DNA of 64,000 nucleotides, taken from contig CALQZQ010000005.1 in assembly GCA_943349825.1 (NCBI GenBank), forward strand, positions 1 to 64,000, in the 5' to 3' direction. Below the pieces are notes generated by a model, which was not told where the DNA came from, did not search any database, and saw only the letters and a program-made list of their open reading frames with translations. Source of the stretch: Candidatus Peribacteria bacterium. GTDB taxonomy: Bacteria > Patescibacteriota > Gracilibacteria > UBA1369 > 2-02-FULL-48-14. This document shows, piece by piece, positions 1-64,000 of the stretch. Numbering within the stretch: the stretch's first letter is position 1; each line of letters begins with the position of its first letter. The translations under genes were made by a program, and so were the position numbers.

Positions 1-2
1 AT

Positions 3-1286
3 TATGATTTACCGTGGAATCCACAAAGAATTGAACAAAGAATTGGACGATGCCATCGTTATGGTCAAAAACATGACGTAGTAGTCGTGAACTTTTTGAA
101 TAGAAAAAACGCCGCTGATAAGCGCATATTTGAACTGCTTGATTCGAAATTTAAATTATTCAAGGGAGTGTTTGGAGCGAGTGATGAAGTTTTGGGTAGC
201 ATCGAATCGGGAGTCGATTTTGAAAAAAGAATTTGTGCAATTTATCAATCTTGCCGAACAGAAGAGACTATCAATGCGGCATTCGATAAACTCCAAAATG
301 AGATGGGTGATTCTATTGAAGAAGGAATGCAGGGGGCAAAAGAAAAACTTTTGGAAAATTTCGATGCAGATGTGCATGAAAAACTCAGGATGAATCTGAG
401 GGATAGCAAGGCATATCTGGAAACTTATGAAAAATGGCTTTGGGACATCACTCTGTTTTTTCTTGGAGATAAGGCCATCTATGAAAATGATGTTTATTCA
501 TTTCGGTTAATGCAAAACCCATTTGTAAGTGAAAATATCCCAGAAGGTCCCTATAAAATTGGGAAGAACGTAGATGATGCACATGTTTATCGACCGGCCC
601 ACCCACTTGCTCAACTCATTCTGAGTGAGATAAAAAAACAAGAATTGCAGACCGTTGAACTTACTTTCGATTATTCCCACAACGGAACAATCATTTCACC
701 AATTAAAGATATTGAAGGGATGTCTGGCACGCTAAAGGTCACTGAGCTTACCATTGAGTCATTTGATTCAGAAGATAGTGTCCTCGTGACGGCCATTACG
801 GATAGTGGGGAAATCCTTGATGAAGATGTTGCAAAGAAACTTTTCTCCCTCAGCGCAGAAACTTCAGAAAGTACGAAGGCTATCGATACCGAAAAACTTG
901 AGGCGATAGAAAGTGAGAAGGTTTCTATTCTTGCTAAAGGCATTATGGAGCGTAATAGCGAGTTTTTTGATGAAGAAGTGGAGAAGCTCGATAAATGGGC
1001 AGATGACGTTAAGAAGAGCCTTGAAATTGAACTAAAGCGACTGGATATAGATATAAAAGCGTTGAAGACTAATGCTAAAAAAGTGCTGATTCTTGAGGAA
1101 AAAGTAAAACTGCAAAGAGAGGTAAAAGATCTGGAAAAGAAACGAAATGATATGCGCCAAAAACTTTATCAAGCTCAAGATGAAGTCGATACGAGGAAAG
1201 AAGGCTTACTTGGAAAGGTAGAAGGTCAACTTAAGCAAAAAATCAATCTTAGGACTTTATTTACCATTCGTTGGAAAGTAACATAA
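3..1286 (+). CDS. SNF2-family helicase, C-terminal part (truncated by window start)
   Basis: Reading the frame upstream of the listed ORF (codons from position 3) gives YDLPWNPQRIEQRIGRCHRYGQKHDVVVVNFLNRKNAADKRIFELL, continuous with the 399 aa ORF; QRIGRCHRYGQ is SNF2 motif VI. Confidence 0.88.
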   Translation, partial: YDLPWNPQRIEQRIGRCHRYGQKHDVVVVNFLNRKNAADKRIFELLDSKFKLFKGVFGASDEVLGSIESGVDFEKRICAIYQSCRTEETINAAFDKLQNEMGDSIEEGMQGAKEKLLENFDADVHEKLRMNLRDSKAYLETYEKWLWDITLFFLGDKAIYENDVYSFRLMQNPFVSENIPEGPYKIGKNVDDAHVYRPAHPLAQLILSEIKKQELQTVELTFDYSHNGTIISPIKDIEGMSGTLKVTELTIESFDSEDSVLVTAITDSGEILDEDVAKKLFSLSAETSESTKAIDTEKLEAIESEKVSILAKGIMERNSEFFDEEVEKLDKWADDVKKSLEIELKRLDIDIKALKTNAKKVLILEEKVKLQREVKDLEKKRNDMRQKLYQAQDEVDTRKEGLLGKVEGQLKQKINLRTLFTIRWKVT

Positions 1287-1290
1287 ACTT

Positions 1291-2901
1291 ATGATTAGCA
1301 ATAAACAGAAACTAGAACTCACCTGGATTGGTAAAAACAATCCTGAATATGATATTGCGAACATTGAGCCCCGAATATTAGAAGAGCGGACTGATTTATC
1401 CTATGGAGATAAAGACACCGAGAATATGATTATTCATGGTGACAACCTTCTCGCTCTCAAAGCTCTTCTTCCTGAATATGAAGGTAAGGTGAAGTGCATT
1501 TATATTGACCCACCGTACAACACTGGGAATGCCTTTGAACACTATGATGACAGCGTGGAACACAGTACGTGGCTTTCATTGATGAAACCGAGATTAGAGC
1601 TTCTAAAGATGTTACTTGATAAAGAGAAAGGAAGCATCTGGATCACCGTCGACGATAATGAAGTACATTATTTAAAGGTAATTTGTGATGAAATTTTTGG
1701 ACGTAGTTGCTTCATCGGAAATATCATTTGGAGATCAACTGATAATAGCAACAATAATGCGAAAACTTTTTCTTTAGACAGTAACCACATTCTCGTCTAT
1801 TCCAGGAAACCGGCGTGGACTCCACATTTCTTGGAAGATTTCGACAAAAGAAAACACTTCAAGAATCCAGATAATGACCCTAAGGGGCCATGGTTTGATG
1901 GCAATCCAGTAAACAATCCTGCCCTTCGCCCAAATCTTCAATTTGATCTTGTCGCTCCAAATGGAAATATTATCAAGCATCCACCAAATGGATGGAGGTG
2001 GTCACGGGAAACAATTTCTGAAAAGATGAAAACTGGTGAAATTAGATTTTCAGAAGACCAAACGAGGATAATCCGAAGAACATATTTGAGCGACATGGAA
2101 AATCTCCCCCCATCTAATCTTTGGGCTGACATTGATGTAACGGGACACAACAGACAAGCGAAATATGAACTTAAAAGTTTATTCCCGGAAGAAAAAGTTA
2201 CAGATCTTTTTGGCACTCCTAAGCCAGAAAGGCTCGTCAGGTACGTTCTTAATTTAGCATCAAATCCAAATGATCTTGTCCTTGACTCCTTTTTAGGGTC
2301 AGGGACAACAACTGCCGTTGCTCACAAAATGGGGCGGAAATACATTGGAATTGAAATGGGTGACCACGCATATACCCATGTACAAAAACGAATGCAGAAA
2401 GTGGTTGATGGAAATGACAATCTTAAGCTCTCAGAAGAGTTGGGATGGAAAGGTGGTTCTGGATTTAAGTTTTATGAATTGGCTCCAAGCTTTATTACGA
2501 CTGATGAATTCGGCAATCCGGTGATTGATGATTTTTACAATGATGCGAAATTGATAAAAGCTATGTGTAAATTGATGAATTATATTTACAAACCCAGCAA
2601 AGCTGAATATTGGAAACACGGGGTCGGACAGGGGAATAACTACATATATGTGACAACGCAGATGCTCTCAAGCGCGATGATTCAGCAGATTTCTTCTCAT
2701 TTAGGTCAGAATGAAACTTTATTGATTTGTCCTAAAAAGTTCGAACCTGGTGCAGATAAGATTGACGGTAGAATTACTATAAAGAAAATACCGCAATCTG
2801 TTCTGAAGGCGTGTCACTTTGGGAAAAAAGAATATCTACTTCCAATCAAGGAGTCCGCTATCGAGGAAATCGATTTAGATGATGAAGAAAATAATGACTA
2901 A
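1291..2901 (+). CDS. Type III-like site-specific DNA methyltransferase (Mod)
   Basis: CIYIDPPYNTGN motif and LDSFLGSGTTTAVAHKMGRKYIGIE SAM-binding motif; adjacent to Res. Confidence 0.92.
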   Translation: MISNKQKLELTWIGKNNPEYDIANIEPRILEERTDLSYGDKDTENMIIHGDNLLALKALLPEYEGKVKCIYIDPPYNTGNAFEHYDDSVEHSTWLSLMKPRLELLKMLLDKEKGSIWITVDDNEVHYLKVICDEIFGRSCFIGNIIWRSTDNSNNNAKTFSLDSNHILVYSRKPAWTPHFLEDFDKRKHFKNPDNDPKGPWFDGNPVNNPALRPNLQFDLVAPNGNIIKHPPNGWRWSRETISEKMKTGEIRFSEDQTRIIRRTYLSDMENLPPSNLWADIDVTGHNRQAKYELKSLFPEEKVTDLFGTPKPERLVRYVLNLASNPNDLVLDSFLGSGTTTAVAHKMGRKYIGIEMGDHAYTHVQKRMQKVVDGNDNLKLSEELGWKGGSGFKFYELAPSFITTDEFGNPVIDDFYNDAKLIKAMCKLMNYIYKPSKAEYWKHGVGQGNNYIYVTTQMLSSAMIQQISSHLGQNETLLICPKKFEPGADKIDGRITIKKIPQSVLKACHFGKKEYLLPIKESAIEEIDLDDEENND

Positions 2902-5722
2902 TTCTATGAATCCAGAACAAGCAGTTAAGTATATTTCGAATGGCATGAACTTGCGTTTACCGCAGAGGAAAAGCCTGGAACTTTTTGCGGCTTATTTACA
3001 GTCCGACGCAGGCCAGAAAGTTTTAGCTCGAATGAAAAAAGATAGACGTGGAAGAGTAGAAGAGCTGTTAGCTTCATCTAAGGAATATTTTAGCAAGATA
3101 GCTGAGACGAAAGATTTCGAAACTTTCGAGCGTGCATTCCCCACCTATACATTTGCTCTAGCTACAGGAGTTGGTAAAACTCGTCTGATGGGAGCTTTTG
3201 TGGCCTACATGTACCTCGTTTACAACGTTCAGCATTTTTTGATTGTCGCACCGAATCTTACGATTTACCGAAAGCTTTTCGATGACTTTAGCAGGGCAAA
3301 CAATCCGAAATATGTATTCCGTGGTATTCAGGAAATCAACATCAATACGGCTAAAGTTATAACAACAGACAATTATACCAATCAGAGAAGTGAACTTTTC
3401 GGTAATCAGCTAGAAATAAATATCTTTAATATTCAGCAGTTCGCTCAGCGTGACATGACTAATGAACGTGGTATCACCAAAGCGTGGGAAACTGCCGGTG
3501 AGTCCTATTTTGATTACTTGAAAGAACATGAGGATCTTGTCGTGATGCTTGATGAAGCACATCACTATCATGCAGATGCTGCACTTGGAGCGTTAGACCT
3601 CATGGATCCTCTTTTGGGTCTAGAGTTTACCGCAACTCCATATATCGGGACTGATGGTACTGGAAAGAAAGCTAGGCAGGTTATAATGAAGAATGTTCTC
3701 TACAGCTATAACCTTGGAGATGCCATCCGTGGAGGCCTCGTAAAGGATCCTTGGGTTGGAACGGAGGCAGATGTTGATTTTAGGGAATTTGATGGTGACT
3801 CCATTGAAACCGATGCACGAAAATTGCAGCTAGCAGCTTATTTTCATGAACGTGCAAAAACCGCTATCAATGAATATGCACTGGAAAATAATAAGCCCTA
3901 TGTAAAACCCGTCATGTTGGTTGTGGCAGCGAATACTGCCCACGCAAGTGAGCTGAGGGCATTTATTGATAGCGATCAATTCCGTGGTGGAGAGTTCAAA
4001 GGAAAGGTGATCGAAGTCCACACAAAGACTAAGGGCGAAGAAGCCGATGAAACAATTGAGAAACTTATTTCACTTGAACATCCTGACAATATTGTCGAGG
4101 TCGTCATTCACGTCAACATGCTTAAAGAGGGCTGGGACGTTACGAATATCTACACTATCGTTCCACTTCGACAATCCGCTGCGATGATCTTAACGGAGCA
4201 AACTATTGGACGTGGACTTCGTCTGCCGTATGGAGAGCGCACGGGAGTGCCACTGGTTGATCGTGTAATGATCGTGGCCCATGAACAGTATTCTAAGGTT
4301 ATTGAGCTAGCAAAAGACTCCTCGTTGATACAAGGAAGAGTAGAGCAAGTTTCCAATCAGGAAATGAAAGATATAAAGACACTTACTGAAGTTCAGCCGA
4401 TCGCCTTGCAGAGTGTCACAGAAGCAATTCGACAAAACAGCGTAGTGACACAGGCCGTTCAAGAAAAGGCCGAAGAGTTTATTTCAAAAATTCCTCAAGT
4501 GGAATCAATGGAAGAAGGTGTTAAGCAGATGGCAATAGAGGTTAAGAAAACTGAGATTTTTCAGCAATTGGCAAAAGAGGCCATAGAGAATCAATCTTTT
4601 TCGAGGTTTCATGGTCAGATGGAGGATAACCTAGAGGAGACATCTTTTGGTATTGATACGTTGTTCGCAACTTTTAATGATGATGCAAAAAGTGAGCTAG
4701 AGAAAATTGCAAAGCTATCTGAGCAGACGATGGAACTGCGAAACATTCCCATTCCACGTCTTATGCTTACTCCCCATTATGGAGAACTATTTATTCCAGA
4801 ATTTGATCTCGATACAAGCGTTCTTAGTCCGTTCGCAAATGAGGCAACCGTCATAGAAGAGTCCTTGCAAAAAAGAGACATAGAAAATTTATTTGGAGAG
4901 GCTGTTCCTGGCAGAAGAGAGTCACAAGCGACACGAATTACCAGTTTTGGATCAAGCACTAGTCAGAGTCCGCAAAATATTATTATTGCAGCATTGCTAG
5001 ACTATCCTTTGATCGATTATGACGAACAGAAGGTACTTTTGATCAAACTCGCCGGTCAGGCCGTAGTTCACTACAGAACCAGGGCACTTGATGAGGCTAA
5101 TTTAAAACTCATCATTGAGACGAATGCTCGCACAATCGCAAAAGAGATTTATGATCAAATATTACAACGTAAAGAATTAAAGTCTGAAAGCTATATCGAA
5201 TCCAGTATTGCTGAGCCTAAGCCATTCTTGGAACAATACAATATATCCCTTGGACTAGATGAAAAGCCCGTTTCATTAGATTCACAAGTAGACACCTTCT
5301 CTGCTCGGCTTGTTTATACTGGCTTTCGAAAAGCTTGTCATCCAATGTATAAATTCGATTCATCCGATGAGGTTCGGCTAGCATACCTTCTAGATAAAGA
5401 TGAATCGGTTGAGGATTGGCTGCGACCCGCCCCAACTCAATTTGAAGGTCTTCACTGGAGGAATGCTATAGGTGAGTATCATCATAGATACGAACCTGAT
5501 TTTGTTGTTGAATTGCCAACAGAAATTGTGATGATAGAGGTGAAGCCAGAAGAAGAAATTGCGGACAAGGATGTCCAAGCAAAGAAACAAACTGCTGAAA
5601 GATATTGCGAGCTTATAAGTCAAAATGTAGGCGACCATGGCGTACGAAAGCCATGGCGATATGTCATCATTCCTACTTCTAGGATAACGCTGCATTCAAC
5701 TGTTCAGAGGTTACTTCAGTAG
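2879..5722 (+). CDS. Type III restriction enzyme-like Res subunit (DEAD helicase plus nuclease)
   Basis: ATGVGKTRLMGAF Walker A, VVMLDEAHHYHAD, TEQTIGRGLRLPYG; C-terminal YEPDFVVELPTEIVMIEVKPE resembles PD-(D/E)XK; overlaps mod. Confidence 0.9.
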   Translation: MMKKIMTNSMNPEQAVKYISNGMNLRLPQRKSLELFAAYLQSDAGQKVLARMKKDRRGRVEELLASSKEYFSKIAETKDFETFERAFPTYTFALATGVGKTRLMGAFVAYMYLVYNVQHFLIVAPNLTIYRKLFDDFSRANNPKYVFRGIQEININTAKVITTDNYTNQRSELFGNQLEINIFNIQQFAQRDMTNERGITKAWETAGESYFDYLKEHEDLVVMLDEAHHYHADAALGALDLMDPLLGLEFTATPYIGTDGTGKKARQVIMKNVLYSYNLGDAIRGGLVKDPWVGTEADVDFREFDGDSIETDARKLQLAAYFHERAKTAINEYALENNKPYVKPVMLVVAANTAHASELRAFIDSDQFRGGEFKGKVIEVHTKTKGEEADETIEKLISLEHPDNIVEVVIHVNMLKEGWDVTNIYTIVPLRQSAAMILTEQTIGRGLRLPYGERTGVPLVDRVMIVAHEQYSKVIELAKDSSLIQGRVEQVSNQEMKDIKTLTEVQPIALQSVTEAIRQNSVVTQAVQEKAEEFISKIPQVESMEEGVKQMAIEVKKTEIFQQLAKEAIENQSFSRFHGQMEDNLEETSFGIDTLFATFNDDAKSELEKIAKLSEQTMELRNIPIPRLMLTPHYGELFIPEFDLDTSVLSPFANEATVIEESLQKRDIENLFGEAVPGRRESQATRITSFGSSTSQSPQNIIIAALLDYPLIDYDEQKVLLIKLAGQAVVHYRTRALDEANLKLIIETNARTIAKEIYDQILQRKELKSESYIESSIAEPKPFLEQYNISLGLDEKPVSLDSQVDTFSARLVYTGFRKACHPMYKFDSSDEVRLAYLLDKDESVEDWLRPAPTQFEGLHWRNAIGEYHHRYEPDFVVELPTEIVMIEVKPEEEIADKDVQAKKQTAERYCELISQNVGDHGVRKPWRYVIIPTSRITLHSTVQRLLQ

Positions 5723-5746
5723 TAACGTTTTTAAAATTATTCTGAA

Positions 5747-6223
5747 TTATTGGATCTTACAGTTCCGCAAAATCACATTCATCAAGTAATCTGGTTTTTC
5801 ACCTGTTAAGGTAATTTGTTGTCCTTGGGTGAGGCCGGCCGCTTTTTCAAGCTCGGAATCTTCCAACATACATTGAACGCTTCCGATGATATCGCCTGTT
5901 TTTAGGGAAACATACATCGTATCCAATATATCCTTTCCGATTGAGGTAATCGTTCCGCTGACTTCGATGGTTTTGCCTTTATACTTTTCGTCGGCAGCTA
6001 CTTGATTGCCTTTGTAGTCAGAAAAGAGCTGAGATGCCGTTACAGTCGTAACTTCTTCAACGACCTCAGTGGTCGTTGCCGTATCGGTTGTTGAGGTGCT
6101 CTGTCCCTCCTTTGGGCTTCCTAAAGCTGAAACGATAGTGAAGAATAAGAAAACACTACCAATCCCTGTTAAGATCTTGTGACGTTTGAACCAACTTTGG
6201 TCCTGAGTGTGTTCGGTTGCCAT
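5747..6223 (-). CDS. Membrane-anchored OB-fold (tRNA_anti-like) protein
   Basis: N-terminal TM segment; ASQLFSDYKGNQVAADEKYKGKTIEVSGTITSIG pattern typical of tRNA_anti-like domains. Confidence 0.7.
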   Translation of the reverse strand: MATEHTQDQSWFKRHKILTGIGSVFLFFTIVSALGSPKEGQSTSTTDTATTTEVVEEVTTVTASQLFSDYKGNQVAADEKYKGKTIEVSGTITSIGKDILDTMYVSLKTGDIIGSVQCMLEDSELEKAAGLTQGQQITLTGEKPDYLMNVILRNCKIQ

Positions 6224-6304
6224 ACTTTCTTGGGTTAAAAGGTTAAGCTACAGGCATATTATCCGATTTTGGGTTATTATCAATCCTAAAATAGGATACT
6301 CTCT

Positions 6305-6520
6305 ATGAGCACAATAGCTTCAAAAGAGTATCGGGAAATCATCGAACGCCTTATTAAGGCCAGAAAAGATGCTGGTCTTACGCAAGTAGAGGTCGCAAAC
6401 CTTTTAGGTAAACCTCAATCCTTCGTTTCAAAAGTTGAAAGTCGGGAAAGGAGACTGGATATCGTAGAAATAAAGCAATTTGCAAGGATCTATAGGGTCA
6501 ATGTTTCAGATCTTATTTAA
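6305..6520 (+). CDS. XRE-family HTH regulator
   Basis: RKDAGLTQVEVANLLGKPQSFVSKVESRERRLDIVE helix-turn-helix. Confidence 0.9.
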   Translation: MSTIASKEYREIIERLIKARKDAGLTQVEVANLLGKPQSFVSKVESRERRLDIVEIKQFARIYRVNVSDLI

Positions 6521-6576
6521 GCGAGCCTGCAGCTCCCACGAGCTTTCGCCCGGGGAGCTGCGGGAGTCTGCTTAAA
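6516..6576. terminator. Two-tier hairpin between convergent genes
   Basis: Outer arms TTTAAGC/GCTTAAA (6516-6522/6570-6576), inner arms GCAGCTCCC/GGGAGCTGC (6529-6537/6553-6561). Confidence 0.6.
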
Positions 6577-8140
6577 ACTGTTTGATCCAAATATTTCCAA
6601 CAATGGTCTCGCCCTTTCCCGAAGAAAGGGCATGAAGGTCATCTCCTTGTGAATAAGGGAAAACTCGACTGACCTCTGCGATCAAGGAAGTGAGAGCATC
6701 CGCAAGATCATCGTGTTTTTCCGTGCCGAAGTCTAAAACTTGCTCGATGAGTTGCTCGGCTCCTTTCTTGGGAAATAAGACTCTTCCTGTTTCGAAATGC
6801 AGAGTGCTGTTAACAAGACGATCATGCTTACTCAGCCCCGAAACTTTCATCGCTGAAACGAAGAGCCCTTCGGCCTTCATCAATTGTATTAAATAATTTT
6901 GTGCAGCTACGTCCTCTACGACGAATCGAACCGTTTCTCTTGGGAACATTTCTTTATAGCGCTTTGCCTTGGCAATAATATTTTGCAGCGTTAGCTTTTC
7001 GTTGGTGACAAGTGGAAGGATGAAAATCCTCAAATTTTCTCCGTAGCCAAAGACATGGCAAGCCACCATCGCCGTGGAGTCAGCCGTATCTGAAAGGGAA
7101 ATGGCTGGGTCTATTCCAACGATGGTTCCTCGGTATTCGAACGGCTCTTTCTCAGGTTTTTTAGGCCAGGTTAAGACTTTGATCTGTCGCCCTAAGTAGA
7201 ACTCGACTTCCTCTTTGTCACCATGTATTTCTGGCATTGTCTCATAGAAAGCGATCCATTCTTTCTTAATCACTTGATCCTTTTTATCAACCAATTGTAA
7301 TAAATATTCACGTAAGAATACCTCTTCACGTCCAATGGTTTTTCTCAAATCTTCAATATCCTTTTCCGTTTTAAACTTCTGTGGCCACAAGCAGTCCCCA
7401 TTCTCATCTAAGAGCGGGTACTGTTTGTATACGCCGTCCATTTCACCTCCTGTTATACGAGCTTTTAGCCTCATCAAAAGCGAATCTCGATGAAGTTGGT
7501 TTCCAACAACCACGATGCGAGTGCCAACATCTCCAATTGGCAAAATTTCGCTCGTAAACCAGTCGTCAATTTTGTTCCTACCGTCACGGGTCTTCACGCT
7601 CGGAGTGCTTTCGATATCGTCCGCAATGATGAGGTCTGGGCGATATTGATTGTTTCTCATCCCACGCACGGATTGTTCCGAAGAAGCAACCGTGATGCGG
7701 GCACCATATTTTGGAATGATGAGAGTCGTCGCATTCCACTGTTCTTCGATCTCTTGGAATGGTCCAAGATCTGCCCTTAGGAGTTCGTTTTCCTCCAATA
7801 CTGTTTTTAAGTTTTTTAAGTGTGTCCGCGCTTGTTCCTGTGTTTCCGAAAGAATCAGGACAAACTTTTTCTGTTGTTTCCCAAGAATCGACCAGATCGC
7901 CAGTGAGGTATTGAGAATGGTGGATTTTCCAGATCCACGGAAAGACATCACGACGAGCATTCGTACCTTTTCATCCTCGCTGAGTTGAAACATTTCGTGA
8001 TGAAATGGTGCGAAGCCGTGAGTAATGTACGAAGGAAAATAAACTGAGAAAAATATTTTGTGGCTGTCTCTGGTAAGAGCTCGCCGTGCATCTTGGTTTT
8101 TAACCAAGGATTTAATAGTTTGTGGTGACAAATCGTTCAT
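6572..8140 (-). CDS. Phage terminase large subunit-like ATPase/nuclease
   Basis: MSFRGSGKSTILNTSLAIW Walker A, LIIADDIES Walker B, C-terminal IVGIDPAISLSDTADSTAMV and DDLADAL (RNase H-like nuclease). Confidence 0.88.
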   Translation of the reverse strand: MNDLSPQTIKSLVKNQDARRALTRDSHKIFFSVYFPSYITHGFAPFHHEMFQLSEDEKVRMLVVMSFRGSGKSTILNTSLAIWSILGKQQKKFVLILSETQEQARTHLKNLKTVLEENELLRADLGPFQEIEEQWNATTLIIPKYGARITVASSEQSVRGMRNNQYRPDLIIADDIESTPSVKTRDGRNKIDDWFTSEILPIGDVGTRIVVVGNQLHRDSLLMRLKARITGGEMDGVYKQYPLLDENGDCLWPQKFKTEKDIEDLRKTIGREEVFLREYLLQLVDKKDQVIKKEWIAFYETMPEIHGDKEEVEFYLGRQIKVLTWPKKPEKEPFEYRGTIVGIDPAISLSDTADSTAMVACHVFGYGENLRIFILPLVTNEKLTLQNIIAKAKRYKEMFPRETVRFVVEDVAAQNYLIQLMKAEGLFVSAMKVSGLSKHDRLVNSTLHFETGRVLFPKKGAEQLIEQVLDFGTEKHDDLADALTSLIAEVSRVFPYSQGDDLHALSSGKGETIVGNIWIKQF

Positions 8141-8151
8141 ATAAAGGGTTG

Positions 8152-8565
8152 TTATTGATTAAGTTCTCCTGGATCTAAGGCGGCCAACTTTAGGGCTTTT
8201 TCGATGTTTTCTACTTGCTCAGGTGTCAGCGTTTTGCCGATGGTCTCGAGCCGTCCTGAGAGTTCCACCCGTGTTCTGTAGTCAGGGTGTTGATTTTTTA
8301 GCCAGTAAATAATGGCGGTCATGTTGCCATCCCTTATGGCCTTGATGAGCTGTGACTCTGCGAGGTCACTGATGAGGCTTTTACCCGTGCACATGGCTTC
8401 ATCTGCAGCATCTGCAAACTCTGGGTCTTCCTTGCGCCAACGGTAGTAGCTCGCACGCCCAACGCCTTCTTTCTCACAAGCAATTTGGACTATGGGTGTT
8501 TTCTTGAGCTGCTCCACGAGTCTGGCTTTGTTTTCTTCCGTTTTGGTCGGGACTATTTCATTCAT
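8152..8565 (-). CDS. Terminase small subunit-like / HTH protein
   Basis: TPIVQIACEKEGVGRASYYRWRKEDPEFADAADEA HTH; directly upstream of terminase large subunit. Confidence 0.7.
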   Translation of the reverse strand: MNEIVPTKTEENKARLVEQLKKTPIVQIACEKEGVGRASYYRWRKEDPEFADAADEAMCTGKSLISDLAESQLIKAIRDGNMTAIIYWLKNQHPDYRTRVELSGRLETIGKTLTPEQVENIEKALKLAALDPGELNQ

Positions 8566-9329
8566 AGTGATGGGGTTATTTTTACGGCTTTGATACCAGT
8601 CAGTTTTTCGAAGCGGTCTATGATGGCTTTGCAGTACTTTTCTTCAAGTTCGACCATGACGCATTTCCGTTTCGTTTGTTCGCAAGCCATCATCGTGGAT
8701 CCCGATCCCCCGAAGGGGTCATAGACGATGTCTCCGATATTCGTGCTGTTGAGAATGAGTCGGCGTATAAGGCTCACTGGCTTCATCGTCGGATGAATCG
8801 TATTTTTCTTGGGCTTGGGTGCAATGAGCACGCTTTTGTCTTTGTCTCGTATCGGTGGATGTGTTCCGTGCCAGCCGTATGCAATCAATTCGTGCTGTGG
8901 GCAATAATCCAGCCGACCAATGACTGCGCCGGTCTTTACCCAAATTAGGAGCTGTGAAAACTTGAACCCTTGCGTCCGTAGAGCGTCTTCAAGGCTGAAT
9001 AGCATTCGGTCACTGTTGAAAATGTAGTAAGCATTTTTCTTATCCAAGTGTGGCTTCACTACTTCCAGCCAACGCTCCGTAAAGCTTTGGTACTCTTCGC
9101 TGGACTGAAGTTGGTCGTTTGCGATTTTGTCGTGCTTGCCACTAGGTGCCGTGTACGACACCCCATAGGGCGGATCAGTGAGGATGAGTTTCACTTTCTT
9201 TTCGTGAAGCAGGTTGTGGATTAGACCTTTATCCTGACTATTTCCGCAGAGGAGCAAGTGATCACCAAGGCTGAAAGTGTCGCCGGGCTTAATTGAGTTT
9301 GATTGGTTTTTGGCCTGTAAGGTTTTCAT
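8562..9329 (-). CDS. DNA methyltransferase (N4/N6, DPPY type)
   Basis: LILTDPPYGVSYTAPSG and VYDPFGGSGSTMMACEQTKRKCVMVELEEKYC. Confidence 0.88.
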   Translation of the reverse strand: MKTLQAKNQSNSIKPGDTFSLGDHLLLCGNSQDKGLIHNLLHEKKVKLILTDPPYGVSYTAPSGKHDKIANDQLQSSEEYQSFTERWLEVVKPHLDKKNAYYIFNSDRMLFSLEDALRTQGFKFSQLLIWVKTGAVIGRLDYCPQHELIAYGWHGTHPPIRDKDKSVLIAPKPKKNTIHPTMKPVSLIRRLILNSTNIGDIVYDPFGGSGSTMMACEQTKRKCVMVELEEKYCKAIIDRFEKLTGIKAVKITPSL

Positions 9330-10560
9330 GTCTGAGTAGGATTAGAGAGCAAAATAAAGGATCGAGCTCCACGAGGTAGCAGGTGCGTTTGAGTTGTTCG
9401 GCAGCGACTAGAACACTGCCGCTGCCCCCAAAGATTTCTAGTATGATGTCTCCGGGTTTCGTGCAACGCCGGATTGCACGTTCGTAGAGCGAAGGTGGTT
9501 TCTCCGTCGGGTGCGAATAACTGGCAGAAGGAAGGCGTTTCTCGAGCCAAATGGAGAAGAGGTCTAGGACATCACCGTGAAGTCGGTTTCCCGTGCCTAG
9601 CTCCTTGTTCATAACCTCCGTGAAATTGGTGTGGTACGTGGAAAGGAAGGGGTCACCTCGGGTACCGTATATACAAGGTTCGTAGACCTTGGAAAATGCG
9701 ACTTGAGGTGTGCTCATCTGCGAGTTCTTGAGCCAGAGGCATACGCGCTTGTTTTGGATGCCGACTTCATCATAAATCTGTTGCACTTGGCCAATTTTCC
9801 TTTCGTCGTTCCATGTGAAGAAATGTGCATCAGGTGTTGTGAATGCTATGGTGTTTTGGATGCAGGTTTTGAGAAACTCTTTGTATTCGGCAGGTGGCTT
9901 GTTGTCCTTAACCTTCGAACCCTGGTACTTGTTTCTCGTCCCAATCCCATTCGAGTATGAGAGTCCGATATTGTATGGCGGATCCATCGTCACAAAACTC
10001 ACTTTTGTGTTTCCGAGTAGGACTTTTAAAGTTTCTGGCTTCATGGAATCTCCACAAGCCAAACGATGCTTTCCAAGTGCGTACACGTCGCCTTCTTTTA
10101 CGAACGGCTCTTTGATTTTCTTTATTTCCTCCTCTATATCGAAATTGTCGTCTTCCACCTCGATGAAGTCATCAAAAACTCTTTGCAGGTCGGAGTCGTC
10201 GAAACCAACATCAAGTAGTAGATCGATGTCGAACTCCTTGAGAAGTTCCATATCCCACTCTCCTGTATTTCTATTAAGCCTCAGGTTGAGTTCTTTTTCC
10301 TTCTCGATATCGGGTATTTTAAGATAAATAACAGGTACTTTTTCGAAGCCAAGCTCTTTAATAACCTCTAAACGAAAATGACCTCCAATTACGATATTTC
10401 TTCTATTTGGTGCGGAGTTCACCAGAATCGGGTCTACTATCCCAAACCTCTTAATACTTTCGGTTAAATCCTTTACTGCTTTCGGCGGACGTTTCCTAGG
10501 ATTATAAGGAGCCGGATTCAGCTCATTAACTGGCACCATTACAATATTTATTGGTTTCAT
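9289..10560 (-). CDS. ParB-like N-terminal domain fused to DNA methyltransferase
   Basis: MKPINIVMVPVNELNPAPYNPRKRPPKAVKDLTESIKRFGIVDPILV (ParB-N), then FVTMDPPYNIGLSYSNG and ILEIFGGSGSVLVAAEQ; start moved to internal Met. Confidence 0.85.
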   Translation of the reverse strand: MKPINIVMVPVNELNPAPYNPRKRPPKAVKDLTESIKRFGIVDPILVNSAPNRRNIVIGGHFRLEVIKELGFEKVPVIYLKIPDIEKEKELNLRLNRNTGEWDMELLKEFDIDLLLDVGFDDSDLQRVFDDFIEVEDDNFDIEEEIKKIKEPFVKEGDVYALGKHRLACGDSMKPETLKVLLGNTKVSFVTMDPPYNIGLSYSNGIGTRNKYQGSKVKDNKPPAEYKEFLKTCIQNTIAFTTPDAHFFTWNDERKIGQVQQIYDEVGIQNKRVCLWLKNSQMSTPQVAFSKVYEPCIYGTRGDPFLSTYHTNFTEVMNKELGTGNRLHGDVLDLFSIWLEKRLPSASYSHPTEKPPSLYERAIRRCTKPGDIILEIFGGSGSVLVAAEQLKRTCYLVELDPLFCSLILLRHENLTGQKPIKLN

Positions 10561-10664
10561 ACAAGGGCTTGGATTAAAAAATAGAAATGCTAAAACTGCG
10601 CTGCGCAAGCGGAGCGTAATCTTGTTAATCCGGTTAAGCTAAAGGTTAAATCCGGTTAAAGTTG

Positions 10665-11471
10665 TTATTGTTTCATGAAGACCTCTGATAGCTCGATTGT
10701 GTTGTCTGGTTTTCTTATCAGGAAACTATCCGTTATTGTTTTACTGGGTTTTGGCTTCATGGCTTTGATTTTATTTGCGAGCGTTCGTTTCAGATTTCTG
10801 AAGGCTTGATTCGTGTATTCATATTTGAACTCTTTTTCCACGAGTGCTGACAAAGGTACTTTCCTTTGATATTCGGTTAGGGCCAGGTTGAAAAGCATTT
10901 GTGGAAAACTGCCTTTAATGAAAGTGTGTATTTTTTTGTTTTGATAAGAAATCCTACCAGTGCTGGTGTCGAAGTAAAGATGCTCGGTATCCATTTCAGG
11001 AGGGACAATGTTCTCTTTCGTGTAGTTTAAATCGTTGAGAGCACTCAGCTTAAGATTGTGAGTTACAACTGTATTGAGTTCTTTTGCACGTCTTTTTGCT
11101 TCAAATACAGCATTACTGAGCTTTGATTCTCCTTTTATTTGGATTTCATTTTTTCCATTTTGTACGAAAATAAAAGGTTTTATTCCTTGGAATAAAGAAT
11201 TTTTCTTAGGATCAGTCTTTTCAAGAAACTCCTGAATCCAAACTAATGCTGGAGTTTTTAATTTTGTGTTTTTCTCAGTATTTAAATACTTGCATAAGGG
11301 TGCTAAGAAAACTGCATCCAAAAAATTAAAGTAATCTCTGACTAAATAATGAAATTCAGAAACCTTTTTAAGATCTTCGGAAATAGGTTCGTCTAAAGTG
11401 TAGGTTTGTATCAAATCTACTTTATCGTTCAGGAGACTTATAGCGTCGGTCTTATTTAATGCAATAGACAT
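10665..11471 (-). CDS. Conserved hypothetical in phage-like block
   Basis: 268 aa ORF with intact start and stop, same direction as methylases. Confidence 0.6.
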   Translation of the reverse strand: MSIALNKTDAISLLNDKVDLIQTYTLDEPISEDLKKVSEFHYLVRDYFNFLDAVFLAPLCKYLNTEKNTKLKTPALVWIQEFLEKTDPKKNSLFQGIKPFIFVQNGKNEIQIKGESKLSNAVFEAKRRAKELNTVVTHNLKLSALNDLNYTKENIVPPEMDTEHLYFDTSTGRISYQNKKIHTFIKGSFPQMLFNLALTEYQRKVPLSALVEKEFKYEYTNQAFRNLKRTLANKIKAMKPKPSKTITDSFLIRKPDNTIELSEVFMKQ

Positions 11472-11524
11472 TTGAATACTTAAATTTTTTCTTTGCTAAA
11501 ATATACCACGGTTTGTTCACGCCT

Positions 11525-11659
11525 ATGACCAAACTTAACAAAAATCAGAAAAGAGATAAACTCCGCTTCACGGTCACTTTTTGTGAAGATGAAGAAGAAA
11601 ATGAACGTGCTTTTGAAAATGCCGTTCGTATCATTTTAAGACCGCCTCAACGTGACTAA
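11525..11659 (+). CDS. Small ORF (44 aa) overlapping the zinc-ribbon gene
   Basis: MTKLNKNQKRDKLRFTVTFCEDEEENERAFENAVRIILRPPQRD*; stop overlaps the GTG start at 11652. Confidence 0.5.
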   Translation: MTKLNKNQKRDKLRFTVTFCEDEEENERAFENAVRIILRPPQRD

Positions 11660-12746
11660 GTATCTCAAAGAACGAGAATACTACGAAGACCGCTACGACC
11701 GGTCTACTGTTGATGGTGCTCGCTGGTATGAAAACCGAATTGAAAAAATAGAGGGGTCCAAAAAATCTCGCCACATTCTTTCGAATCTTATGCTCTACTG
11801 CTACACAGGTCAGCGATGGAAGAGTCGTGAGGAGACCATCAGCCACTGGATGCAGAGAGACCGGGCTTACGACGATATGATGGAAAACACGCCGGTTCCT
11901 AAAGATGTGACTTGTTTTATGTGTAATCGGCCGATGGAGCTCATGGACAGGTTTGGCCACTATGGTTTCGGCAAAGACCCCCATCGTATTGATTTTTACT
12001 TCAGATGCGCAGACTGCCACGTTGGTATGAAGATCAAGGATGGCGTGAGGGAGCACATGATTCCTTGGATGTGTCCGAAGTGTAAAAGGCGGATGAAGTC
12101 GGAGTCGAAGAAGACTAAAAATGAAATCCGTACCCGTGATTGGTGCGAATACTGTGGCTATCAGAAGGAAGATGTTTTTGATCTGACCCCTCCTGAGCCC
12201 GAAAAGGTTGTGGAAGTGGATCAGGAAGAGGAACGCCGATTTCGGGAGGATAAGCTTCGGTTTTGTTTAAGCAACGACGAAGGGTTTGAATACGAAAGGT
12301 CTGTGAGGAGGATGGAGGATGTGAAAAGAGTCATGGATGATATCCATGCTCGTGAAGAAGAACGCAAGGGACGCTTAAAAGACCATCCAAAAGGCTTTGC
12401 TCTTGAAGAAGGTGGCTATAGCTGTTTCATGTGTGGAGAACACCTTCCACCTTTCGACAACTGGTACGACAAGTATGGCATAAAGTGCATGAGCTGCCAG
12501 CACGCTTTGGAGCGTCGGACGGTGCCACTGAAATACTTCAAGAATCACAAGCTTTGGTACACGTCTTATCAACTGCAGTCCGAGTTTAAGCTCCATTCCC
12601 AAACGATTCGTAAGCTTGTCCGGGAGGGAAAGTTAAAGGCCCATTTGATTGAAGGCGCGAATGGGCGTGCGGGGTTTTATGTGTTTCCGAAGAAGGAAAA
12701 TAAAGAGGTTTTGATTTTACTGAAGTCGTCTGTAGTAGAGGCTTAA
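11652..12746 (+). CDS. Multi-zinc-ribbon protein with C-terminal HTH-like segment
   Basis: CFMCNRPM, CADCHVG, CPKCKRRM, CEYCGYQ, CFMCGEHL, CMSCQHA CxxC knuckles; LQSEFKLHSQTIRKLVREGKLKAHL. Confidence 0.7.
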   Translation: MTKYLKEREYYEDRYDRSTVDGARWYENRIEKIEGSKKSRHILSNLMLYCYTGQRWKSREETISHWMQRDRAYDDMMENTPVPKDVTCFMCNRPMELMDRFGHYGFGKDPHRIDFYFRCADCHVGMKIKDGVREHMIPWMCPKCKRRMKSESKKTKNEIRTRDWCEYCGYQKEDVFDLTPPEPEKVVEVDQEEERRFREDKLRFCLSNDEGFEYERSVRRMEDVKRVMDDIHAREEERKGRLKDHPKGFALEEGGYSCFMCGEHLPPFDNWYDKYGIKCMSCQHALERRTVPLKYFKNHKLWYTSYQLQSEFKLHSQTIRKLVREGKLKAHLIEGANGRAGFYVFPKKENKEVLILLKSSVVEA

Positions 12747-12795
12747 GTTTATAAAGTATCCAAAAGGAGTATAGTCTTTTGGTATAAACATCTGC

Positions 12796-13278
12796 ATGAA
12801 ACAAAAAGACCTTCTCCAGGTTACTCAAGAACAACTTTCTAGGACTCTATCATTTTTTCCACGAGCTGAAACGAAAGCTTCGATAATACTAGGGATTAAT
12901 ACTGGTCTGCTTGCTTTGGTTGCATCCAAATTTGAAGCACTATGGTGTTTTGAGTATTGGATGCTCGTAATTTTCATTCCTCTTATTCTGAACAGCTTAA
13001 GTATTTTCTTTTTATACAAAAGCTCTTCTCCTCAGCTTGATGGAGGTGATCATTCACTGGTTTATTTTAGAGGAATCTCAACGTTAAAAGAGAAAGATTA
13101 TATTCAAAAATTTTCAAAGCAGAGTACAAATGATCATATCAACGATATGTTGGCACAGATCTGGAGGAATTCAGAGATCTTGAAGGTGAAATATGACTAT
13201 CTAAGGTATTCCTATATTTTATTGTTAGTATCTATAGTTCCAGTATGTATCACTCTAATACTTTTTAGTTATGAGTGA
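12796..13278 (+). CDS. Pycsar effector-like membrane protein (PycTM/DUF5706-like)
   Basis: 160 aa; FFPRAETKASIILGINTGLLALVASKF N-terminal pattern, TM segments at both ends, overlapping a nucleotide cyclase gene. Confidence 0.8.
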   Translation: MKQKDLLQVTQEQLSRTLSFFPRAETKASIILGINTGLLALVASKFEALWCFEYWMLVIFIPLILNSLSIFFLYKSSSPQLDGGDHSLVYFRGISTLKEKDYIQKFSKQSTNDHINDMLAQIWRNSEILKVKYDYLRYSYILLLVSIVPVCITLILFSYE

Positions 13279-13960
13279 CTTTGAAGATGAATTGATTAGA
13301 GATGTAGGACAGGTTTTAGCCCAAGAATGGTCTCTTAGAACTGGACAGGTGGTTCCAGGAACAGAAGATATCGCTCTAACTGGAGGAGGCGTAACTCTTA
13401 ATGCTACGATGCTCTATGCAGACTTAGCGCGTTCAACAGAGTTACTCTCTTCTTTTGACAAACGGGTCGTCGCAAAAATTATCAAAAGTTTTTTGGCCTG
13501 TTGTGCCAAAATCATTACAAGAGGAGGTGGAGAAATAAGAAGTTTCGATGGTGATCGAATCATGGGTGTTTTTATTGGTGACTCAAAAAATACCAATGCT
13601 GCAAAAGCAGCTATGAAAATTCATTATGCAGTTCAGTTAATTCTTAACCCTAAGCTGAAGGCGAAATACGCCTCTTTAGCAAATACTAAGATCGAACATT
13701 GTGTGGGAATTGACACTGGAGAAATGCTCGTAGTTCGAAGTGGTATAAGAAATAGCAATGATTTAATTTGGGTAGGTCATGCGGCAAATATGGCCGCGAA
13801 ACTGAGTGAAGTGAGGGATCCTCCCTACTATACCTACATAACAAGTGATGTTTTCAAAAAACTAGCTAATGACGGCAAGTATGCAGACTCTGGGAATGGT
13901 CCACTAATGTGGATTGAGACTAATGGTTTCTATAAATCAAACTACCATTGGAGGCCTTAA
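13271..13960 (+). CDS. Class III nucleotide cyclase, PycC-like
   Basis: ATMLYADLARSTELLSSF...GGGEIRSFDGDRIMGVFIG...GIDTGEMLVV...GHAANMAAKL cyclase catalytic pattern; overlaps the effector gene. Confidence 0.85.
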   Translation: MSDFEDELIRDVGQVLAQEWSLRTGQVVPGTEDIALTGGGVTLNATMLYADLARSTELLSSFDKRVVAKIIKSFLACCAKIITRGGGEIRSFDGDRIMGVFIGDSKNTNAAKAAMKIHYAVQLILNPKLKAKYASLANTKIEHCVGIDTGEMLVVRSGIRNSNDLIWVGHAANMAAKLSEVRDPPYYTYITSDVFKKLANDGKYADSGNGPLMWIETNGFYKSNYHWRP

Positions 13961-14014
13961 AATTCTTGAGACTCGGGTGAGGAACGAATGATACTAAAAA
14001 CTGTAAGCCAGTTT

Positions 14015-15580
14015 TTACCTTAGGTTTTGGATTTTTACTACGGAGACCTTATAACCTTGATTCCTTAAACTCTTTGACACGTGCATCAAAGTCATCTTGC
14101 TGAAGAAAGGTATATCTAAGTCTTTTTTTGTATTGCTTATAATCCCAAAAATAACAGTATATTCTTCCCCGTTAGTGTTTGGACGACCATTAATATCTTT
14201 GATCAGAAAATCAGGTGATTTAAGCTCGTCGTTTACTTTTTTCCTAAATTCAGGGTCAAAAAGAAATTCTGCCGACACATAACCCTGATTAAACAAATGA
14301 CTAAGAGTTGCAGATCCAGAATATCTTTTGTTGTGTATAAGCTGCCTCTCTTTGGTATAGACGTCACAAAATTCGAATGTACTTTTCCCTACAATAGGGA
14401 TCAAGTGTGCGTCGACAAGTAAGGCTGAATTAGCTTTTGCTAAAGCTTGATTATATTCACCTTCATTGTCGTGATCGTAGTCAATAAAATTGATACCACA
14501 GGTATCATGTAAAGTTGTTGACCAGAATTTACTGACTGTATCTACTAGATCCGTTTTTACTTCATACCATTTGCCGCCACTCAAAAAGAATGCAACTCCT
14601 GCCTCGTTATATTCGAAATAAATGCATTCATATATCTGCCATGCGTCTTTTGTGAATTGATTTGATGTTGAGAATCTAAATATCGAGTTATCTTCAAGAT
14701 CGTTTAGCTCAACAACTGTTTTGCCACTATTTTTCAACCATTCCTTAAAAGAGCTGATATGAATATCATCCATAATTGCCTCTTTTTTGTTATTCGAGTA
14801 TCTAAAACCACCGTGATCAGTCCAGTCTAATATCTCTGGGATTGTTAACCATAACTTTTCGGGTGATGCTTCATTGATTTCTTTGACTAACTTTTCGTTT
14901 AGCTCAAGTATTTTTTTGCCATCCTGGATTTCCTTTAAGTTATCGATCCACCCAAATTCAACCTTATAATCAGGTTTTTGATACTGTTCCAATGCTGTCT
15001 TCATTATTTCTTTCAAATCTGTCAGATCACATTTGACTGAGACTCTAAGGTAATCTTTACCGTAAAGGATTTTTCCTAGAGCGTCGATTTTCGATTCTCC
15101 GACAACACATCTAACTAAATCTTTTTCTACATCTAGGCCGAACTCATCTGTCGTTACAGGCCTTGCTGATTGGATTCTCGTCTGAATCCCTTCAGATTCT
15201 AGTGTTTTCGTGTCAACACTTTTTAGTGAATTTGGATGAATTGAGTTTAAAGTAGTTATCAATCCAAACCTTTCCTCTATGACGCCGTTTCTAAAAAAAT
15301 GCCTACTTGCTGGACCGAAGGTTAATGCGAAAAATCTATTTTCAACTGTCATCAAGAATAATCCACTCGCACTTGCCGAGAATAAGTGGTTTAAATCTAA
15401 GTTCGGAAATAAATTTTTCCAAACTGGTGGTTTTGTAAATGATGCATTCTGTGAATAAAATGTTCCAACATCAGTTATCCTTGACTCTAATCCGCCTTTT
15501 AAGATTTCTTGTTCTGATTGTGCAAACTCTTTAATCAGGTAAATGGCGAGTGCGTGTGTTTTCTTTGTACTAGATGACAA
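14015..15580 (-). CDS. TIGR04141/DUF6119-like protein (sporadic, often defence-associated)
   Basis: 521 aa; HALAIYLIKEFAQ N-terminus and TVENRFFALTFGPASRHFF segment resemble this family; next to Pycsar pair. Confidence 0.65.
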   Translation of the reverse strand: MSSSTKKTHALAIYLIKEFAQSEQEILKGGLESRITDVGTFYSQNASFTKPPVWKNLFPNLDLNHLFSASASGLFLMTVENRFFALTFGPASRHFFRNGVIEERFGLITTLNSIHPNSLKSVDTKTLESEGIQTRIQSARPVTTDEFGLDVEKDLVRCVVGESKIDALGKILYGKDYLRVSVKCDLTDLKEIMKTALEQYQKPDYKVEFGWIDNLKEIQDGKKILELNEKLVKEINEASPEKLWLTIPEILDWTDHGGFRYSNNKKEAIMDDIHISSFKEWLKNSGKTVVELNDLEDNSIFRFSTSNQFTKDAWQIYECIYFEYNEAGVAFFLSGGKWYEVKTDLVDTVSKFWSTTLHDTCGINFIDYDHDNEGEYNQALAKANSALLVDAHLIPIVGKSTFEFCDVYTKERQLIHNKRYSGSATLSHLFNQGYVSAEFLFDPEFRKKVNDELKSPDFLIKDINGRPNTNGEEYTVIFGIISNTKKDLDIPFFSKMTLMHVSKSLRNQGYKVSVVKIQNLR

Positions 15581-15725
15581 TTTTTGATCTTAAATCAATG
15601 CCAGACTACAACAATAATTGCGCATTAGCAATCCGCCCTTTTTATACTGTCTCAAGTGTCTCATTTAGCCTGAAACACCACAATTGTGTCTCACGGCAAG
15701 AAACGGTAGGATGAGACAGTCCCAA

Positions 15726-15753
15726 GGGTACTAGACCCGAGTGGCCAGCCAAT
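15726..15753 (+). repeat. Cassette repeat R1
   Basis: GGGTACTAGACCCGAGTGGCCAGCCAAT. Confidence 0.9.
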
Positions 15754-15840
15754 GCCTTTTCGAGGATAGCTTTTGGAGCAGGCGTGGTAGACGTTCGAAC
15801 TTTTTAAGCGTATCTTTCTATCATATTTAAAAGACACCCT

Positions 15841-16326
15841 ATGAAAAAATTTACTTCATCGCTTCTCGTACTTTCTCTTCTCACTTTAAGCTCTTGTGAT
15901 TCGACTACTTCTACTGTTGAAGATGCCGAAGAAATCGAAAATACAGAGGCACCGATTACTGCTCCAGTGGTGACTTCACCCAAGAATGGAGATTCTGGTG
16001 AATCTTTCGTTTTGAGCGGAAAGGCTGAGCCTAATACAGAAATTTGGTGGTTGAGCTACAATGAAACTTGTCTATCTGAGAATACTTTTTGGTCTGGTGG
16101 CCAAGAGATTCCAGTTGATGCAAATGGCAACTTTTCTATCGATCTGGACACTACTTGGTTTGGTAATACAGAACCAAGTGAAATTCTCGTCCTTTCTGTT
16201 GATCCTGGTGTCCGTGAACTCAATGGGTATTCTGGAAAAGATGGTTCTTGTTTCCCATCTGAATATGTTACTGATCCTATCGAAATCAACTATACAGGCG
16301 AGTTGAGCGGATGGATGACTCAGTGA
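15841..16326 (+). CDS. Lipoprotein (cassette 1)
   Basis: MKKFTSSLLVLSLLTLSSC lipobox. Confidence 0.8.
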   Translation: MKKFTSSLLVLSLLTLSSCDSTTSTVEDAEEIENTEAPITAPVVTSPKNGDSGESFVLSGKAEPNTEIWWLSYNETCLSENTFWSGGQEIPVDANGNFSIDLDTTWFGNTEPSEILVLSVDPGVRELNGYSGKDGSCFPSEYVTDPIEINYTGELSGWMTQ

Positions 16327-16342
16327 TAATCATCGTTCGAAC

Positions 16343-16365
16343 GGCATCTACGGTTCCCAGCCAAT
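16343..16365 (+). repeat. Cassette repeat R2 (degenerate)
   Basis: GGCATCTACGGTTCCCAGCCAAT; only the CCAGCCAAT end matches well. Confidence 0.5.
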
Positions 16366-16385
16366 ACCTTCGCTAATTCATCCTT

Positions 16386-17183
16386 ATGAATAAAGTTATA
16401 AGCTCACTATTGTTCACGGCTTTCATGTTTTTGTCTGCTTGTAGCCCTGCTATTGGTCAAGATGAGGCTTGGAACATGACAGTGAATTTTTTCCAAAATT
16501 ATGCAGGAGAACCCGAGTTAAATATTGCGGCCGAAATCGATACAGATGAATCGAGTTTTGTTTTTCAAACTTTTAACCAGGAAGAAGATTCGGATGAATT
16601 CAAAGTCACTGGCAAGTTGAGTTGTGAAGGCCAGGAGGGAGATTTTACAGTGGATTGGAATCTAGATGAGAACAATGCATGGACTTTGAAAGATGTTTCC
16701 CTTTATGGATGTGAATACTCTGCGAAACGTGCAAGTGATATTTCTCGTACGACTTTTTTACAAACGATTGCGATTGCTCTGGAGTTTTCTTTTGTTGACG
16801 AAGGGTCTTACCCAGATTTTCCAGATGGGCAATGTTTTGAGTCTGCCGCAAATTCCATTGAACCTTTCAGCAGTATCATGAATACCTATGGGTCTAAAGA
16901 TGATTTCCGAGATACTGGATATTTAGATTATTCTTCAGTTTTATGTCAGGCGTATCCTTACTATATTTCATATGAGGATGGCATGGGCTATGCCCTGATC
17001 GCTGAAGTCCTCGATCCTAATAATTTTACTGAAGCACTTCGCTCTGATGCATTTTGTGACTTAGATACAAGTTCCTTGAATCAGGTCGATTCTTTGGAAG
17101 AGCTTGAGGATAGTCTGACTCCGCTTAGCCAATGTCCTGAAGGAAAGAATGTGTTTTATATTTCCATTCGAAAAGGATACTAG
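16386..17183 (+). CDS. Lipoprotein (cassette 2)
   Basis: MNKVISSLLFTAFMFLSAC lipobox; stop codon TAG lies inside repeat R3. Confidence 0.8.
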   Translation: MNKVISSLLFTAFMFLSACSPAIGQDEAWNMTVNFFQNYAGEPELNIAAEIDTDESSFVFQTFNQEEDSDEFKVTGKLSCEGQEGDFTVDWNLDENNAWTLKDVSLYGCEYSAKRASDISRTTFLQTIAIALEFSFVDEGSYPDFPDGQCFESAANSIEPFSSIMNTYGSKDDFRDTGYLDYSSVLCQAYPYYISYEDGMGYALIAEVLDPNNFTEALRSDAFCDLDTSSLNQVDSLEELEDSLTPLSQCPEGKNVFYISIRKGY

Positions 17184-17200
17184 ACCCACTTAGCCAGCCA
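17175..17200 (+). repeat. Cassette repeat R3
   Basis: GGATACTAGACCCACTTAGCCAGCCA. Confidence 0.85.
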
Positions 17201-17212
17201 TGAGTTGCATGA

Positions 17213-17236
17213 CAAAGCCTTGTGGACCCGCAAGGC
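17213..17236. terminator. Hairpin, probable terminator for the minus-strand sigma operon
   Basis: AGCCTTGTGG...CCGCAAGGCT hairpin immediately after R3. Confidence 0.55.
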
Positions 17237-17261
17237 TAGTTTGCTGGGATAGGTGACTTTC

Positions 17262-17483
17262 TTAAATTTTTTCCAGCTCCCAGTCAATTAAAGCAGCCGC
17301 CTGTTCTGATAGTTCAGAAGACTTGTAATCAATTAAGTTACCGCTAGCTCTTCCACAGCTTAATGTTCCTGATTCATTAGGTATATAAGCAAACCCATTA
17401 GGGTAAGTTTCTTTTAATTTGCTACTTACTTCTTCACAGCTTGTTCCTGGGTCAGCCGACACACCGGCGATGCGTGATCTCAC
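17262..17483 (-). CDS. Small protein coupled to the sigma factor
   Basis: 73 aa; GTG start overlaps the TGA stop of the sigma gene by 4 nt. Confidence 0.5.
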   Translation of the reverse strand: MRSRIAGVSADPGTSCEEVSSKLKETYPNGFAYIPNESGTLSCGRASGNLIDYKSSELSEQAAALIDWELEKI

Positions 17484-18247
17484 CTCACATCTTTCATCGC
17501 TTCTCTCAACTTTTTCAGAGCCGCCCCTTTTAGGTGAAAAACTCTTGAGGAAGAAATACCTAGTTCTCTTCCGATACTACTCAGCGTGACTTCATCTGTG
17601 GTATCCTCTTCTAAATAGTAGGCTTCTAGGATTCTACGCTCTCTTGGTTGAAGCACCTCGCCGGTCATTGCATTGCTTAAAGTCAGGTCAAATTCTCGTT
17701 GGATTAAGTCTGCTTCTGCATCTCCGTCATAGGCAATTTTTCTTAGGTCATGGTCTGGAAGTTTGTCTAAAGAAGCTTTTTTCATTATTAGATTTTTCTC
17801 CCGCCTCACACGAAATCTTTCTACAGATATCTGTAAAGATTCAGCCATCTCTTCAACAGTCGGGGGAGTACCGTCGGGTTTTGTTAAGTGGTCCCGTGCT
17901 TGAGCCATCCTGTGTGCTGCGGCTCTGATTCTTCTTGGTACGAAATCATTTTCTCTAATAAAGTCTAGCATTGCACCCCTAATCCTAGGCCTTACATATG
18001 CCTCTAATTTCACTCCCCTGCTTGGATCAAAAGACGAAGTAAGCTTTAGTAAGGCTATTTGTCCCTCTTGGATTAAATCATCCAAATCTTCTGGTCTCAA
18101 CTGCAACTGGAACATTAGTTTTCTTGCAATCTGGTCCACCGCTTTAGATAAACCACCAGCTGTAGTCTCTATACTAGAGGGGACCACAGCTCCGACGACT
18201 ATATCTGGCGTGCTTCCAATCGAATCTTCGTTTATTGAATCAAGCAT
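17480..18247 (-). CDS. Sigma-70 family factor (FliA/SigF-like, group 3)
   Basis: DDLIQEGQIALLKLTSSFDPSRGVKLEAYVRPRIRGAMLDFIRENDFVPRRIR and ERRILEAYYLEEDTTDEVTLSSIGRELGISSSRVFHLKGAALKKLRE. Confidence 0.9.
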   Translation of the reverse strand: MLDSINEDSIGSTPDIVVGAVVPSSIETTAGGLSKAVDQIARKLMFQLQLRPEDLDDLIQEGQIALLKLTSSFDPSRGVKLEAYVRPRIRGAMLDFIRENDFVPRRIRAAAHRMAQARDHLTKPDGTPPTVEEMAESLQISVERFRVRREKNLIMKKASLDKLPDHDLRKIAYDGDAEADLIQREFDLTLSNAMTGEVLQPRERRILEAYYLEEDTTDEVTLSSIGRELGISSSRVFHLKGAALKKLREAMKDVR

Positions 18248-18310
18248 TGGGAAAATAATGTACAGCTAGAGTAACATTTTTTACTATTTTGGCAATAGTC
18301 GTAGCTATGC

Positions 18311-18336
18311 GTAATAGATCCGAGTGGCCAGCCAAT
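18311..18336 (+). repeat. Cassette repeat R4
   Basis: GTAATAGATCCGAGTGGCCAGCCAAT. Confidence 0.85.
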
Positions 18337-18346
18337 TTTGTTTAAG

Positions 18347-19531
18347 CTAGTAGGCAAGATACACGATGCCATCCACAGAGTAAACCACCACGGGGACGCC
18401 CGCGACAATCTCTCCCTGCCCTTGAATCGTTTTGGTTTCTCCATCATTCATTTTATATTCTACCCCATTCCATAGGGCTGTCGTGCGATGCCCGGCGTTA
18501 TTGCGAGCATCCTTTGCCGCAGCGGCATCTACATAATCCACCCAGACTGCCCCGAATACTCCGTTAGACACAAAAGGGGATACAAATTTCCCCGTTGAAT
18601 CTAAGACCGTATCTTTCCAAGTTTTTCCATCCGTCGTTGTTCGCAGGTGAGCTTCGGCACCAAGATGATAGCCGATCGCAATAGCATTACCATCGACGGA
18701 AATAGCGGGATCGTATCCAGAGGAAATAACTGTCTCATTGCTTCCGTCGAGATTGGCGGTGCGTATCGAATCGAAACCGCTCGACCCTTCTACCGATCGA
18801 TCGTCGCGCCACACAAGCGTGGAGCCAGATATCGCCACGATGGCTGTCGTTGTGTTGAGTGTTGAGAGCTCCCAACCGTCAACCCCATTCCCTACAGCAA
18901 TCTGCAACGCGCCAACACCATCCATAGCACCGGTTTGTGCATTCGTCTTTGGTGCATCGACCCATACCACGGCAAAACCGTCACCAGTCCAATCCATCGA
19001 TGGGATGGGGCCGCCATCCTGTTCGCGAGCACCAACGGTAGCTGGCGTTGTCCAGGTTATTAAATCTGTACTCGATGATGCCATGATTGCCGTGGAGGTC
19101 ACCCACGCGACAACAACGCGATCCTCACTTGCAGCAATCGTTGGACCACCCGTTGAAGGTTGAAGAGTCGTGACCCGATGTCGCTGACCATTTGATTCAA
19201 CGACAATAATATCCGTACCATCGGTCAGTACAACGAGAGGCTCTTCGTTCCAATTCGTTATTGCGCGTTGGGAGCGCAGTGGCAACGATCCGGATCCAAG
19301 TTCTATCACGTTCTTAAATGCTGAAACCGTTGTGCCTTCATTAGGAGTTTCTTGACTGGACGATTCTCCGGAATCTGCCGTTTCTTCTGTATCCATTGGG
19401 ATATTGCCAGCTGAGGGCGAAAGGTAGCCGGGATCATTGGTCGCAATAATAACAATCACCGTTACCCCAATAGCAAGAACAATGATACCTATGGATAACA
19501 AAACGAATCGTGAAGTGGAAAGGCTGCGCAT
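18347..19531 (-). CDS. Secreted/membrane-anchored beta-propeller (BNR/sialidase-like)
   Basis: N-terminal TM; repeated pattern such as TDLITWTTPATV, TTDGKTWKDTVLDS. Confidence 0.7.
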   Translation of the reverse strand: MRSLSTSRFVLLSIGIIVLAIGVTVIVIIATNDPGYLSPSAGNIPMDTEETADSGESSSQETPNEGTTVSAFKNVIELGSGSLPLRSQRAITNWNEEPLVVLTDGTDIIVVESNGQRHRVTTLQPSTGGPTIAASEDRVVVAWVTSTAIMASSSTDLITWTTPATVGAREQDGGPIPSMDWTGDGFAVVWVDAPKTNAQTGAMDGVGALQIAVGNGVDGWELSTLNTTTAIVAISGSTLVWRDDRSVEGSSGFDSIRTANLDGSNETVISSGYDPAISVDGNAIAIGYHLGAEAHLRTTTDGKTWKDTVLDSTGKFVSPFVSNGVFGAVWVDYVDAAAAKDARNNAGHRTTALWNGVEYKMNDGETKTIQGQGEIVAGVPVVVYSVDGIVYLAY

Positions 19532-19614
19532 AGGCCGTTCTATTACTAAAATTATTAATCCCTAACTCGAGCGTACTTCTTTCTTTTCGCCGCTGTCAAC
19601 GTTGACCTACGGAT

Positions 19615-19696
19615 CTGAAACCCCACAATTGTGCCTCACAGCAAGAAACGGTACCATGACACTGTCGTAAGGGTACTAGACCCGCTTAGTCAGGCC
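19615..19696 (+). repeat. Cassette repeat R5 with extended upstream homology to R1
   Basis: Core GGGTACTAGACCCGCTTAGTCAGGCCA at 19671-19696; 19615-19670 matches 15670-15725 at roughly 85% by eye. Confidence 0.85.
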
Positions 19697-19714
19697 ACCC
19701 ATTAACAAAATAAG

Positions 19715-20230
19715 ATGAAAAAATTACTCTTCGTTTCAAGTCTTTGTTTACTTGTAGCTGGATGTTCCACAGAGGACATGGCGAACAACCCAGCTTCAAT
19801 CGCGGAAAATACTGATCTACGTAGGCAAGTGGAGCTTTTGAAGGCTGAGTTTGAGTGTGTTCAGGAACCCACTCAATCACTTGTTTGGGAAGAGGTGAGT
19901 TTTGAACTACCTTCCTGCTGGACTCATGAAGAAACTGTAGATGCAAATCTTGTACCTACCCTTCACTTGGCAATGGAAGGACATGAAGATGTATCTTTGG
20001 AAGTAACTTTGCTTAGGGACTATATTGCTCCAGATGATCGAGGACCTGCTGAGAATCAAATTGGAACCAACTATTACTATCAATTTTTAGCGGGTATGGA
20101 TCAAGATGTTTTTGTCCTTGAGGACGAACCCTACCAACTAAATATTCTCACGCCTGCAGCGGATTATGTAGCGACGGACCCTCTTGTGTTAGACATCTTA
20201 GCGTCTGTAAAACCTCCCAAAGGTTACTAG
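19715..20230 (+). CDS. Lipoprotein
   Basis: MKKLLFVSSLCLLVAGC lipobox; stop TAG lies inside R6. Confidence 0.8.
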   Translation: MKKLLFVSSLCLLVAGCSTEDMANNPASIAENTDLRRQVELLKAEFECVQEPTQSLVWEEVSFELPSCWTHEETVDANLVPTLHLAMEGHEDVSLEVTLLRDYIAPDDRGPAENQIGTNYYYQFLAGMDQDVFVLEDEPYQLNILTPAADYVATDPLVLDILASVKPPKGY

Positions 20231-20250
20231 ACCCGTTTAGCCAGCTTAAT
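20222..20250 (+). repeat. Cassette repeat R6
   Basis: GGTTACTAGACCCGTTTAGCCAGCTTAAT. Confidence 0.85.
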
Positions 20251-20314
20251 AATAAATATGATGTATGAATGTTTATGATCCTCAAGAACTAGTTCCTTAT
20301 TCCCCAGGACAAGG

Positions 20315-21094
20315 ATGAACTATCTAGACTATTTCTTCGCTTATTATAGGAAATATGCCTTTAAAAGGCGTCTATTTTACCCAACAGGGTGGCATCTGTT
20401 TTTAGGCCTTTTCTTGGGTGTTTTGACTTATGGATTCGCAAGAGAAATCACTGCTTGTCCCGATTTGAAATGCGATTCAGCTTTATTTATAGCTTTTTTT
20501 ACAATTTTCATTTATTTCTTGATTTTGAAGTTGTGGTTTTACATGAAAAGGGTCTTTCTCTATCCCTTCATGAGGACCTCCTTTGCGGCCACTTTTTTGG
20601 GCCTTAGTGTTATTCCGCTTATTTTTTGGACTCAGTTCATTCCTCTTGTTTATCTTGGCGCGGGTTTGTTGATTTGGGGAGGCCTTAGGAACTTCTTTGG
20701 GATTTTAAAAAAAATAGGAAGCTCGAACGGGAAAGATTTTTTTTATCTCTCACACGACTATATTTGGATATTTCCTCAAAAAAAGACCTGGTGTTTGATC
20801 GTGTGTGCTGATCGTGAACCAGAAAATATTAAATCTTTTTTAAGCGAGATTCTACCATTGGGACTTAAAAAAATCATATGCATTGGAGAGTCTGGAGAAT
20901 GGATTTTAGAGAAAAGTAAGAGCTTGGGATTGGATGTGAGTTCAAAGTATTATCCTAACCTTGAAGATGCCTTCAGTCATTCCCTCGTTGCTCAAGGTGT
21001 TGAAGTCGTCTTTATAGTTGATCTAACGGGTGGAACTTATTTAAAACAAGCCAAATCCTTTTTTGACTTTCGGTCAAAATTGGAGTTACGCTGA
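20315..21094 (+). CDS. Membrane protein of unknown function
   Basis: Four or so hydrophobic N-terminal segments, soluble C-terminal domain. Confidence 0.65.
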   Translation: MNYLDYFFAYYRKYAFKRRLFYPTGWHLFLGLFLGVLTYGFAREITACPDLKCDSALFIAFFTIFIYFLILKLWFYMKRVFLYPFMRTSFAATFLGLSVIPLIFWTQFIPLVYLGAGLLIWGGLRNFFGILKKIGSSNGKDFFYLSHDYIWIFPQKKTWCLIVCADREPENIKSFLSEILPLGLKKIICIGESGEWILEKSKSLGLDVSSKYYPNLEDAFSHSLVAQGVEVVFIVDLTGGTYLKQAKSFFDFRSKLELR

Positions 21095-21101
21095 ATCGTC
21101 T

Positions 21102-21129
21102 GATTACTAGGCCCGAGTGGTCAGCCAAT
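21102..21129 (+). repeat. Cassette repeat R7
   Basis: GATTACTAGGCCCGAGTGGTCAGCCAAT. Confidence 0.88.
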
Positions 21130-21140
21130 AATATTTTTTT

Positions 21141-21590
21141 ATGAAATACAGATCTTTTCAGACTGAGGACTCAGCTGAGGTAAAAATGATGATTCATCAG
21201 TACTATTTAGAAGATCATCCGGATCAAGCACTGTCGGATGAGCAGGTGGAGAGAACTTTGGATGAATTTTTGAGGCATCCTGAAAAAGGTGCAGTGCTCT
21301 TGCTGCTGGAGAAGGGGGCAGTGCTTGGTTACAGTATTCTGGTCTATTTTTGGAGCAACGAAATGGGTGGAGACATTGTTAATATTGATGAACTTTTTGT
21401 AAAAAGTGAGCATCGAGGAAAAGGTCTTGGGACTGCTTTTGTTAAGAGCCTTATCGAGGATCGATTCAAGGATTGTGTTCGTATTGAACTTGTCACCACT
21501 CCTCAAAATGAACGTGCACGCAAACTTTACAGTAGCCTTGGGTTTTCAGCTGGCAAAGATTTTCACATGGAATATTCTTTCACCGTTTAA
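21141..21590 (+). CDS. GNAT-family N-acetyltransferase
   Basis: IDELFVKSEHRGKGLGTAFVKSLIE...NERARKLYSSLGF. Confidence 0.9.
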   Translation: MKYRSFQTEDSAEVKMMIHQYYLEDHPDQALSDEQVERTLDEFLRHPEKGAVLLLLEKGAVLGYSILVYFWSNEMGGDIVNIDELFVKSEHRGKGLGTAFVKSLIEDRFKDCVRIELVTTPQNERARKLYSSLGFSAGKDFHMEYSFTV

Positions 21591-21597
21591 ATTGCTT

Positions 21598-21798
21598 ATG
21601 AAGCCGGCGTTTTTACTTCTGTTGACCTTGTTCCTTGTCGCTTGTTCAAAAGAAGAAGAGGCCGATATTTTGGTCAGTTGTGGAGACCTTTCTTCTTACG
21701 AAGATTGTGAAAGGGCCGAACAGTGTGTTTGGCAATTCAGTGACCTTGATCCTCAGACTCTTCAAATCATGAGTCCGTCGTATTGTAGAGAGCTTTAA
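21598..21798 (+). CDS. Small lipoprotein
   Basis: MKPAFLLLLTLFLVAC lipobox; internal start of the 130 aa ORF. Confidence 0.7.
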   Translation: MKPAFLLLLTLFLVACSKEEEADILVSCGDLSSYEDCERAEQCVWQFSDLDPQTLQIMSPSYCREL

Positions 21799-21812
21799 GT
21801 AGCGTAAAATAT

Positions 21813-21840
21813 GGGTTACTAGACCCGAGTGGCCAGCTAA
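21813..21840 (+). repeat. Cassette repeat R8 (last copy seen)
   Basis: GGGTTACTAGACCCGAGTGGCCAGCTAA. Confidence 0.9.
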
Positions 21841-21854
21841 ACCATCAATAAAAA

Positions 21855-21886
21855 AAGCCCTGCGGTTGTCCCACAAGGCTTTTAAG
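21855..21886. terminator. Rho-independent-like hairpin
   Basis: AAAAGCCCTGCGGTTGTCCCACAAGGCTTTT. Confidence 0.65.
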
Positions 21887-21903
21887 GAAGTTTCTTTGCC
21901 TTT

Positions 21904-22671
21904 CTACTCAGGGGAAACCGTGTATCTGTAGAGATACTCATTGTTGGTCTCGTCCAACTCATCCACCTCGTTGTCTACATCTACTCTTCCATCATTTTGG
22001 TAGTTTTGCGCTGTTAGGTCTCCTGCTTCCAACACGATTTCAAACGTGTAACCTAGGGAGCTACCCACTTGCAAGCTTGGAATAGAAATGAGTTCTGGAT
22101 AAGTGTTTCCACCCACAAAGTATTCAAGTACAGAAGCTTCGGAAGGCGCGTTGCCATCATTCCATACCAAACCACTGAATGTGATTTGATCTGCATCCGT
22201 TGCTGGGTTGGGGGAGTGCGCTAACGTATCAATCACAAGGTCGGGTCCCACTTCTACTTCTAAACAGTTATTGGTTTCGTCCTTTTCCGTGATGTTATAC
22301 ATTGCATCAATACAGGCTTTGACTGTGTTGACCCCTTCAAGGGTTTGAGGCTGAAGGATTGAGTTTCCACCCGCAAGACGGAAATTGGTGTCAGTTAAGG
22401 TACCCCAATTGTAGGTCCATTCCAAAGTTCCATTGATATAAACGGTGGAGTAGCCGGTGCTGCCTGCATCTTTCTTGCCGATGTTCTCTTGTTTAATGCT
22501 GAGCTTACCGTCCTCATCGACGTAAATGTCAGAAATAGTCAGGTCTGGTTTCGCAACAGACAGGCTGGGGATTTGAAACCGTCCTTGTAAAACACTGCTA
22601 CCGCTTACAGCAACTCCTCCAAGGACGAGTGCTAGAGCTAGACTGGAGACCAAAAGTTTTTTGGTTTTCAT
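21904..22671 (-). CDS. Secreted CARDB-domain protein
   Basis: Signal peptide; PDLTISDIYVDEDG..., ETNNCLEVEVGPDLVIDTL..., DETNNEYLYRYTV. Confidence 0.75.
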   Translation of the reverse strand: MKTKKLLVSSLALALVLGGVAVSGSSVLQGRFQIPSLSVAKPDLTISDIYVDEDGKLSIKQENIGKKDAGSTGYSTVYINGTLEWTYNWGTLTDTNFRLAGGNSILQPQTLEGVNTVKACIDAMYNITEKDETNNCLEVEVGPDLVIDTLAHSPNPATDADQITFSGLVWNDGNAPSEASVLEYFVGGNTYPELISIPSLQVGSSLGYTFEIVLEAGDLTAQNYQNDGRVDVDNEVDELDETNNEYLYRYTVSPE

Positions 22672-22731
22672 ATGGAGATAAGGGTTAGTAAATCATGTTA
22701 TTATAACATAATCTAATCGTTTTGACAAGCA

Positions 22732-23157
22732 CTACACCTTATACTTTTCCTTCATGTATTTTAAGGAAGCTTTGATGAGTTCTTTCAGCACGTCCACGTT
22801 GATGTCGGATAAATGCTTGATGTAAAGACAGGAGCCGCCACTCACTTTATGTTTTCCCAATTTTTCCAGAAGTTTTTTTTGATCACCAAAACCGGACATG
22901 ATGTAGATGGTTAGGTTTTGTTTTCGCGGAGAGAACCCCGTGAGCGGCCAGTCGCCTTCCTGTTTGCTTCGCTCTGATTTGTAATGGTACTGACCAAAGC
23001 CGATGATGCTGCCACCCCACATTGCGGGTTTTTCTTTGCTCACCTCTTCGAAAATTTTCAGCAGTTCCTGGGCGTCTTTACGTTTTCCTTCATCCTCCAC
23101 TGCCTCTAAAAAAGCAGTTACGCTCGCAGTAGTTTTTTGAGTCTTGATTTCTGCCAT
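22732..23157 (-). CDS. DUF1801-like protein
   Basis: KPAMWGGSIIGFGQYHYKSERSKQEGDWPLTGFSPRKQNLTIYIM. Confidence 0.75.
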   Translation of the reverse strand: MAEIKTQKTTASVTAFLEAVEDEGKRKDAQELLKIFEEVSKEKPAMWGGSIIGFGQYHYKSERSKQEGDWPLTGFSPRKQNLTIYIMSGFGDQKKLLEKLGKHKVSGGSCLYIKHLSDINVDVLKELIKASLKYMKEKYKV

Positions 23158-23215
23158 GAATGGTTAGGTTAAACAGTCTGATAGAGAGAATGTAGCGAGG
23201 AGCCACTCGTCCTCA

Positions 23216-24652
23216 TCATTGAGAGTAAAAGAATCCAGCTATTAAAAATAAAACTGCGGCGATGCCTGCTGAAGCGAAGTTATATGGGTTAGCATACTTT
23301 AGATACTTCATATGATCAGCGCCGGTAACACCAGAGGCCATATTGGTCATGCCGGCTACTGGTGAAGTGGTGTCTCCAAATGTTCCGCCAGTAATAACTG
23401 CTGCTACGCAAATTGGAATTGAGACGCCACTGGATACAGCAATGAAAATTGCAAAAGGCATAATTAGTGAAGCCGTGGCCCAACCCTCCCCAATAAAATA
23501 AGTCACAAGAGAAGAGATGAGAAAAAGTGCTACAGGAATACTCCATATGGGCAGCTGATTTCCCAAAAGTTGTTGAATGAAATCACTCAAACCCAACTCC
23601 TGCGAAACGTCACCCAAAGCCCATGCGATCACGAGAATAATCAATATCCTCATCAGTTCGTTCCCTCCCGAGATCATGTCTTCGGTCATTTTCTTTAAAG
23701 GGTACTTTTGGAAGGCATAAAGCAAGCCCGTAATAAATATTGAAATAGATAGTGCAAGCAACATTGCCATATTAGGGTCGGTGGCGGAAATAATGGATGC
23801 AATAGTCTCATTTACTCCATTCTCACCTCTGCCGAAGTACCAGAAGAAAAAGAAGCTAAGAGAAACAACCGTTAACATGGGTACTATTAGGTTGATTATG
23901 CGTGGTTTTATTTGTGGCTTTTCATCACCCATAGACATATTCATTTCGTCAGCAGTCTCTTTGTGATGATGCTCACTCTGTTTTCCTGAAGCTTGTTTTC
24001 TCCATTGGAAAAATATGGTGCTGAAAGTGATGAGAAGGACCACAATACTATAAAATTCAAAAGGAATAGCTTGGAGTAAAACGCTATAAGCCGATTGCTC
24101 TTCAAGTACTCCTGCAGATTCTAATCCCTGGCTGATATTGGCTATATTGAACCCTACGAAAGTCGTAGCTATTGGAATGAGTTCAAGAACCGGACTGGCT
24201 GTATTATTGAGCATGAATGCAAGTCGTTCCTTCACTATTTTATTTTTTTCGGCAAGTGAACGCATGATGGACCCCGCACCAACAATTCTGAAGTCACAAT
24301 CAATGAAGGTAACGGGTATCAGTGCCCACAAGGTGTAAAAGACTCCACGGTCGCTTTTGATGTATTTACCGAGCCAACTTGAAAAGGCCTTGATGCCGCC
24401 AGCATTTTTTATAAGTGTGATTAAGCCGTTGAACAAATACAGAAAAAGTAAGACTTGTAAGTTACTTGTATCCGATAATATCTTTAATATATTTTCTATG
24501 GCGACTTCCAGTCCGCCTACAATCGATGGGTTCAACAAGTAAGAACCCACCAATAAACCCAGCAGAAGGGATGGCAAAACTTTCTTTGACCACATTGCTA
24601 AGGCAATGGTGATCACTGGGGGCAGAACTGAAAGCCAGGTTATGGTTTCCAT
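23216..24652 (-). CDS. NhaC-like Na+/H+ antiporter family protein
   Basis: Polytopic; FIDCDFRIVGAGSIMRSLAEKNKI, GGTFGDTTSPVAGMTNMAS. Confidence 0.75.
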   Translation of the reverse strand: METITWLSVLPPVITIALAMWSKKVLPSLLLGLLVGSYLLNPSIVGGLEVAIENILKILSDTSNLQVLLFLYLFNGLITLIKNAGGIKAFSSWLGKYIKSDRGVFYTLWALIPVTFIDCDFRIVGAGSIMRSLAEKNKIVKERLAFMLNNTASPVLELIPIATTFVGFNIANISQGLESAGVLEEQSAYSVLLQAIPFEFYSIVVLLITFSTIFFQWRKQASGKQSEHHHKETADEMNMSMGDEKPQIKPRIINLIVPMLTVVSLSFFFFWYFGRGENGVNETIASIISATDPNMAMLLALSISIFITGLLYAFQKYPLKKMTEDMISGGNELMRILIILVIAWALGDVSQELGLSDFIQQLLGNQLPIWSIPVALFLISSLVTYFIGEGWATASLIMPFAIFIAVSSGVSIPICVAAVITGGTFGDTTSPVAGMTNMASGVTGADHMKYLKYANPYNFASAGIAAVLFLIAGFFYSQ

Positions 24653-24663
24653 AGAAATTTAAA

Positions 24664-24885
24664 TTAAAGAATCTCTCCACGCTTTTCAAGCATCATGTGG
24701 TGAATGGTTGCAATTTGTGCCCAAATGGCAATGAGGATAAGAATGGCCGTGCAGAACAAAGCGTCTGCTTTTGTAACTCCAAATACTAGGTTGTCCGCTC
24801 CTCCGAACATGGCGGCCAATAAAGTGATGACTCCGGTGAGGCCCACTAAAACGCTAATGATGTGTAGTAATTTTGATAGCTTCAT
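24664..24885 (-). CDS. Small membrane protein
   Basis: 73 aa with two TM segments, same strand as neighbours. Confidence 0.5.
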   Translation of the reverse strand: MKLSKLLHIISVLVGLTGVITLLAAMFGGADNLVFGVTKADALFCTAILILIAIWAQIATIHHMMLEKRGEIL

Positions 24886-24902
24886 ATGATTAAGTTAAAT
24901 GA

Positions 24903-25091
24903 TTAATTAAGATACTTTTCTGGATCACTGACGAATTGATCCTTGCACGCCGCACTGCAGAAGTAATAAATTTTCCCTTTGTGAGCGAATTGGAGTGTGT
25001 CTTCTGTCGGCTCTATTTTCATACTGCAGACTACGTCTTTAAGGTCAGATGCACATGTACTTTTGTTGCCGCAACAGGATGAATTTTCCAT
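24903..25091 (-). CDS. YHS-domain protein
   Basis: VVCSMKIEPTEDTLQFAHKGKIYYFCSAACKDQFVSDPEKYL. Confidence 0.85.
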   Translation of the reverse strand: MENSSCCGNKSTCASDLKDVVCSMKIEPTEDTLQFAHKGKIYYFCSAACKDQFVSDPEKYLN

Positions 25092-25222
25092 ATAGGTAGT
25101 TGTTATTGATCGGATAAATAAGCGATATTAAACTGATGGCTTGCCGGTGCACGACTTTCGTTTTGAATTTTTGATTAAACATGTGTTTTTTTATAAATCT
25201 TCAAAAGAGAGTGCATTAAAAT

Positions 25223-26779
25223 TTAAAGTGAAGAAACCTTGAACGGCATCATCATTCCGCTTTCAAGGTGTTCAGGAATGTGACAGTGGATCATCCATTC
25301 TCCTGGATTGGACATTTCTACTAAAAGTTCAACCTTGGAGCCTGATGGAATTAAAACGGTGTCTTTCCAAACTAAATTATCTGACTTCACTCCATCTACG
25401 GACAAGATCAGGAACCGTTGACCGTGAATATGGACTGGGTGCTGCATCGGGTGGGTGGTGTCATTAGGGTTGGCAATTTGAATTTTCACCAGGTCACCTT
25501 GTGTGAAGCTCCAATCGTCAATATCCATGTTTGTCTTTTCCGTTTCTTCGTCAATCAGTTGCCATTCCAGCGTGTCGGTATTGGAAGTGCTGTTCATCAT
25601 GCTCATGGTGTCTTCCCATTCAATGGGATCCCCATCATTCATCATCTCCATCTCTGAGTCCTCCATCATCATCCCGCCATGCATAGCGTGAGAACCACCC
25701 ATGCCCTTCATGTCTAAATTGATGGTGAGAAATTTATCTGAATCGCTATCAAAGCTAGAACGATACGGATCAATGCTGGCGATGGTGCTCTGATGTGTTT
25801 TGAGGGTACTGAAGTCTACTGCGTAAGATTCGGACACTTCTTCATCGGAGACCGTAAATGCTGCCAGTGGGTAAGTTCTATACGGTGTTTTCTGGACTAA
25901 AGAGAAGTCACCTGGTTCTGAGAATAGCACTTCTACAATCGCTCGTTCGGATGGCCCAAGTAGAACTTCGTCCGTCCATTCGTCGTACTCATAAAGGCCA
26001 TTGTCTGCTCCCACCAACTTCATTTGAGCACCGGGGATACTTAGGTTGAAGACGCGGGTGTTGGCCGTGTTCGTAATGTAGAAACGTACGACTTCGCCTT
26101 TCTTTGCACTGAGGCTGTAATCCGTGCTTCCGTTCACCAGCATGGTGTCGCCAAAGCGGCCCATGAGGGTGTGAGTGATTTCATCAAAAGAGTAGGAGGC
26201 CAGTTCATCTCCTTGCATGAGAATGTCATCCACCATCAAGGTTTCTTCGCGATTTACAGGAGACCAGTCTTCTTCATTGGCAACGATGATGTAGTTTCCA
26301 TAGAGGCCCATGTCTTGGGCGTAATCTTCTCTCAAATGGGGGTGGTACCAAAACACACCAGAGTCATCAAAACGAACTTTATAAGTGAAGGTTCCTCCGA
26401 CTTGAATTGGTTCTTGAGTCACGTCCGGGACTCCATCGAAGGCGTTGTCCAAACGCACGCCGTGGGAATGAAGGGTGGTTTCAATACCCGTGTTGTTCGT
26501 AAAGTTGATGGTGATGGTTGAGCCTTGTTTCACCTTGAGCGTGGGCCCCGGGATAGAACCGTTGTAGGCCAACATTTTATGGAGTGAGCCGTTGAGGTCT
26601 TTTTCCACAAAAGAGGCTTCAAGGTCATAAGTATCCCCATCCTCCAGCTCTATGATTTGGGTGCTTGAGGCCAAAGGTGTTTCAGAAGTTTCTTTCACAG
26701 TTAGGTCTGGAGTCGTATTTTGGCAGGCTGTAAGAAAGGTGAGGGTGAAAAACGCGAGAAGAAGTGAGATTTTTTTCAT
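25223..26779 (-). CDS. Multicopper oxidase (lipoprotein)
   Basis: TLHSHGVRLDN, FWYHPHLREDYAQDMGLYG, HPMQHPVHIHGQRFL, MIHCHIPEHLESGMM copper motifs. Confidence 0.93.
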   Translation of the reverse strand: MKKISLLLAFFTLTFLTACQNTTPDLTVKETSETPLASSTQIIELEDGDTYDLEASFVEKDLNGSLHKMLAYNGSIPGPTLKVKQGSTITINFTNNTGIETTLHSHGVRLDNAFDGVPDVTQEPIQVGGTFTYKVRFDDSGVFWYHPHLREDYAQDMGLYGNYIIVANEEDWSPVNREETLMVDDILMQGDELASYSFDEITHTLMGRFGDTMLVNGSTDYSLSAKKGEVVRFYITNTANTRVFNLSIPGAQMKLVGADNGLYEYDEWTDEVLLGPSERAIVEVLFSEPGDFSLVQKTPYRTYPLAAFTVSDEEVSESYAVDFSTLKTHQSTIASIDPYRSSFDSDSDKFLTINLDMKGMGGSHAMHGGMMMEDSEMEMMNDGDPIEWEDTMSMMNSTSNTDTLEWQLIDEETEKTNMDIDDWSFTQGDLVKIQIANPNDTTHPMQHPVHIHGQRFLILSVDGVKSDNLVWKDTVLIPSGSKVELLVEMSNPGEWMIHCHIPEHLESGMMMPFKVSSL

Positions 26780-26787
26780 AGCTTGGA

Positions 26788-28674
26788 TTAGTAGATTTTT
26801 TGCCAGTTCAGTCCGCCGTCTTCACCCTTATAGATTTTGTTGTTTTCATCGATAGCGTAAACAATCTTGGGATCCGTGGGTGAATACGTCATGAAGTAGA
26901 AGATGGTGTTTGGTGCTTCTGGAACAGAGATCCATGTCTTTCCGGCATCACTGCTGGAAGCCAGGCCAAGTGTTTCAGAGAAACTCAGCATCTGATTCGC
27001 ATCCTGAGGGTTTTGTACCAATGTCAAAACTGCGGTGGAGGCCAAATCGTCTGAAAGTATGTCCCACGTTTCACCGCCGTCTTTGCTTACCCAAATTCCT
27101 TGTTTTGTGTTTGCGTAAACTGTTTTTTCATCCACCCTATGGGCCACTAGACTGAAGATGTTTTCCGGTTGGCTTGTGAGTAATGACCAAGTTTTTCCAC
27201 CGTCGATACTTTTTTGCACTTTAGAGTAGAAGTAGCCATAAATGATATCTGAGTTCGCCGGACTCACGGTCATGGCATGGAAATCAACCGGCCCATCGAT
27301 TCCATCCGACACTTTATTCCACGTTTCACCACCATCTGTTGTCTTTTGAAAGCCACTATTACCGCCAAAAGAAGGGTGTCCACTGGCGTAGAAAGTGAGA
27401 GAGTCTTTGCTGTCGATCGTGAAACCCATTAAGTCGTGTGTCGTGGCTCCAATTCGATACAAATCGGTTTCGTTTTCCAGAACTAGCAGCCCTTCATGAG
27501 TCGCAATATAAAGTTTGCTTGGATCGTCAATGGCCACGGCTATTCCATGTGAGTGAGAGATACTATCTACTCTGGTAAGAGTGACTACGGATTCCACTTC
27601 TTCACCTTCCCAAACACTCACTCCATTTGGAGCGTCTCCTATTTCGATTGTTTTGATCACTTGATCCGTTTTGGTATCAATAATGGAAAGATCTCCACTC
27701 ACAATGTTGGTGATGTAAACCTGTGAACCATCTTTAGAAATGGCTACTCCGTGGGGTCCTTCTCCAGCAATGATGGTGGCCACCACTTCTTGAGTCTCCA
27801 GGTCGACTTTATAAACTTTATCGTTTGTGGGCTGGTCAAAGTAAAAACCCTGATCGGCGACGTATATGTAACGAGAATCGGGAGTCGCATAAACCTGTAC
27901 GGGTCCTTTGGCCTCTGGAAGCAGCACTTTGCTAACCATTTTTGTTTCTACGTTATAAAGTCCCAACTGTTTGGTGGAATAAAGAGAGGCGAATGCCCAC
28001 TTTCCATCGGGAGTGACTCCGGTTTGCACTACTGCATCGTCAAAATTGACGACTTCAAAACCTTCTGTTTCAAGATTTAGAATGCCCATGCCTTTTGCTC
28101 CCATGAGTGCCACGTAAGCCAGACTACCGTCGGTACTTAATCGCAAACCATGAGGTTCAGCTCCTTCAGGAAGTTCTATTGTTTTTTCAAAAGTATAAGT
28201 TTCTGCGTTCACTACAAAAACCTTGCCTTCTTCTTGGGACGTTGCATAGGCCCACTTGTTATCTGGGCTGAGTACAACATGAGCCAAGTGAAGATCCGTG
28301 CCCAGCTTCACTGTTTGAATGATTTGCTCTGTCTTTGTAGAAATAACGATCAATTGATCTTCTTCTGCAAGATCGCTTTCGTCTGAATGCATTTCCTCTT
28401 TTTTACCGTCCTCTTCCTCCATTGCATTGACGGTCACCCAAACGGTTTCTCCATCTGGGGAAACTTGAATATTATGAGGCATTCCCGGAAGTTCGATCTT
28501 CTTTAAAACAAGGCCTGAAGTAGGATCAACAACAGCGACTTCATTATCATTTTCTACGGCAACATAAACCTTTTTATCAATGGAACTTTCTTCTTGTGTG
28601 CCACCTGAATTTTGACTTTGGCAGGCACTTAAAATCAGTGAGGTGCCCAGTAGGAGTGAAAGTATTTTTTTCAT
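26788..28674 (-). CDS. Lipoprotein: YncE/YVTN beta-propeller plus BNR/sortilin-like propeller
   Basis: LSACQSQ lipobox; repeated SPDGETVWVTV-type blades, then TTDGGETWNKVSDG / SIDGGKTWSLL / SKDGGETWDIL repeats. Confidence 0.8.
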   Translation of the reverse strand: MKKILSLLLGTSLILSACQSQNSGGTQEESSIDKKVYVAVENDNEVAVVDPTSGLVLKKIELPGMPHNIQVSPDGETVWVTVNAMEEEDGKKEEMHSDESDLAEEDQLIVISTKTEQIIQTVKLGTDLHLAHVVLSPDNKWAYATSQEEGKVFVVNAETYTFEKTIELPEGAEPHGLRLSTDGSLAYVALMGAKGMGILNLETEGFEVVNFDDAVVQTGVTPDGKWAFASLYSTKQLGLYNVETKMVSKVLLPEAKGPVQVYATPDSRYIYVADQGFYFDQPTNDKVYKVDLETQEVVATIIAGEGPHGVAISKDGSQVYITNIVSGDLSIIDTKTDQVIKTIEIGDAPNGVSVWEGEEVESVVTLTRVDSISHSHGIAVAIDDPSKLYIATHEGLLVLENETDLYRIGATTHDLMGFTIDSKDSLTFYASGHPSFGGNSGFQKTTDGGETWNKVSDGIDGPVDFHAMTVSPANSDIIYGYFYSKVQKSIDGGKTWSLLTSQPENIFSLVAHRVDEKTVYANTKQGIWVSKDGGETWDILSDDLASTAVLTLVQNPQDANQMLSFSETLGLASSSDAGKTWISVPEAPNTIFYFMTYSPTDPKIVYAIDENNKIYKGEDGGLNWQKIY

Positions 28675-28676
28675 AT

Positions 28677-31094
28677 TTAGGCGCTCAAGCGAGCGAAGAG
28701 AAAGAATAAAGCGCTGAAGCCTCCCGTCATTAGGAAAGGCGCTGTGTTTGAAAGCCAGTTTGTTTTGCCAGGGCGAAAGCCTTTGAGCAGCAATGAGTTG
28801 CTCACCACGGAAACTGAGCTGAAGGCCATGGCGAGACCCGCGAGTTCCGGGCGTAGCACTAAACCGATGGACATGAAGACGCGCGCGGCTATGGGAATAC
28901 CCACTACGTTATAGAAAAGAGCAAAGAACATATTCTGTTTGATTTTGCTCATGGTTTCGCGGCTGAGCTGAATGGCGGTGAGGACGTCACGCAAGTCATT
29001 GCGGATGATGACGATTCCACCGGTTTCCATGGCTACATCCGTGCCTGAACCCATAGCAATACCGAGATCGGCTTGAGCAAGGGCAGGGGCGTCGTTGATG
29101 CCGTCTCCCACCATGGCTACTTTGAGGCCGGTGGCTTGTAATTTTTTAACTTCATTGGCTTTGTCTTCGGGAAGTACTTCAGCCAAGACGTTTTTGATTC
29201 CCACTTGGCGCGCGATGGCTTCTGCTGTGCGGCGGTTGTCTCCAGTGATCATAAAGACTTCAATGTGATGCGCTTCCAATGCTCGAACGGCTTCGATAGT
29301 GGTTTCTTTCAAGGTATCCGCCACGGCGACCAAGCCGAGGACTTCTTTCTCGGAGCTTAAAATCATTACGGTCTTCCCGTTTTCTTCCAGTTTGCGCACC
29401 TTTCGTTCGATTTTTTCCATGGCCGATTCGTTCAGGCCAATAATATCGGTGAGGAGCTTACGGTTTCCCAAAAAGTATTTTTTGTTTTCGATCGTGCCTT
29501 CCACTCCATGGCCGGGGATCGCGCGGAAATTTTCCACCTCTTCCAAAGCGATAGCTTCTTCTTCAGCGTACTTCACAATGGCTTCGGCCAAGGGATGTTC
29601 GGACAATTTTTCCATGCTGGCGGCCAGGCTGGTGATTTCTTCTTCGTCGCTGATTCCGGCACTGATGACATCGGTGACTTCAGGCTTTCCTTTCGTGAGG
29701 GTTCCTGTTTTGTCGAAAACAACCGCTTTCACTTTGCAAGCGGCTTCGAGGGGTTCGCCTCCTTTGATAAGGATGCCGTGCTCGGCGCCTTTGCCGGTTC
29801 CCACCATGATGGCGGTGGGTGTGGCGAGTCCGAGTGCACAAGGGCAGGCAATCACGATCACGGAAGTGAAAGTCATGAGAGCGAAGGCCAAGGTGGCCCC
29901 GAGCAGGAAGTACCACACTAAGAAGGTTAAGAGCGCGAGCCCAATCACAATGGGCACGAAGTAGGCGGAGATTCGATCTGCCACGGCTTGAATGGGGGCT
30001 TTGGAGCCTTGAGCTTCTTCCACCACGCGGATGATTTGAGCCAAGGTGCTTTCACTGCCCACTTTGGTGGCAGTGTATTCGAAACTTCCGTTTTTATTCA
30101 TGGTGGCGCCAATCACGTTGGTTCCCACTGTTTTTTCAACTGGGATGCTCTCTCCGGTGATCATGGATTCGTCTACAGAGGATTGGCCTTTGCTGAGCAC
30201 TCCATCCACGGGGATCTTTTCACCAGGACGTACCACGATGGTATCGCCTGCGACCACCGCTTCAATGGGGAGGTCTTCGGTGACGCCGTTTCTGATGACG
30301 CGTGCCGTTTTTGCTTGCAATCCCATCAGCTTCTTAATGGCGTCCGAAGTGCGCCCTTTGGTTTTGGCTTCTAGCCATTTTCCTAAAACAACGAAGGTGA
30401 TGAGGAAGGCAGCAGTTTCAAAATAAAGATCGGGGATTTTTTCGCCATCGAGACCGATCAAACTGCCTGTTTGGACAAAGTAGTTGATGAGTTGCCAGAG
30501 GCTGTAAAAGAAGGCCGTGGAAGTTCCAATGGCGATCAAGCTATCCATGTTGAAGGTCTTCATTTTTAGACTGCTCCACATTCCTTTATAGAATCCGGCC
30601 CCAATGATGAATTGAACGGGAATGGTCAGTATGAGGGAGATGATGCCCATTTTGGACATGAGGAACTCTTGCCCGGGAAGGAAGGAGAAGAAATCGAGGA
30701 GCATGAAGTAGAGCATCGGGAGGCTTAAGAGGAGGCTCACGGAAAACTTTCTTCCATAGGCTTTGATTTCTGCTTCGCGTTGGCGACGATCCGCCTCGGG
30801 ATCGCTGGCATCGGTCACCTTCGCTTTGTATCCGGCTTTTTCGACTGCGGCAATCAACAGCTCGGTATTGGCCAGCGAGTTGTCAAAAACCACTCGAGCT
30901 TTTTCGGCGGCAAAATTTACATTTGCCGTTTTTACGCCGGGAACTTTCTTGAGTCCTCGCTCAATTAAACCTGCGCAAGAGGAGCAATGCATTCCACTCA
31001 AGGACAATTGGACTTGTTCCTCTTTTGTTTCTTTTATCAAGTTGAAAAGTTTTTCCGGCATGAGCTTATTGGTTAAGGACTTTATAGTCGGCAC
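28677..31094 (-). CDS. copA: Copper-translocating P-type ATPase
   Basis: HMA domain [46 protein letters not shown]. Confidence 0.95.
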
Positions 31095-31278
31095 CTAGGG
31101 CTTCAATTTCTTTTTTCCAGGAGCTGAGATCGAGACTTTCATCGTGATCCAGAGTGACTTCCTTGCTCTCCAAGTTCACATCTACGCCGTGGACGGTGGG
31201 GAACTCTTGGCTCACTTCTGTGATGAGAGTCGCACAGGCATTGCAGTGCATTCCGGGGATTTTAACGATGGTTTTCAT
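31066..31278 (-). CDS. copZ: HMA-domain copper chaperone (CopZ-like)
   Basis: [32 protein letters not shown]. Confidence 0.85.
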
Positions 31279-31295
31279 AAAATTGGGGTAAAAAA

Positions 31296-32651
31296 TTAGT
31301 TAGTAACGTGGACTTTTGCACTGAACATTCCCATAGGGCAGGTGATGAAGAAGTCCTTGGTGGGAGTGAAGGGGCCCAGTTTGTTTTCACCGGGTTTGAG
31401 CACTACGCTCAGTCCAAAATCGGGCACGGTGAGGACGCTGATGCATCCACCCAAGTTTTTATCCACGTTTGCAATGATCGTGGTGGGTTTTCCCGCCTGA
31501 ACGGTGAAAGAATCCGGACTGTAGTTGTAAGACGTCACGGTCATATTGATCGTTTGCCCTTCTTCCGTTTGAGTGACTGCTGCTATGGATTCGCTTGTAC
31601 TGGCCTCGCTTCTTCCCCCAAAGAGGTTCGTGACATCAGTGCCTGTTAATATGAGACCGCTGTTTAGATTAAAAAGAGACAGCACGAGGACGAGCGTTCC
31701 TGAGAAACGAATAAATAATCGGGAAGTTCTTCCTTTGGCACTGGCTGAAATGGCGCTGATTCCCAGTAAGGCGGGCAGGGTGCCCAGAGCAAAAGTGAAC
31801 ATCGTTAGAGCTCCGGTGATGAAACTTCCCGATGCCAGGGCTACCAGCTGTAAAGACTGAGTGAAACCACAAGGAAGGAAGAAAGTCAGGGCTCCGAGAG
31901 CAAACGGAGCTGCGGGGTGTTCGTGCTCAGACAAGTTTGCGATTTTGTGGGAAAGCCATTTGGGAGGTCGAATGGGAAAGCTTCCTTTAGGGATGATTTT
32001 GAGGAGCGTGAGCGCCAGGTAAAACATCACCAGAGCAATCACAATGTTCATGTAGCCGGTCATTTGGGTAGAGAGTGTGATGGATTGCCCTAGAATTCCC
32101 ACCAAACCTCCGAGGATGAAGTAGGAAGTGAGTCGTCCCAAGTTGAACATGAGCAGCGGTTTGAATTTCTGCCAGCGACTCGCTCCTCCATGAACTTCAT
32201 TGTACTTGGCGGCCATGCTGAGCAAGAGTCCACCTGTTACCGCTAAACAACTGGAAGTGCCCGCCACAAGACCGATGAGTAAGATTCCGGCGAAAGTGGC
32301 GGTGTCGCTGCCGGCACTGGTGAGTGAAACCAGGTCTAGGCCCTGGAATATTTTGTATAAACCAAAGATGATGAGCAGAAACGAGCTGATCTCCAGCCAT
32401 TTTTGATCTGGCTCAAGAAGGGCTACGGAGTTTTCACCAAGGGAGTAGCCGGCTTCTTCAATGGCGCTTTGAAGTGTGGCCAGTGAGGGTTTGTTGGAAG
32501 GGTCTACTTTTATTCGTGCGAGTCCGGTTCTGTGATTCACTCGCACTTTTTCCACTCCCGGGATTTTTTTAATTTTACGCTCCAAAACCAGTTCGCAACT
32601 GGCGCAAGTCATGCCACTTATTTGAAGAGAGATCCATTCTGGTTCGTTCAT
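31296..32651 (-). CDS. HMA + TauE/SafE-like membrane + cupredoxin-like fusion protein
   Basis: GMTCASCELVLERKIKKIPG; polytopic region; C-terminal YNYSPDSFTVQAGKPTTIIANVDKNLGGC...FITCPMGMF. Confidence 0.85.
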   Translation of the reverse strand: MNEPEWISLQISGMTCASCELVLERKIKKIPGVEKVRVNHRTGLARIKVDPSNKPSLATLQSAIEEAGYSLGENSVALLEPDQKWLEISSFLLIIFGLYKIFQGLDLVSLTSAGSDTATFAGILLIGLVAGTSSCLAVTGGLLLSMAAKYNEVHGGASRWQKFKPLLMFNLGRLTSYFILGGLVGILGQSITLSTQMTGYMNIVIALVMFYLALTLLKIIPKGSFPIRPPKWLSHKIANLSEHEHPAAPFALGALTFFLPCGFTQSLQLVALASGSFITGALTMFTFALGTLPALLGISAISASAKGRTSRLFIRFSGTLVLVLSLFNLNSGLILTGTDVTNLFGGRSEASTSESIAAVTQTEEGQTINMTVTSYNYSPDSFTVQAGKPTTIIANVDKNLGGCISVLTVPDFGLSVVLKPGENKLGPFTPTKDFFITCPMGMFSAKVHVTN

Positions 32652-32691
32652 AACAGTAAGAGTAATAGATTAAATTCCTAACAGAATTCAA

Positions 32692-32997
32692 TCATTCTCT
32701 TTTTACGATTCCCTCTAGAGTTTGTAGAAACTTAAAATTTGGAGGAGGGGAGGAAACACTAAGTCCTTTTGGTCTAAGAATTACTAAAGATATGAAAAGG
32801 AAAAAAATGGGAAGGACAACGGTATATAGAGGCAGCACTGCCTCCGTGGGCTCTGCTATAGACTGCAAAACACAATGTTCATCAAACACACAGAAATTTT
32901 CTTGCCCTTCATGAGTCATCATCATGGCTAAAGAAAACTGTAGTACGCTCAAAGCAATCATCAGGATCAAGATTATTTTCGGCTTTAAGGGTTTCAT
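32692..32997 (-). CDS. Small membrane protein in copper cluster
   Basis: Two TM segments flanking FCVFDEHCVLQ. Confidence 0.55.
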   Translation of the reverse strand: MKPLKPKIILILMIALSVLQFSLAMMMTHEGQENFCVFDEHCVLQSIAEPTEAVLPLYTVVLPIFFLFISLVILRPKGLSVSSPPPNFKFLQTLEGIVKRE

Positions 32998-33006
32998 GCA
33001 GGAAGA

Positions 33007-33279
33007 TTATTTTTTCTTTTGAGCCAACTTGTACACTTTCAGTATTTCTTGAACCGCTTGAGCTTCTTTGCCTCCCTTCATTTGCTCGACGACGTGGGTA
33101 GAAAGGTGGTTTTCTAAAACCAGATCTTCAACGCTAGAGAGCGCCTCTTTAATGGCGCTTGCTTGAGTGATGACGTGCACACAGTAACTTTCCTCTTCCA
33201 CCATTTTTTGGAGCCCGCGAATTTGCCCTTCAATGATTTTTAGACGGCGGATGGCTTTTACTTTGATGTCTTTGCGCAT
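33007..33279 (-). CDS. csoR: CsoR-family metal-sensing repressor
   Basis: MRKDIKVKAIRRLKIIEGQIRGLQKMVEEESYCVHVITQASAIKEAL...HLSTHV; start moved to internal Met. Confidence 0.88.
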   Translation of the reverse strand: MRKDIKVKAIRRLKIIEGQIRGLQKMVEEESYCVHVITQASAIKEALSSVEDLVLENHLSTHVVEQMKGGKEAQAVQEILKVYKLAQKKK

Positions 33280-33290
33280 ATGTCCATAGC

Positions 33291-33307
33291 ATACCCCCAT
33301 GGGGTAT
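33291..33307. promoter_or_regulatory. CsoR-type operator
   Basis: ATACCCCCATGGGGTAT palindrome ~12 bp upstream of csoR start. Confidence 0.8.
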
Positions 33308-33394
33308 TTAGTGTCAAATGGTATTGCTTGGACATAGAGAGCGTCTTTGTGCTTATATTTAAACATTCTTATCCCAGCTGTTTGCAATATCGTC

Positions 33395-34062
33395 ATGAAA
33401 AAACTCCTTTCCACTTCTTCTCTTTTTCTTGCGGTTTTCTTGCGGCACTGGTGCTCTTTGTGGCGTGTGAGACTTCAAGCGCTTCTATGCCGGATACGTT
33501 TTGGGGACTGATGAGTTGGCACTACACGGCAAGTGAGGACGGTGCCTATGGTGTGGATGGTTCTGCGCAGGTGAAAATTAAATTCACTCGAAAGGAAGGT
33601 GCTACGTATGCCATTACGGGTACGGTTGAGCCCAATGAGACTTCTTGCACGCAGTACAATTATTTGCCAGAGCCTTGTGCCCCGATTTGGTGCAAGGTGA
33701 GTTCGGTGGACTCCGGTACTTTGAGAGGAACGGCGACGCTTGAGAACGGTGTGCTTTCAGCTACTCCCTTGTGGGATGTTTCTTATGCGATACATGTGGA
33801 GAATATGTGCAACCCTATTCCCGAAGCGATTGCACTGTACCCCAGTCAAAATGTTGCCACTATCATGGAGAGTTTGAACCCTACGGAGGAAAATCCCTTC
33901 TTCTATCCATGGACCATCGATGTGACGGACATCACTTTCATCGACGAGCTCCCCACGAATGAAATGACCGATGTGAAGACGGGTTACAGAAATTTCAACG
34001 CCACGGGCCTTTACAGCAGTGGGGAAGGGCTACTCGGTTTGTATCGAAACGAGCCGCAGTGA
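33395..34062 (+). pseudogene. Lipoprotein gene with apparent frameshift in the signal peptide
   Basis: ATG at 33395 gives MKKLLSTSSLFLAVF; the rest (LAALVLFVAC...) is in the frame of the listed 33280 ORF; shift near CTTGCGGTTTTCTTGCGG. Confidence 0.55.
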
Positions 34063-34064
34063 TG

Positions 34065-34718
34065 CTACAGCGTTTCCATCCACATTTCTTTGGTTTCGAA
34101 ATCCAAGGAGTTTTCTAGGATGCTTTGGTCGAAGCCAATGGAGCTTAGGTAGGCAGCTAAATCTGCGAAGCTCGTTAATTTAGTGGCCAAAACTTTTAAG
34201 TTCCCTTGGGGCTCGTAAGCCTCGGGCAAATAAATGAAAGCTTCTGTGCCGTCTTGAAATACGGCGAGTTGCGTGTCTCCCCAAGAATTATTGGGATCGG
34301 TAAAAGCCAGATAGCTTTGAGTGGGGTCGTTGGTGTGGAGCGCCAAGCCGATCGATACTTCTGGCGCAGCGCCGTCCGTTCCAATGAACCAGGTGATCAA
34401 ATTGTGATATTGATAGAAAGGCAGCTCGGAGTCCATCTTCACGATTTGCCAGTCACCCGAGCTGGTGAAATGAAATTCGTAAGGAGTTTGACCGTTGGCC
34501 GCCCATAAATCTCCGTACTCCTGAATTTGATCGGCAATAGTGTTTTGATCGAGTCCTTTCACGATGAAATAGCGGTTGTATTCAGTTCCATCCATTGGCA
34601 AAAGTGTGCCTTCGTAAGCGGGGCCGCCGCAGGCGGAAAGTCCGAGTGCTAAGGAAAGCAGTGCTAGCGATTTTTTATAAAAATTCATAGAGTGAGGGTT
34701 AGTTTTTAAGTAGCTCAC
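34065..34718 (-). CDS. Lipoprotein of unknown function
   Basis: MNFYKKSLALLSLALGLSACGG lipobox (internal start likely). Confidence 0.7.
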   Translation of the reverse strand: MSYLKTNPHSMNFYKKSLALLSLALGLSACGGPAYEGTLLPMDGTEYNRYFIVKGLDQNTIADQIQEYGDLWAANGQTPYEFHFTSSGDWQIVKMDSELPFYQYHNLITWFIGTDGAAPEVSIGLALHTNDPTQSYLAFTDPNNSWGDTQLAVFQDGTEAFIYLPEAYEPQGNLKVLATKLTSFADLAAYLSSIGFDQSILENSLDFETKEMWMETL

Positions 34719-35229
34719 GAAACTTCTCCTTGAGCTTGGAAAGCTTGGGGTTGATCACAAATTGGCAGTAGGGCTGCAGCACGTTTTTGGCGTAGTAGTT
34801 TTGGTGGTAGTCCTCTGCGACATAGAAAATGGTGAAAGGTTTCACTTCGGTCACGATGGGGTCTTCCAGGTCGTTTTGTGCGTTTTTGATGAAGTCCTCT
34901 GCTGCGCTTTTTTGTTCGGGCGTGGTGTAGAGAATGATGGAGCGGTACTGGGTACCGGTGTCGCCGCCTTGGCGGTTCAAAGTGGTGGGGTCATGGGTGC
35001 CAAAAAAGACCGTGAGCAAAGTTTTGTAGGAAATCACTTCAGGGTCGAATTCCACTTGAATGCCTTCGGCGTGGCCGGTTTTTCCGGTGCAAACTTGTTC
35101 GTAAGTGGGATTGGGCGTGGTGCCGCCGGCATAACCGGGTTTCACGGCGACTACTCCTTTGAGTTCTTGGTAGATGGCTTCTGTACACCAGAAGCAGCCT
35201 CCTCCGAAAATGGCGGTTTCAATGTTCAT
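34699..35229 (-). CDS. msrA: Peptide methionine sulfoxide reductase A
   Basis: AIFGGGCFWCTEAIYQELKGVVAVKPGYAGG, DPTTLNRQGGDTGTQYRS. Confidence 0.96.
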   Translation of the reverse strand: MNIETAIFGGGCFWCTEAIYQELKGVVAVKPGYAGGTTPNPTYEQVCTGKTGHAEGIQVEFDPEVISYKTLLTVFFGTHDPTTLNRQGGDTGTQYRSIILYTTPEQKSAAEDFIKNAQNDLEDPIVTEVKPFTIFYVAEDYHQNYYAKNVLQPYCQFVINPKLSKLKEKFRELLKN

Positions 35230-35804
35230 TCTTCATTCATTATTTTCTTCTCGATTCGGTTTTTCGTCCACTGGAAAGTGAGAATCAAGCCGACTACACC
35301 GATGGCTAAGAGCACAGGGTGGTCCATAATGTTTCCAAAGAAGCTGGAGCCGCGTCCGGCGAGCCAGCCGATGGCAATGATGATGAGGAGCCAAGGAATG
35401 GTCACTATTATATTCAGCAGCATGAAGCGCAGGAACTTGAGTCCATCCAAACTCAAATAGAGCACGCTGACGGTGCGGGTGCCGAAGATGAACTTTGTCA
35501 TGAACAGAAGGGAGGCTTCACTTTTTGCAAGTCGCTTCACCCATTTTTTCACACGACTGTCTTCATGGGTCAGTTTCTGTAGCCATTTCCAGTTTCGGCC
35601 GAGTCGGGCAAGGATGAACCAGAATAGATCTACCAGGATGGTGGCCACGAAAGTGACTGCAAATAAGTGAGGAATGCTCCAGAAACCTTCTCCCACCAGG
35701 AAGGCAAGAGGGAGGATCAACTCAGGACCACCCAGTACTGCCGCTACAAAGAAGAGGGCGTCGGGGTGACGTGAGTAGTTCTCGATAAGGCTTTGTAGTT
35801 CCAT
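35226..35804 (-). CDS. DedA/SNARE-associated membrane protein
   Basis: LPLAFLVGEGFWSIP, FGTRTVSVLYLSLDGLKFLRFMLLN. Confidence 0.75.
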   Translation of the reverse strand: MELQSLIENYSRHPDALFFVAAVLGGPELILPLAFLVGEGFWSIPHLFAVTFVATILVDLFWFILARLGRNWKWLQKLTHEDSRVKKWVKRLAKSEASLLFMTKFIFGTRTVSVLYLSLDGLKFLRFMLLNIIVTIPWLLIIIAIGWLAGRGSSFFGNIMDHPVLLAIGVVGLILTFQWTKNRIEKKIMNEE

Positions 35805-35828
35805 GGTAGCGACACTATGCCCTGAGCG

Positions 35829-36134
35829 CGTGAATCTTGAAACCCCAAACCCAAGAATAGAAGTTAGTGCACCTTCTGTTCAGCATGGAGCGCTCAGAGA
35901 AAGTTCATGAACTTTCTCTCCGCTTCCTTTCATGTTTGATGCTTTCCAGAAGATGCACTAACTTCTCTCTGTTGTGGAATTTCAAACTCTCTTTCGGACG
36001 TTTGGGCCCTGCTTGTTTTTTGAAGCATAACCCTTAAGGAATAAGCTATGAGGATCATGCATCCGAGTTGCTTCGCTCCTGCTTCAAAAAACAAGCAGGG
36101 CCTTTAGAGTGGAAGAAGGGTTTCAAGATTCACG
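35829..36134 (+). repeat. Double-hairpin element, copy A
   Basis: Outer 17 bp inverted repeat CGTGAATCTTGAAACCC/GGGTTTCAAGATTCACG; hairpin 1 arms 35859-35878/35947-35966; hairpin 2 arms 36005-36027/36080-36102 (23 bp perfect). Confidence 0.92.
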
Positions 36135-36179
36135 TCTCTGCTGCTTGATTTTTCCAATACAATGTGGGATTGTCGGCGC

Positions 36180-37022
36180 ATGAAAATGCTTATATTCGGT
36201 CAAGGATACATTGCCCACAAGTTCAAGGATTTTTTTGGCGCCGATGCCGAAATTTCGACGGTTCGTATTGAGGACTACTCCGTGGTGAAGGCTGAACTTG
36301 AACTTAAGAAGCTGGATGTAGTGGTGAACTGCGCGGGGAAAACCGGCCGTCCGAATGTGGATTGGTGTGAAGATCACAAAATGGAAACCGTATTTGGAAA
36401 TGTGACGGCCCCGATGATCTTGGCCCGCGCTTGTGAAGAACTTGGACTCTACATGGTGCACATTGGCAGTGGTTGCGTCTACGAAGGTTACAACGAGGGA
36501 AAAGGCTGGGGCGAAGACGATGCCCCCAATTTTGCGGGAAGTTTTTATTCTCGCACAAAGGCGTGGAGCGAGACGATGCTCAAGGAATTTCCTATCTTAC
36601 AGCTGCGCCTCCGCATGCCCTTCGATAGTATTCCCAGTGAGAGAAACTTCATCACTAAAATTGTGAAGTACGACAAAGTGATTTCCATACCCAATTCCAT
36701 CAGCGTTTTGGAAGACTTTTTGGTGGCTGCGAAAACTTTGATTGAAAAGAAGGCGATCGGAGTTTTTAATGTCACGAATCCTGGCGTTATTACGCACCAG
36801 GAGATTTTGGACATCTATAAAGAGCTGGTGGACCCGAACTACAACTACACTTTGTTTTCGGTGGAAGAGATGGAAAAAATCACGAAGGCCAAGCGATCCA
36901 ACTGCGGACTTTCTGTGCAGAAATTGGAGAGCCAAGGCATCCATTTGAGACCTGTTGCGGAGGCGGTGCGCGCTTCGCTCGTTGAATACCGCAAGCATTT
37001 GGAAAACGGAGTCACGGTGTGA
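36180..37022 (+). CDS. RmlD-like NAD-dependent sugar epimerase/reductase
   Basis: MLIFGQGYIAHKFKDFF, VVNCAGKTGRPNVDWCEDH, IGSGCVYEG, YSRTKAWSE. Confidence 0.85.
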   Translation: MKMLIFGQGYIAHKFKDFFGADAEISTVRIEDYSVVKAELELKKLDVVVNCAGKTGRPNVDWCEDHKMETVFGNVTAPMILARACEELGLYMVHIGSGCVYEGYNEGKGWGEDDAPNFAGSFYSRTKAWSETMLKEFPILQLRLRMPFDSIPSERNFITKIVKYDKVISIPNSISVLEDFLVAAKTLIEKKAIGVFNVTNPGVITHQEILDIYKELVDPNYNYTLFSVEEMEKITKAKRSNCGLSVQKLESQGIHLRPVAEAVRASLVEYRKHLENGVTV

Positions 37023-37046
37023 TAGAGTGGGCTTGAACATCCACCC

Positions 37047-38156
37047 ATGGCTCCACGCACTCTAGTTCTTCCGGATTTCGCTCGCTACTTTTTTGCTCTG
37101 GCGATTGGAGCGGTTTTGTTTTTGTTCGCGTGGGTGATCTCGCCCTTCTTCAATATTTTGGTTTATGCCGCTTTGGTGGTGGTGATTTTTTATCCCCTCT
37201 ATAAATTCTTTTTGCGGATTCTTCGTAAGCGACAAGGTCTTAGCGCTTTTTTGACCACTATTTTGGTCGCGCTCTTAGTTCTGGCGCCGCTCGCCCTTTT
37301 CATTGTTTTTCTGGCTCAAGAGGCGGTGACTATTTACGAATACCTCACCACTAAATGGTTGGCCTACAATGTGGATGGAGGGCTGCAGTGGACCGGGCTG
37401 GATCAACTTCCTGTGGTGGGACCTTGGCTGGAAACTTTTGGTCAGAATTATGGTTTTTCTGACTTCATTCATAATACGAACATTGATTTGATTCAAATCG
37501 TGCAGGAGGTGGGTAAGACGGTAGCTACTTTCTTGGTGGCTCAGAGTGGAAACATTGTGGGCGCCGTGAGTACTACCATTCTTTTTGTGCTCATTTTCTT
37601 GATTACGCTATTCTTCTTTTTCCGTGATGGGGCGCGTTTTATCGAGAAGGCGAAAGTGCTGAGCCCGCTTCCAGAAAAATATGAAGCCGAAATTGAACGC
37701 AAGCTGATTGATACGACTTATGGAATCGTGATGGGGAATTTTGGATCCTCCATTTTGCAGGGGATTGCAGCGGGGATTGGTTTTGCCATTGCCGGAGTGG
37801 AGAACATTATTTTCTGGGCCACGATGGTGGCGTTTGCTTCGCTGATTCCTTACTTAGGGGCAGCGCTCATTTGGCTTCCCATCGCTGTTTCTTTCATGTT
37901 GCGTGGCGAAATGGTCTGGGCTGTTTTCCTGGTTTTGTGGGGAATTTGTATCGTATCGGTGGTAGACAATGTGGCGCGACCCCTTTTGATTGGATCCCGC
38001 ACCAGTATGCACCCGCTGCTCACTTTCTTGGTGGTGCTCGGAGGTATTTTCCTCTTTGGGCTGAAGGGTATTATTTTTGGTCCGCTGATTTTGAGTCTCA
38101 CGATAACGATCCTCCATATTTATCAATTGGAGTATCAGGATATGCTCAAGGATTAG
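37047..38156 (+). CDS. AI-2E family transporter
   Basis: Polytopic; FFFRDGARFIEKA, GNFGSSILQGIAAGIGFAIAGV, GLKGIIFGPLILSL. Confidence 0.85.
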   Translation: MAPRTLVLPDFARYFFALAIGAVLFLFAWVISPFFNILVYAALVVVIFYPLYKFFLRILRKRQGLSAFLTTILVALLVLAPLALFIVFLAQEAVTIYEYLTTKWLAYNVDGGLQWTGLDQLPVVGPWLETFGQNYGFSDFIHNTNIDLIQIVQEVGKTVATFLVAQSGNIVGAVSTTILFVLIFLITLFFFFRDGARFIEKAKVLSPLPEKYEAEIERKLIDTTYGIVMGNFGSSILQGIAAGIGFAIAGVENIIFWATMVAFASLIPYLGAALIWLPIAVSFMLRGEMVWAVFLVLWGICIVSVVDNVARPLLIGSRTSMHPLLTFLVVLGGIFLFGLKGIIFGPLILSLTITILHIYQLEYQDMLKD

Positions 38157-38428
38157 CAATTGGGACATATTTATTTTTTTGAAGCGGGAGCGAAGCTACT
38201 CGGATGCATGATCCTTGTACCTTCTTCCTTAATGTTTATGCTTCAAAAAAATAAATATGTCCCAATTGGCCGAAGAGGGTTTGAAACTCCATAACTGAGA
38301 AAAGCTAGGGCACCTTCTGGAAAGCATCAAACATGAAAGGAAGCGGAGAGAAAGTTCATGAACTTTCTCAAAGCGCTCCATGCTGAGCGGAAGGTGCCCT
38401 AGCTTTTGTTCTTAGGTTTTGGGGTTCA
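38157..38428 (-). repeat. Double-hairpin element, copy B (inverted relative to A)
   Basis: Hairpin 2 arms 38157-38185/38240-38268 (29 bp perfect); hairpin 1 arms 38300-38319/38388-38407; reverse complement aligns with copy A. Confidence 0.92.
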
Positions 38429-38435
38429 AAAACCC

Positions 38436-39890
38436 TTACTTCCCGTAGCGCACAGCGAGTTCAATGAAAGTGCGAAGTCCCACGCCGGTAGCGCCGTAGT
38501 GCGTGGTGGAGTCGGGTTTTTCAGCCCAGCCTGTGCCACCGATGTCGAGATGAACCCAGGGTGTTTTTTCCACGAATTCCTTCAGGAAAGCAGCACCCAT
38601 GATGGTGCCCGCACGCACGCCTTTGGCGTCATTTTTCAGATCGGTGAATTCGCCTTTGGTGAACTTCATGAAGTCTTCATCGAGTGGTAATGGCCAGTAA
38701 CGTTCGTGCTTGGCTTTCCCTGCGTCCATGATTTCGTTCGTCCACTTTTCGTCGTTGCCCATCACACCCGTGATGTTGTAGCCCAAGGCTACGGTAACTG
38801 CTCCGGTGAGAGTGGCGATGTCCACCATGCGTTTGGGTTTGAAATTCTTTTCTGTGTAGGCGAGCGCGTCTGCCAGGACCAGGCGGCCTTCCGCATCGGT
38901 GTTGGTGATTTCGATGGTTTTCCCGTTGTAGGCTCGTACCACGTCTCCAGGATGCTGTGCTCGGTCCGAGATGGCATTTTCAGCAATGGCCATCACTCCC
39001 AAGAAATAGCCGGGAAGTTTGAGCTCGGAGATGGCTTGTAGGGTGCCGAGCACGGTGGAAGAGCCTGCCATGTCTTCTTTCATGGTTTCGATGTAGCCCG
39101 TGGGTTTGAGGTTCATTCCTCCGCTGTCGAAAACGATTCCTTTTCCAATGAAGGCGATTTGAGGTTCTTTGGCAGTGGTCTTGCTGCGGTATTCCAGTAA
39201 AACCATGCGAGCACCGATGGTGGCTCCTTGGCCCACACCCACGAGTGCGCCGCAGCCGAGTTTTTTGAGTTTGGCTTCGTCGAAGATGGTGATTTTGAGT
39301 TTGTACTTTTTAGCGATTTTTTTCGCTTCGTCCACGAGGTTTTGAGTATTGAGGTCTCCGGCGCATAGGTTTACTAGAGAGCGCGTGGTGTCTGAAGCGC
39401 GCATGAAGACATCCAAGTGCTTGAGAGTTTCTTTGGTGCTTTTGTTGTCTTCTGTCACGAAGCTGATTTCTTCCAGCTTGCTGGCCTTGGGGTCTGCTTT
39501 TTTGTAATGATTGAATTCGTAAGCGCCGAGCACCATTCCGTAACCGAGTTCGCTAAAATCTTCTGTAGCTACGTTCACCGCGATGCGACTGGCCTTGGCC
39601 TTTTTAGCCACAGCTACGAGTTGGCCCCCGAGTTTTTCTGTGGCTTGTGGGATGAGTTTCCCTTTTTCGCCACGGCCCACGAGCACCACACGTTTGAAAG
39701 CTCCTCCATCGGTGAAGAGCGTTATCATCTGTCCTTCTTCTCCTTCAAACTCTTTGTTGCTGAAGCGAGCCTCTACACTTTTAGCAGTGCCACCGAGGAG
39801 TTTTTTTTCTGCCGGACTGAGCTTCGCGCCTTTGAAAAATAATAAGAAAAGGAGATCAGCTTTGGGCGCTGCGGAGAGGGTGAGTTTCAT
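38436..39890 (-). CDS. pepA: Leucyl aminopeptidase (M17)
   Basis: GKGIVFDSGGMNLKPTGYIETMKEDMAGS, NTDAEGRLVLADAL. Confidence 0.95.
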   Translation of the reverse strand: MKLTLSAAPKADLLFLLFFKGAKLSPAEKKLLGGTAKSVEARFSNKEFEGEEGQMITLFTDGGAFKRVVLVGRGEKGKLIPQATEKLGGQLVAVAKKAKASRIAVNVATEDFSELGYGMVLGAYEFNHYKKADPKASKLEEISFVTEDNKSTKETLKHLDVFMRASDTTRSLVNLCAGDLNTQNLVDEAKKIAKKYKLKITIFDEAKLKKLGCGALVGVGQGATIGARMVLLEYRSKTTAKEPQIAFIGKGIVFDSGGMNLKPTGYIETMKEDMAGSSTVLGTLQAISELKLPGYFLGVMAIAENAISDRAQHPGDVVRAYNGKTIEITNTDAEGRLVLADALAYTEKNFKPKRMVDIATLTGAVTVALGYNITGVMGNDEKWTNEIMDAGKAKHERYWPLPLDEDFMKFTKGEFTDLKNDAKGVRAGTIMGAAFLKEFVEKTPWVHLDIGGTGWAEKPDSTTHYGATGVGLRTFIELAVRYGK

Positions 39891-39943
39891 GGAGGAACGA
39901 GTGTGAAGTTTACATTGAACTCAGAGTACAATAGAGTGAGCTT

Positions 39944-41422
39944 GTGAAGCAAAAACTTTTTTACTTTTTCTCTGCGTTTGTGACTGGGGCCGCCGTGATG
40001 GCGGTGGAGATGAGTGCGACACGACTTCTGGCTCCTTACTTTGGAACGTCTCTTTTTGTGTGGACGAACGTGATTGGAGTGATCATGGTCGCTCTGGCTC
40101 TGGGCTATAGTTTAGGAGGAAAAATGGCGGATCGTCATCCCGATAAGCCGCAGCTCTACTTTTTTTGGATTGCAGTGACGGGAGTGTGGGTGCTTACGAT
40201 TCCTTTTGTGGCGCCCTTTATTTTGCCGACGCTTTCCAGCGGGTTTGGCAACTTGGAGCAGTCTTTGCGTTGGGGTTCACTCCTGGCGGTTATGATTTTG
40301 ATGGCCTTCCCGATGGTGCTGTTTGGAATCAACGTGCCTTTCACCGTGAGGCTTACGGCGGATAAAATACAAAATATTGGAGCGGTTTCTGGAAAAGTTT
40401 CCACAGTTTCCACTGTGGGAAGTTTGCTCGGCACTTTTTTACCTGCTTTGGTTTTGATCCCTGAATTGGGAACCACCAAGACTTTTGTTTTCATTGGTCT
40501 CACTTTATTTTTGCTCGCGGCTTTTGGTTTAAGAAATGTATTTTTGATGATTTTGGGTTTGCTCGGCTGCGGACTTTTTTGGGTGGTGCCTCCGGTTTAT
40601 GCGGCTGACGACTTGATTGCAGCTACGGAATCTTCTTATGGTTATGTGTTCGTGACTGAGGATGAGCGGGGAGTGCGCTACTTGCACATCGACAACAAGA
40701 TTGGAGTGCAGTCGATTTACGATCCCATGAGTGTGCTCCCGCCCGATTCCTATTATTATGGTTATTTTGGTTTGCTGCCGGCCATGATTGAAAATCCCCA
40801 GAACGTTTTGATTTTAGGCCACGCGGCTGGGAGCTTTACGCGTATTTTCAACGCCTACTATCCTGATTTGGAAGTGACGGGTGTGGAATTGGATCCGGCA
40901 GTTACGGAGATGGCCCAGGAGTACATGGGGCTCGAGGAAGCGAAGGTGAACATTGTGCACGCGGACGCGCGGCAATTTTTACTCAATACCGATGAAAAAT
41001 ACGATTTGATTTTGGTGGATACTTATCACGGTGCGAACATTCCGGCGCACTTGGCCACGGAAGAATTTTTCGGGCTCTGCCATGAGCACTTGCAGCCCAA
41101 TGGAATTTTGGCGCTGAATGCGGCTTCCACAGAGGGCGATTTTTTGGATGAACTCAGTAATTCTTTGGCAAAACCTTTTGACTCCGTACTGTCTTTTCCG
41201 GTTCCGGGTAGTTTCAATACTCTATTGGCTGCGAGGGATGGAGATGACTTTTCTTCCGTCGCCACACCTAATCCGTTGCAGGAATTTTTAGGCACTTTGG
41301 GTCGGAGTGGAATGACCATTTTGACCTATGACTCTTCTTCACCGGTCTTCCACGATGAAAAACTCTCCGAAGTGGATTTGAAGGACGAAGAAATGTTTAT
41401 GCGATTGCTGTCGAGTTTTTAG
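39944..41422 (+). CDS. Spermidine synthase-like fused membrane protein
   Basis: MAVEMSATRLLAPYFGTSLFVWTNVIG TM part; VLILGHAAGSFTRIF, DLEVTGVELDP, YDLILVDTYHG. Confidence 0.85.
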   Translation: MKQKLFYFFSAFVTGAAVMAVEMSATRLLAPYFGTSLFVWTNVIGVIMVALALGYSLGGKMADRHPDKPQLYFFWIAVTGVWVLTIPFVAPFILPTLSSGFGNLEQSLRWGSLLAVMILMAFPMVLFGINVPFTVRLTADKIQNIGAVSGKVSTVSTVGSLLGTFLPALVLIPELGTTKTFVFIGLTLFLLAAFGLRNVFLMILGLLGCGLFWVVPPVYAADDLIAATESSYGYVFVTEDERGVRYLHIDNKIGVQSIYDPMSVLPPDSYYYGYFGLLPAMIENPQNVLILGHAAGSFTRIFNAYYPDLEVTGVELDPAVTEMAQEYMGLEEAKVNIVHADARQFLLNTDEKYDLILVDTYHGANIPAHLATEEFFGLCHEHLQPNGILALNAASTEGDFLDELSNSLAKPFDSVLSFPVPGSFNTLLAARDGDDFSSVATPNPLQEFLGTLGRSGMTILTYDSSSPVFHDEKLSEVDLKDEEMFMRLLSSF

Positions 41423-41786
41423 AGTTTTCACTCAGGAACTCGTCGGTGATTTCGCGACGGCCTTTGTGCTCTTCGTGGATGCCGTGCCAGTGCAGCACTT
41501 CTTCTTCGCCGAGTTCCCAACAGAGGAACACGGGTTCATCGCGATAGAAACTGGGGAAATCGATGCGGCCTTCTTGGGGCTCACGGGAAACACAGCCGAC
41601 TTGTTTCAACTCTTCAAAATGATGTTTGAGTCGTTCGATGTGGCGCTTGCATTCGGTTTCGGTGGGGAAGACTCCTTTGCTTTGCAAAAGGATCAGCGTT
41701 TCCATTTCTCCGCGCAAATCTTCGGTAATGTCTTTCACTAAAATAAGAGCTTTGCTCGCTTCGTGGGCTGTGAAGGTTTTAACCAT
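41397..41786 (-). CDS. DUF2203-like protein
   Basis: GRIDFPSFYRDEPVFLCWELGEEEVLHWHGIHE. Confidence 0.75.
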   Translation of the reverse strand: MVKTFTAHEASKALILVKDITEDLRGEMETLILLQSKGVFPTETECKRHIERLKHHFEELKQVGCVSREPQEGRIDFPSFYRDEPVFLCWELGEEEVLHWHGIHEEHKGRREITDEFLSENSKNSTAIA

Positions 41787-41843
41787 GAGTGGGTGGTTAT
41801 TGAGTCCGTGCCTACTAACTAAAACGCTGAACCTGCAAAAATG

Positions 41844-42305
41844 TTACAGTTTTTGGATTTCTTCGAGCACTTTGGCCACGTGGCCGGTGGCTTTCACGTT
41901 GTGCCAGGCCTTCACGATCACGCCGCTTTCATCGATGAGGAAAGTGGAACGTTCTATGCCCAGGAAGGTTTTTCCGTACATGGATTTTTCTTTCCACACC
42001 CCGAAGTCCAGCATGAGCTTGAGGTCTTCGTCGGAGAGCAACGTGAAGGGCAACTGGTATTTGGCGATGAATTTTTCGTGTGAGTCTCCTGCGTCTTTGC
42101 TCACGCCGATGATTTCCACATTCAAATCTTGATAGGTTTTCAGGTTGTCGCGGAAATCGCAGGCTTCGGTGGTGCAACCGGGAGTGTCGTCCTTCGGGTA
42201 AAAATACAGCACGATTTTTTTGCCTTTGAAATCGGTTAAAGCCACGGGATTTCCGTTGGAGGAGGGAAGTGCGTAAGACGGAACTTTGTCGCCGACGTCG
42301 AGCAT
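41844..42305 (-). CDS. bcp: Peroxiredoxin, Bcp/thioredoxin-dependent
   Basis: FYPKDDTPGCTTEACDFRDN. Confidence 0.95.
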   Translation of the reverse strand: MLDVGDKVPSYALPSSNGNPVALTDFKGKKIVLYFYPKDDTPGCTTEACDFRDNLKTYQDLNVEIIGVSKDAGDSHEKFIAKYQLPFTLLSDEDLKLMLDFGVWKEKSMYGKTFLGIERSTFLIDESGVIVKAWHNVKATGHVAKVLEEIQKL

Positions 42306-42396
42306 ATAATGTTGTGGTTTGCACCACGTTATGGTTTAGCCTACGCTTTGCTTCGGCTTGGTGCTAGGATAAGAGTGATTTAACTTTAACTGATTT

Positions 42397-42981
42397 ATGG
42401 CACACTCTGCAAAAGATTTTACGGGACTGCTGGGGAAACTCCCGGGGCTTTCGGACGCTCAACTTTCCGCGCACTTCAAGCTCTACGAGGGTTATGTGAA
42501 GAAAATCAATGAAATTGAAGAAAAGTTGATGACCGTGGACAAGAGTTTGGCGAATTACAGTTTTGGGGAATACAGCGAGCTCAAGCGTCGCGAGGCGGTG
42601 GCGTTCAATGGAACCTACCTGCACGAGATGTATTTTGAAAATATGGTGGGCACGCCTACGGAAGCCAGCGCGGCACTCAAGGCAGCCATCGAAGGTTCCT
42701 TTGGCAGCTTGGCCGACTGGGAGAAGGACATGCGAGCGTCTGCCGCTTCAACGCCAGGTTGGGTGCTGCTCACTTTCAACAAAATGGACAAGAAGCTCCA
42801 CCACTACATCATGTACGAACACCACATGAACTATCCTGTGCACCAAGTGCCTCTGATGGCACTCGATTGCTGGGAGCACGCATTCATGATTGACTACGGC
42901 ATCGACAAAGCCAGCTACCTCAACACTTTTGTGAAGGCGATCGACTGGAAGGTCCTGAGCGAGAGGTTTGCACAGTTGTAA
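42397..42981 (+). CDS. sodB: Fe/Mn superoxide dismutase
   Basis: VAFNGTYLHEMYFENM, LMALDCWEHAFMIDYG. Confidence 0.9.
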   Translation: MAHSAKDFTGLLGKLPGLSDAQLSAHFKLYEGYVKKINEIEEKLMTVDKSLANYSFGEYSELKRREAVAFNGTYLHEMYFENMVGTPTEASAALKAAIEGSFGSLADWEKDMRASAASTPGWVLLTFNKMDKKLHHYIMYEHHMNYPVHQVPLMALDCWEHAFMIDYGIDKASYLNTFVKAIDWKVLSERFAQL

Positions 42982-43016
42982 AAAATGTTTATAGTGAAGC
43001 CACTTAATGCTTTTTC

Positions 43017-44171
43017 ATGAAATCCAAATTCCTCATTGCCTTTGCTGCCATTCTTGTAGTGGGTGGTTTGACCTACGCTTCCACCAATTCAGAGTCTTTG
43101 ATGGGCGCTTTTGGCGTCGGGCCGAAAGTGGTTCTCAGTTTAGCATCTTCGCCGGTTAGTGGAGAGTTGGTGGTTCCCAGCTCTGACCAACAGGTGCTTG
43201 GTTTTAAATTGCAATGTAAATCCAGAGGAGCGTGCTTGGTGACCGGTTTGGAATTCCAAGGTTTCTTGGATGACGATGGAAATGCCAGTTCCTTGGCTTC
43301 TTCTAGCGCAAGTACTACGCATGGTACCCGTCTGAGCGACTACGTGGATGATGTTAAAGTCGTGGATTCATCCAGTAATGTTGTGGCCGGACCTGAAAGT
43401 GTGAGTGGTTCTTTTACTGTGACTTTCAACGATTCTTTCAGCATCCCTGCGAACACTACTAGTACCTATTATTTGGTACTAGATACCGATTCTGGAGCTT
43501 ATGCCGATGGCGATGCAGAAAACATTGCTTTTGCCATTCGATCCAGTCAGGTGGTGGCGGAAGATTCTTCAGGCAACAGCATGACCATTCAAGGACAAGC
43601 CAATGGAGGGAAGTTGGTGCAGTTTGAAACGAGTCAAGATTCTTTAACAGTATCTTTGGCTTCTAGCCCTGTGAGCGACACGGTGGTGAAGGGGACTAGC
43701 GATGTGCCTTTTGTGGGAATCACTTTCACTTGCAATGCGACTACGGATTGTCTGGTCACGGATGTGAATATCCAGGGCTATTTGGACGATGATGGAAACA
43801 GCAGCAGTTTTGTGAGCAGTGCCTCCGGGACCACTCATGCCACGAGCCTGAGTGCTTATGTCAGTGCACTTTATTTGGCAAATGCTGACGATCCTTCCAT
43901 TGATTCTGATAATGAGAGTGTTAATTCCAGCACTTTTGCTGTGAGTTTTAGTGGCATGACGGATTTCGTCATTGCCGCTGGTACCAGTGAAAGATTCATT
44001 CTGATGGGGGACCTGTCCTCTTCGGCTTATGCCAATGGAGATGCGGAGAATATTGCGTTTGGAGTGGCGTCTGCGGCTGACGTGACAGCGGAAAATGCTG
44101 ATGGTAATTCCATCGTGGTTACCGGCACAGTCAATACGGAACCAATGGTTGTCATCACCAGTGCCAATTAG
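43017..44171 (+). CDS. Secreted protein with two tandem copies of a novel ~170 aa domain
   Basis: LASSPVSGELVVPSSDQQVLGFKLQC...GFLDDDGNASS...AYADGDAENIAFAIRSSQVVAEDSSGNSM repeated once. Confidence 0.75.
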   Translation: MKSKFLIAFAAILVVGGLTYASTNSESLMGAFGVGPKVVLSLASSPVSGELVVPSSDQQVLGFKLQCKSRGACLVTGLEFQGFLDDDGNASSLASSSASTTHGTRLSDYVDDVKVVDSSSNVVAGPESVSGSFTVTFNDSFSIPANTTSTYYLVLDTDSGAYADGDAENIAFAIRSSQVVAEDSSGNSMTIQGQANGGKLVQFETSQDSLTVSLASSPVSDTVVKGTSDVPFVGITFTCNATTDCLVTDVNIQGYLDDDGNSSSFVSSASGTTHATSLSAYVSALYLANADDPSIDSDNESVNSSTFAVSFSGMTDFVIAAGTSERFILMGDLSSSAYANGDAENIAFGVASAADVTAENADGNSIVVTGTVNTEPMVVITSAN

Positions 44172-44731
44172 GAGGCGTCTATTTTTCCCAGGAGCAGCTC
44201 GAATTTTGTGAAGCCGGTGCTTTGGTTGAAATGGCCTGCATCGGGTACCAGCGTAACTGTTGTGTTTAAGTGTCGGCTCAACTCTTCTGCGCGGTCGAGT
44301 TTGATGTAAGGGTCGTTGTCGCTGTGGAAAATTTCAAAATGGGGGCAGTTCGCCAGGATGGTGGGCCAGTTGAATTCACGTTGAGCGAAAGTCCGCATGC
44401 CATCATCGAAGGCGTTGTTCAGGATTCCAAAAACGGGGGCGACTAGAAAAGCGGCACCGACGTGGTAACGCTCGAGGATGTTCAAAATGAAGCAGCCACC
44501 CAGACTGTGGCCCACTAAAATGGTGTCTGGATCCAGGTCTGCTTCGTAGGTTTTGAAGGTTGCGAGCCAGCTTTCCAAGGTTTGTCCTTCGGGAGTGGGG
44601 AATTGAGGAACGAGAACTTTGTGGCCCCGCTTTTCAAGCTCCGCCTTGAGCCAAGGGAACCAGTTTTCGTCTGGATGTCCGCTTACGCCGTGGATGATGA
44701 AGACAGTAGCCATACTTAATTTATACTCCAA
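44168..44731 (-). CDS. RBBP9/YdeN-like serine hydrolase
   Basis: FIIHGVSGHPDENWFPWLKAELEKRG, ILVGHSLGGCFIL, HSDNDPYI. Confidence 0.88.
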   Translation of the reverse strand: MEYKLSMATVFIIHGVSGHPDENWFPWLKAELEKRGHKVLVPQFPTPEGQTLESWLATFKTYEADLDPDTILVGHSLGGCFILNILERYHVGAAFLVAPVFGILNNAFDDGMRTFAQREFNWPTILANCPHFEIFHSDNDPYIKLDRAEELSRHLNTTVTLVPDAGHFNQSTGFTKFELLLGKIDAS

Positions 44732-45678
44732 ACTTTTTTCTCCACCAAGTGGCCTTGTACCGTGAAGCCCGCGGCCATTTTGTGGCCGCCGCCGCCGAAG
44801 AGGCTGGCAATGGCGGTGAGGTCTATGTTTTCATCTTGAGTGCGCATGGAGCCTTTGATTTGGCCGTTCCAGTCTTCGGTGAGCAGCACGCAGAATTTGG
44901 CGGGGGAGGCGTGGCCCAGGTAGTTGATCAGTCCGGCGATGTCGTCTTTTTGGGCGTTCACGGCGTGGTAATCGGCTTCGGTGAGGGCGGTGATCGCGGC
45001 GCGTTTGGAGTTCAAGCTGAGGCGTTCCAGCGCGCGACCCCACAAGTGGAGTTGGGGTAGGGAGTGGGTGTGGAAGAGTTCTTTGATGCAGCGGGCATGG
45101 TCGGCGCCGAGGGCTGTGAGTCGGCCGGCAATGCGCAGCCCGGTGGCTGTGGTGTTGGTGTGTTGGAAGGAGCCTGTGTCGTAGTAGAGGCCTAGGAGCA
45201 GGGAAGTGGCCATGGTGGGCGTGATGCCCCACTGGCAGTAGGTGAAAAAGAGAAAGAGGATGAAGCAAGTGGCGGGAGCGTCTGGCAGCACCATGTTCAC
45301 GGTGCCAAAGTTGTCGTTGGACGGATGGTGGTCGATGTTGAGCAGCAAGGTTTTGTTGCGGTCGAGCAGCTCCGGTTTGTCTTCGTGAAAAGCCATGAGT
45401 TTGTGGCCGCCACAATCCACGGTCACGATCAGATCAAAATCCGCGGGATCGAAGTCTTTTTGGTAGGTGCTCGCTTGGTGCAGGAAGGCGCAATTGTCGG
45501 GGGGATTGTCTACACAAGCGGATGTCACTTCCTTGCCCATGTTTTCTAGAGCTTCGCGCAGGGCCAGGTTGGCGCCTATGGAATCGGCGTCCGGATTTTT
45601 GTGTGACAGAATCACAATGCGCTTGGCATTTTGCAGCAGTTCGCGGGCTTGGTCGAAGGAGGGAAGGGCAGGAGGCAT
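44716..45678 (-). CDS. DHH-family phosphoesterase (NrnA-like)
   Basis: ILSHKNPDADSIGANLAL, VTVDCGG, NIDHHPSNDNFG, GGGGHKMAAGF. Confidence 0.9.
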   Translation of the reverse strand: MPPALPSFDQARELLQNAKRIVILSHKNPDADSIGANLALREALENMGKEVTSACVDNPPDNCAFLHQASTYQKDFDPADFDLIVTVDCGGHKLMAFHEDKPELLDRNKTLLLNIDHHPSNDNFGTVNMVLPDAPATCFILFLFFTYCQWGITPTMATSLLLGLYYDTGSFQHTNTTATGLRIAGRLTALGADHARCIKELFHTHSLPQLHLWGRALERLSLNSKRAAITALTEADYHAVNAQKDDIAGLINYLGHASPAKFCVLLTEDWNGQIKGSMRTQDENIDLTAIASLFGGGGHKMAAGFTVQGHLVEKKVWSIN

Positions 45679-45723
45679 GATTTTTGGTCAGTGAGCCATG
45701 CTAGATTTTTTTGATGGATTTGC

Positions 45724-45762
45724 GAAGAGATCCTCACATTTTGCTCTTGCGAGGATCTCTTC
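45724..45762. terminator. 12 bp perfect stem hairpin between genes
   Basis: GAAGAGATCCTC...GAGGATCTCTTC. Confidence 0.5.
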
Positions 45763-45785
45763 TTATGTCCGGAACTACTCACTCT

Positions 45786-46397
45786 TTATTCTTGTACTGT
45801 TACGTAGGTGCGGTAGCGACTATTGATGGCACCCGCCGCTAAGATAGAGTTTCCCGTTTCGTCCTCTGCTTCTACGTCGGAGCTACCCCAGATTACAAAG
45901 GCGATGCTTTCAGGGGTTCCATTAAAATTTCCGCTATCTGTAAAGTCTACGTAGAGGGTTAGGTCCATACTTTCACTTGCTTCAAGGTTGAAGTCATCGG
46001 TGAAGAAAAGCGTTCCGTCACTTTCGGGCATCACGGGTCCGGCGACCACACTTCCATCAGCATTATTCACTAAGTAGGCATCTGTGATCAGATCGGCCAC
46101 CGACACGCCGTTGCTAGAGACTTCATTGAAGGCGGGTAGCCCGGGGTGGGTACCGTCTTCATCTACGAAACCTTGGAAAAGGAGTGAAGAAACAATGCAT
46201 TCACTGTTGTTGCTGCAGCCCAAATGGAGGCCGAGTGCAGCTACGTCGTCCGTGCCTGGAGTATAAACGTGTTCGCCGATGCTGGGTGAAAGCCCTTGAG
46301 AGAGTCTGAGGCTAACGGGCTCAAAAGGGGAAGCTTGAACGGGTGTACTGGAAATGACTAAAGAAAAGAGCAGACTGCTGGCGAGGACTTTTTTCAT
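45786..46397 (-). CDS. Secreted protein with one copy of the domain found in 43017-44171
   Basis: LHLGCSNNSECIVSSLLFQGFVDEDG...ESIAFVIWGSSDVEAEDETGNSIL. Confidence 0.7.
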   Translation of the reverse strand: MKKVLASSLLFSLVISSTPVQASPFEPVSLRLSQGLSPSIGEHVYTPGTDDVAALGLHLGCSNNSECIVSSLLFQGFVDEDGTHPGLPAFNEVSSNGVSVADLITDAYLVNNADGSVVAGPVMPESDGTLFFTDDFNLEASESMDLTLYVDFTDSGNFNGTPESIAFVIWGSSDVEAEDETGNSILAAGAINSRYRTYVTVQE

Positions 46398-46458
46398 GCG
46401 ATGGCGTAAAGAGTAATGTTCAGTAGAACATTTGAAGCTTTAAAAAAGTTTCATGTTT

Positions 46459-47397
46459 TTAAGCAAGTTTTTGTGCACTCACAAATTCAAAGGCTTTGAA
46501 GGCGGCTTTGCAACCTTCGTCGGCGCTGACGATGGCTTGTTTCCATTCGGTGTCGGTCACGTCGCCAGCGGCGTAGAAACCAGGCACGGAGGTTTCGCTC
46601 ATGCCGTTGATTTTGATTTCTCCTTTCTCGGTTTTTTCCACACCCAGTTCGTCAATCATGCTGGTGAGCGGAATGCGGCCGATTTCTATAAAAACTCCTT
46701 CTATGGGCATTTCGGTGCCGTCGTCGAACTTCACTTTTTCTACGCGTTTTTCTCCGCAAATTTCCACGATGTTGGTCTTGAGTCGGAATCTGATGTTGGG
46801 AGTGGCTTCCACGCGCTGCATGTTGATGGGTTCTGCTTTGGTGATTTTTTCGCCTCGATACACAATGGTGACTTCGGAAGCGTGTTCGGCAAGGATCAAA
46901 GATTCTTTCACGGCGCTGTCGCCGCCGCCGACGATGATCACTTTTTTGCCTTTGTAGAAGGGGGCGTCACAGGTGGCGCAGTAGGAAACGCCTTTGCCTC
47001 CCAGTTCCATTTCCCCAGGCACGCCCAGTTTTTTATAAGTGGTTCCGGTGGCGAGCAGCACGGCGCGCGCTTCGTGCACATCGGCTCCGAACTGAACTTT
47101 AAACTTATCGAATTCGGGAGTCCCGTTTCCAGCAGGTTCCTTTTCTCTCCACACACGGCTCACGCGGCTGCCGATTCGGAAGGGTACGTTGTTGGCTTTG
47201 GCGTGATTGATGAAGGCGTCCGCGAGTTCTTGCCCGCTGACCGACGTGAAGCCGGGATAGTTTTCCACGAGGTGCGTGGTGGTGATGGTTCCGCCGAGGC
47301 CTTCGGTGAGGACCACGACGTCCATGTTGTAACGGCGAGCGTAGATGGAGGCGGAAAGGCCGGCGCAACCGCCGCCGATGATGATGAGATCGTGCAT
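46459..47397 (-). CDS. trxB: Thioredoxin reductase
   Basis: IIGGGCAGLSASIYARRY, CATCDAPFYKGKKVIIVGGGDSAVKE, GFYAAGDVTD. Confidence 0.95.
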   Translation of the reverse strand: MHDLIIIGGGCAGLSASIYARRYNMDVVVLTEGLGGTITTTHLVENYPGFTSVSGQELADAFINHAKANNVPFRIGSRVSRVWREKEPAGNGTPEFDKFKVQFGADVHEARAVLLATGTTYKKLGVPGEMELGGKGVSYCATCDAPFYKGKKVIIVGGGDSAVKESLILAEHASEVTIVYRGEKITKAEPINMQRVEATPNIRFRLKTNIVEICGEKRVEKVKFDDGTEMPIEGVFIEIGRIPLTSMIDELGVEKTEKGEIKINGMSETSVPGFYAAGDVTDTEWKQAIVSADEGCKAAFKAFEFVSAQKLA

Positions 47398-47406
47398 GGA
47401 AGGAAG

Positions 47407-47703
47407 TTAAGAGTTGGAGGGAGTTTGCAGTGCTTTGATTTTAGCTTCAAGTGCGTCTGGGCGCATGTGATTTTCAATAGTGCCGTTTCCCATGATGTTC
47501 ATGAGCGGGCTGCCTTGAGATTGAATGAACACGTTGGGTCCGTCGTCGCAGTTGGAGAGACAGCCGCAGGTTTCTAAGCGGAACTGCCCGTCTGGCGTAT
47601 TTTCACCTGCTTTGATTTGGAGCACTTTCTCGGCACGTTTCAAGGAATCTTCTGCGAAATTTCTTCGACACGATCCGGCTTGGCAAACTTTGATGATGTG
47701 CAT
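47407..47703 (-). CDS. Thioredoxin-like [2Fe-2S] ferredoxin
   Basis: VCQAGSCRRN...ETCGCLSNCDDGPNVFI. Confidence 0.85.
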   Translation of the reverse strand: MHIIKVCQAGSCRRNFAEDSLKRAEKVLQIKAGENTPDGQFRLETCGCLSNCDDGPNVFIQSQGSPLMNIMGNGTIENHMRPDALEAKIKALQTPSNS

Positions 47704-49910
47704 TAGGCGGCTTGAGATTCTTCTTCCTCGTAATTTGAACTGTTGGTGGCTTGGATTCCATAGAATTCGTCGGTATCGGCAATACTGTCGTCGATTTCTG
47801 CGGTGGCGTAGGTCAGTTCGTCTATCACTTGTTCGGAGGCTCCATCCAAACCTAAGTATTTGAGCATAGCCATGACGAGCAGTTCTTTTTTATCCACATA
47901 AGATGCCTTCAGTTTTTTTCGCATATCCAGTTCGTCTTTTCCGTCTTCACCGGTGACCATTACCCTGTCGTAAACAGCTTTATCCATTTTGTTAATGATT
48001 TCTTGGTCTGCATTCCTTACCATTTCTGCGGTCACCACTTGTAATCCTTCTTCAGATACTTCTCCCCCTGATTTGCGGTCTCCACCTGCGTTTCGTAATA
48101 ATGCGTCTGAAACGAAGGTATTTCCTAAACGCTGCTCCTCTTCGTTTTTGGCTAAACTGTTGTCGAAGCCGACTTTCCACATATTGTCGTTTTGGCCGTG
48201 TAGACCGAAATGCGCATCTTCTCGCATGCGACCTGCCATTTGATTGAGGTTCCAACCTTCGAGCTGCCTTACCCAGCCGCCGATTCGGTCAGTGGTTTCA
48301 GTAAGGACTGCCACTTTTTTACCAGCTTCTTCCGTCTTCATTTTTTCCCTTAAGAATCTTTTTCCTTCTGCGCTGTGGATTTTTTTAACGGCTTGTTGTT
48401 CACGGGTTTTTTTGTCGACTAGTTCTTCATCTATCTTTGCGAAAGGATTGACAGAAGACTTGTTCTGAGTGGTTTGTACTTTTTGTAGGAACTTTTGTCT
48501 TTGTTCTAAACTCATGGCTTTGAATTTTGGGGTCTGACCCAATTGTATGTGTTCGGGTAAGTCCATGAATTCTTGAATCACGTCCTTTCGATTTTGAATA
48601 TGTTTGGCTTTCAAGAGCTGTAGTTCCAGCGCTTGTACTTCAGGTTTATCATTTAAAATGCTTGTTTTGAGTCGAGCTTTCTCTTCTCTCGTGAAGAGCT
48701 CCACCCCTTGATGTTCCTCTGATTCTAAAATTGCCATGTATTCCAAGACGTGGATACTTTGTTTGCCAGCCAGGCTTTCTAAGTCTTTGATGTAGACTTT
48801 TAGATTATGGAAGCGCATGTCGTCGGTTTTTCCGCGGAGGTTTTCTGCTTGATCGGGAGGAAAGTGACTCAATAATTCATCTCGTTTTGCATACACTTTT
48901 TTTCTTTTTGGAACTTCTGAATCTTTCAAAGATTTTAGCATTTCTTCCATCTTGCCTAGACTGTCGAATTCATTTTTGTGCCACTGCATGTACTCCCATT
49001 TTGCGGCCCGCATCTTCCCCTTGGGCGTTTGAATCATTGGTCCTCCAAAACAGTCTTCTTTTGCGACGATTCCGTCGTAATCGTCGGTCACTTTTTTGTA
49101 TCTCGCTACTATTTCTGCGCAGCTTTTCTCAGGGTCTTTGCCTTGTTCTACGGCCTGGTGGAAGGCTTTTTGTACTGCTTGTGGGTAACCATCTACTTTT
49201 TTTACCATTTCCATGGCTTTGCCTAAAATTTTAGGTTCATGGGCTTCGGGATCTTGTTCTTTCCCTAATAGATGGAAGAAGAGTGTTTGTACAAATTTAG
49301 TTTGATTCTTCAACAGGTTCCTGAATTTTATTCTAGGTCCTACGAATTCATCGAAATGTGCAATGACCCAAGCGAGAGATTCTTTGGATCCCTTGGCTAC
49401 CGCCGGCAGACCCTCGATGTAATTCACCAGGCTGTCTCTTTTAGCGTTTACCGCCTCAGTTTCTGCTTCGTGCATGGGTACGTAGGCTTTGGACTTTTGA
49501 ATCAAACCGTTGTTTTCTTTGGGATTATGGAGGTATTCAAGCCCGCTTTTACGTAATTTTTCTTTCAAGGCATCTAACTCCCACGCTTTTGTACAGTCTT
49601 GCGCTTTCTTGATGGCTTTGCTTTGATCTAAATTTGTGGAGTTTTGGAACGCTTTGAGTTCGTCAATCAGCTCGTCTTTCTCTCGTTGGTTTTCTGCATC
49701 TATAGTTTGATCCACTTCTCCAAAATAAGCTTTGCCGCCTCTTTCTCTGGCTTTTGCTGCTACTCTTTGTATGTCGTCTTTCTCTAGCTCTGTGACCGAA
49801 TTAGGGTCGTAACGAGGCATCTCAAGATACAGTGCTTTCTTCAATTCCCAAGGGTTTTGAAAGCCGAGCCGTGTGATGGAGAGAAAGTTGGACATAGTTG
49901 GGGAAATCAA
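47703..49910 (-). CDS. Large alpha-helical/coiled-coil protein of unknown function
   Basis: 735 aa, charged helical repeats, no recognised motif; start may be at an internal Met (MSNFLSITRLGF). Confidence 0.6.
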   Translation of the reverse strand: MISPTMSNFLSITRLGFQNPWELKKALYLEMPRYDPNSVTELEKDDIQRVAAKARERGGKAYFGEVDQTIDAENQREKDELIDELKAFQNSTNLDQSKAIKKAQDCTKAWELDALKEKLRKSGLEYLHNPKENNGLIQKSKAYVPMHEAETEAVNAKRDSLVNYIEGLPAVAKGSKESLAWVIAHFDEFVGPRIKFRNLLKNQTKFVQTLFFHLLGKEQDPEAHEPKILGKAMEMVKKVDGYPQAVQKAFHQAVEQGKDPEKSCAEIVARYKKVTDDYDGIVAKEDCFGGPMIQTPKGKMRAAKWEYMQWHKNEFDSLGKMEEMLKSLKDSEVPKRKKVYAKRDELLSHFPPDQAENLRGKTDDMRFHNLKVYIKDLESLAGKQSIHVLEYMAILESEEHQGVELFTREEKARLKTSILNDKPEVQALELQLLKAKHIQNRKDVIQEFMDLPEHIQLGQTPKFKAMSLEQRQKFLQKVQTTQNKSSVNPFAKIDEELVDKKTREQQAVKKIHSAEGKRFLREKMKTEEAGKKVAVLTETTDRIGGWVRQLEGWNLNQMAGRMREDAHFGLHGQNDNMWKVGFDNSLAKNEEEQRLGNTFVSDALLRNAGGDRKSGGEVSEEGLQVVTAEMVRNADQEIINKMDKAVYDRVMVTGEDGKDELDMRKKLKASYVDKKELLVMAMLKYLGLDGASEQVIDELTYATAEIDDSIADTDEFYGIQATNSSNYEEEESQAA

Positions 49911-49916
49911 GCCACC

Positions 49917-51608
49917 CTAGTTTAAGGCCTGAGCATCCAAAGTCCAAACTTTTTTGTGCTTCTTGTAGAGTTCGTAGCCGATCCAGCTGAGGGCGGTGAG
50001 GCCGGAGAGCAGCCAACTCCAGGGGAGGGAGCTCGAGCTATTTGCGCGGCTTTGCACGAGTTCGCTGTGCATGATCTGGTAAATGCCATTGCTCATGGCA
50101 GCTTCCACCAAAATGGTGTTGCCGGTTTGGAAGAGGAGCCCGTTGGAGTCGGAGTTGTCCGCTTCAAAGGTCCAGTTGGAGAGACCGTCGTTCATGGTGA
50201 GCCATTGGCCGTCCCATTCGGAAACGATGCCTTTGATTTGTTTCCAGATTGGATTTTTCACCCCGGGGCTGGGAGAGACCCACTGCCATGTGGAGAAACT
50301 AGGATTGCCCAGTCCCGAGGTGGAGGCTTGAGTGCTGCTCACGGTTTCGACTTCTATTTCTGCGTAGGATTCGTCTTCTTCACTGCTGTCGTAGCTGACT
50401 TCGCTCACCACTTCGCCCGTGTAGTCGGCAAGTTGAACGCTTTCGTTGGAATTGTTGAGGGAAATGCCGGACTCCGTGCGGTAGAGCACGAGGGTTTCTC
50501 CAGGTTGAATAGTCGTTTCGGCAGGAAAGATGTAGGTGCTACCGGACGCGTCGCTGATGGTCCAGTTGCCCAGGTTGATGGGGCTGGTGCCGCCGTTGGT
50601 CAGTTCGATCCATTCTTCTTCGTTATCCGGACCTTCGGGGTTGGGGAAGACTTCGGTGACGGCTACTTCATCGGAGAGATCGCCGTTGCTCGCGGGGTCG
50701 GCTTCGGTGCTGGTGGTGGAGTCGGGTTCTTCTTCAGTGGGAGTGGAGCCCGCTGCGTTTTCTTCCCCAGGAGTGGGGTTGTCGGTCCAGAGGTAGGCTT
50801 CGTTCATCAGCGCGTAGCTGGAGCCCTCCACTACGTCGGTATAAGGGATGTCCCACAGCACTTCGGCGTTTACGCCGAGCAGGCGAACGTGGTCGTCGGT
50901 GTTGTTGAGAGTGAGGCCGCTGTCCGTGATGGAAATGAGCAGGTAGCTTTCGCCTGCCAGCGTGCCGCTGAGTGCGTGGGGGCTGCTGCCGCCGTCTTCG
51001 TCATCGAGCTTGAGGCCGTCGAGCGTTAGAGGTTCCGCATAAGAATTGTAGAGTTCAATCCATTCGCCATCGCTGTCGGAGCCGGTGGGGTTGGGCAGGG
51101 CTTCGGAAAAAATGGGCCAAGGGCTGGGAGTCACCGGAGTAGCGGTTGTTGCCGTGGTAGTGACGGTTGTTGTCGCGGTGGTTTCAGTGCTTGTGGTGGA
51201 GGAGGCGCTTCTATAAAGGATCTCACCTTTGGTGCTGGTTTCGTAGGTCCACGTGTCCACCAGGGTGCCGGTGGAGGTCTTGAGAGTCACGGTTTCGTTG
51301 GAGTTGTTGAGGGTGAAGGAAAATCCACTGATTCGCGTGCTGGCCCCTGCGGCCAGGCTGCCGGTGGGAGCCCAGGGTTTGGCGGTGCTGTCTTCGAGCG
51401 TATATAAAGAGAGGTCTGCCGACGTGGTGCCGGTGTTGCTCAGCTCGATCCACTCGTTTTCGCCCGTGTTGGGGTTAGGGTAGAGGGCGCTGATTTCCAA
51501 TTCCAGCGAAGCGGTCGCCGTGGTGGCGGTGGCCGGGCAGGTTTCCGCGAGGGCCGCGGGAGTGCTGAGCGTGAGGAAAATAAGGAAGGCCAGAATGCGT
51601 TTGAGCAT
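49917..51608 (-). CDS. Secreted protein with three lamin-tail domains and C-terminal TM anchor
   Basis: ISALYPNPNTGENEWIELSN, SEALPNPTGSDSDGEWIELYN, TEVFPNPEGPDNEEEWIELTN. Confidence 0.85.
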   Translation of the reverse strand: MLKRILAFLIFLTLSTPAALAETCPATATTATASLELEISALYPNPNTGENEWIELSNTGTTSADLSLYTLEDSTAKPWAPTGSLAAGASTRISGFSFTLNNSNETVTLKTSTGTLVDTWTYETSTKGEILYRSASSTTSTETTATTTVTTTATTATPVTPSPWPIFSEALPNPTGSDSDGEWIELYNSYAEPLTLDGLKLDDEDGGSSPHALSGTLAGESYLLISITDSGLTLNNTDDHVRLLGVNAEVLWDIPYTDVVEGSSYALMNEAYLWTDNPTPGEENAAGSTPTEEEPDSTTSTEADPASNGDLSDEVAVTEVFPNPEGPDNEEEWIELTNGGTSPINLGNWTISDASGSTYIFPAETTIQPGETLVLYRTESGISLNNSNESVQLADYTGEVVSEVSYDSSEEDESYAEIEVETVSSTQASTSGLGNPSFSTWQWVSPSPGVKNPIWKQIKGIVSEWDGQWLTMNDGLSNWTFEADNSDSNGLLFQTGNTILVEAAMSNGIYQIMHSELVQSRANSSSSLPWSWLLSGLTALSWIGYELYKKHKKVWTLDAQALN

Positions 51609-51946
51609 AGAGAAGTGGGTTAGCGCACTGACGTGCGTGGGGGTTAGACGAACCGACTGTAAACGCTCGACCTTGCAGAAATCCTTACTTTTTTCTTACG
51701 TTTCGCTGACAAAATCCTGACGCGCAAAGCGATTTGTGGAAAAAGATTTGCACACAAAGGCTTAATTTTGTTACCATTCAGACGGTTCATTTATATCTCA
51801 AAGTCCGGCACACAAACGGTCTTAACCGACTCATCAGAGCAGTGGATAAATTCTTGAAAACGTTAGTGATTTATCGGCGGTTACAGGTTTAAAAGGCGAA
51901 AAATCTTCGCTCGTTTTTGCGTTCCGGGGTTTAACCCCATTCTGAC

Positions 51947-53470
51947 ATGTTTACGTATTTAATCCTCCTTTTGCTAGGGCTGGGAGCAGGGGGCGGCGCG
52001 GGATTCGTTTTCCGCAACCAGCAGATCAAAGACGAAGATCTTAAGAAGCGTCATCAGCAGGAGAAGGCTTTGCAGGAAGCTCAACTGAAGGCCAACGAGA
52101 TGATCAACAGGGCTCGCAATGAGTCCATGCGTGAGCGCGAAGAGGCTCAGAAGGAAGAAAAATTGAAACGCCGTAAACTCGAAGAATCCGAGGCTCGTTT
52201 GGTGAAGAAGGAAGAAACTCTCGATACCAAGGTGGAAGAGCTCGATAAGATGAAGGTGAAGCTGGAGGAGCAGGCTGATCATTTGAAGAAGGACCGTGAG
52301 CACGCCAAGGACCTCGTCACTGAGCAAGAAAAGAAGCTCGGTGAAGTCGCGAAGCTTTCTCATGAAGAAGCTAAAAAACTGCTGCTCGATCAGATTGAAA
52401 GTGAGTCTAAGGACGAGCTGGTGGCCTACGCAAAAAAACTCGAGGCGGATGTGAAGGAAGAGGTGGATGTTAAAGCCAAGCAGATTTTGGCTGATGCCAT
52501 TCAGCGCTACGCTTCCGAGACTACGGTGGAATCCACCACCACGGCGGTGCCACTCGCTTCCGACGATCTCAAGGGCCGCATCATTGGAAGGGAAGGTCGT
52601 AATATCAATGCTTTTGAATCCGTTACCGGAGTGGATGTGATCGTGGACGATACCCCCGGAAACATCATCATCAGCGGTTTCGATCCGATTCGTCGTTACA
52701 TGGCTAAAATCACTCTTGAACGCCTCGTGGAGGATGGACGTATTCATCCCGCTCGCATTGAGGAGGCTTATGCCAAGGTGAAGGAAGAGGTGAATTTGCT
52801 CATTAAGGACCTTGGAGAAAAAGCTGCCTTTGAGGTGGGTGTGATCGGTTTGCCGCCCAATTTGCTCAAGATTTTGGGTCGTCTCAAATTCCGCATCGCG
52901 TATGGGCAAAACGTGCTCAAGCATTCCATGGAAGTGGCTTTCTTGGCTGCAGAAATGGCAGGCATGATGGGGGCCAGTATTGAACTTTGCAAGAAGGCCG
53001 GTTTACTCCACGATATTGGAAAAGCAGTGGACCACGAGGTTCAGGGGAAACACGCGTTCATTGGTCGCGACATTTTGAAGAAATTCGGATTGCCTGACGA
53101 AGTGCTACACTGTGTGGAAGCCAACGAAGGAGATGTGGAGGCGCTGTCGGTCGAAGCCAAGATCGTGCAGGTGGCCAATCTCATTTCTGTGGCTAGACCG
53201 GGTGCGAACAAAGACAACATGGAAAACTACATCAAGCGTCTGTCGGACATCGAAAAGGTGGCCGGTAGCTTCGATGGAGTGGAAAAAGCCTTCGCGCTGC
53301 AAGCGGGACGTGAACTCCGTGTTTTCGTGAGCCCCGAGCTTGTTGATGACCTGGCTGCCATCAAAATGTCCCACGAAATCGCACGCAAGATCGAGAAAGA
53401 TCTGCAATACCCCGGCAAAATCAAAGTCGAGGTGATCCGCGAAAAACGCGTGGAAGCGTTTGCGGGGTAA
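51947..53470 (+). CDS. rny: Ribonuclease Y
   Basis: TM + coiled coil; GRIIGREGRNINAFESVTGVDVIVDDTP (KH); AGLLHDIGKAVDHEVQGKHAFIG (HD). Confidence 0.96.
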   Translation: MFTYLILLLLGLGAGGGAGFVFRNQQIKDEDLKKRHQQEKALQEAQLKANEMINRARNESMREREEAQKEEKLKRRKLEESEARLVKKEETLDTKVEELDKMKVKLEEQADHLKKDREHAKDLVTEQEKKLGEVAKLSHEEAKKLLLDQIESESKDELVAYAKKLEADVKEEVDVKAKQILADAIQRYASETTVESTTTAVPLASDDLKGRIIGREGRNINAFESVTGVDVIVDDTPGNIIISGFDPIRRYMAKITLERLVEDGRIHPARIEEAYAKVKEEVNLLIKDLGEKAAFEVGVIGLPPNLLKILGRLKFRIAYGQNVLKHSMEVAFLAAEMAGMMGASIELCKKAGLLHDIGKAVDHEVQGKHAFIGRDILKKFGLPDEVLHCVEANEGDVEALSVEAKIVQVANLISVARPGANKDNMENYIKRLSDIEKVAGSFDGVEKAFALQAGRELRVFVSPELVDDLAAIKMSHEIARKIEKDLQYPGKIKVEVIREKRVEAFAG

Positions 53471-53497
53471 AGCGCTTGCGCGGTCCGACAAAAGCTC

Positions 53498-53526
53498 TTG
53501 ACGGTGAGTATGCGCTCACCTATATT
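53498..53526 (+). promoter_or_regulatory. Sigma-70-like promoter with palindromic operator in the spacer
   Basis: TTGACG-17 bp-TATATT; spacer contains GGTGAG-TATGCG-CTCACC. Confidence 0.6.
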
Positions 53527-53533
53527 AGGTTCA

Positions 53534-53685
53534 TGAACAACGCTATTTTTGATCAAATCAGGCAGGTGAATGGGCAGGAATCTTGGAGCGCGCGAGAACT
53601 TTATGAGTTGCTTGGAGACACAGCGTATGGAAAATTTCTTCCGGTCATGGAGCGTGCTCAAGAGTGGTGTGAAAACAGAGTGTAG
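53534..53685 (+). pseudogene. DinD-like N-terminal remnant
   Basis: MNNAIFDQIRQVNGQESWSARELYELLGDTAYGKFLPVMERAQEWCENRV then stop; resembles only the N-terminus of DinD. Confidence 0.55.
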
Positions 53686-53695
53686 GGCTCAAAAC

Positions 53696-53767
53696 CGTGA
53701 AAATCGTCTATTTTTTGCTACTTTTTCATGTTTATGTTGATAAAAACGTGAAAATAGTCTATTCTTT
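53696..53767 (+). repeat. Direct repeat pair upstream of fic gene
   Basis: CGTGAAAATCGTCTATTTTTT (53696) and CGTGAAAATAGTCTATTCTTT (53747). Confidence 0.75.
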
Positions 53768-53771
53768 AACC

Positions 53772-54650
53772 ATGACAAAGGTGCTCAATGTCTTCGGTAG
53801 AATTCATTCTCTTCGAGAGAGATACTATGGGGCAGCAACTGGTAAAGAGGCGCTCCTTGAACTTATTGCGGAAGCTGAAGTGGCGGAGCAGGTCTACAAC
53901 TCCAATGCCATTGAAAATAGCACGCTTAGTTTTGAAGAGACGGAAAAAATACTGCTTCAAATTGATCTGGATCGGTATATTTCTGAACGTGAAATTTTTG
54001 AGGCGAAGAACCTTGCGCGCGTAGTGTCTTGTATCGGTAAAAAATCTAAGGAGCAGGAACTTACTCTTCCTGTTATTTTATCTCTCCATGAAATGTTGAT
54101 CTCGAATATCCGAGACGATATTGCGGGAAGATTTCGAAATAATAATGAGTATGTCCGTGTGGGAAGTCATATTGCTCCTGCGCCGCAAGAGGTCACTTCG
54201 AGGCTTGAAAAAATGCTCTTTGAATACAATGGGGCCAGTCATGAAAATATCATCAAAAGATTGGCTAAGTTGCACCTTAGTTTTGAGTACACTCACCCCT
54301 TTGTGGACGGAAACGGCCGTATTGGTCGCGTGATCAACAATTTTTTGCTCATACGAGAGGGGTTCGTCCCTATCAACATCAAATTTATTGATCGGCAGAA
54401 GTACTACGCAGCGTTTAGAGAATTTGATGAAAAAGGGGCGACAGGGATTATGGAAGAAATCGTGGGGAAGGCACTGACGAACAGCTATCACAAACGTTTG
54501 GCGTATTTAGAGGGTAAAAAAATCATCACTTTGAATGAATATGCGAAGCTCAACCGGCTTTCCCATTCAGGTCTTATCAATAAGGCCAACCGGCAAACTA
54601 TTGAAGCTTTCTTAGAGAAGGGTATTTGGAAAATTGGCATGGATCAATAA
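53772..54650 (+). CDS. Fic family protein
   Basis: LSFEYTHPFVDGNGRIGRVINNFLL Fic motif; start moved to internal ATG. Confidence 0.92.
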   Translation: MTKVLNVFGRIHSLRERYYGAATGKEALLELIAEAEVAEQVYNSNAIENSTLSFEETEKILLQIDLDRYISEREIFEAKNLARVVSCIGKKSKEQELTLPVILSLHEMLISNIRDDIAGRFRNNNEYVRVGSHIAPAPQEVTSRLEKMLFEYNGASHENIIKRLAKLHLSFEYTHPFVDGNGRIGRVINNFLLIREGFVPINIKFIDRQKYYAAFREFDEKGATGIMEEIVGKALTNSYHKRLAYLEGKKIITLNEYAKLNRLSHSGLINKANRQTIEAFLEKGIWKIGMDQ

Positions 54651-54687
54651 GTTCCGTTATAATTTCTTCACCACTAACCCCTCCACC

Positions 54688-54795
54688 ATGGCCAGCGGAA
54701 AAGGCGATAAAACAAAGAAAGAAGGCAAAGGTAAGGCTCCTAAGATGTCCAAAGACGAGAAACGAGCAGCGAAGCGCGCCAAGAAGAACGCGTAA
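54688..54795 (+). CDS. 35 aa lysine-rich basic small protein
   Basis: MASGKGDKTKKEGKGKAPKMSKDEKRAAKRAKKNA*; not in the ORF track. Confidence 0.5.
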   Translation: MASGKGDKTKKEGKGKAPKMSKDEKRAAKRAKKNA

Positions 54796-54815
54796 TTGCA
54801 ACCTTTCGGCAAGTC

Positions 54816-55385
54816 GTGCATTCTAAGTATGTGAATGAAGCCGATCTTGTTGAAGCTGCGCGAAAAGACCCCGAGGCCTTTGGGGTTTTGTTTGATGCCT
54901 ATCATTCTAAGATTCTCGCTTACCTTATTCATCGAACGGGGGAGGTGGCTTTGGCACAAGACTTGGCCTCGGAAACTTTTTTTAAAGCGCTCGGTAAACT
55001 GTGGCAGTTTCGGTTTCGCAGTATTCCTTTCTCAGCTTGGCTTTACCGTATTGCGACCAACGAGCTGAGGATGTTTTATCGAGGCAAAAAGAGTTTTTCT
55101 TTGGAAGGACTTATGGAATCCAGTGGTTTTGATGTGCGCGATGCCAGTGATTTGGTGGAGGAATTGAAAGAGGCGGATGCGGCTTTGGAACGGCAGAAAG
55201 ATTTTTTGAAAGTGCGCGAGCAGATGCATACTTTGCCTCTTATTTACCAAGAGGTGATCACGCTTCGATTCTTCGAAGAAAAAAGTCTGAAAGAGATTTC
55301 GGAAATCCTCGGTAAAAAGGAAGGCACGGTTAAATCTTTGCTTTCGCGTGGGCTTGAAAAGCTCCGAGCGCTGCAACCTTCTTAG
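54816..55385 (+). CDS. ECF-type sigma-70 factor 1
   Basis: DLASETFFKALGKLWQFRFRSIPFSAWLYRIATNELRMFYRGKK; LPLIYQEVITLRFFEEKSLKEISEILGKKEGTVKSLLSRGLEKLR. Confidence 0.92.
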   Translation: MHSKYVNEADLVEAARKDPEAFGVLFDAYHSKILAYLIHRTGEVALAQDLASETFFKALGKLWQFRFRSIPFSAWLYRIATNELRMFYRGKKSFSLEGLMESSGFDVRDASDLVEELKEADAALERQKDFLKVREQMHTLPLIYQEVITLRFFEEKSLKEISEILGKKEGTVKSLLSRGLEKLRALQPS

Positions 55386-55441
55386 CCCCGTCGCATTGTA
55401 AGTGTAGAAGCTTCTACTTTTATTTTCATCCTTCAAGCTCT

Positions 55442-56071
55442 ATGAAACCCATTGAAGAAAAACTCGAGCACATGAGTAAGTCCACACCGGACTTGCCCTT
55501 GCACCGCGCACATTTGCGCCGGACTTTGCTGGCTTCAAAACAATTTGACGGTTCAACCTTTTCCTTTATGTCTAAACTTTTACCGGTCGGCCTTGTGCTG
55601 GCTATTGGACTTTCTGTTATGTGGGCACGGCCTGGTGAAGCGCCTACGCCTCTTTACGTGGCCCAATCAGATCAAGAGACTTTTACCACTGTTGATAGCT
55701 CTGTTATTGGTGGAGGTATTCCTGTTTATAGCCAACTCGCTAATGCAATCGTTATCGGAACTGTTCAAGAAGTTAGTGGGGGAACGGCCATTCTTATTCC
55801 CGATCAAGTTTTGAAAGGAGATAAAGGTGCCGATTCCTTTGAAATACAAGTCCCAGATCTAGATTCCAACATTTGGATTGAAGATTTCGCTTCGCTTGAG
55901 GTCGGAGAAAAAGTTCTGCTTTTCTTGGGCACCGATGTGAACAATAATTTTGTGATTTTTGCCGGAGACTATGGCAAATACACCATCGATGCTTCGAACA
56001 ACGTGACCTGCCCTGATGAGACTGTTATCTCGTTGGAGGAGGCTATTGCTCAGATCGAGATAGCGATGTAA
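55442..56071 (+). CDS. Single-TM partner of ECF sigma 1 (putative anti-sigma)
   Basis: TPDLPLHRAHLRRTLLASK N-terminus, TM, extracytoplasmic domain. Confidence 0.6.
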   Translation: MKPIEEKLEHMSKSTPDLPLHRAHLRRTLLASKQFDGSTFSFMSKLLPVGLVLAIGLSVMWARPGEAPTPLYVAQSDQETFTTVDSSVIGGGIPVYSQLANAIVIGTVQEVSGGTAILIPDQVLKGDKGADSFEIQVPDLDSNIWIEDFASLEVGEKVLLFLGTDVNNNFVIFAGDYGKYTIDASNNVTCPDETVISLEEAIAQIEIAM

Positions 56072-56120
56072 CACTTTCTTTGCACCTGCATTATAAGGTG
56101 AAGAGTGCTTAACTAGCTTC

Positions 56121-56681
56121 ATGGATTTAGTTCAGGAACAAAACTTAGTGCAGCAAGCAAGGAAGGATCCCGAAGCGTTTGGGCCTCTGTTTGATCATTA
56201 TTATCCCCTCATCCTTCGTTACATTGTACGGAGGGTGGGGGATTTGGCTGTGGCCGAAGATCTCTCTTCGGAAGTCTTTTATAAGGCACTTCATAAACTT
56301 TGGCAGTTCCGGTTCCGACAATTGCCGTTTGGAGCGTGGCTCTACCGAATTGCCACCAACGAGATTCGCATGCACTTTCGTGGGAAGAGATTTGTTCATT
56401 CTTTGGAATGGCTTTTTGATGAAGCGGGTTTTGATCTGCCGGATGACACGGATTTGCAGGCAGAGGTGAGGAGAGCGGAGACGATTTTGGAAGCCCATCA
56501 CGATTTTTTGAAGGTTCAGGAAAAATTGCTGGCTTTGCCTCTGGCCTATCAAGAGGTGCTTGCTCTGCGTTTTTTTGAAGAAAAGAAAACCGCCGAAATT
56601 GCAGAAATTTTAGGAAAAAAGGAAGGCACGGTTCGGGTGCTTTTACACCGTGCGCTTGAAGCGTTGCGAGCTGCCTTGTAA
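56121..56681 (+). CDS. ECF-type sigma-70 factor 2
   Basis: DLSSEVFYKALHKLWQFRFRQLPFGAWLYRIATNEIRMHFRGKR; paralogue of 54816-55385. Confidence 0.92.
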   Translation: MDLVQEQNLVQQARKDPEAFGPLFDHYYPLILRYIVRRVGDLAVAEDLSSEVFYKALHKLWQFRFRQLPFGAWLYRIATNEIRMHFRGKRFVHSLEWLFDEAGFDLPDDTDLQAEVRRAETILEAHHDFLKVQEKLLALPLAYQEVLALRFFEEKKTAEIAEILGKKEGTVRVLLHRALEALRAAL

Positions 56682-56747
56682 CGTTTTTTGGCTTATGGCA
56701 TTGAACACTTCGAGGCCTCACCTTTATTTCTCTCTTAACCCTTCTCT

Positions 56748-57569
56748 ATGAAACAGTCATTGGAAAGTTCGCTAGAGTCGCTGAAGAAACCGGACGTTTC
56801 CGCTCCGCTTCATCAATCTGCTCTCAAGCGCGGTCTCCTTGCTTCAAAGAAGGCAAAGAGTTTATTCATACCTATGAATTTATTTAAGCTTTTACCTGCT
56901 GGCGCTGCTGTGGCCCTTGTTATGGCCATCCTCTTACACGCTCCTTCTGGAACTTCTGTTGATCCTTTTGTGACTCCAACTGCGAGTGCTCAGGAATTGA
57001 TTATGCAGGTTTCTGAACAAATTCAAGCCTTAAGCCCGGAGGAGGTGGCGGCTTTGGAAGAGAGGCTAGGAGTTTCAAGACTTAGTAATACCTTGCAAGA
57101 AGCCCAGCAGGCAGAGGATTTAAACGATCTGCCGCTCGTGGAAGAAACGGTGGTGGCGGTTGATGGCAAGGACTACTGTATTGTGATGATGGATAAGCTT
57201 CAGGCATTTGCCAGTGATCAGCCTAATTGTATATCGGATTTTGAGGGGCAACGATCCGTTATTTTCACCAGTTCAGATGGATCTATTGTTATTATGCTCG
57301 TGGATGAGGATTTGTTTCCGAGTCAAATCTATTCCTTTCATTTAAATGGTGATGCAACTATGACCTTTATGCTGAGTGGAATGATCGGTTACTCTTCTGA
57401 GGAGGCTTTACATTTTGCTACCATTAATCTTGAACGTGACCTGAGCCTTGAGGAAAATAGAGGCCGTCTTCTTCAGGAACTGCCTTCTATGTTTGAACAA
57501 GGTATCGTGATTCCCGACCATGAATATATATTGGACGAAGGAATGATTGGGGGAGGAACTGAAGAATAA
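56748..57569 (+). CDS. Single-TM partner of ECF sigma 2 (putative anti-sigma)
   Basis: KPDVSAPLHQSALKRGLLASKK N-terminus resembling the partner of sigma 1. Confidence 0.6.
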   Translation: MKQSLESSLESLKKPDVSAPLHQSALKRGLLASKKAKSLFIPMNLFKLLPAGAAVALVMAILLHAPSGTSVDPFVTPTASAQELIMQVSEQIQALSPEEVAALEERLGVSRLSNTLQEAQQAEDLNDLPLVEETVVAVDGKDYCIVMMDKLQAFASDQPNCISDFEGQRSVIFTSSDGSIVIMLVDEDLFPSQIYSFHLNGDATMTFMLSGMIGYSSEEALHFATINLERDLSLEENRGRLLQELPSMFEQGIVIPDHEYILDEGMIGGGTEE

Positions 57570-57572
57570 ATC

Positions 57573-57626
57573 TTGACTAAAGTTCGGTCTCCGCTAAGAT
57601 TAGCACTGCTCAATTGCAAGTGCTAA
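57573..57626 (+). promoter_or_regulatory. groESL promoter with CIRCE-like operator
   Basis: TTGACT-17 bp-AAGATT; TTAGCACTG-N9-AAGTGCTAA at 57600-57626 vs consensus TTAGCACTC-N9-GAGTGCTAA. Confidence 0.88.
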
Positions 57627-57645
57627 TTTTAGTAACCCAAACCTT

Positions 57646-57918
57646 ATGAAACTTCAACCGCTGGCCGGCTATGTGGTGGTACGCCGCATGGAAGAGCCTT
57701 CTAAAACTGCTTCAGGTATTATTTTAACTGATTCGGCTAAGGAGAAGCCGCAACGAGGAACGGTGGTGGCAGTAGGTGCGGGTAAGGAAGGGAAGAGTGC
57801 GCAAGTGATGGAAGGGCAAACGGTGCTGTTTAAAAAATACGGACCCACGGAAGTGGAAGTAGATGGGGAAGAGCTGTTGCTTTTGGAAGAAGACGACATT
57901 TTGGCGATTATTCAATAA
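57646..57918 (+). CDS. groES: Co-chaperonin GroES
   Basis: [46 protein letters not shown]. Confidence 0.97.
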
Positions 57919-57931
57919 TTCTTTAAATTTT

Positions 57932-59560
57932 ATGGCAAAAAATATTACTTTCGATGACTTGGCTCGACAGAAAATTCTGTCCGGAGCTCAACAATTGGCT
58001 GCGGTGGTGAGGCTCACCATGGGGCCCAAGGGTCGCAATGTGCTTTTGGAAAAGAAATATGGAGGTTCGCTCATCACCAACGATGGAGTGACCATCGCGA
58101 AGGAAATCGACTTGAAGGACCCCGAAGAAAATATGGGAGCTCAGCTCGTGAAGGAAGTCGCGACTCGCACTAACGACGTGGCCGGAGACGGAACCACGAC
58201 GGCAACGGTGCTCGCGGCGGCTTTGCTAGAAGAAGGCATTCGCAATGTGGTGGCCGGAGCGAATCCGGTGCTGCTGAAGCACGGAATGGATAAGGCGCTC
58301 GCCAAGGTGGTGGAGAAGCTACTCGCCATGTCCAAACCTGTAAAAACAAAGAAAGAAATCGCGCAAGTGGCGACCATTTCCGCTCAAGACGCCGAAGTGG
58401 GTGAGGTGATTGCCGAGCTCATGGACAAGGTGGGCCACGACGGCGCCATCACGGTGGAGGAAACCAAGCACGGGTTTGGAATCTCCATGAAAGTGGTGGA
58501 AGGAATGCAATTCGACAACGGTTACATCACGCCTTACATGGTCACGGACACGGCGCGCATGGAAGCGGTGTACGAAGATGTGCCCTTGCTGATCACGGAC
58601 AAAAAAATCAGCAGTTTTAAAGAGTTGCTTCCACTTTTGGAGGCACTGGTTCAATCCGGCAAAAAAGAACTTGTGATCCTCGCCGAAGATGTGGAAGGAG
58701 ACGCGCTCTCCAACTTCATTGTGAACAAGCTGCGTGGTGGGCTTTCCGTGCTGGCCATCAAGGCGCCTGGATTTGGGGAACGCCGCAAGGAAATGCTGAA
58801 GGACATTGCGGGGCTCACGGGGGGAACCGTGGTTTCTGAAGAAATTGGCATGAAACTCGAGACTACCACTGTGGAACATTTGGGGCGTGCCGGCAAAGTG
58901 CTCGCGACCAAGGACATGACCATGATTGTGGATGGAAAGGGGAAGGCCTCTGCCATTGACGCTCGTGTGGCGGAAATCAAAGCGGGGATGGAACACAGCA
59001 AGTCTGATTTTGATAAAGAAAAAATGATGGAACGCGTGGCCAAACTCTCCGGTGGAGTCGGAGTGATTGAAGTGGGCGCCGCGACGGAAATTGAAATGAA
59101 GGAGCGTAAAACTCGCATCGAAGATGCACTCAATGCCACCAAGGCGGCGGTGAAGGAAGGAATTGTGGCTGGAGGAGGCAGCGCTTTGCTGCATGCGGCG
59201 AAAGTCCTGGAAGGTTTCCGTGGCAGCAATGCCGACGAAGCGATTGGTGCGAAGCTGGTGATGAGCGTTCTTTCCATGCCCACTCGCCAGATTGCCGAGA
59301 ACGCTGGCAAGCACGGGGAAGTGATCGTGACGGAGATCCTTAAAAACTCGAGTGAATCGTTCGGTTACGACGCTTTGAAGGACGAATTCGTGGACATGTT
59401 TGAAGCGGGAATCGTGGACCCCACCATGGTGACTCGCAGCGCGCTGGAAAATGCGGTGTCTGTGGCCGGAACGGTTTTGACCACCGGCGCCGTAGTGACC
59501 GATATTCCTGAAGAAAAATCAGCGGGCGGCGGTATGCCCGATATGGGCGGGATGATGTAA
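57932..59560 (+). CDS. groEL: Chaperonin GroEL
   Basis: [43 protein letters not shown]...GMPDMGGMM; start moved to internal ATG. Confidence 0.98.
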
Positions 59561-59584
59561 AGTTATTGCAAACGTGTAGCTGAA

Positions 59585-59608
59585 AAACCCTCCCTAGGGA
59601 GGATTTTT
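59585..59608 (+). terminator. Rho-independent terminator of groESL
   Basis: CCTCCCTAGGGAGG followed by ATTTTTCTTT. Confidence 0.85.
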
Positions 59609-59712
59609 CTTTAGTGTCGTCGGAACTCCGACAGCGTTATTTTTCAGGTTTGTTTCCATGTTCTCAGGTGCAGGTTTTGTAGGTCTTTGCTAGCCTTTAG
59701 AAAGCTGATAAA

Positions 59713-59955
59713 ATGCTTATGAAACTGCTTTTTACGAAGCATGCGCTGGAGAGAATGGATGAGCGTGGTATCGCTCATTCGGAAGTCCGGGATGCATTGC
59801 ACTTTCCACTCAAGGTCAATCGACAAAATGATCTGTATGTGGCTAAACGAATTCGTGCAAATGGCCATCTCCTGATTGTGGTTCATCTCGTCCAAGAAGG
59901 GTTCGTTCGCGTCATTACTGTAATTGATACTTCCAAAGTTTCTAAATATCTCTGA
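59713..59955 (+). CDS. DUF4258-like protein (putative toxin)
   Basis: LFTKHALERMDERGIAHSEVRDAL. Confidence 0.7.
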   Translation: MLMKLLFTKHALERMDERGIAHSEVRDALHFPLKVNRQNDLYVAKRIRANGHLLIVVHLVQEGFVRVITVIDTSKVSKYL

Positions 59956-59956
59956 T

Positions 59957-60145
59957 ATGCCCTCCATCTCCTACGATCCCGAAGTCAACATCTTGAGTAT
60001 TCGTCTCAAGCGTGTGAAGAGTGTTGATAGTGAGCTCAAAGGCAATGTGGTGCTTGATTACGACGCCAAGGGCCAACTCACGAATATTGATGTGATGAAT
60101 GTGAACTTGGAAGACGTGGCAGATTTAGCCTCAGTTAAAAAGTAG
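59957..60145 (+). CDS. DUF2283-like protein (putative antitoxin)
   Basis: MPSISYDPEVNILSIRLKRVKSVDSELKGNVVLDYDAKGQLTNIDVMN; start at internal Met. Confidence 0.7.
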   Translation: MPSISYDPEVNILSIRLKRVKSVDSELKGNVVLDYDAKGQLTNIDVMNVNLEDVADLASVKK

Positions 60146-60271
60146 GTTGGCCTCAGTAAGCCATTAAATCGATCAAAAAGTCTGTGCGCACAGACTTTGC
60201 GCTTGCATCTGTTCAGCCGCTTGTAAAAAAGCCCTTTTTTTGCTATACTTATAAGATTTAAAAACAAAAAA

Positions 60272-60562
60272 ATGTCTTTCGATCGCGCCCAACAAGTCAA
60301 AGCGCTGGCTCTCCGTGTGGCTCTCAGCCCGTCTTTTCAGCACTTCTACAACAGCAAAGCTGCTCCTGAAGTGTGGGAGAAATTGGTGGCTACTTGGGAC
60401 GATGACACAGTGCACACGATGGGCCTGATTTTGGACGAAGAAGATTCTATGCGCAAAGAAGTGATCACTAGCACTTTGAGAAAAAAGAAAGTCAATCAGA
60501 CCAAATTGCTACAGAGAATTGAACAATTGCGCATGAAAGCACATGAATCTAATCAAAACTGA
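60272..60562 (+). CDS. Hypothetical protein upstream of pilT
   Basis: 96 aa intact ORF, 2 nt from next gene. Confidence 0.6.
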   Translation: MSFDRAQQVKALALRVALSPSFQHFYNSKAAPEVWEKLVATWDDDTVHTMGLILDEEDSMRKEVITSTLRKKKVNQTKLLQRIEQLRMKAHESNQN

Positions 60563-60564
60563 CC

Positions 60565-61545
60565 ATGGTTGTTGAGATCACTCCTCCAGTACCAACGCCA
60601 GAAGTGCCACCGGTAGCTCCAGCGGCGCCTACTACTACGCCGCCTTTAGAGGAACTGGATTTTAACTCTTTAGCGAAAAAAGCTGGCCTCGGTTGGCTGT
60701 ATGACACTTTTGGTGGGGACGATACGCTGCTTGCCTATATACAAAACCATCCGGGAGATTTGGAGACTACCATGCGTATGTTTGGTACAGAAGAATCCAG
60801 CATAGATACGGCAGAGGAACTCAAGCTTTTTGATATAACCCGCAAAATGGGGCTTTTAATCATTGCTCAATTTAAATCATTTGGGCAGAAACCATCAAAT
60901 TCGGCGGAGACTGTTGGCGCGGATACTACACTTTTGGAGCAACTCAAAGACAAGGGAAAAACTCTGACTTTCCCTGATTTTAAAAGCTTTTGGACGACTA
61001 AAGGTGGTTTGGAAGCCCCTTTGTTTTTGGACAGCCTGCCTCACGCCATTTGGAGGGGGGAGCCGCATTTTGATTGGCCAAAACTCGAGACTTTTTTGGG
61101 TGCAAACAAAGGCCCTGAGGCGCTTAAACTGTGGCCCGAAATGCTTCCTCCTGCAGGTTCTCGTGTGGTGATGGATCAAACTCCAGAAGCTTTGAAGGCG
61201 ATTGTGGATGCTCCTGCCCATGCGACTCTGCTCGAACCTATGGGCCTCAAACTGGTTTTGGTGGCGCCCGGAACTGTTCCTGCCGCGCCAAAAGAGAATG
61301 AAATTCAAATCGTGGGACTGCAAGATGTTGAACCCATGACCGTGGACGCTGCGAAAGCGGCGATGCCTCTCTGGGACGAAGCTACGGTGCCCACTCAATT
61401 TGAAGGTGCTCCCAAGACTTTGGCCACCATTCAAGCTTTGAAAGAAAAGGAACCTTATAGTACCCCCGAGGATATTTGCAAGAAGGTGGGTCTTACGACT
61501 CCCGATCAGCCTTTCCTCGATTTCTTAAAAACCGTTCACGCCTAA
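60565..61545 (+). CDS. Hypothetical protein upstream of pilT
   Basis: 326 aa intact ORF with Pro-rich N-terminus. Confidence 0.6.
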   Translation: MVVEITPPVPTPEVPPVAPAAPTTTPPLEELDFNSLAKKAGLGWLYDTFGGDDTLLAYIQNHPGDLETTMRMFGTEESSIDTAEELKLFDITRKMGLLIIAQFKSFGQKPSNSAETVGADTTLLEQLKDKGKTLTFPDFKSFWTTKGGLEAPLFLDSLPHAIWRGEPHFDWPKLETFLGANKGPEALKLWPEMLPPAGSRVVMDQTPEALKAIVDAPAHATLLEPMGLKLVLVAPGTVPAAPKENEIQIVGLQDVEPMTVDAAKAAMPLWDEATVPTQFEGAPKTLATIQALKEKEPYSTPEDICKKVGLTTPDQPFLDFLKTVHA

Positions 61546-61554
61546 CCCCCTTTT

Positions 61555-62616
61555 ATGGACATCAACGTTTATCTCAAGCAAGTCGTCGACAGCAATGCGC
61601 CGGACCTTCATCTGAAGGTGGGGCGAGTGCCGATGGTGCGCTTACCCAACGGTGAGCTCTATGAAATGGAGAATGCGGAGTTGGTGACCGCTCAAGTGAT
61701 TGAAGAACTGATCAAACAGATCTTGAGCGAAGAACATTTTAAGCTTTTTAAAGAAAAACAAGAAGTGGATACCTCTTACGCCGTGATGGGCGTGGGACGT
61801 TTTCGTGTGAATGTGTTCTGGGACACGGAAGGGCCCGCTGTGGCTTTTCGTGCCATTCCGATGGAAATTCCTTCTTTGGAATCGCTCGGCTTGCCGTCGA
61901 TTTTGAAGGAGTTCACGCAAAAATCCAAAGGACTCTTTGTGGTGACCGGGCCTACGGGTTCCGGTAAATCCACGACTTTGGCCGCGATGGTGAACGAAAT
62001 CAACCGCACTCGACGTGTGCATATTATTACCATTGAAGATCCGATTGAGTTTGTGCACGCCAGCAAATTGGCGCTGATGACTCAACGTGAAGTGGGAACG
62101 CACACCATGTCTTTCCCCAACGCTATTCGTGCGGCGCTTCGTGAAGATCCGAATGTGATTCTGGTCGGAGAAATGCGCGATTTGGAAACGATTTCGGCCG
62201 CCATCACTTTGGCGGAAACGGGTCACTTGGTGTTGGCGACTCTGCACACGCAGGACGCGGCCCAGACCATCGACCGTATGATCGATATTTTTCCTCCGAA
62301 CCAGCAAAGCCAGGTTCGAGCTCAGCTCTCTACTACGCTGATCGGGGTGATGGCGCAACGCCTCATTCCTCGTGCCGACAACAACGGCCGTGTGCTCGCC
62401 GTGGAAATCCTGGTGCGCAACGACGCGATCACCAACTGTATTAAAGAAGGAAACACCCATCAGATCTACTCCATGATGCAGATCGGTAAGGCCGACGGCA
62501 TGGTGACACTGGATTCCTCGCTGGCAGAACTTTACAAGCAAGGCTTCATCACCGAAAACGACATGCTGCTTCGTGCTCACGACCCTGAACTCATCGCTAA
62601 CTTGATTCAAGGATGA
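61555..62616 (+). CDS. pilT: Type IV pilus retraction ATPase PilT
   Basis: VTGPTGSGKSTTLAAMVNEIN, HIITIEDPIEFVH, LVGEMRDLETISAAITLAETGHLVLATLHT. Confidence 0.95.
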   Translation: MDINVYLKQVVDSNAPDLHLKVGRVPMVRLPNGELYEMENAELVTAQVIEELIKQILSEEHFKLFKEKQEVDTSYAVMGVGRFRVNVFWDTEGPAVAFRAIPMEIPSLESLGLPSILKEFTQKSKGLFVVTGPTGSGKSTTLAAMVNEINRTRRVHIITIEDPIEFVHASKLALMTQREVGTHTMSFPNAIRAALREDPNVILVGEMRDLETISAAITLAETGHLVLATLHTQDAAQTIDRMIDIFPPNQQSQVRAQLSTTLIGVMAQRLIPRADNNGRVLAVEILVRNDAITNCIKEGNTHQIYSMMQIGKADGMVTLDSSLAELYKQGFITENDMLLRAHDPELIANLIQG

Positions 62617-63431
62617 ACGTCAACCGTCTCTTCATCAATCTGGCCGACCCCGTGCTCTTCCAAAGTTTTGGAGGAGAAGAAGCGTGGACGAAAGTGTCTG
62701 CACCCACCGGGGCGAAAGTTTTTGTGGAGGACGAACACAGCCAGGATTTTTACTATATTTTCTCGGGCAGTGTGAGTGTGGAGAAATCCCTCAAGGATGA
62801 ATCTAAGACGCAAAAACACATCGCCACTTTGGGTGAAGGGGATTTTTTTGGGGAAGGAGCTTTGCTTTCTGATAAAACTAGAGCAGCGACGGTAACGGCT
62901 CTCACCGATACCGTGCTTCTTAAGCTTTCTCAGAAAAATTTCGAGTCGCTGGTGGTGAAAGACCCTCAGGCGGCGGTCGGAATCATTTTAGGCATTGTGA
63001 AAGTGCTCAATGCGAGGCTTCAAGACACTAATGAACGTCTGGTCGTGCTGCATCACGTGGCTCAATTGGTGCGCGAGCATCAAGGGGATCACGCGGCCGT
63101 CCTTCAGTCTATTTTTAAAGAACTGGAGGGCGTCACGCATCACGGCATGTTGGCTCTGTTTGGAGGGGACGGAGTGGTCCAACTCCAAACAGATGCCACA
63201 GACCCTGGTTTTCTCGATTCGCTGATGCAAGGCTTGCCCACAGTGGCGCCTGCCCTCGCGAAACCGGATGCACCGGAATCCCTAGTGGATGGCAATCGCC
63301 TCTACGTAGGAGTGCGTAATATTCAAGGCCAAGTCGTCGCGACTTTGGGCGCACAAACCTGTGCCGGCTGCCAAGAACAAGACGCGCATTTACTGCTCAC
63401 GATCGCTGAGCAAATGGGGCATTTGATTTAG
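62613..63431 (+). CDS. Cyclic-nucleotide-binding domain protein
   Basis: AKVFVEDEHSQDFYYIFSGSVSVEKS...LGEGDFFGEGALLSDKTRAATVTALTDTVLLKLS; overlaps pilT stop. Confidence 0.85.
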   Translation: MNVNRLFINLADPVLFQSFGGEEAWTKVSAPTGAKVFVEDEHSQDFYYIFSGSVSVEKSLKDESKTQKHIATLGEGDFFGEGALLSDKTRAATVTALTDTVLLKLSQKNFESLVVKDPQAAVGIILGIVKVLNARLQDTNERLVVLHHVAQLVREHQGDHAAVLQSIFKELEGVTHHGMLALFGGDGVVQLQTDATDPGFLDSLMQGLPTVAPALAKPDAPESLVDGNRLYVGVRNIQGQVVATLGAQTCAGCQEQDAHLLLTIAEQMGHLI

Positions 63432-63475
63432 GTATAACGCGGCGCGTCACTTCTGAGCACTTTCTTTATCTGCAA

Positions 63476-63497
63476 AAGTCTCCCCGTGGGGAGTTTT
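63476..63497. terminator. Rho-independent-like terminator
   Basis: AAGTCTCCCCGTGGGGAGTTTT. Confidence 0.75.
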
Positions 63498-63533
63498 ACA
63501 GGTTGAGTTTTGATCATTTCCTGACGTGCCCCG

Positions 63534-63953
63534 TTATGTCAGTTCCAGCACATAAGTGTCCCGCCATTTGCCTCGAACTTCTTTGTCCTTGTCGATGCGC
63601 TGCACAATGCTGAGGCCCAATTTTTCTAGTACGTGGCGCGATTTTTCATTTTCAACATCACAGGTGGCGCGGAAATGCACGATCCCTAATTCCTGTTTTG
63701 CCCAAGTCATGAGGCCTTGGGCTGCTTCAGTGGCATAGCCATTGCCCCAATGGTTTTTATCAAAACAGTAGCCAAAAGTGCCGATGCCGTTTTCAAGGGT
63801 GATTCCTGTGCCGCCAATCAAAGTGCCGGTTTCTTTAAGAGTCACGGCGACTTCGAATACTTTTCTATCTTTTTCTTTTTGATGTTTTAGTTCCTTTTCA
63901 AGAAACTCGCGAGTTGCTGTTTCCGTGTTGGGGCCCCAGTCCATGAATTCCAC
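63534..63953 (-). CDS. GNAT-family N-acetyltransferase (RimJ/RimL-like)
   Basis: GYCFDKNHWGNGYATEAAQGLMTWAKQELGIVHFRATCDVENEKSRHVLEKLG; may extend past the internal Met chosen. Confidence 0.9.
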   Translation of the reverse strand: MEFMDWGPNTETATREFLEKELKHQKEKDRKVFEVAVTLKETGTLIGGTGITLENGIGTFGYCFDKNHWGNGYATEAAQGLMTWAKQELGIVHFRATCDVENEKSRHVLEKLGLSIVQRIDKDKEVRGKWRDTYVLELT

Positions 63954-64000
63954 TACCTCTGGGTCGCTTCCGTAGGAATGTACTGTTTCAAAGTCGGAAG

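Follow-up and report, generated by a model that had tools for sequence, protein, structure and literature searches.

Introduction

The array described here, from a Candidatus Peribacteria genome (G000), can be set against four known systems. In 'Ca. Methylopumilus' the repeats of the tRNA-Lys additive island consist of the tRNA's final 20 nt, and additive flexible genomic islands are variable in size, down to 330 bp and one CDS, with mostly unknown genes (PMC10872708). Our array is like them in its tRNA-3′-end repeats, its small variable units and its mostly unknown genes; it differs in that its 28-nt site only resembles the tRNA end, at about 16 of 28 positions, and has gene stops packed against it. 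The staphylococcal (SCC) and enterococcal cassette chromosomes, with their Ccr large serine recombinases, likewise insert where a housekeeping gene has its 3′ end, form tandem composites separated by direct repeats and include recombinase-less segments; their autonomous element carries a serine recombinase, as may be the case here (PMC6222049, PMC5964201; partly general knowledge). Here, however, the target is tRNA-Gln, the units are of about 0.4-2.3 kb and often of one gene, and the enzyme is a candidate.

Tycheposons, which have a tyrosine recombinase and span 4-200 kbp, are likewise tRNA-anchored cargo elements in streamlined genomes (PMC10872708), whereas no tyrosine recombinase was found at the loci studied here. 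Integron cassette arrays share one-gene units, uniform site orientation and a stop codon within or close to the site, but the present array is anchored at tRNA-Gln and has no attC, no attI and no adjacent integrase. What is new here is the site, the host and the compact one-gene units, the nearest kinds being additive tRNA islands and serine-recombinase cassette chromosomes; no published description of such an array was found in the part of the literature that our search covered. We propose that it is probably a tandem of small integrative gene cassettes accreting at the 3′ end of tRNA-Gln, through an enzyme that may act in trans.

Results and Discussion

Seven sites and the units between them

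The window, by which we mean the whole 64,000-nucleotide stretch of contig C5 that was analysed, holds seven clear copies of a repeat, at 15729, 17178, 18312, 19674, 20225, 21105 and 21817, which span 6.1 kb and all lie on the plus strand (7/7). The first-pass annotation had claimed seven clear copies in one orientation, and our search bears out both their positions and their strand; the genome-wide search that it suggested found the copies confined to the array, neither strand of the whole assembly (1,246,678 bases, 12 contigs, 98.8% complete) having an eighth. As the array is local, reading the repeat as an uptake sequence or general terminator does not fit. Shuffled sequences gave no full-repeat matches, and a 30-nt profile used as site detector, by which genuine sites score about 20-53 bits, gives the array copies 31-52 bits against a background maximum of 5.2 bits (188 kb). 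Across the order the site consensus is AAGGGTACTAGACCCGAGTRGCCAGCCAA. The sites and units are, in window coordinates:

15724-15752, plus strand: site R1, AAGGGTACTAGACCCGAGTGGCCAGCCAA; 51.8 bits
15753-16350, plus strand: unit 1, lipoprotein gene at 15841-16326 (ORF; no Pfam family above cut-off)
16346-16370, plus strand: site R2, degenerate, keeping only CCCAGCCAATACCTT, a 14-nt match to R1; below the profile threshold
16371-17177, plus strand: unit 2, lipoprotein gene at 16386-17183 (ORF), its stop within R3
17173-17201, plus strand: site R3; 33.1 bits
17202-18311, minus strand: unit 3, sigma-70 family factor at 17480-18247 (Sigma70_r2, r4) and a 73-aa ORF at 17262-17483, both minus
18307-18335, plus strand: site R4; 34.2 bits
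18336-19673, minus strand: unit 4, 394-aa predicted exported protein at 18347-19531, minus, then a partial leader at 19615-19673
19669-19697, plus strand: site R5; 34.7 bits
19698-20224, plus strand: unit 5, lipoprotein gene at 19715-20230 (ORF), its stop within R6
20220-20248, plus strand: site R6; 35.0 bits
20249-21104, plus strand: unit 6, membrane protein at 20315-21094 (ORF)
21100-21128, plus strand: site R7; 30.7 bits
21129-21816, plus strand: unit 7, GNAT at 21141-21590 (Acetyltransf_1, 8e-16) and a small lipoprotein at 21601-21798
21812-21840, plus strand: site R8, last of the array; 38.6 bits

R2 had been called a degenerate copy, and its position about 20 nt past a stop codon, where a site is expected, agrees with this, as does its 14-nt match; the profile itself misses it. 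Two further claims proved true: the stop codon TAG is embedded in the repeat in two cases (R3 and R6), and repeat orientation is independent of gene strand, R4 and R5 keeping the plus orientation beside minus-strand genes. The payload calls stood for the GNAT and the sigma-70 factor, which Pfam recognises, while the lipoproteins, the protein called a propeller and the membrane protein gave no significant Pfam match. Across the array family a plus-strand stop lies at -10 to +40 nt of the site in 32 of 57 cases, compared with 9% of random positions, and compact one-gene units ending at a site, a trait of integrons, are in this sense a property of the family.

The leader and the element upstream

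The array is preceded by sequence of a different kind:

1-15728, no strand assigned: truncated integrative element, its right end being the leader at R1; contig C5 begins at base 1
15637-15728, plus strand: right-end 'leader', TTTTTATACTGTCTCA..GTCTCA...AAGGG, which precedes the first site

The leader recurs with unrelated genes behind it in other genomes, at about 79-81% identity over 114-117 bp in G004 and G016 and at 97% over 65 bp in G003, and the partial leader within unit 4 is 84% identical to that of R1 over 79 nt. Window positions 1-15.7 kb encode the C-terminal part of a helicase-like protein, type III-like modification/restriction genes, a terminase-like protein, two DNA methylases and DUF6119. 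Positions 5747-11471 are homologous to an element of G016 which bears a serine recombinase, and positions 1-2513 to contig C73 of G085, where the match begins about 2.1 kb past tRNA-Gln.

The site is tied to, and resembles, tRNA-Gln

Of 89 genomes searched in the order (Peregrinibacteria), the 30-nt profile detects the site in 26, singly or as same-strand clusters with a spacing of 0.4-2.3 kb. A pattern search among named genomes gave ten contigs, seven from Candidatus Peregrinibacteria and three listed as Patescibacteria group bacterium or bacterium; an exact pattern search of viral contigs came back empty. About 20 of the site-bearing contigs include tRNA-Gln, and in all of them it precedes the sites on the same strand; where sites lack it, the host contigs mostly terminate shortly upstream.

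The site aligns gap-free and in register to the 3′ 28-mer of tRNA-Gln, with 14-18 of 28 positions identical; among background 28-mers, 16/28 is attained by only about 1e-4. In both, the T-stem GGG and CCC enclose a 7-nt loop, and CCAGCCA is terminal. In G048 the tRNA and the site both end in CCAACCA, and the first site of G061 is chimeric, TGTACTAGACCC being joined to the host's own tRNA 3′ end TCATCCCCAGCCA. These two variants support, at the level of sequence, descent of the site from the tRNA, or exchange with it. The sites of G021 fit in part: they end in CAACCA, as does that genome's TTG tRNA, but mismatch the adjacent CTG tRNA. The units are not separated by exact repeats of the tRNA 3′ end, near-exact ones occurring at a few loci only, such as those of G061 and G048.

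The window contains no tRNA-Gln, and of the tRNA-Gln genes the assembly has only that for TTG. In the congener G001, gmk adjoins tRNA-Gln(CTG), behind which comes a lipoprotein gene with a weak site at its end. The genes ahead of gmk in G001 are found at the extreme end of contig C4 of G000 (133,816 bases, the match reaching 133,536 and leaving 280 bp), and gmk was not found in the G000 assembly with a single query, in a search run without a positive control. Because the tRNA is outside the window its place in G000 has to be deduced: from the C4-end match, the missing gmk, and the start of C5 with its G085 homology, we infer the order C4 - gmk - tRNA-Gln(CTG) - C5, which would put the tRNA in the gap before the window.

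Units are gained, lost and shared among relatives

Congeners differ at the tRNA-Gln 3′ end. Comparison of G036 with G048 reveals an insertion there of about 3.1 kb, comprising two units, and that of G042 with G052 one of about 2.0 kb; G052 also has two further units behind a site which is decayed in G042. In G085, one tRNA-Gln is common to contigs C35 and C73, which split right after CCAGCCAA, and contig C16 terminates at that point (the tRNA CCA). Empty and filled states of a tRNA 3′ end, the mark of additive islands, are therefore seen in relatives and would by extension apply to G000; tandem composites with direct repeats at one target gene are likewise found.

Units also cross family boundaries. 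The unit abutting tRNA-Gln in G048 (family f14) recurs, at 86% identity, between two sites in G052 (f13), and the homology begins exactly at CCAGCCA, what precedes it being tRNA in one genome and site in the other. A second unit is common to G048 and G060. As a separate observation, G001 and G048 have a toxin-antitoxin unit in common (76% DNA identity), whose borders are without clean sites.

Comparison of these sequences shows the unit boundaries, the tRNA anchor, the empty and filled sites and horizontal spread. The first-pass annotation had seen in the locus the logic of cassette capture, and this was upheld by the site-bounded units, the homologous units in different families, the empty sites in congeners and the stops packed against the site. 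It had also proposed to compare strains, with a gene order conserved in all relatives as the contrary outcome; gain and loss between congeners were seen instead.

A model for cassette accretion

In the model that we propose, a unit starts just past CCAGCCA, usually holds one gene, and ends at its right-hand 28-nt site (AAGGGTACTAGACCCGAGTRGCCAGCCA), a mimic of the tRNA-Gln T-arm together with its acceptor strand and CCA end. Strand exchange probably takes place within or beside the shared CCAGCCA; exchange there would leave the tRNA intact and each insertion would create a fresh acceptor site. The G000 layout would then be tRNA-Gln(CTG) in the gap upstream of C5, a larger element (window 1-15.7 kb), and then the cassettes. 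Recombination would be supplied in trans, likeliest by the 433-440 aa serine recombinase of the largest related elements (G016, G021, G073).

Among the large serine recombinases of the order, several are encoded just downstream of tRNA-Gln and oriented back toward it. Those of group 1 (c47-type; 433-440 aa, with Resolvase, Recombinase and zinc ribbon) belong to elements of G016, G021 and G073 at tRNA-Gln, and the G016 and G021 elements have tRNA-Gln at one end and the same leader and site at the far end. Group 2 enzymes (500-590 aa) overlap tRNA-Gln and have no such sites. The group 1 enzyme, which would act in trans, is the best candidate, although an uncertain one: an adjacent recombinase is missing at every array, searches detected no serine recombinase in G000 or in many site-bearing genomes, and an intact c47-type enzyme was found in only three genomes. 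Comparison of left and right ends of the G016, G021 and G085 elements gave no consistent attP/attB pair, and unit left ends have nothing in common beyond A-rich bases after CCAGCCA. Such bare left ends are odd for a serine integrase requiring two half-sites; together with its absence from most site-bearing genomes, this keeps the assignment tentative.

Alternative explanations

Alternatively, a tyrosine recombinase could move the cassettes, be it the host's XerD or an enzyme lost from the sampled genomes, with CCAGCCA as a 7-bp overlap. A 7-bp identity at the exchange point suits such enzymes, XerD-type enzymes occur in 59/59 genomes searched, and many site-bearing genomes are without a detected serine recombinase. 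We nevertheless hold this unlikely: no dif-like role was seen, and the elements which share the tRNA and end sequences carry only serine recombinases. No tyrosine recombinase is present in the fetched site loci, and the one that the first-pass annotation proposed to seek near the array ends is near no copy. As regards the chromosomal dif site, the repeat was detected in 26 of 89 genomes and XerD-type enzymes in all 59 searched. The one-contig genome G053 has a GC skew of a single sign throughout and so gives no replication-terminus signal for a dif comparison.

A quite unlikely reading is that there are no dedicated cassettes, and that large serine-recombinase elements at tRNA-Gln have each been deleted down to one gene. 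It would account for leaders surviving in some units, and for contig C35 of G085, which keeps the element's left end and the leader with its site in 1.7 kb and has no recombinase gene. Against it, stops lie against the site far above chance, and the same small unit is found in two families with its boundaries intact.

It is very improbable that the locus is a divergent integron, its repeats being attC-like sites for an integron integrase, as the earlier suggestion of a divergent attC class had it. The compact single-gene units, the uniform site orientation and the stops within sites would all suit this, and contig C12 of G000 carries a gene for an IntI-like protein. That integrase, however, has its own canonical attC: a covariance model built from five attCs of the order's own integrons recovers about 50 attCs, including one at C12:6229-6356 (E 2e-16) beside the enzyme, and with filters off it has zero matches in the array. 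The suggestion is thus not supported, and the insertion point is the tRNA-Gln 3′ end and not an attI. An integron with attC sites is ruled out by the model and its positive controls, and the C12 enzyme is ruled out as the array's recombinase by sitting at its own attC array. Site-bearing genomes G001, G003, G021 and G047 have no IntI-like match, and pairings in the T-arm hairpin or the dyad show no compensatory changes beyond chance (the shuffle test of the 3-bp hairpin being low-powered).

Finally, despite its T-arm-like hairpin and its frequent position just past stop codons, we dismiss as extremely improbable that the repeat is a conserved RNA element, a terminator element or an uptake sequence, since its orientation in the window ignores gene strand, its seven copies lie at one genomic place and it is tied to tRNA-Gln; a structured RNA finds no support, the site having no Rfam match and no compensatory pairs beyond chance.

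Significance

Returning to cassettes accreting at tRNA-Gln, we suggest tentatively that they may represent a second, independently evolved capture system, in which dedicated single-gene cassettes, each with a site mimicking tRNA-Gln, would be added in succession at the 3′ end of that tRNA by a recombinase acting in trans; such a system would parallel integrons in function and coexist in the same genomes with true ones. Integron-like architecture is separable from integron machinery, the one-gene, one-site design being built from other parts; if a serine recombinase drives the array, it would be a small-cassette analogue of the cassette chromosomes. In candidate-phyla bacteria genomes are tiny and few ways of acquiring genes are known; for them the array offers one clear hot spot, tRNA-Gln, together with a searchable site and units common to different families.

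Integrons in Peregrinibacteria

True integrons, comprising an IntI-like recombinase and arrays of canonical attC sites, are possessed by Peregrinibacteria, the order to which the source genome of the window belongs (loci L042, L091, L094, L096, L097, L098 and L106), and the source genome itself carries one such locus:

L042 (contig C12), 4940-5809 and 6229-6356: IntI-like recombinase and canonical attC sites

The IntI-like recombinase is 289 aa long and scores under the NCBIfam integron integrase cut-off; contig ends are frequent immediately upstream of the integrase at these loci.

A distant homologue (34%) of the lipoprotein (window 15841-16326) of unit 1, the first cassette, sits within a true integron array in genome G005 (L096 2401-2739).

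Sequences at tRNA-Gln and beside the sites

A second large serine recombinase family, of 500-590 aa, adjoins tRNA-Gln (L256, L276, L277, L278, L279 and L281), and at several loci the C-terminal end of the recombinase overlaps the tRNA gene. Elsewhere (L053 2372-2475, L232, L233 and L251) tRNA-Gln is immediately followed by insertions of ~100 nt, which contain an inverted repeat (GGCGGTAGGAT...ATCCTACCGCC in L053) and terminate with a sequence nearly identical to the 3' end of the tRNA. A toxin-antitoxin-like gene pair, common to two families with a protein identity of 80-84% (L048 6066-6578 versus L053 4921-5476), lies next to the 28-nt sites in both.

Other features of sequence

The contig of the window also carries a ~170-nt repeat in both orientations, its copies 80-82% identical:

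window 35935-36107: ~170-nt repeat
window 38162-38331: ~170-nt repeat
L044 4308-4477: ~170-nt repeat

In G053, another genome of the order (one 998-kb contig), GC skew keeps one sign throughout, at about -0.23 to -0.40 and with no switch, in 22 of 22 stretches sampled around the chromosome (L141-L160, L091 and L052); going by its title, PMC7143001 appears to deal with a comparable disparity between strands in a different candidate-phyla genome.
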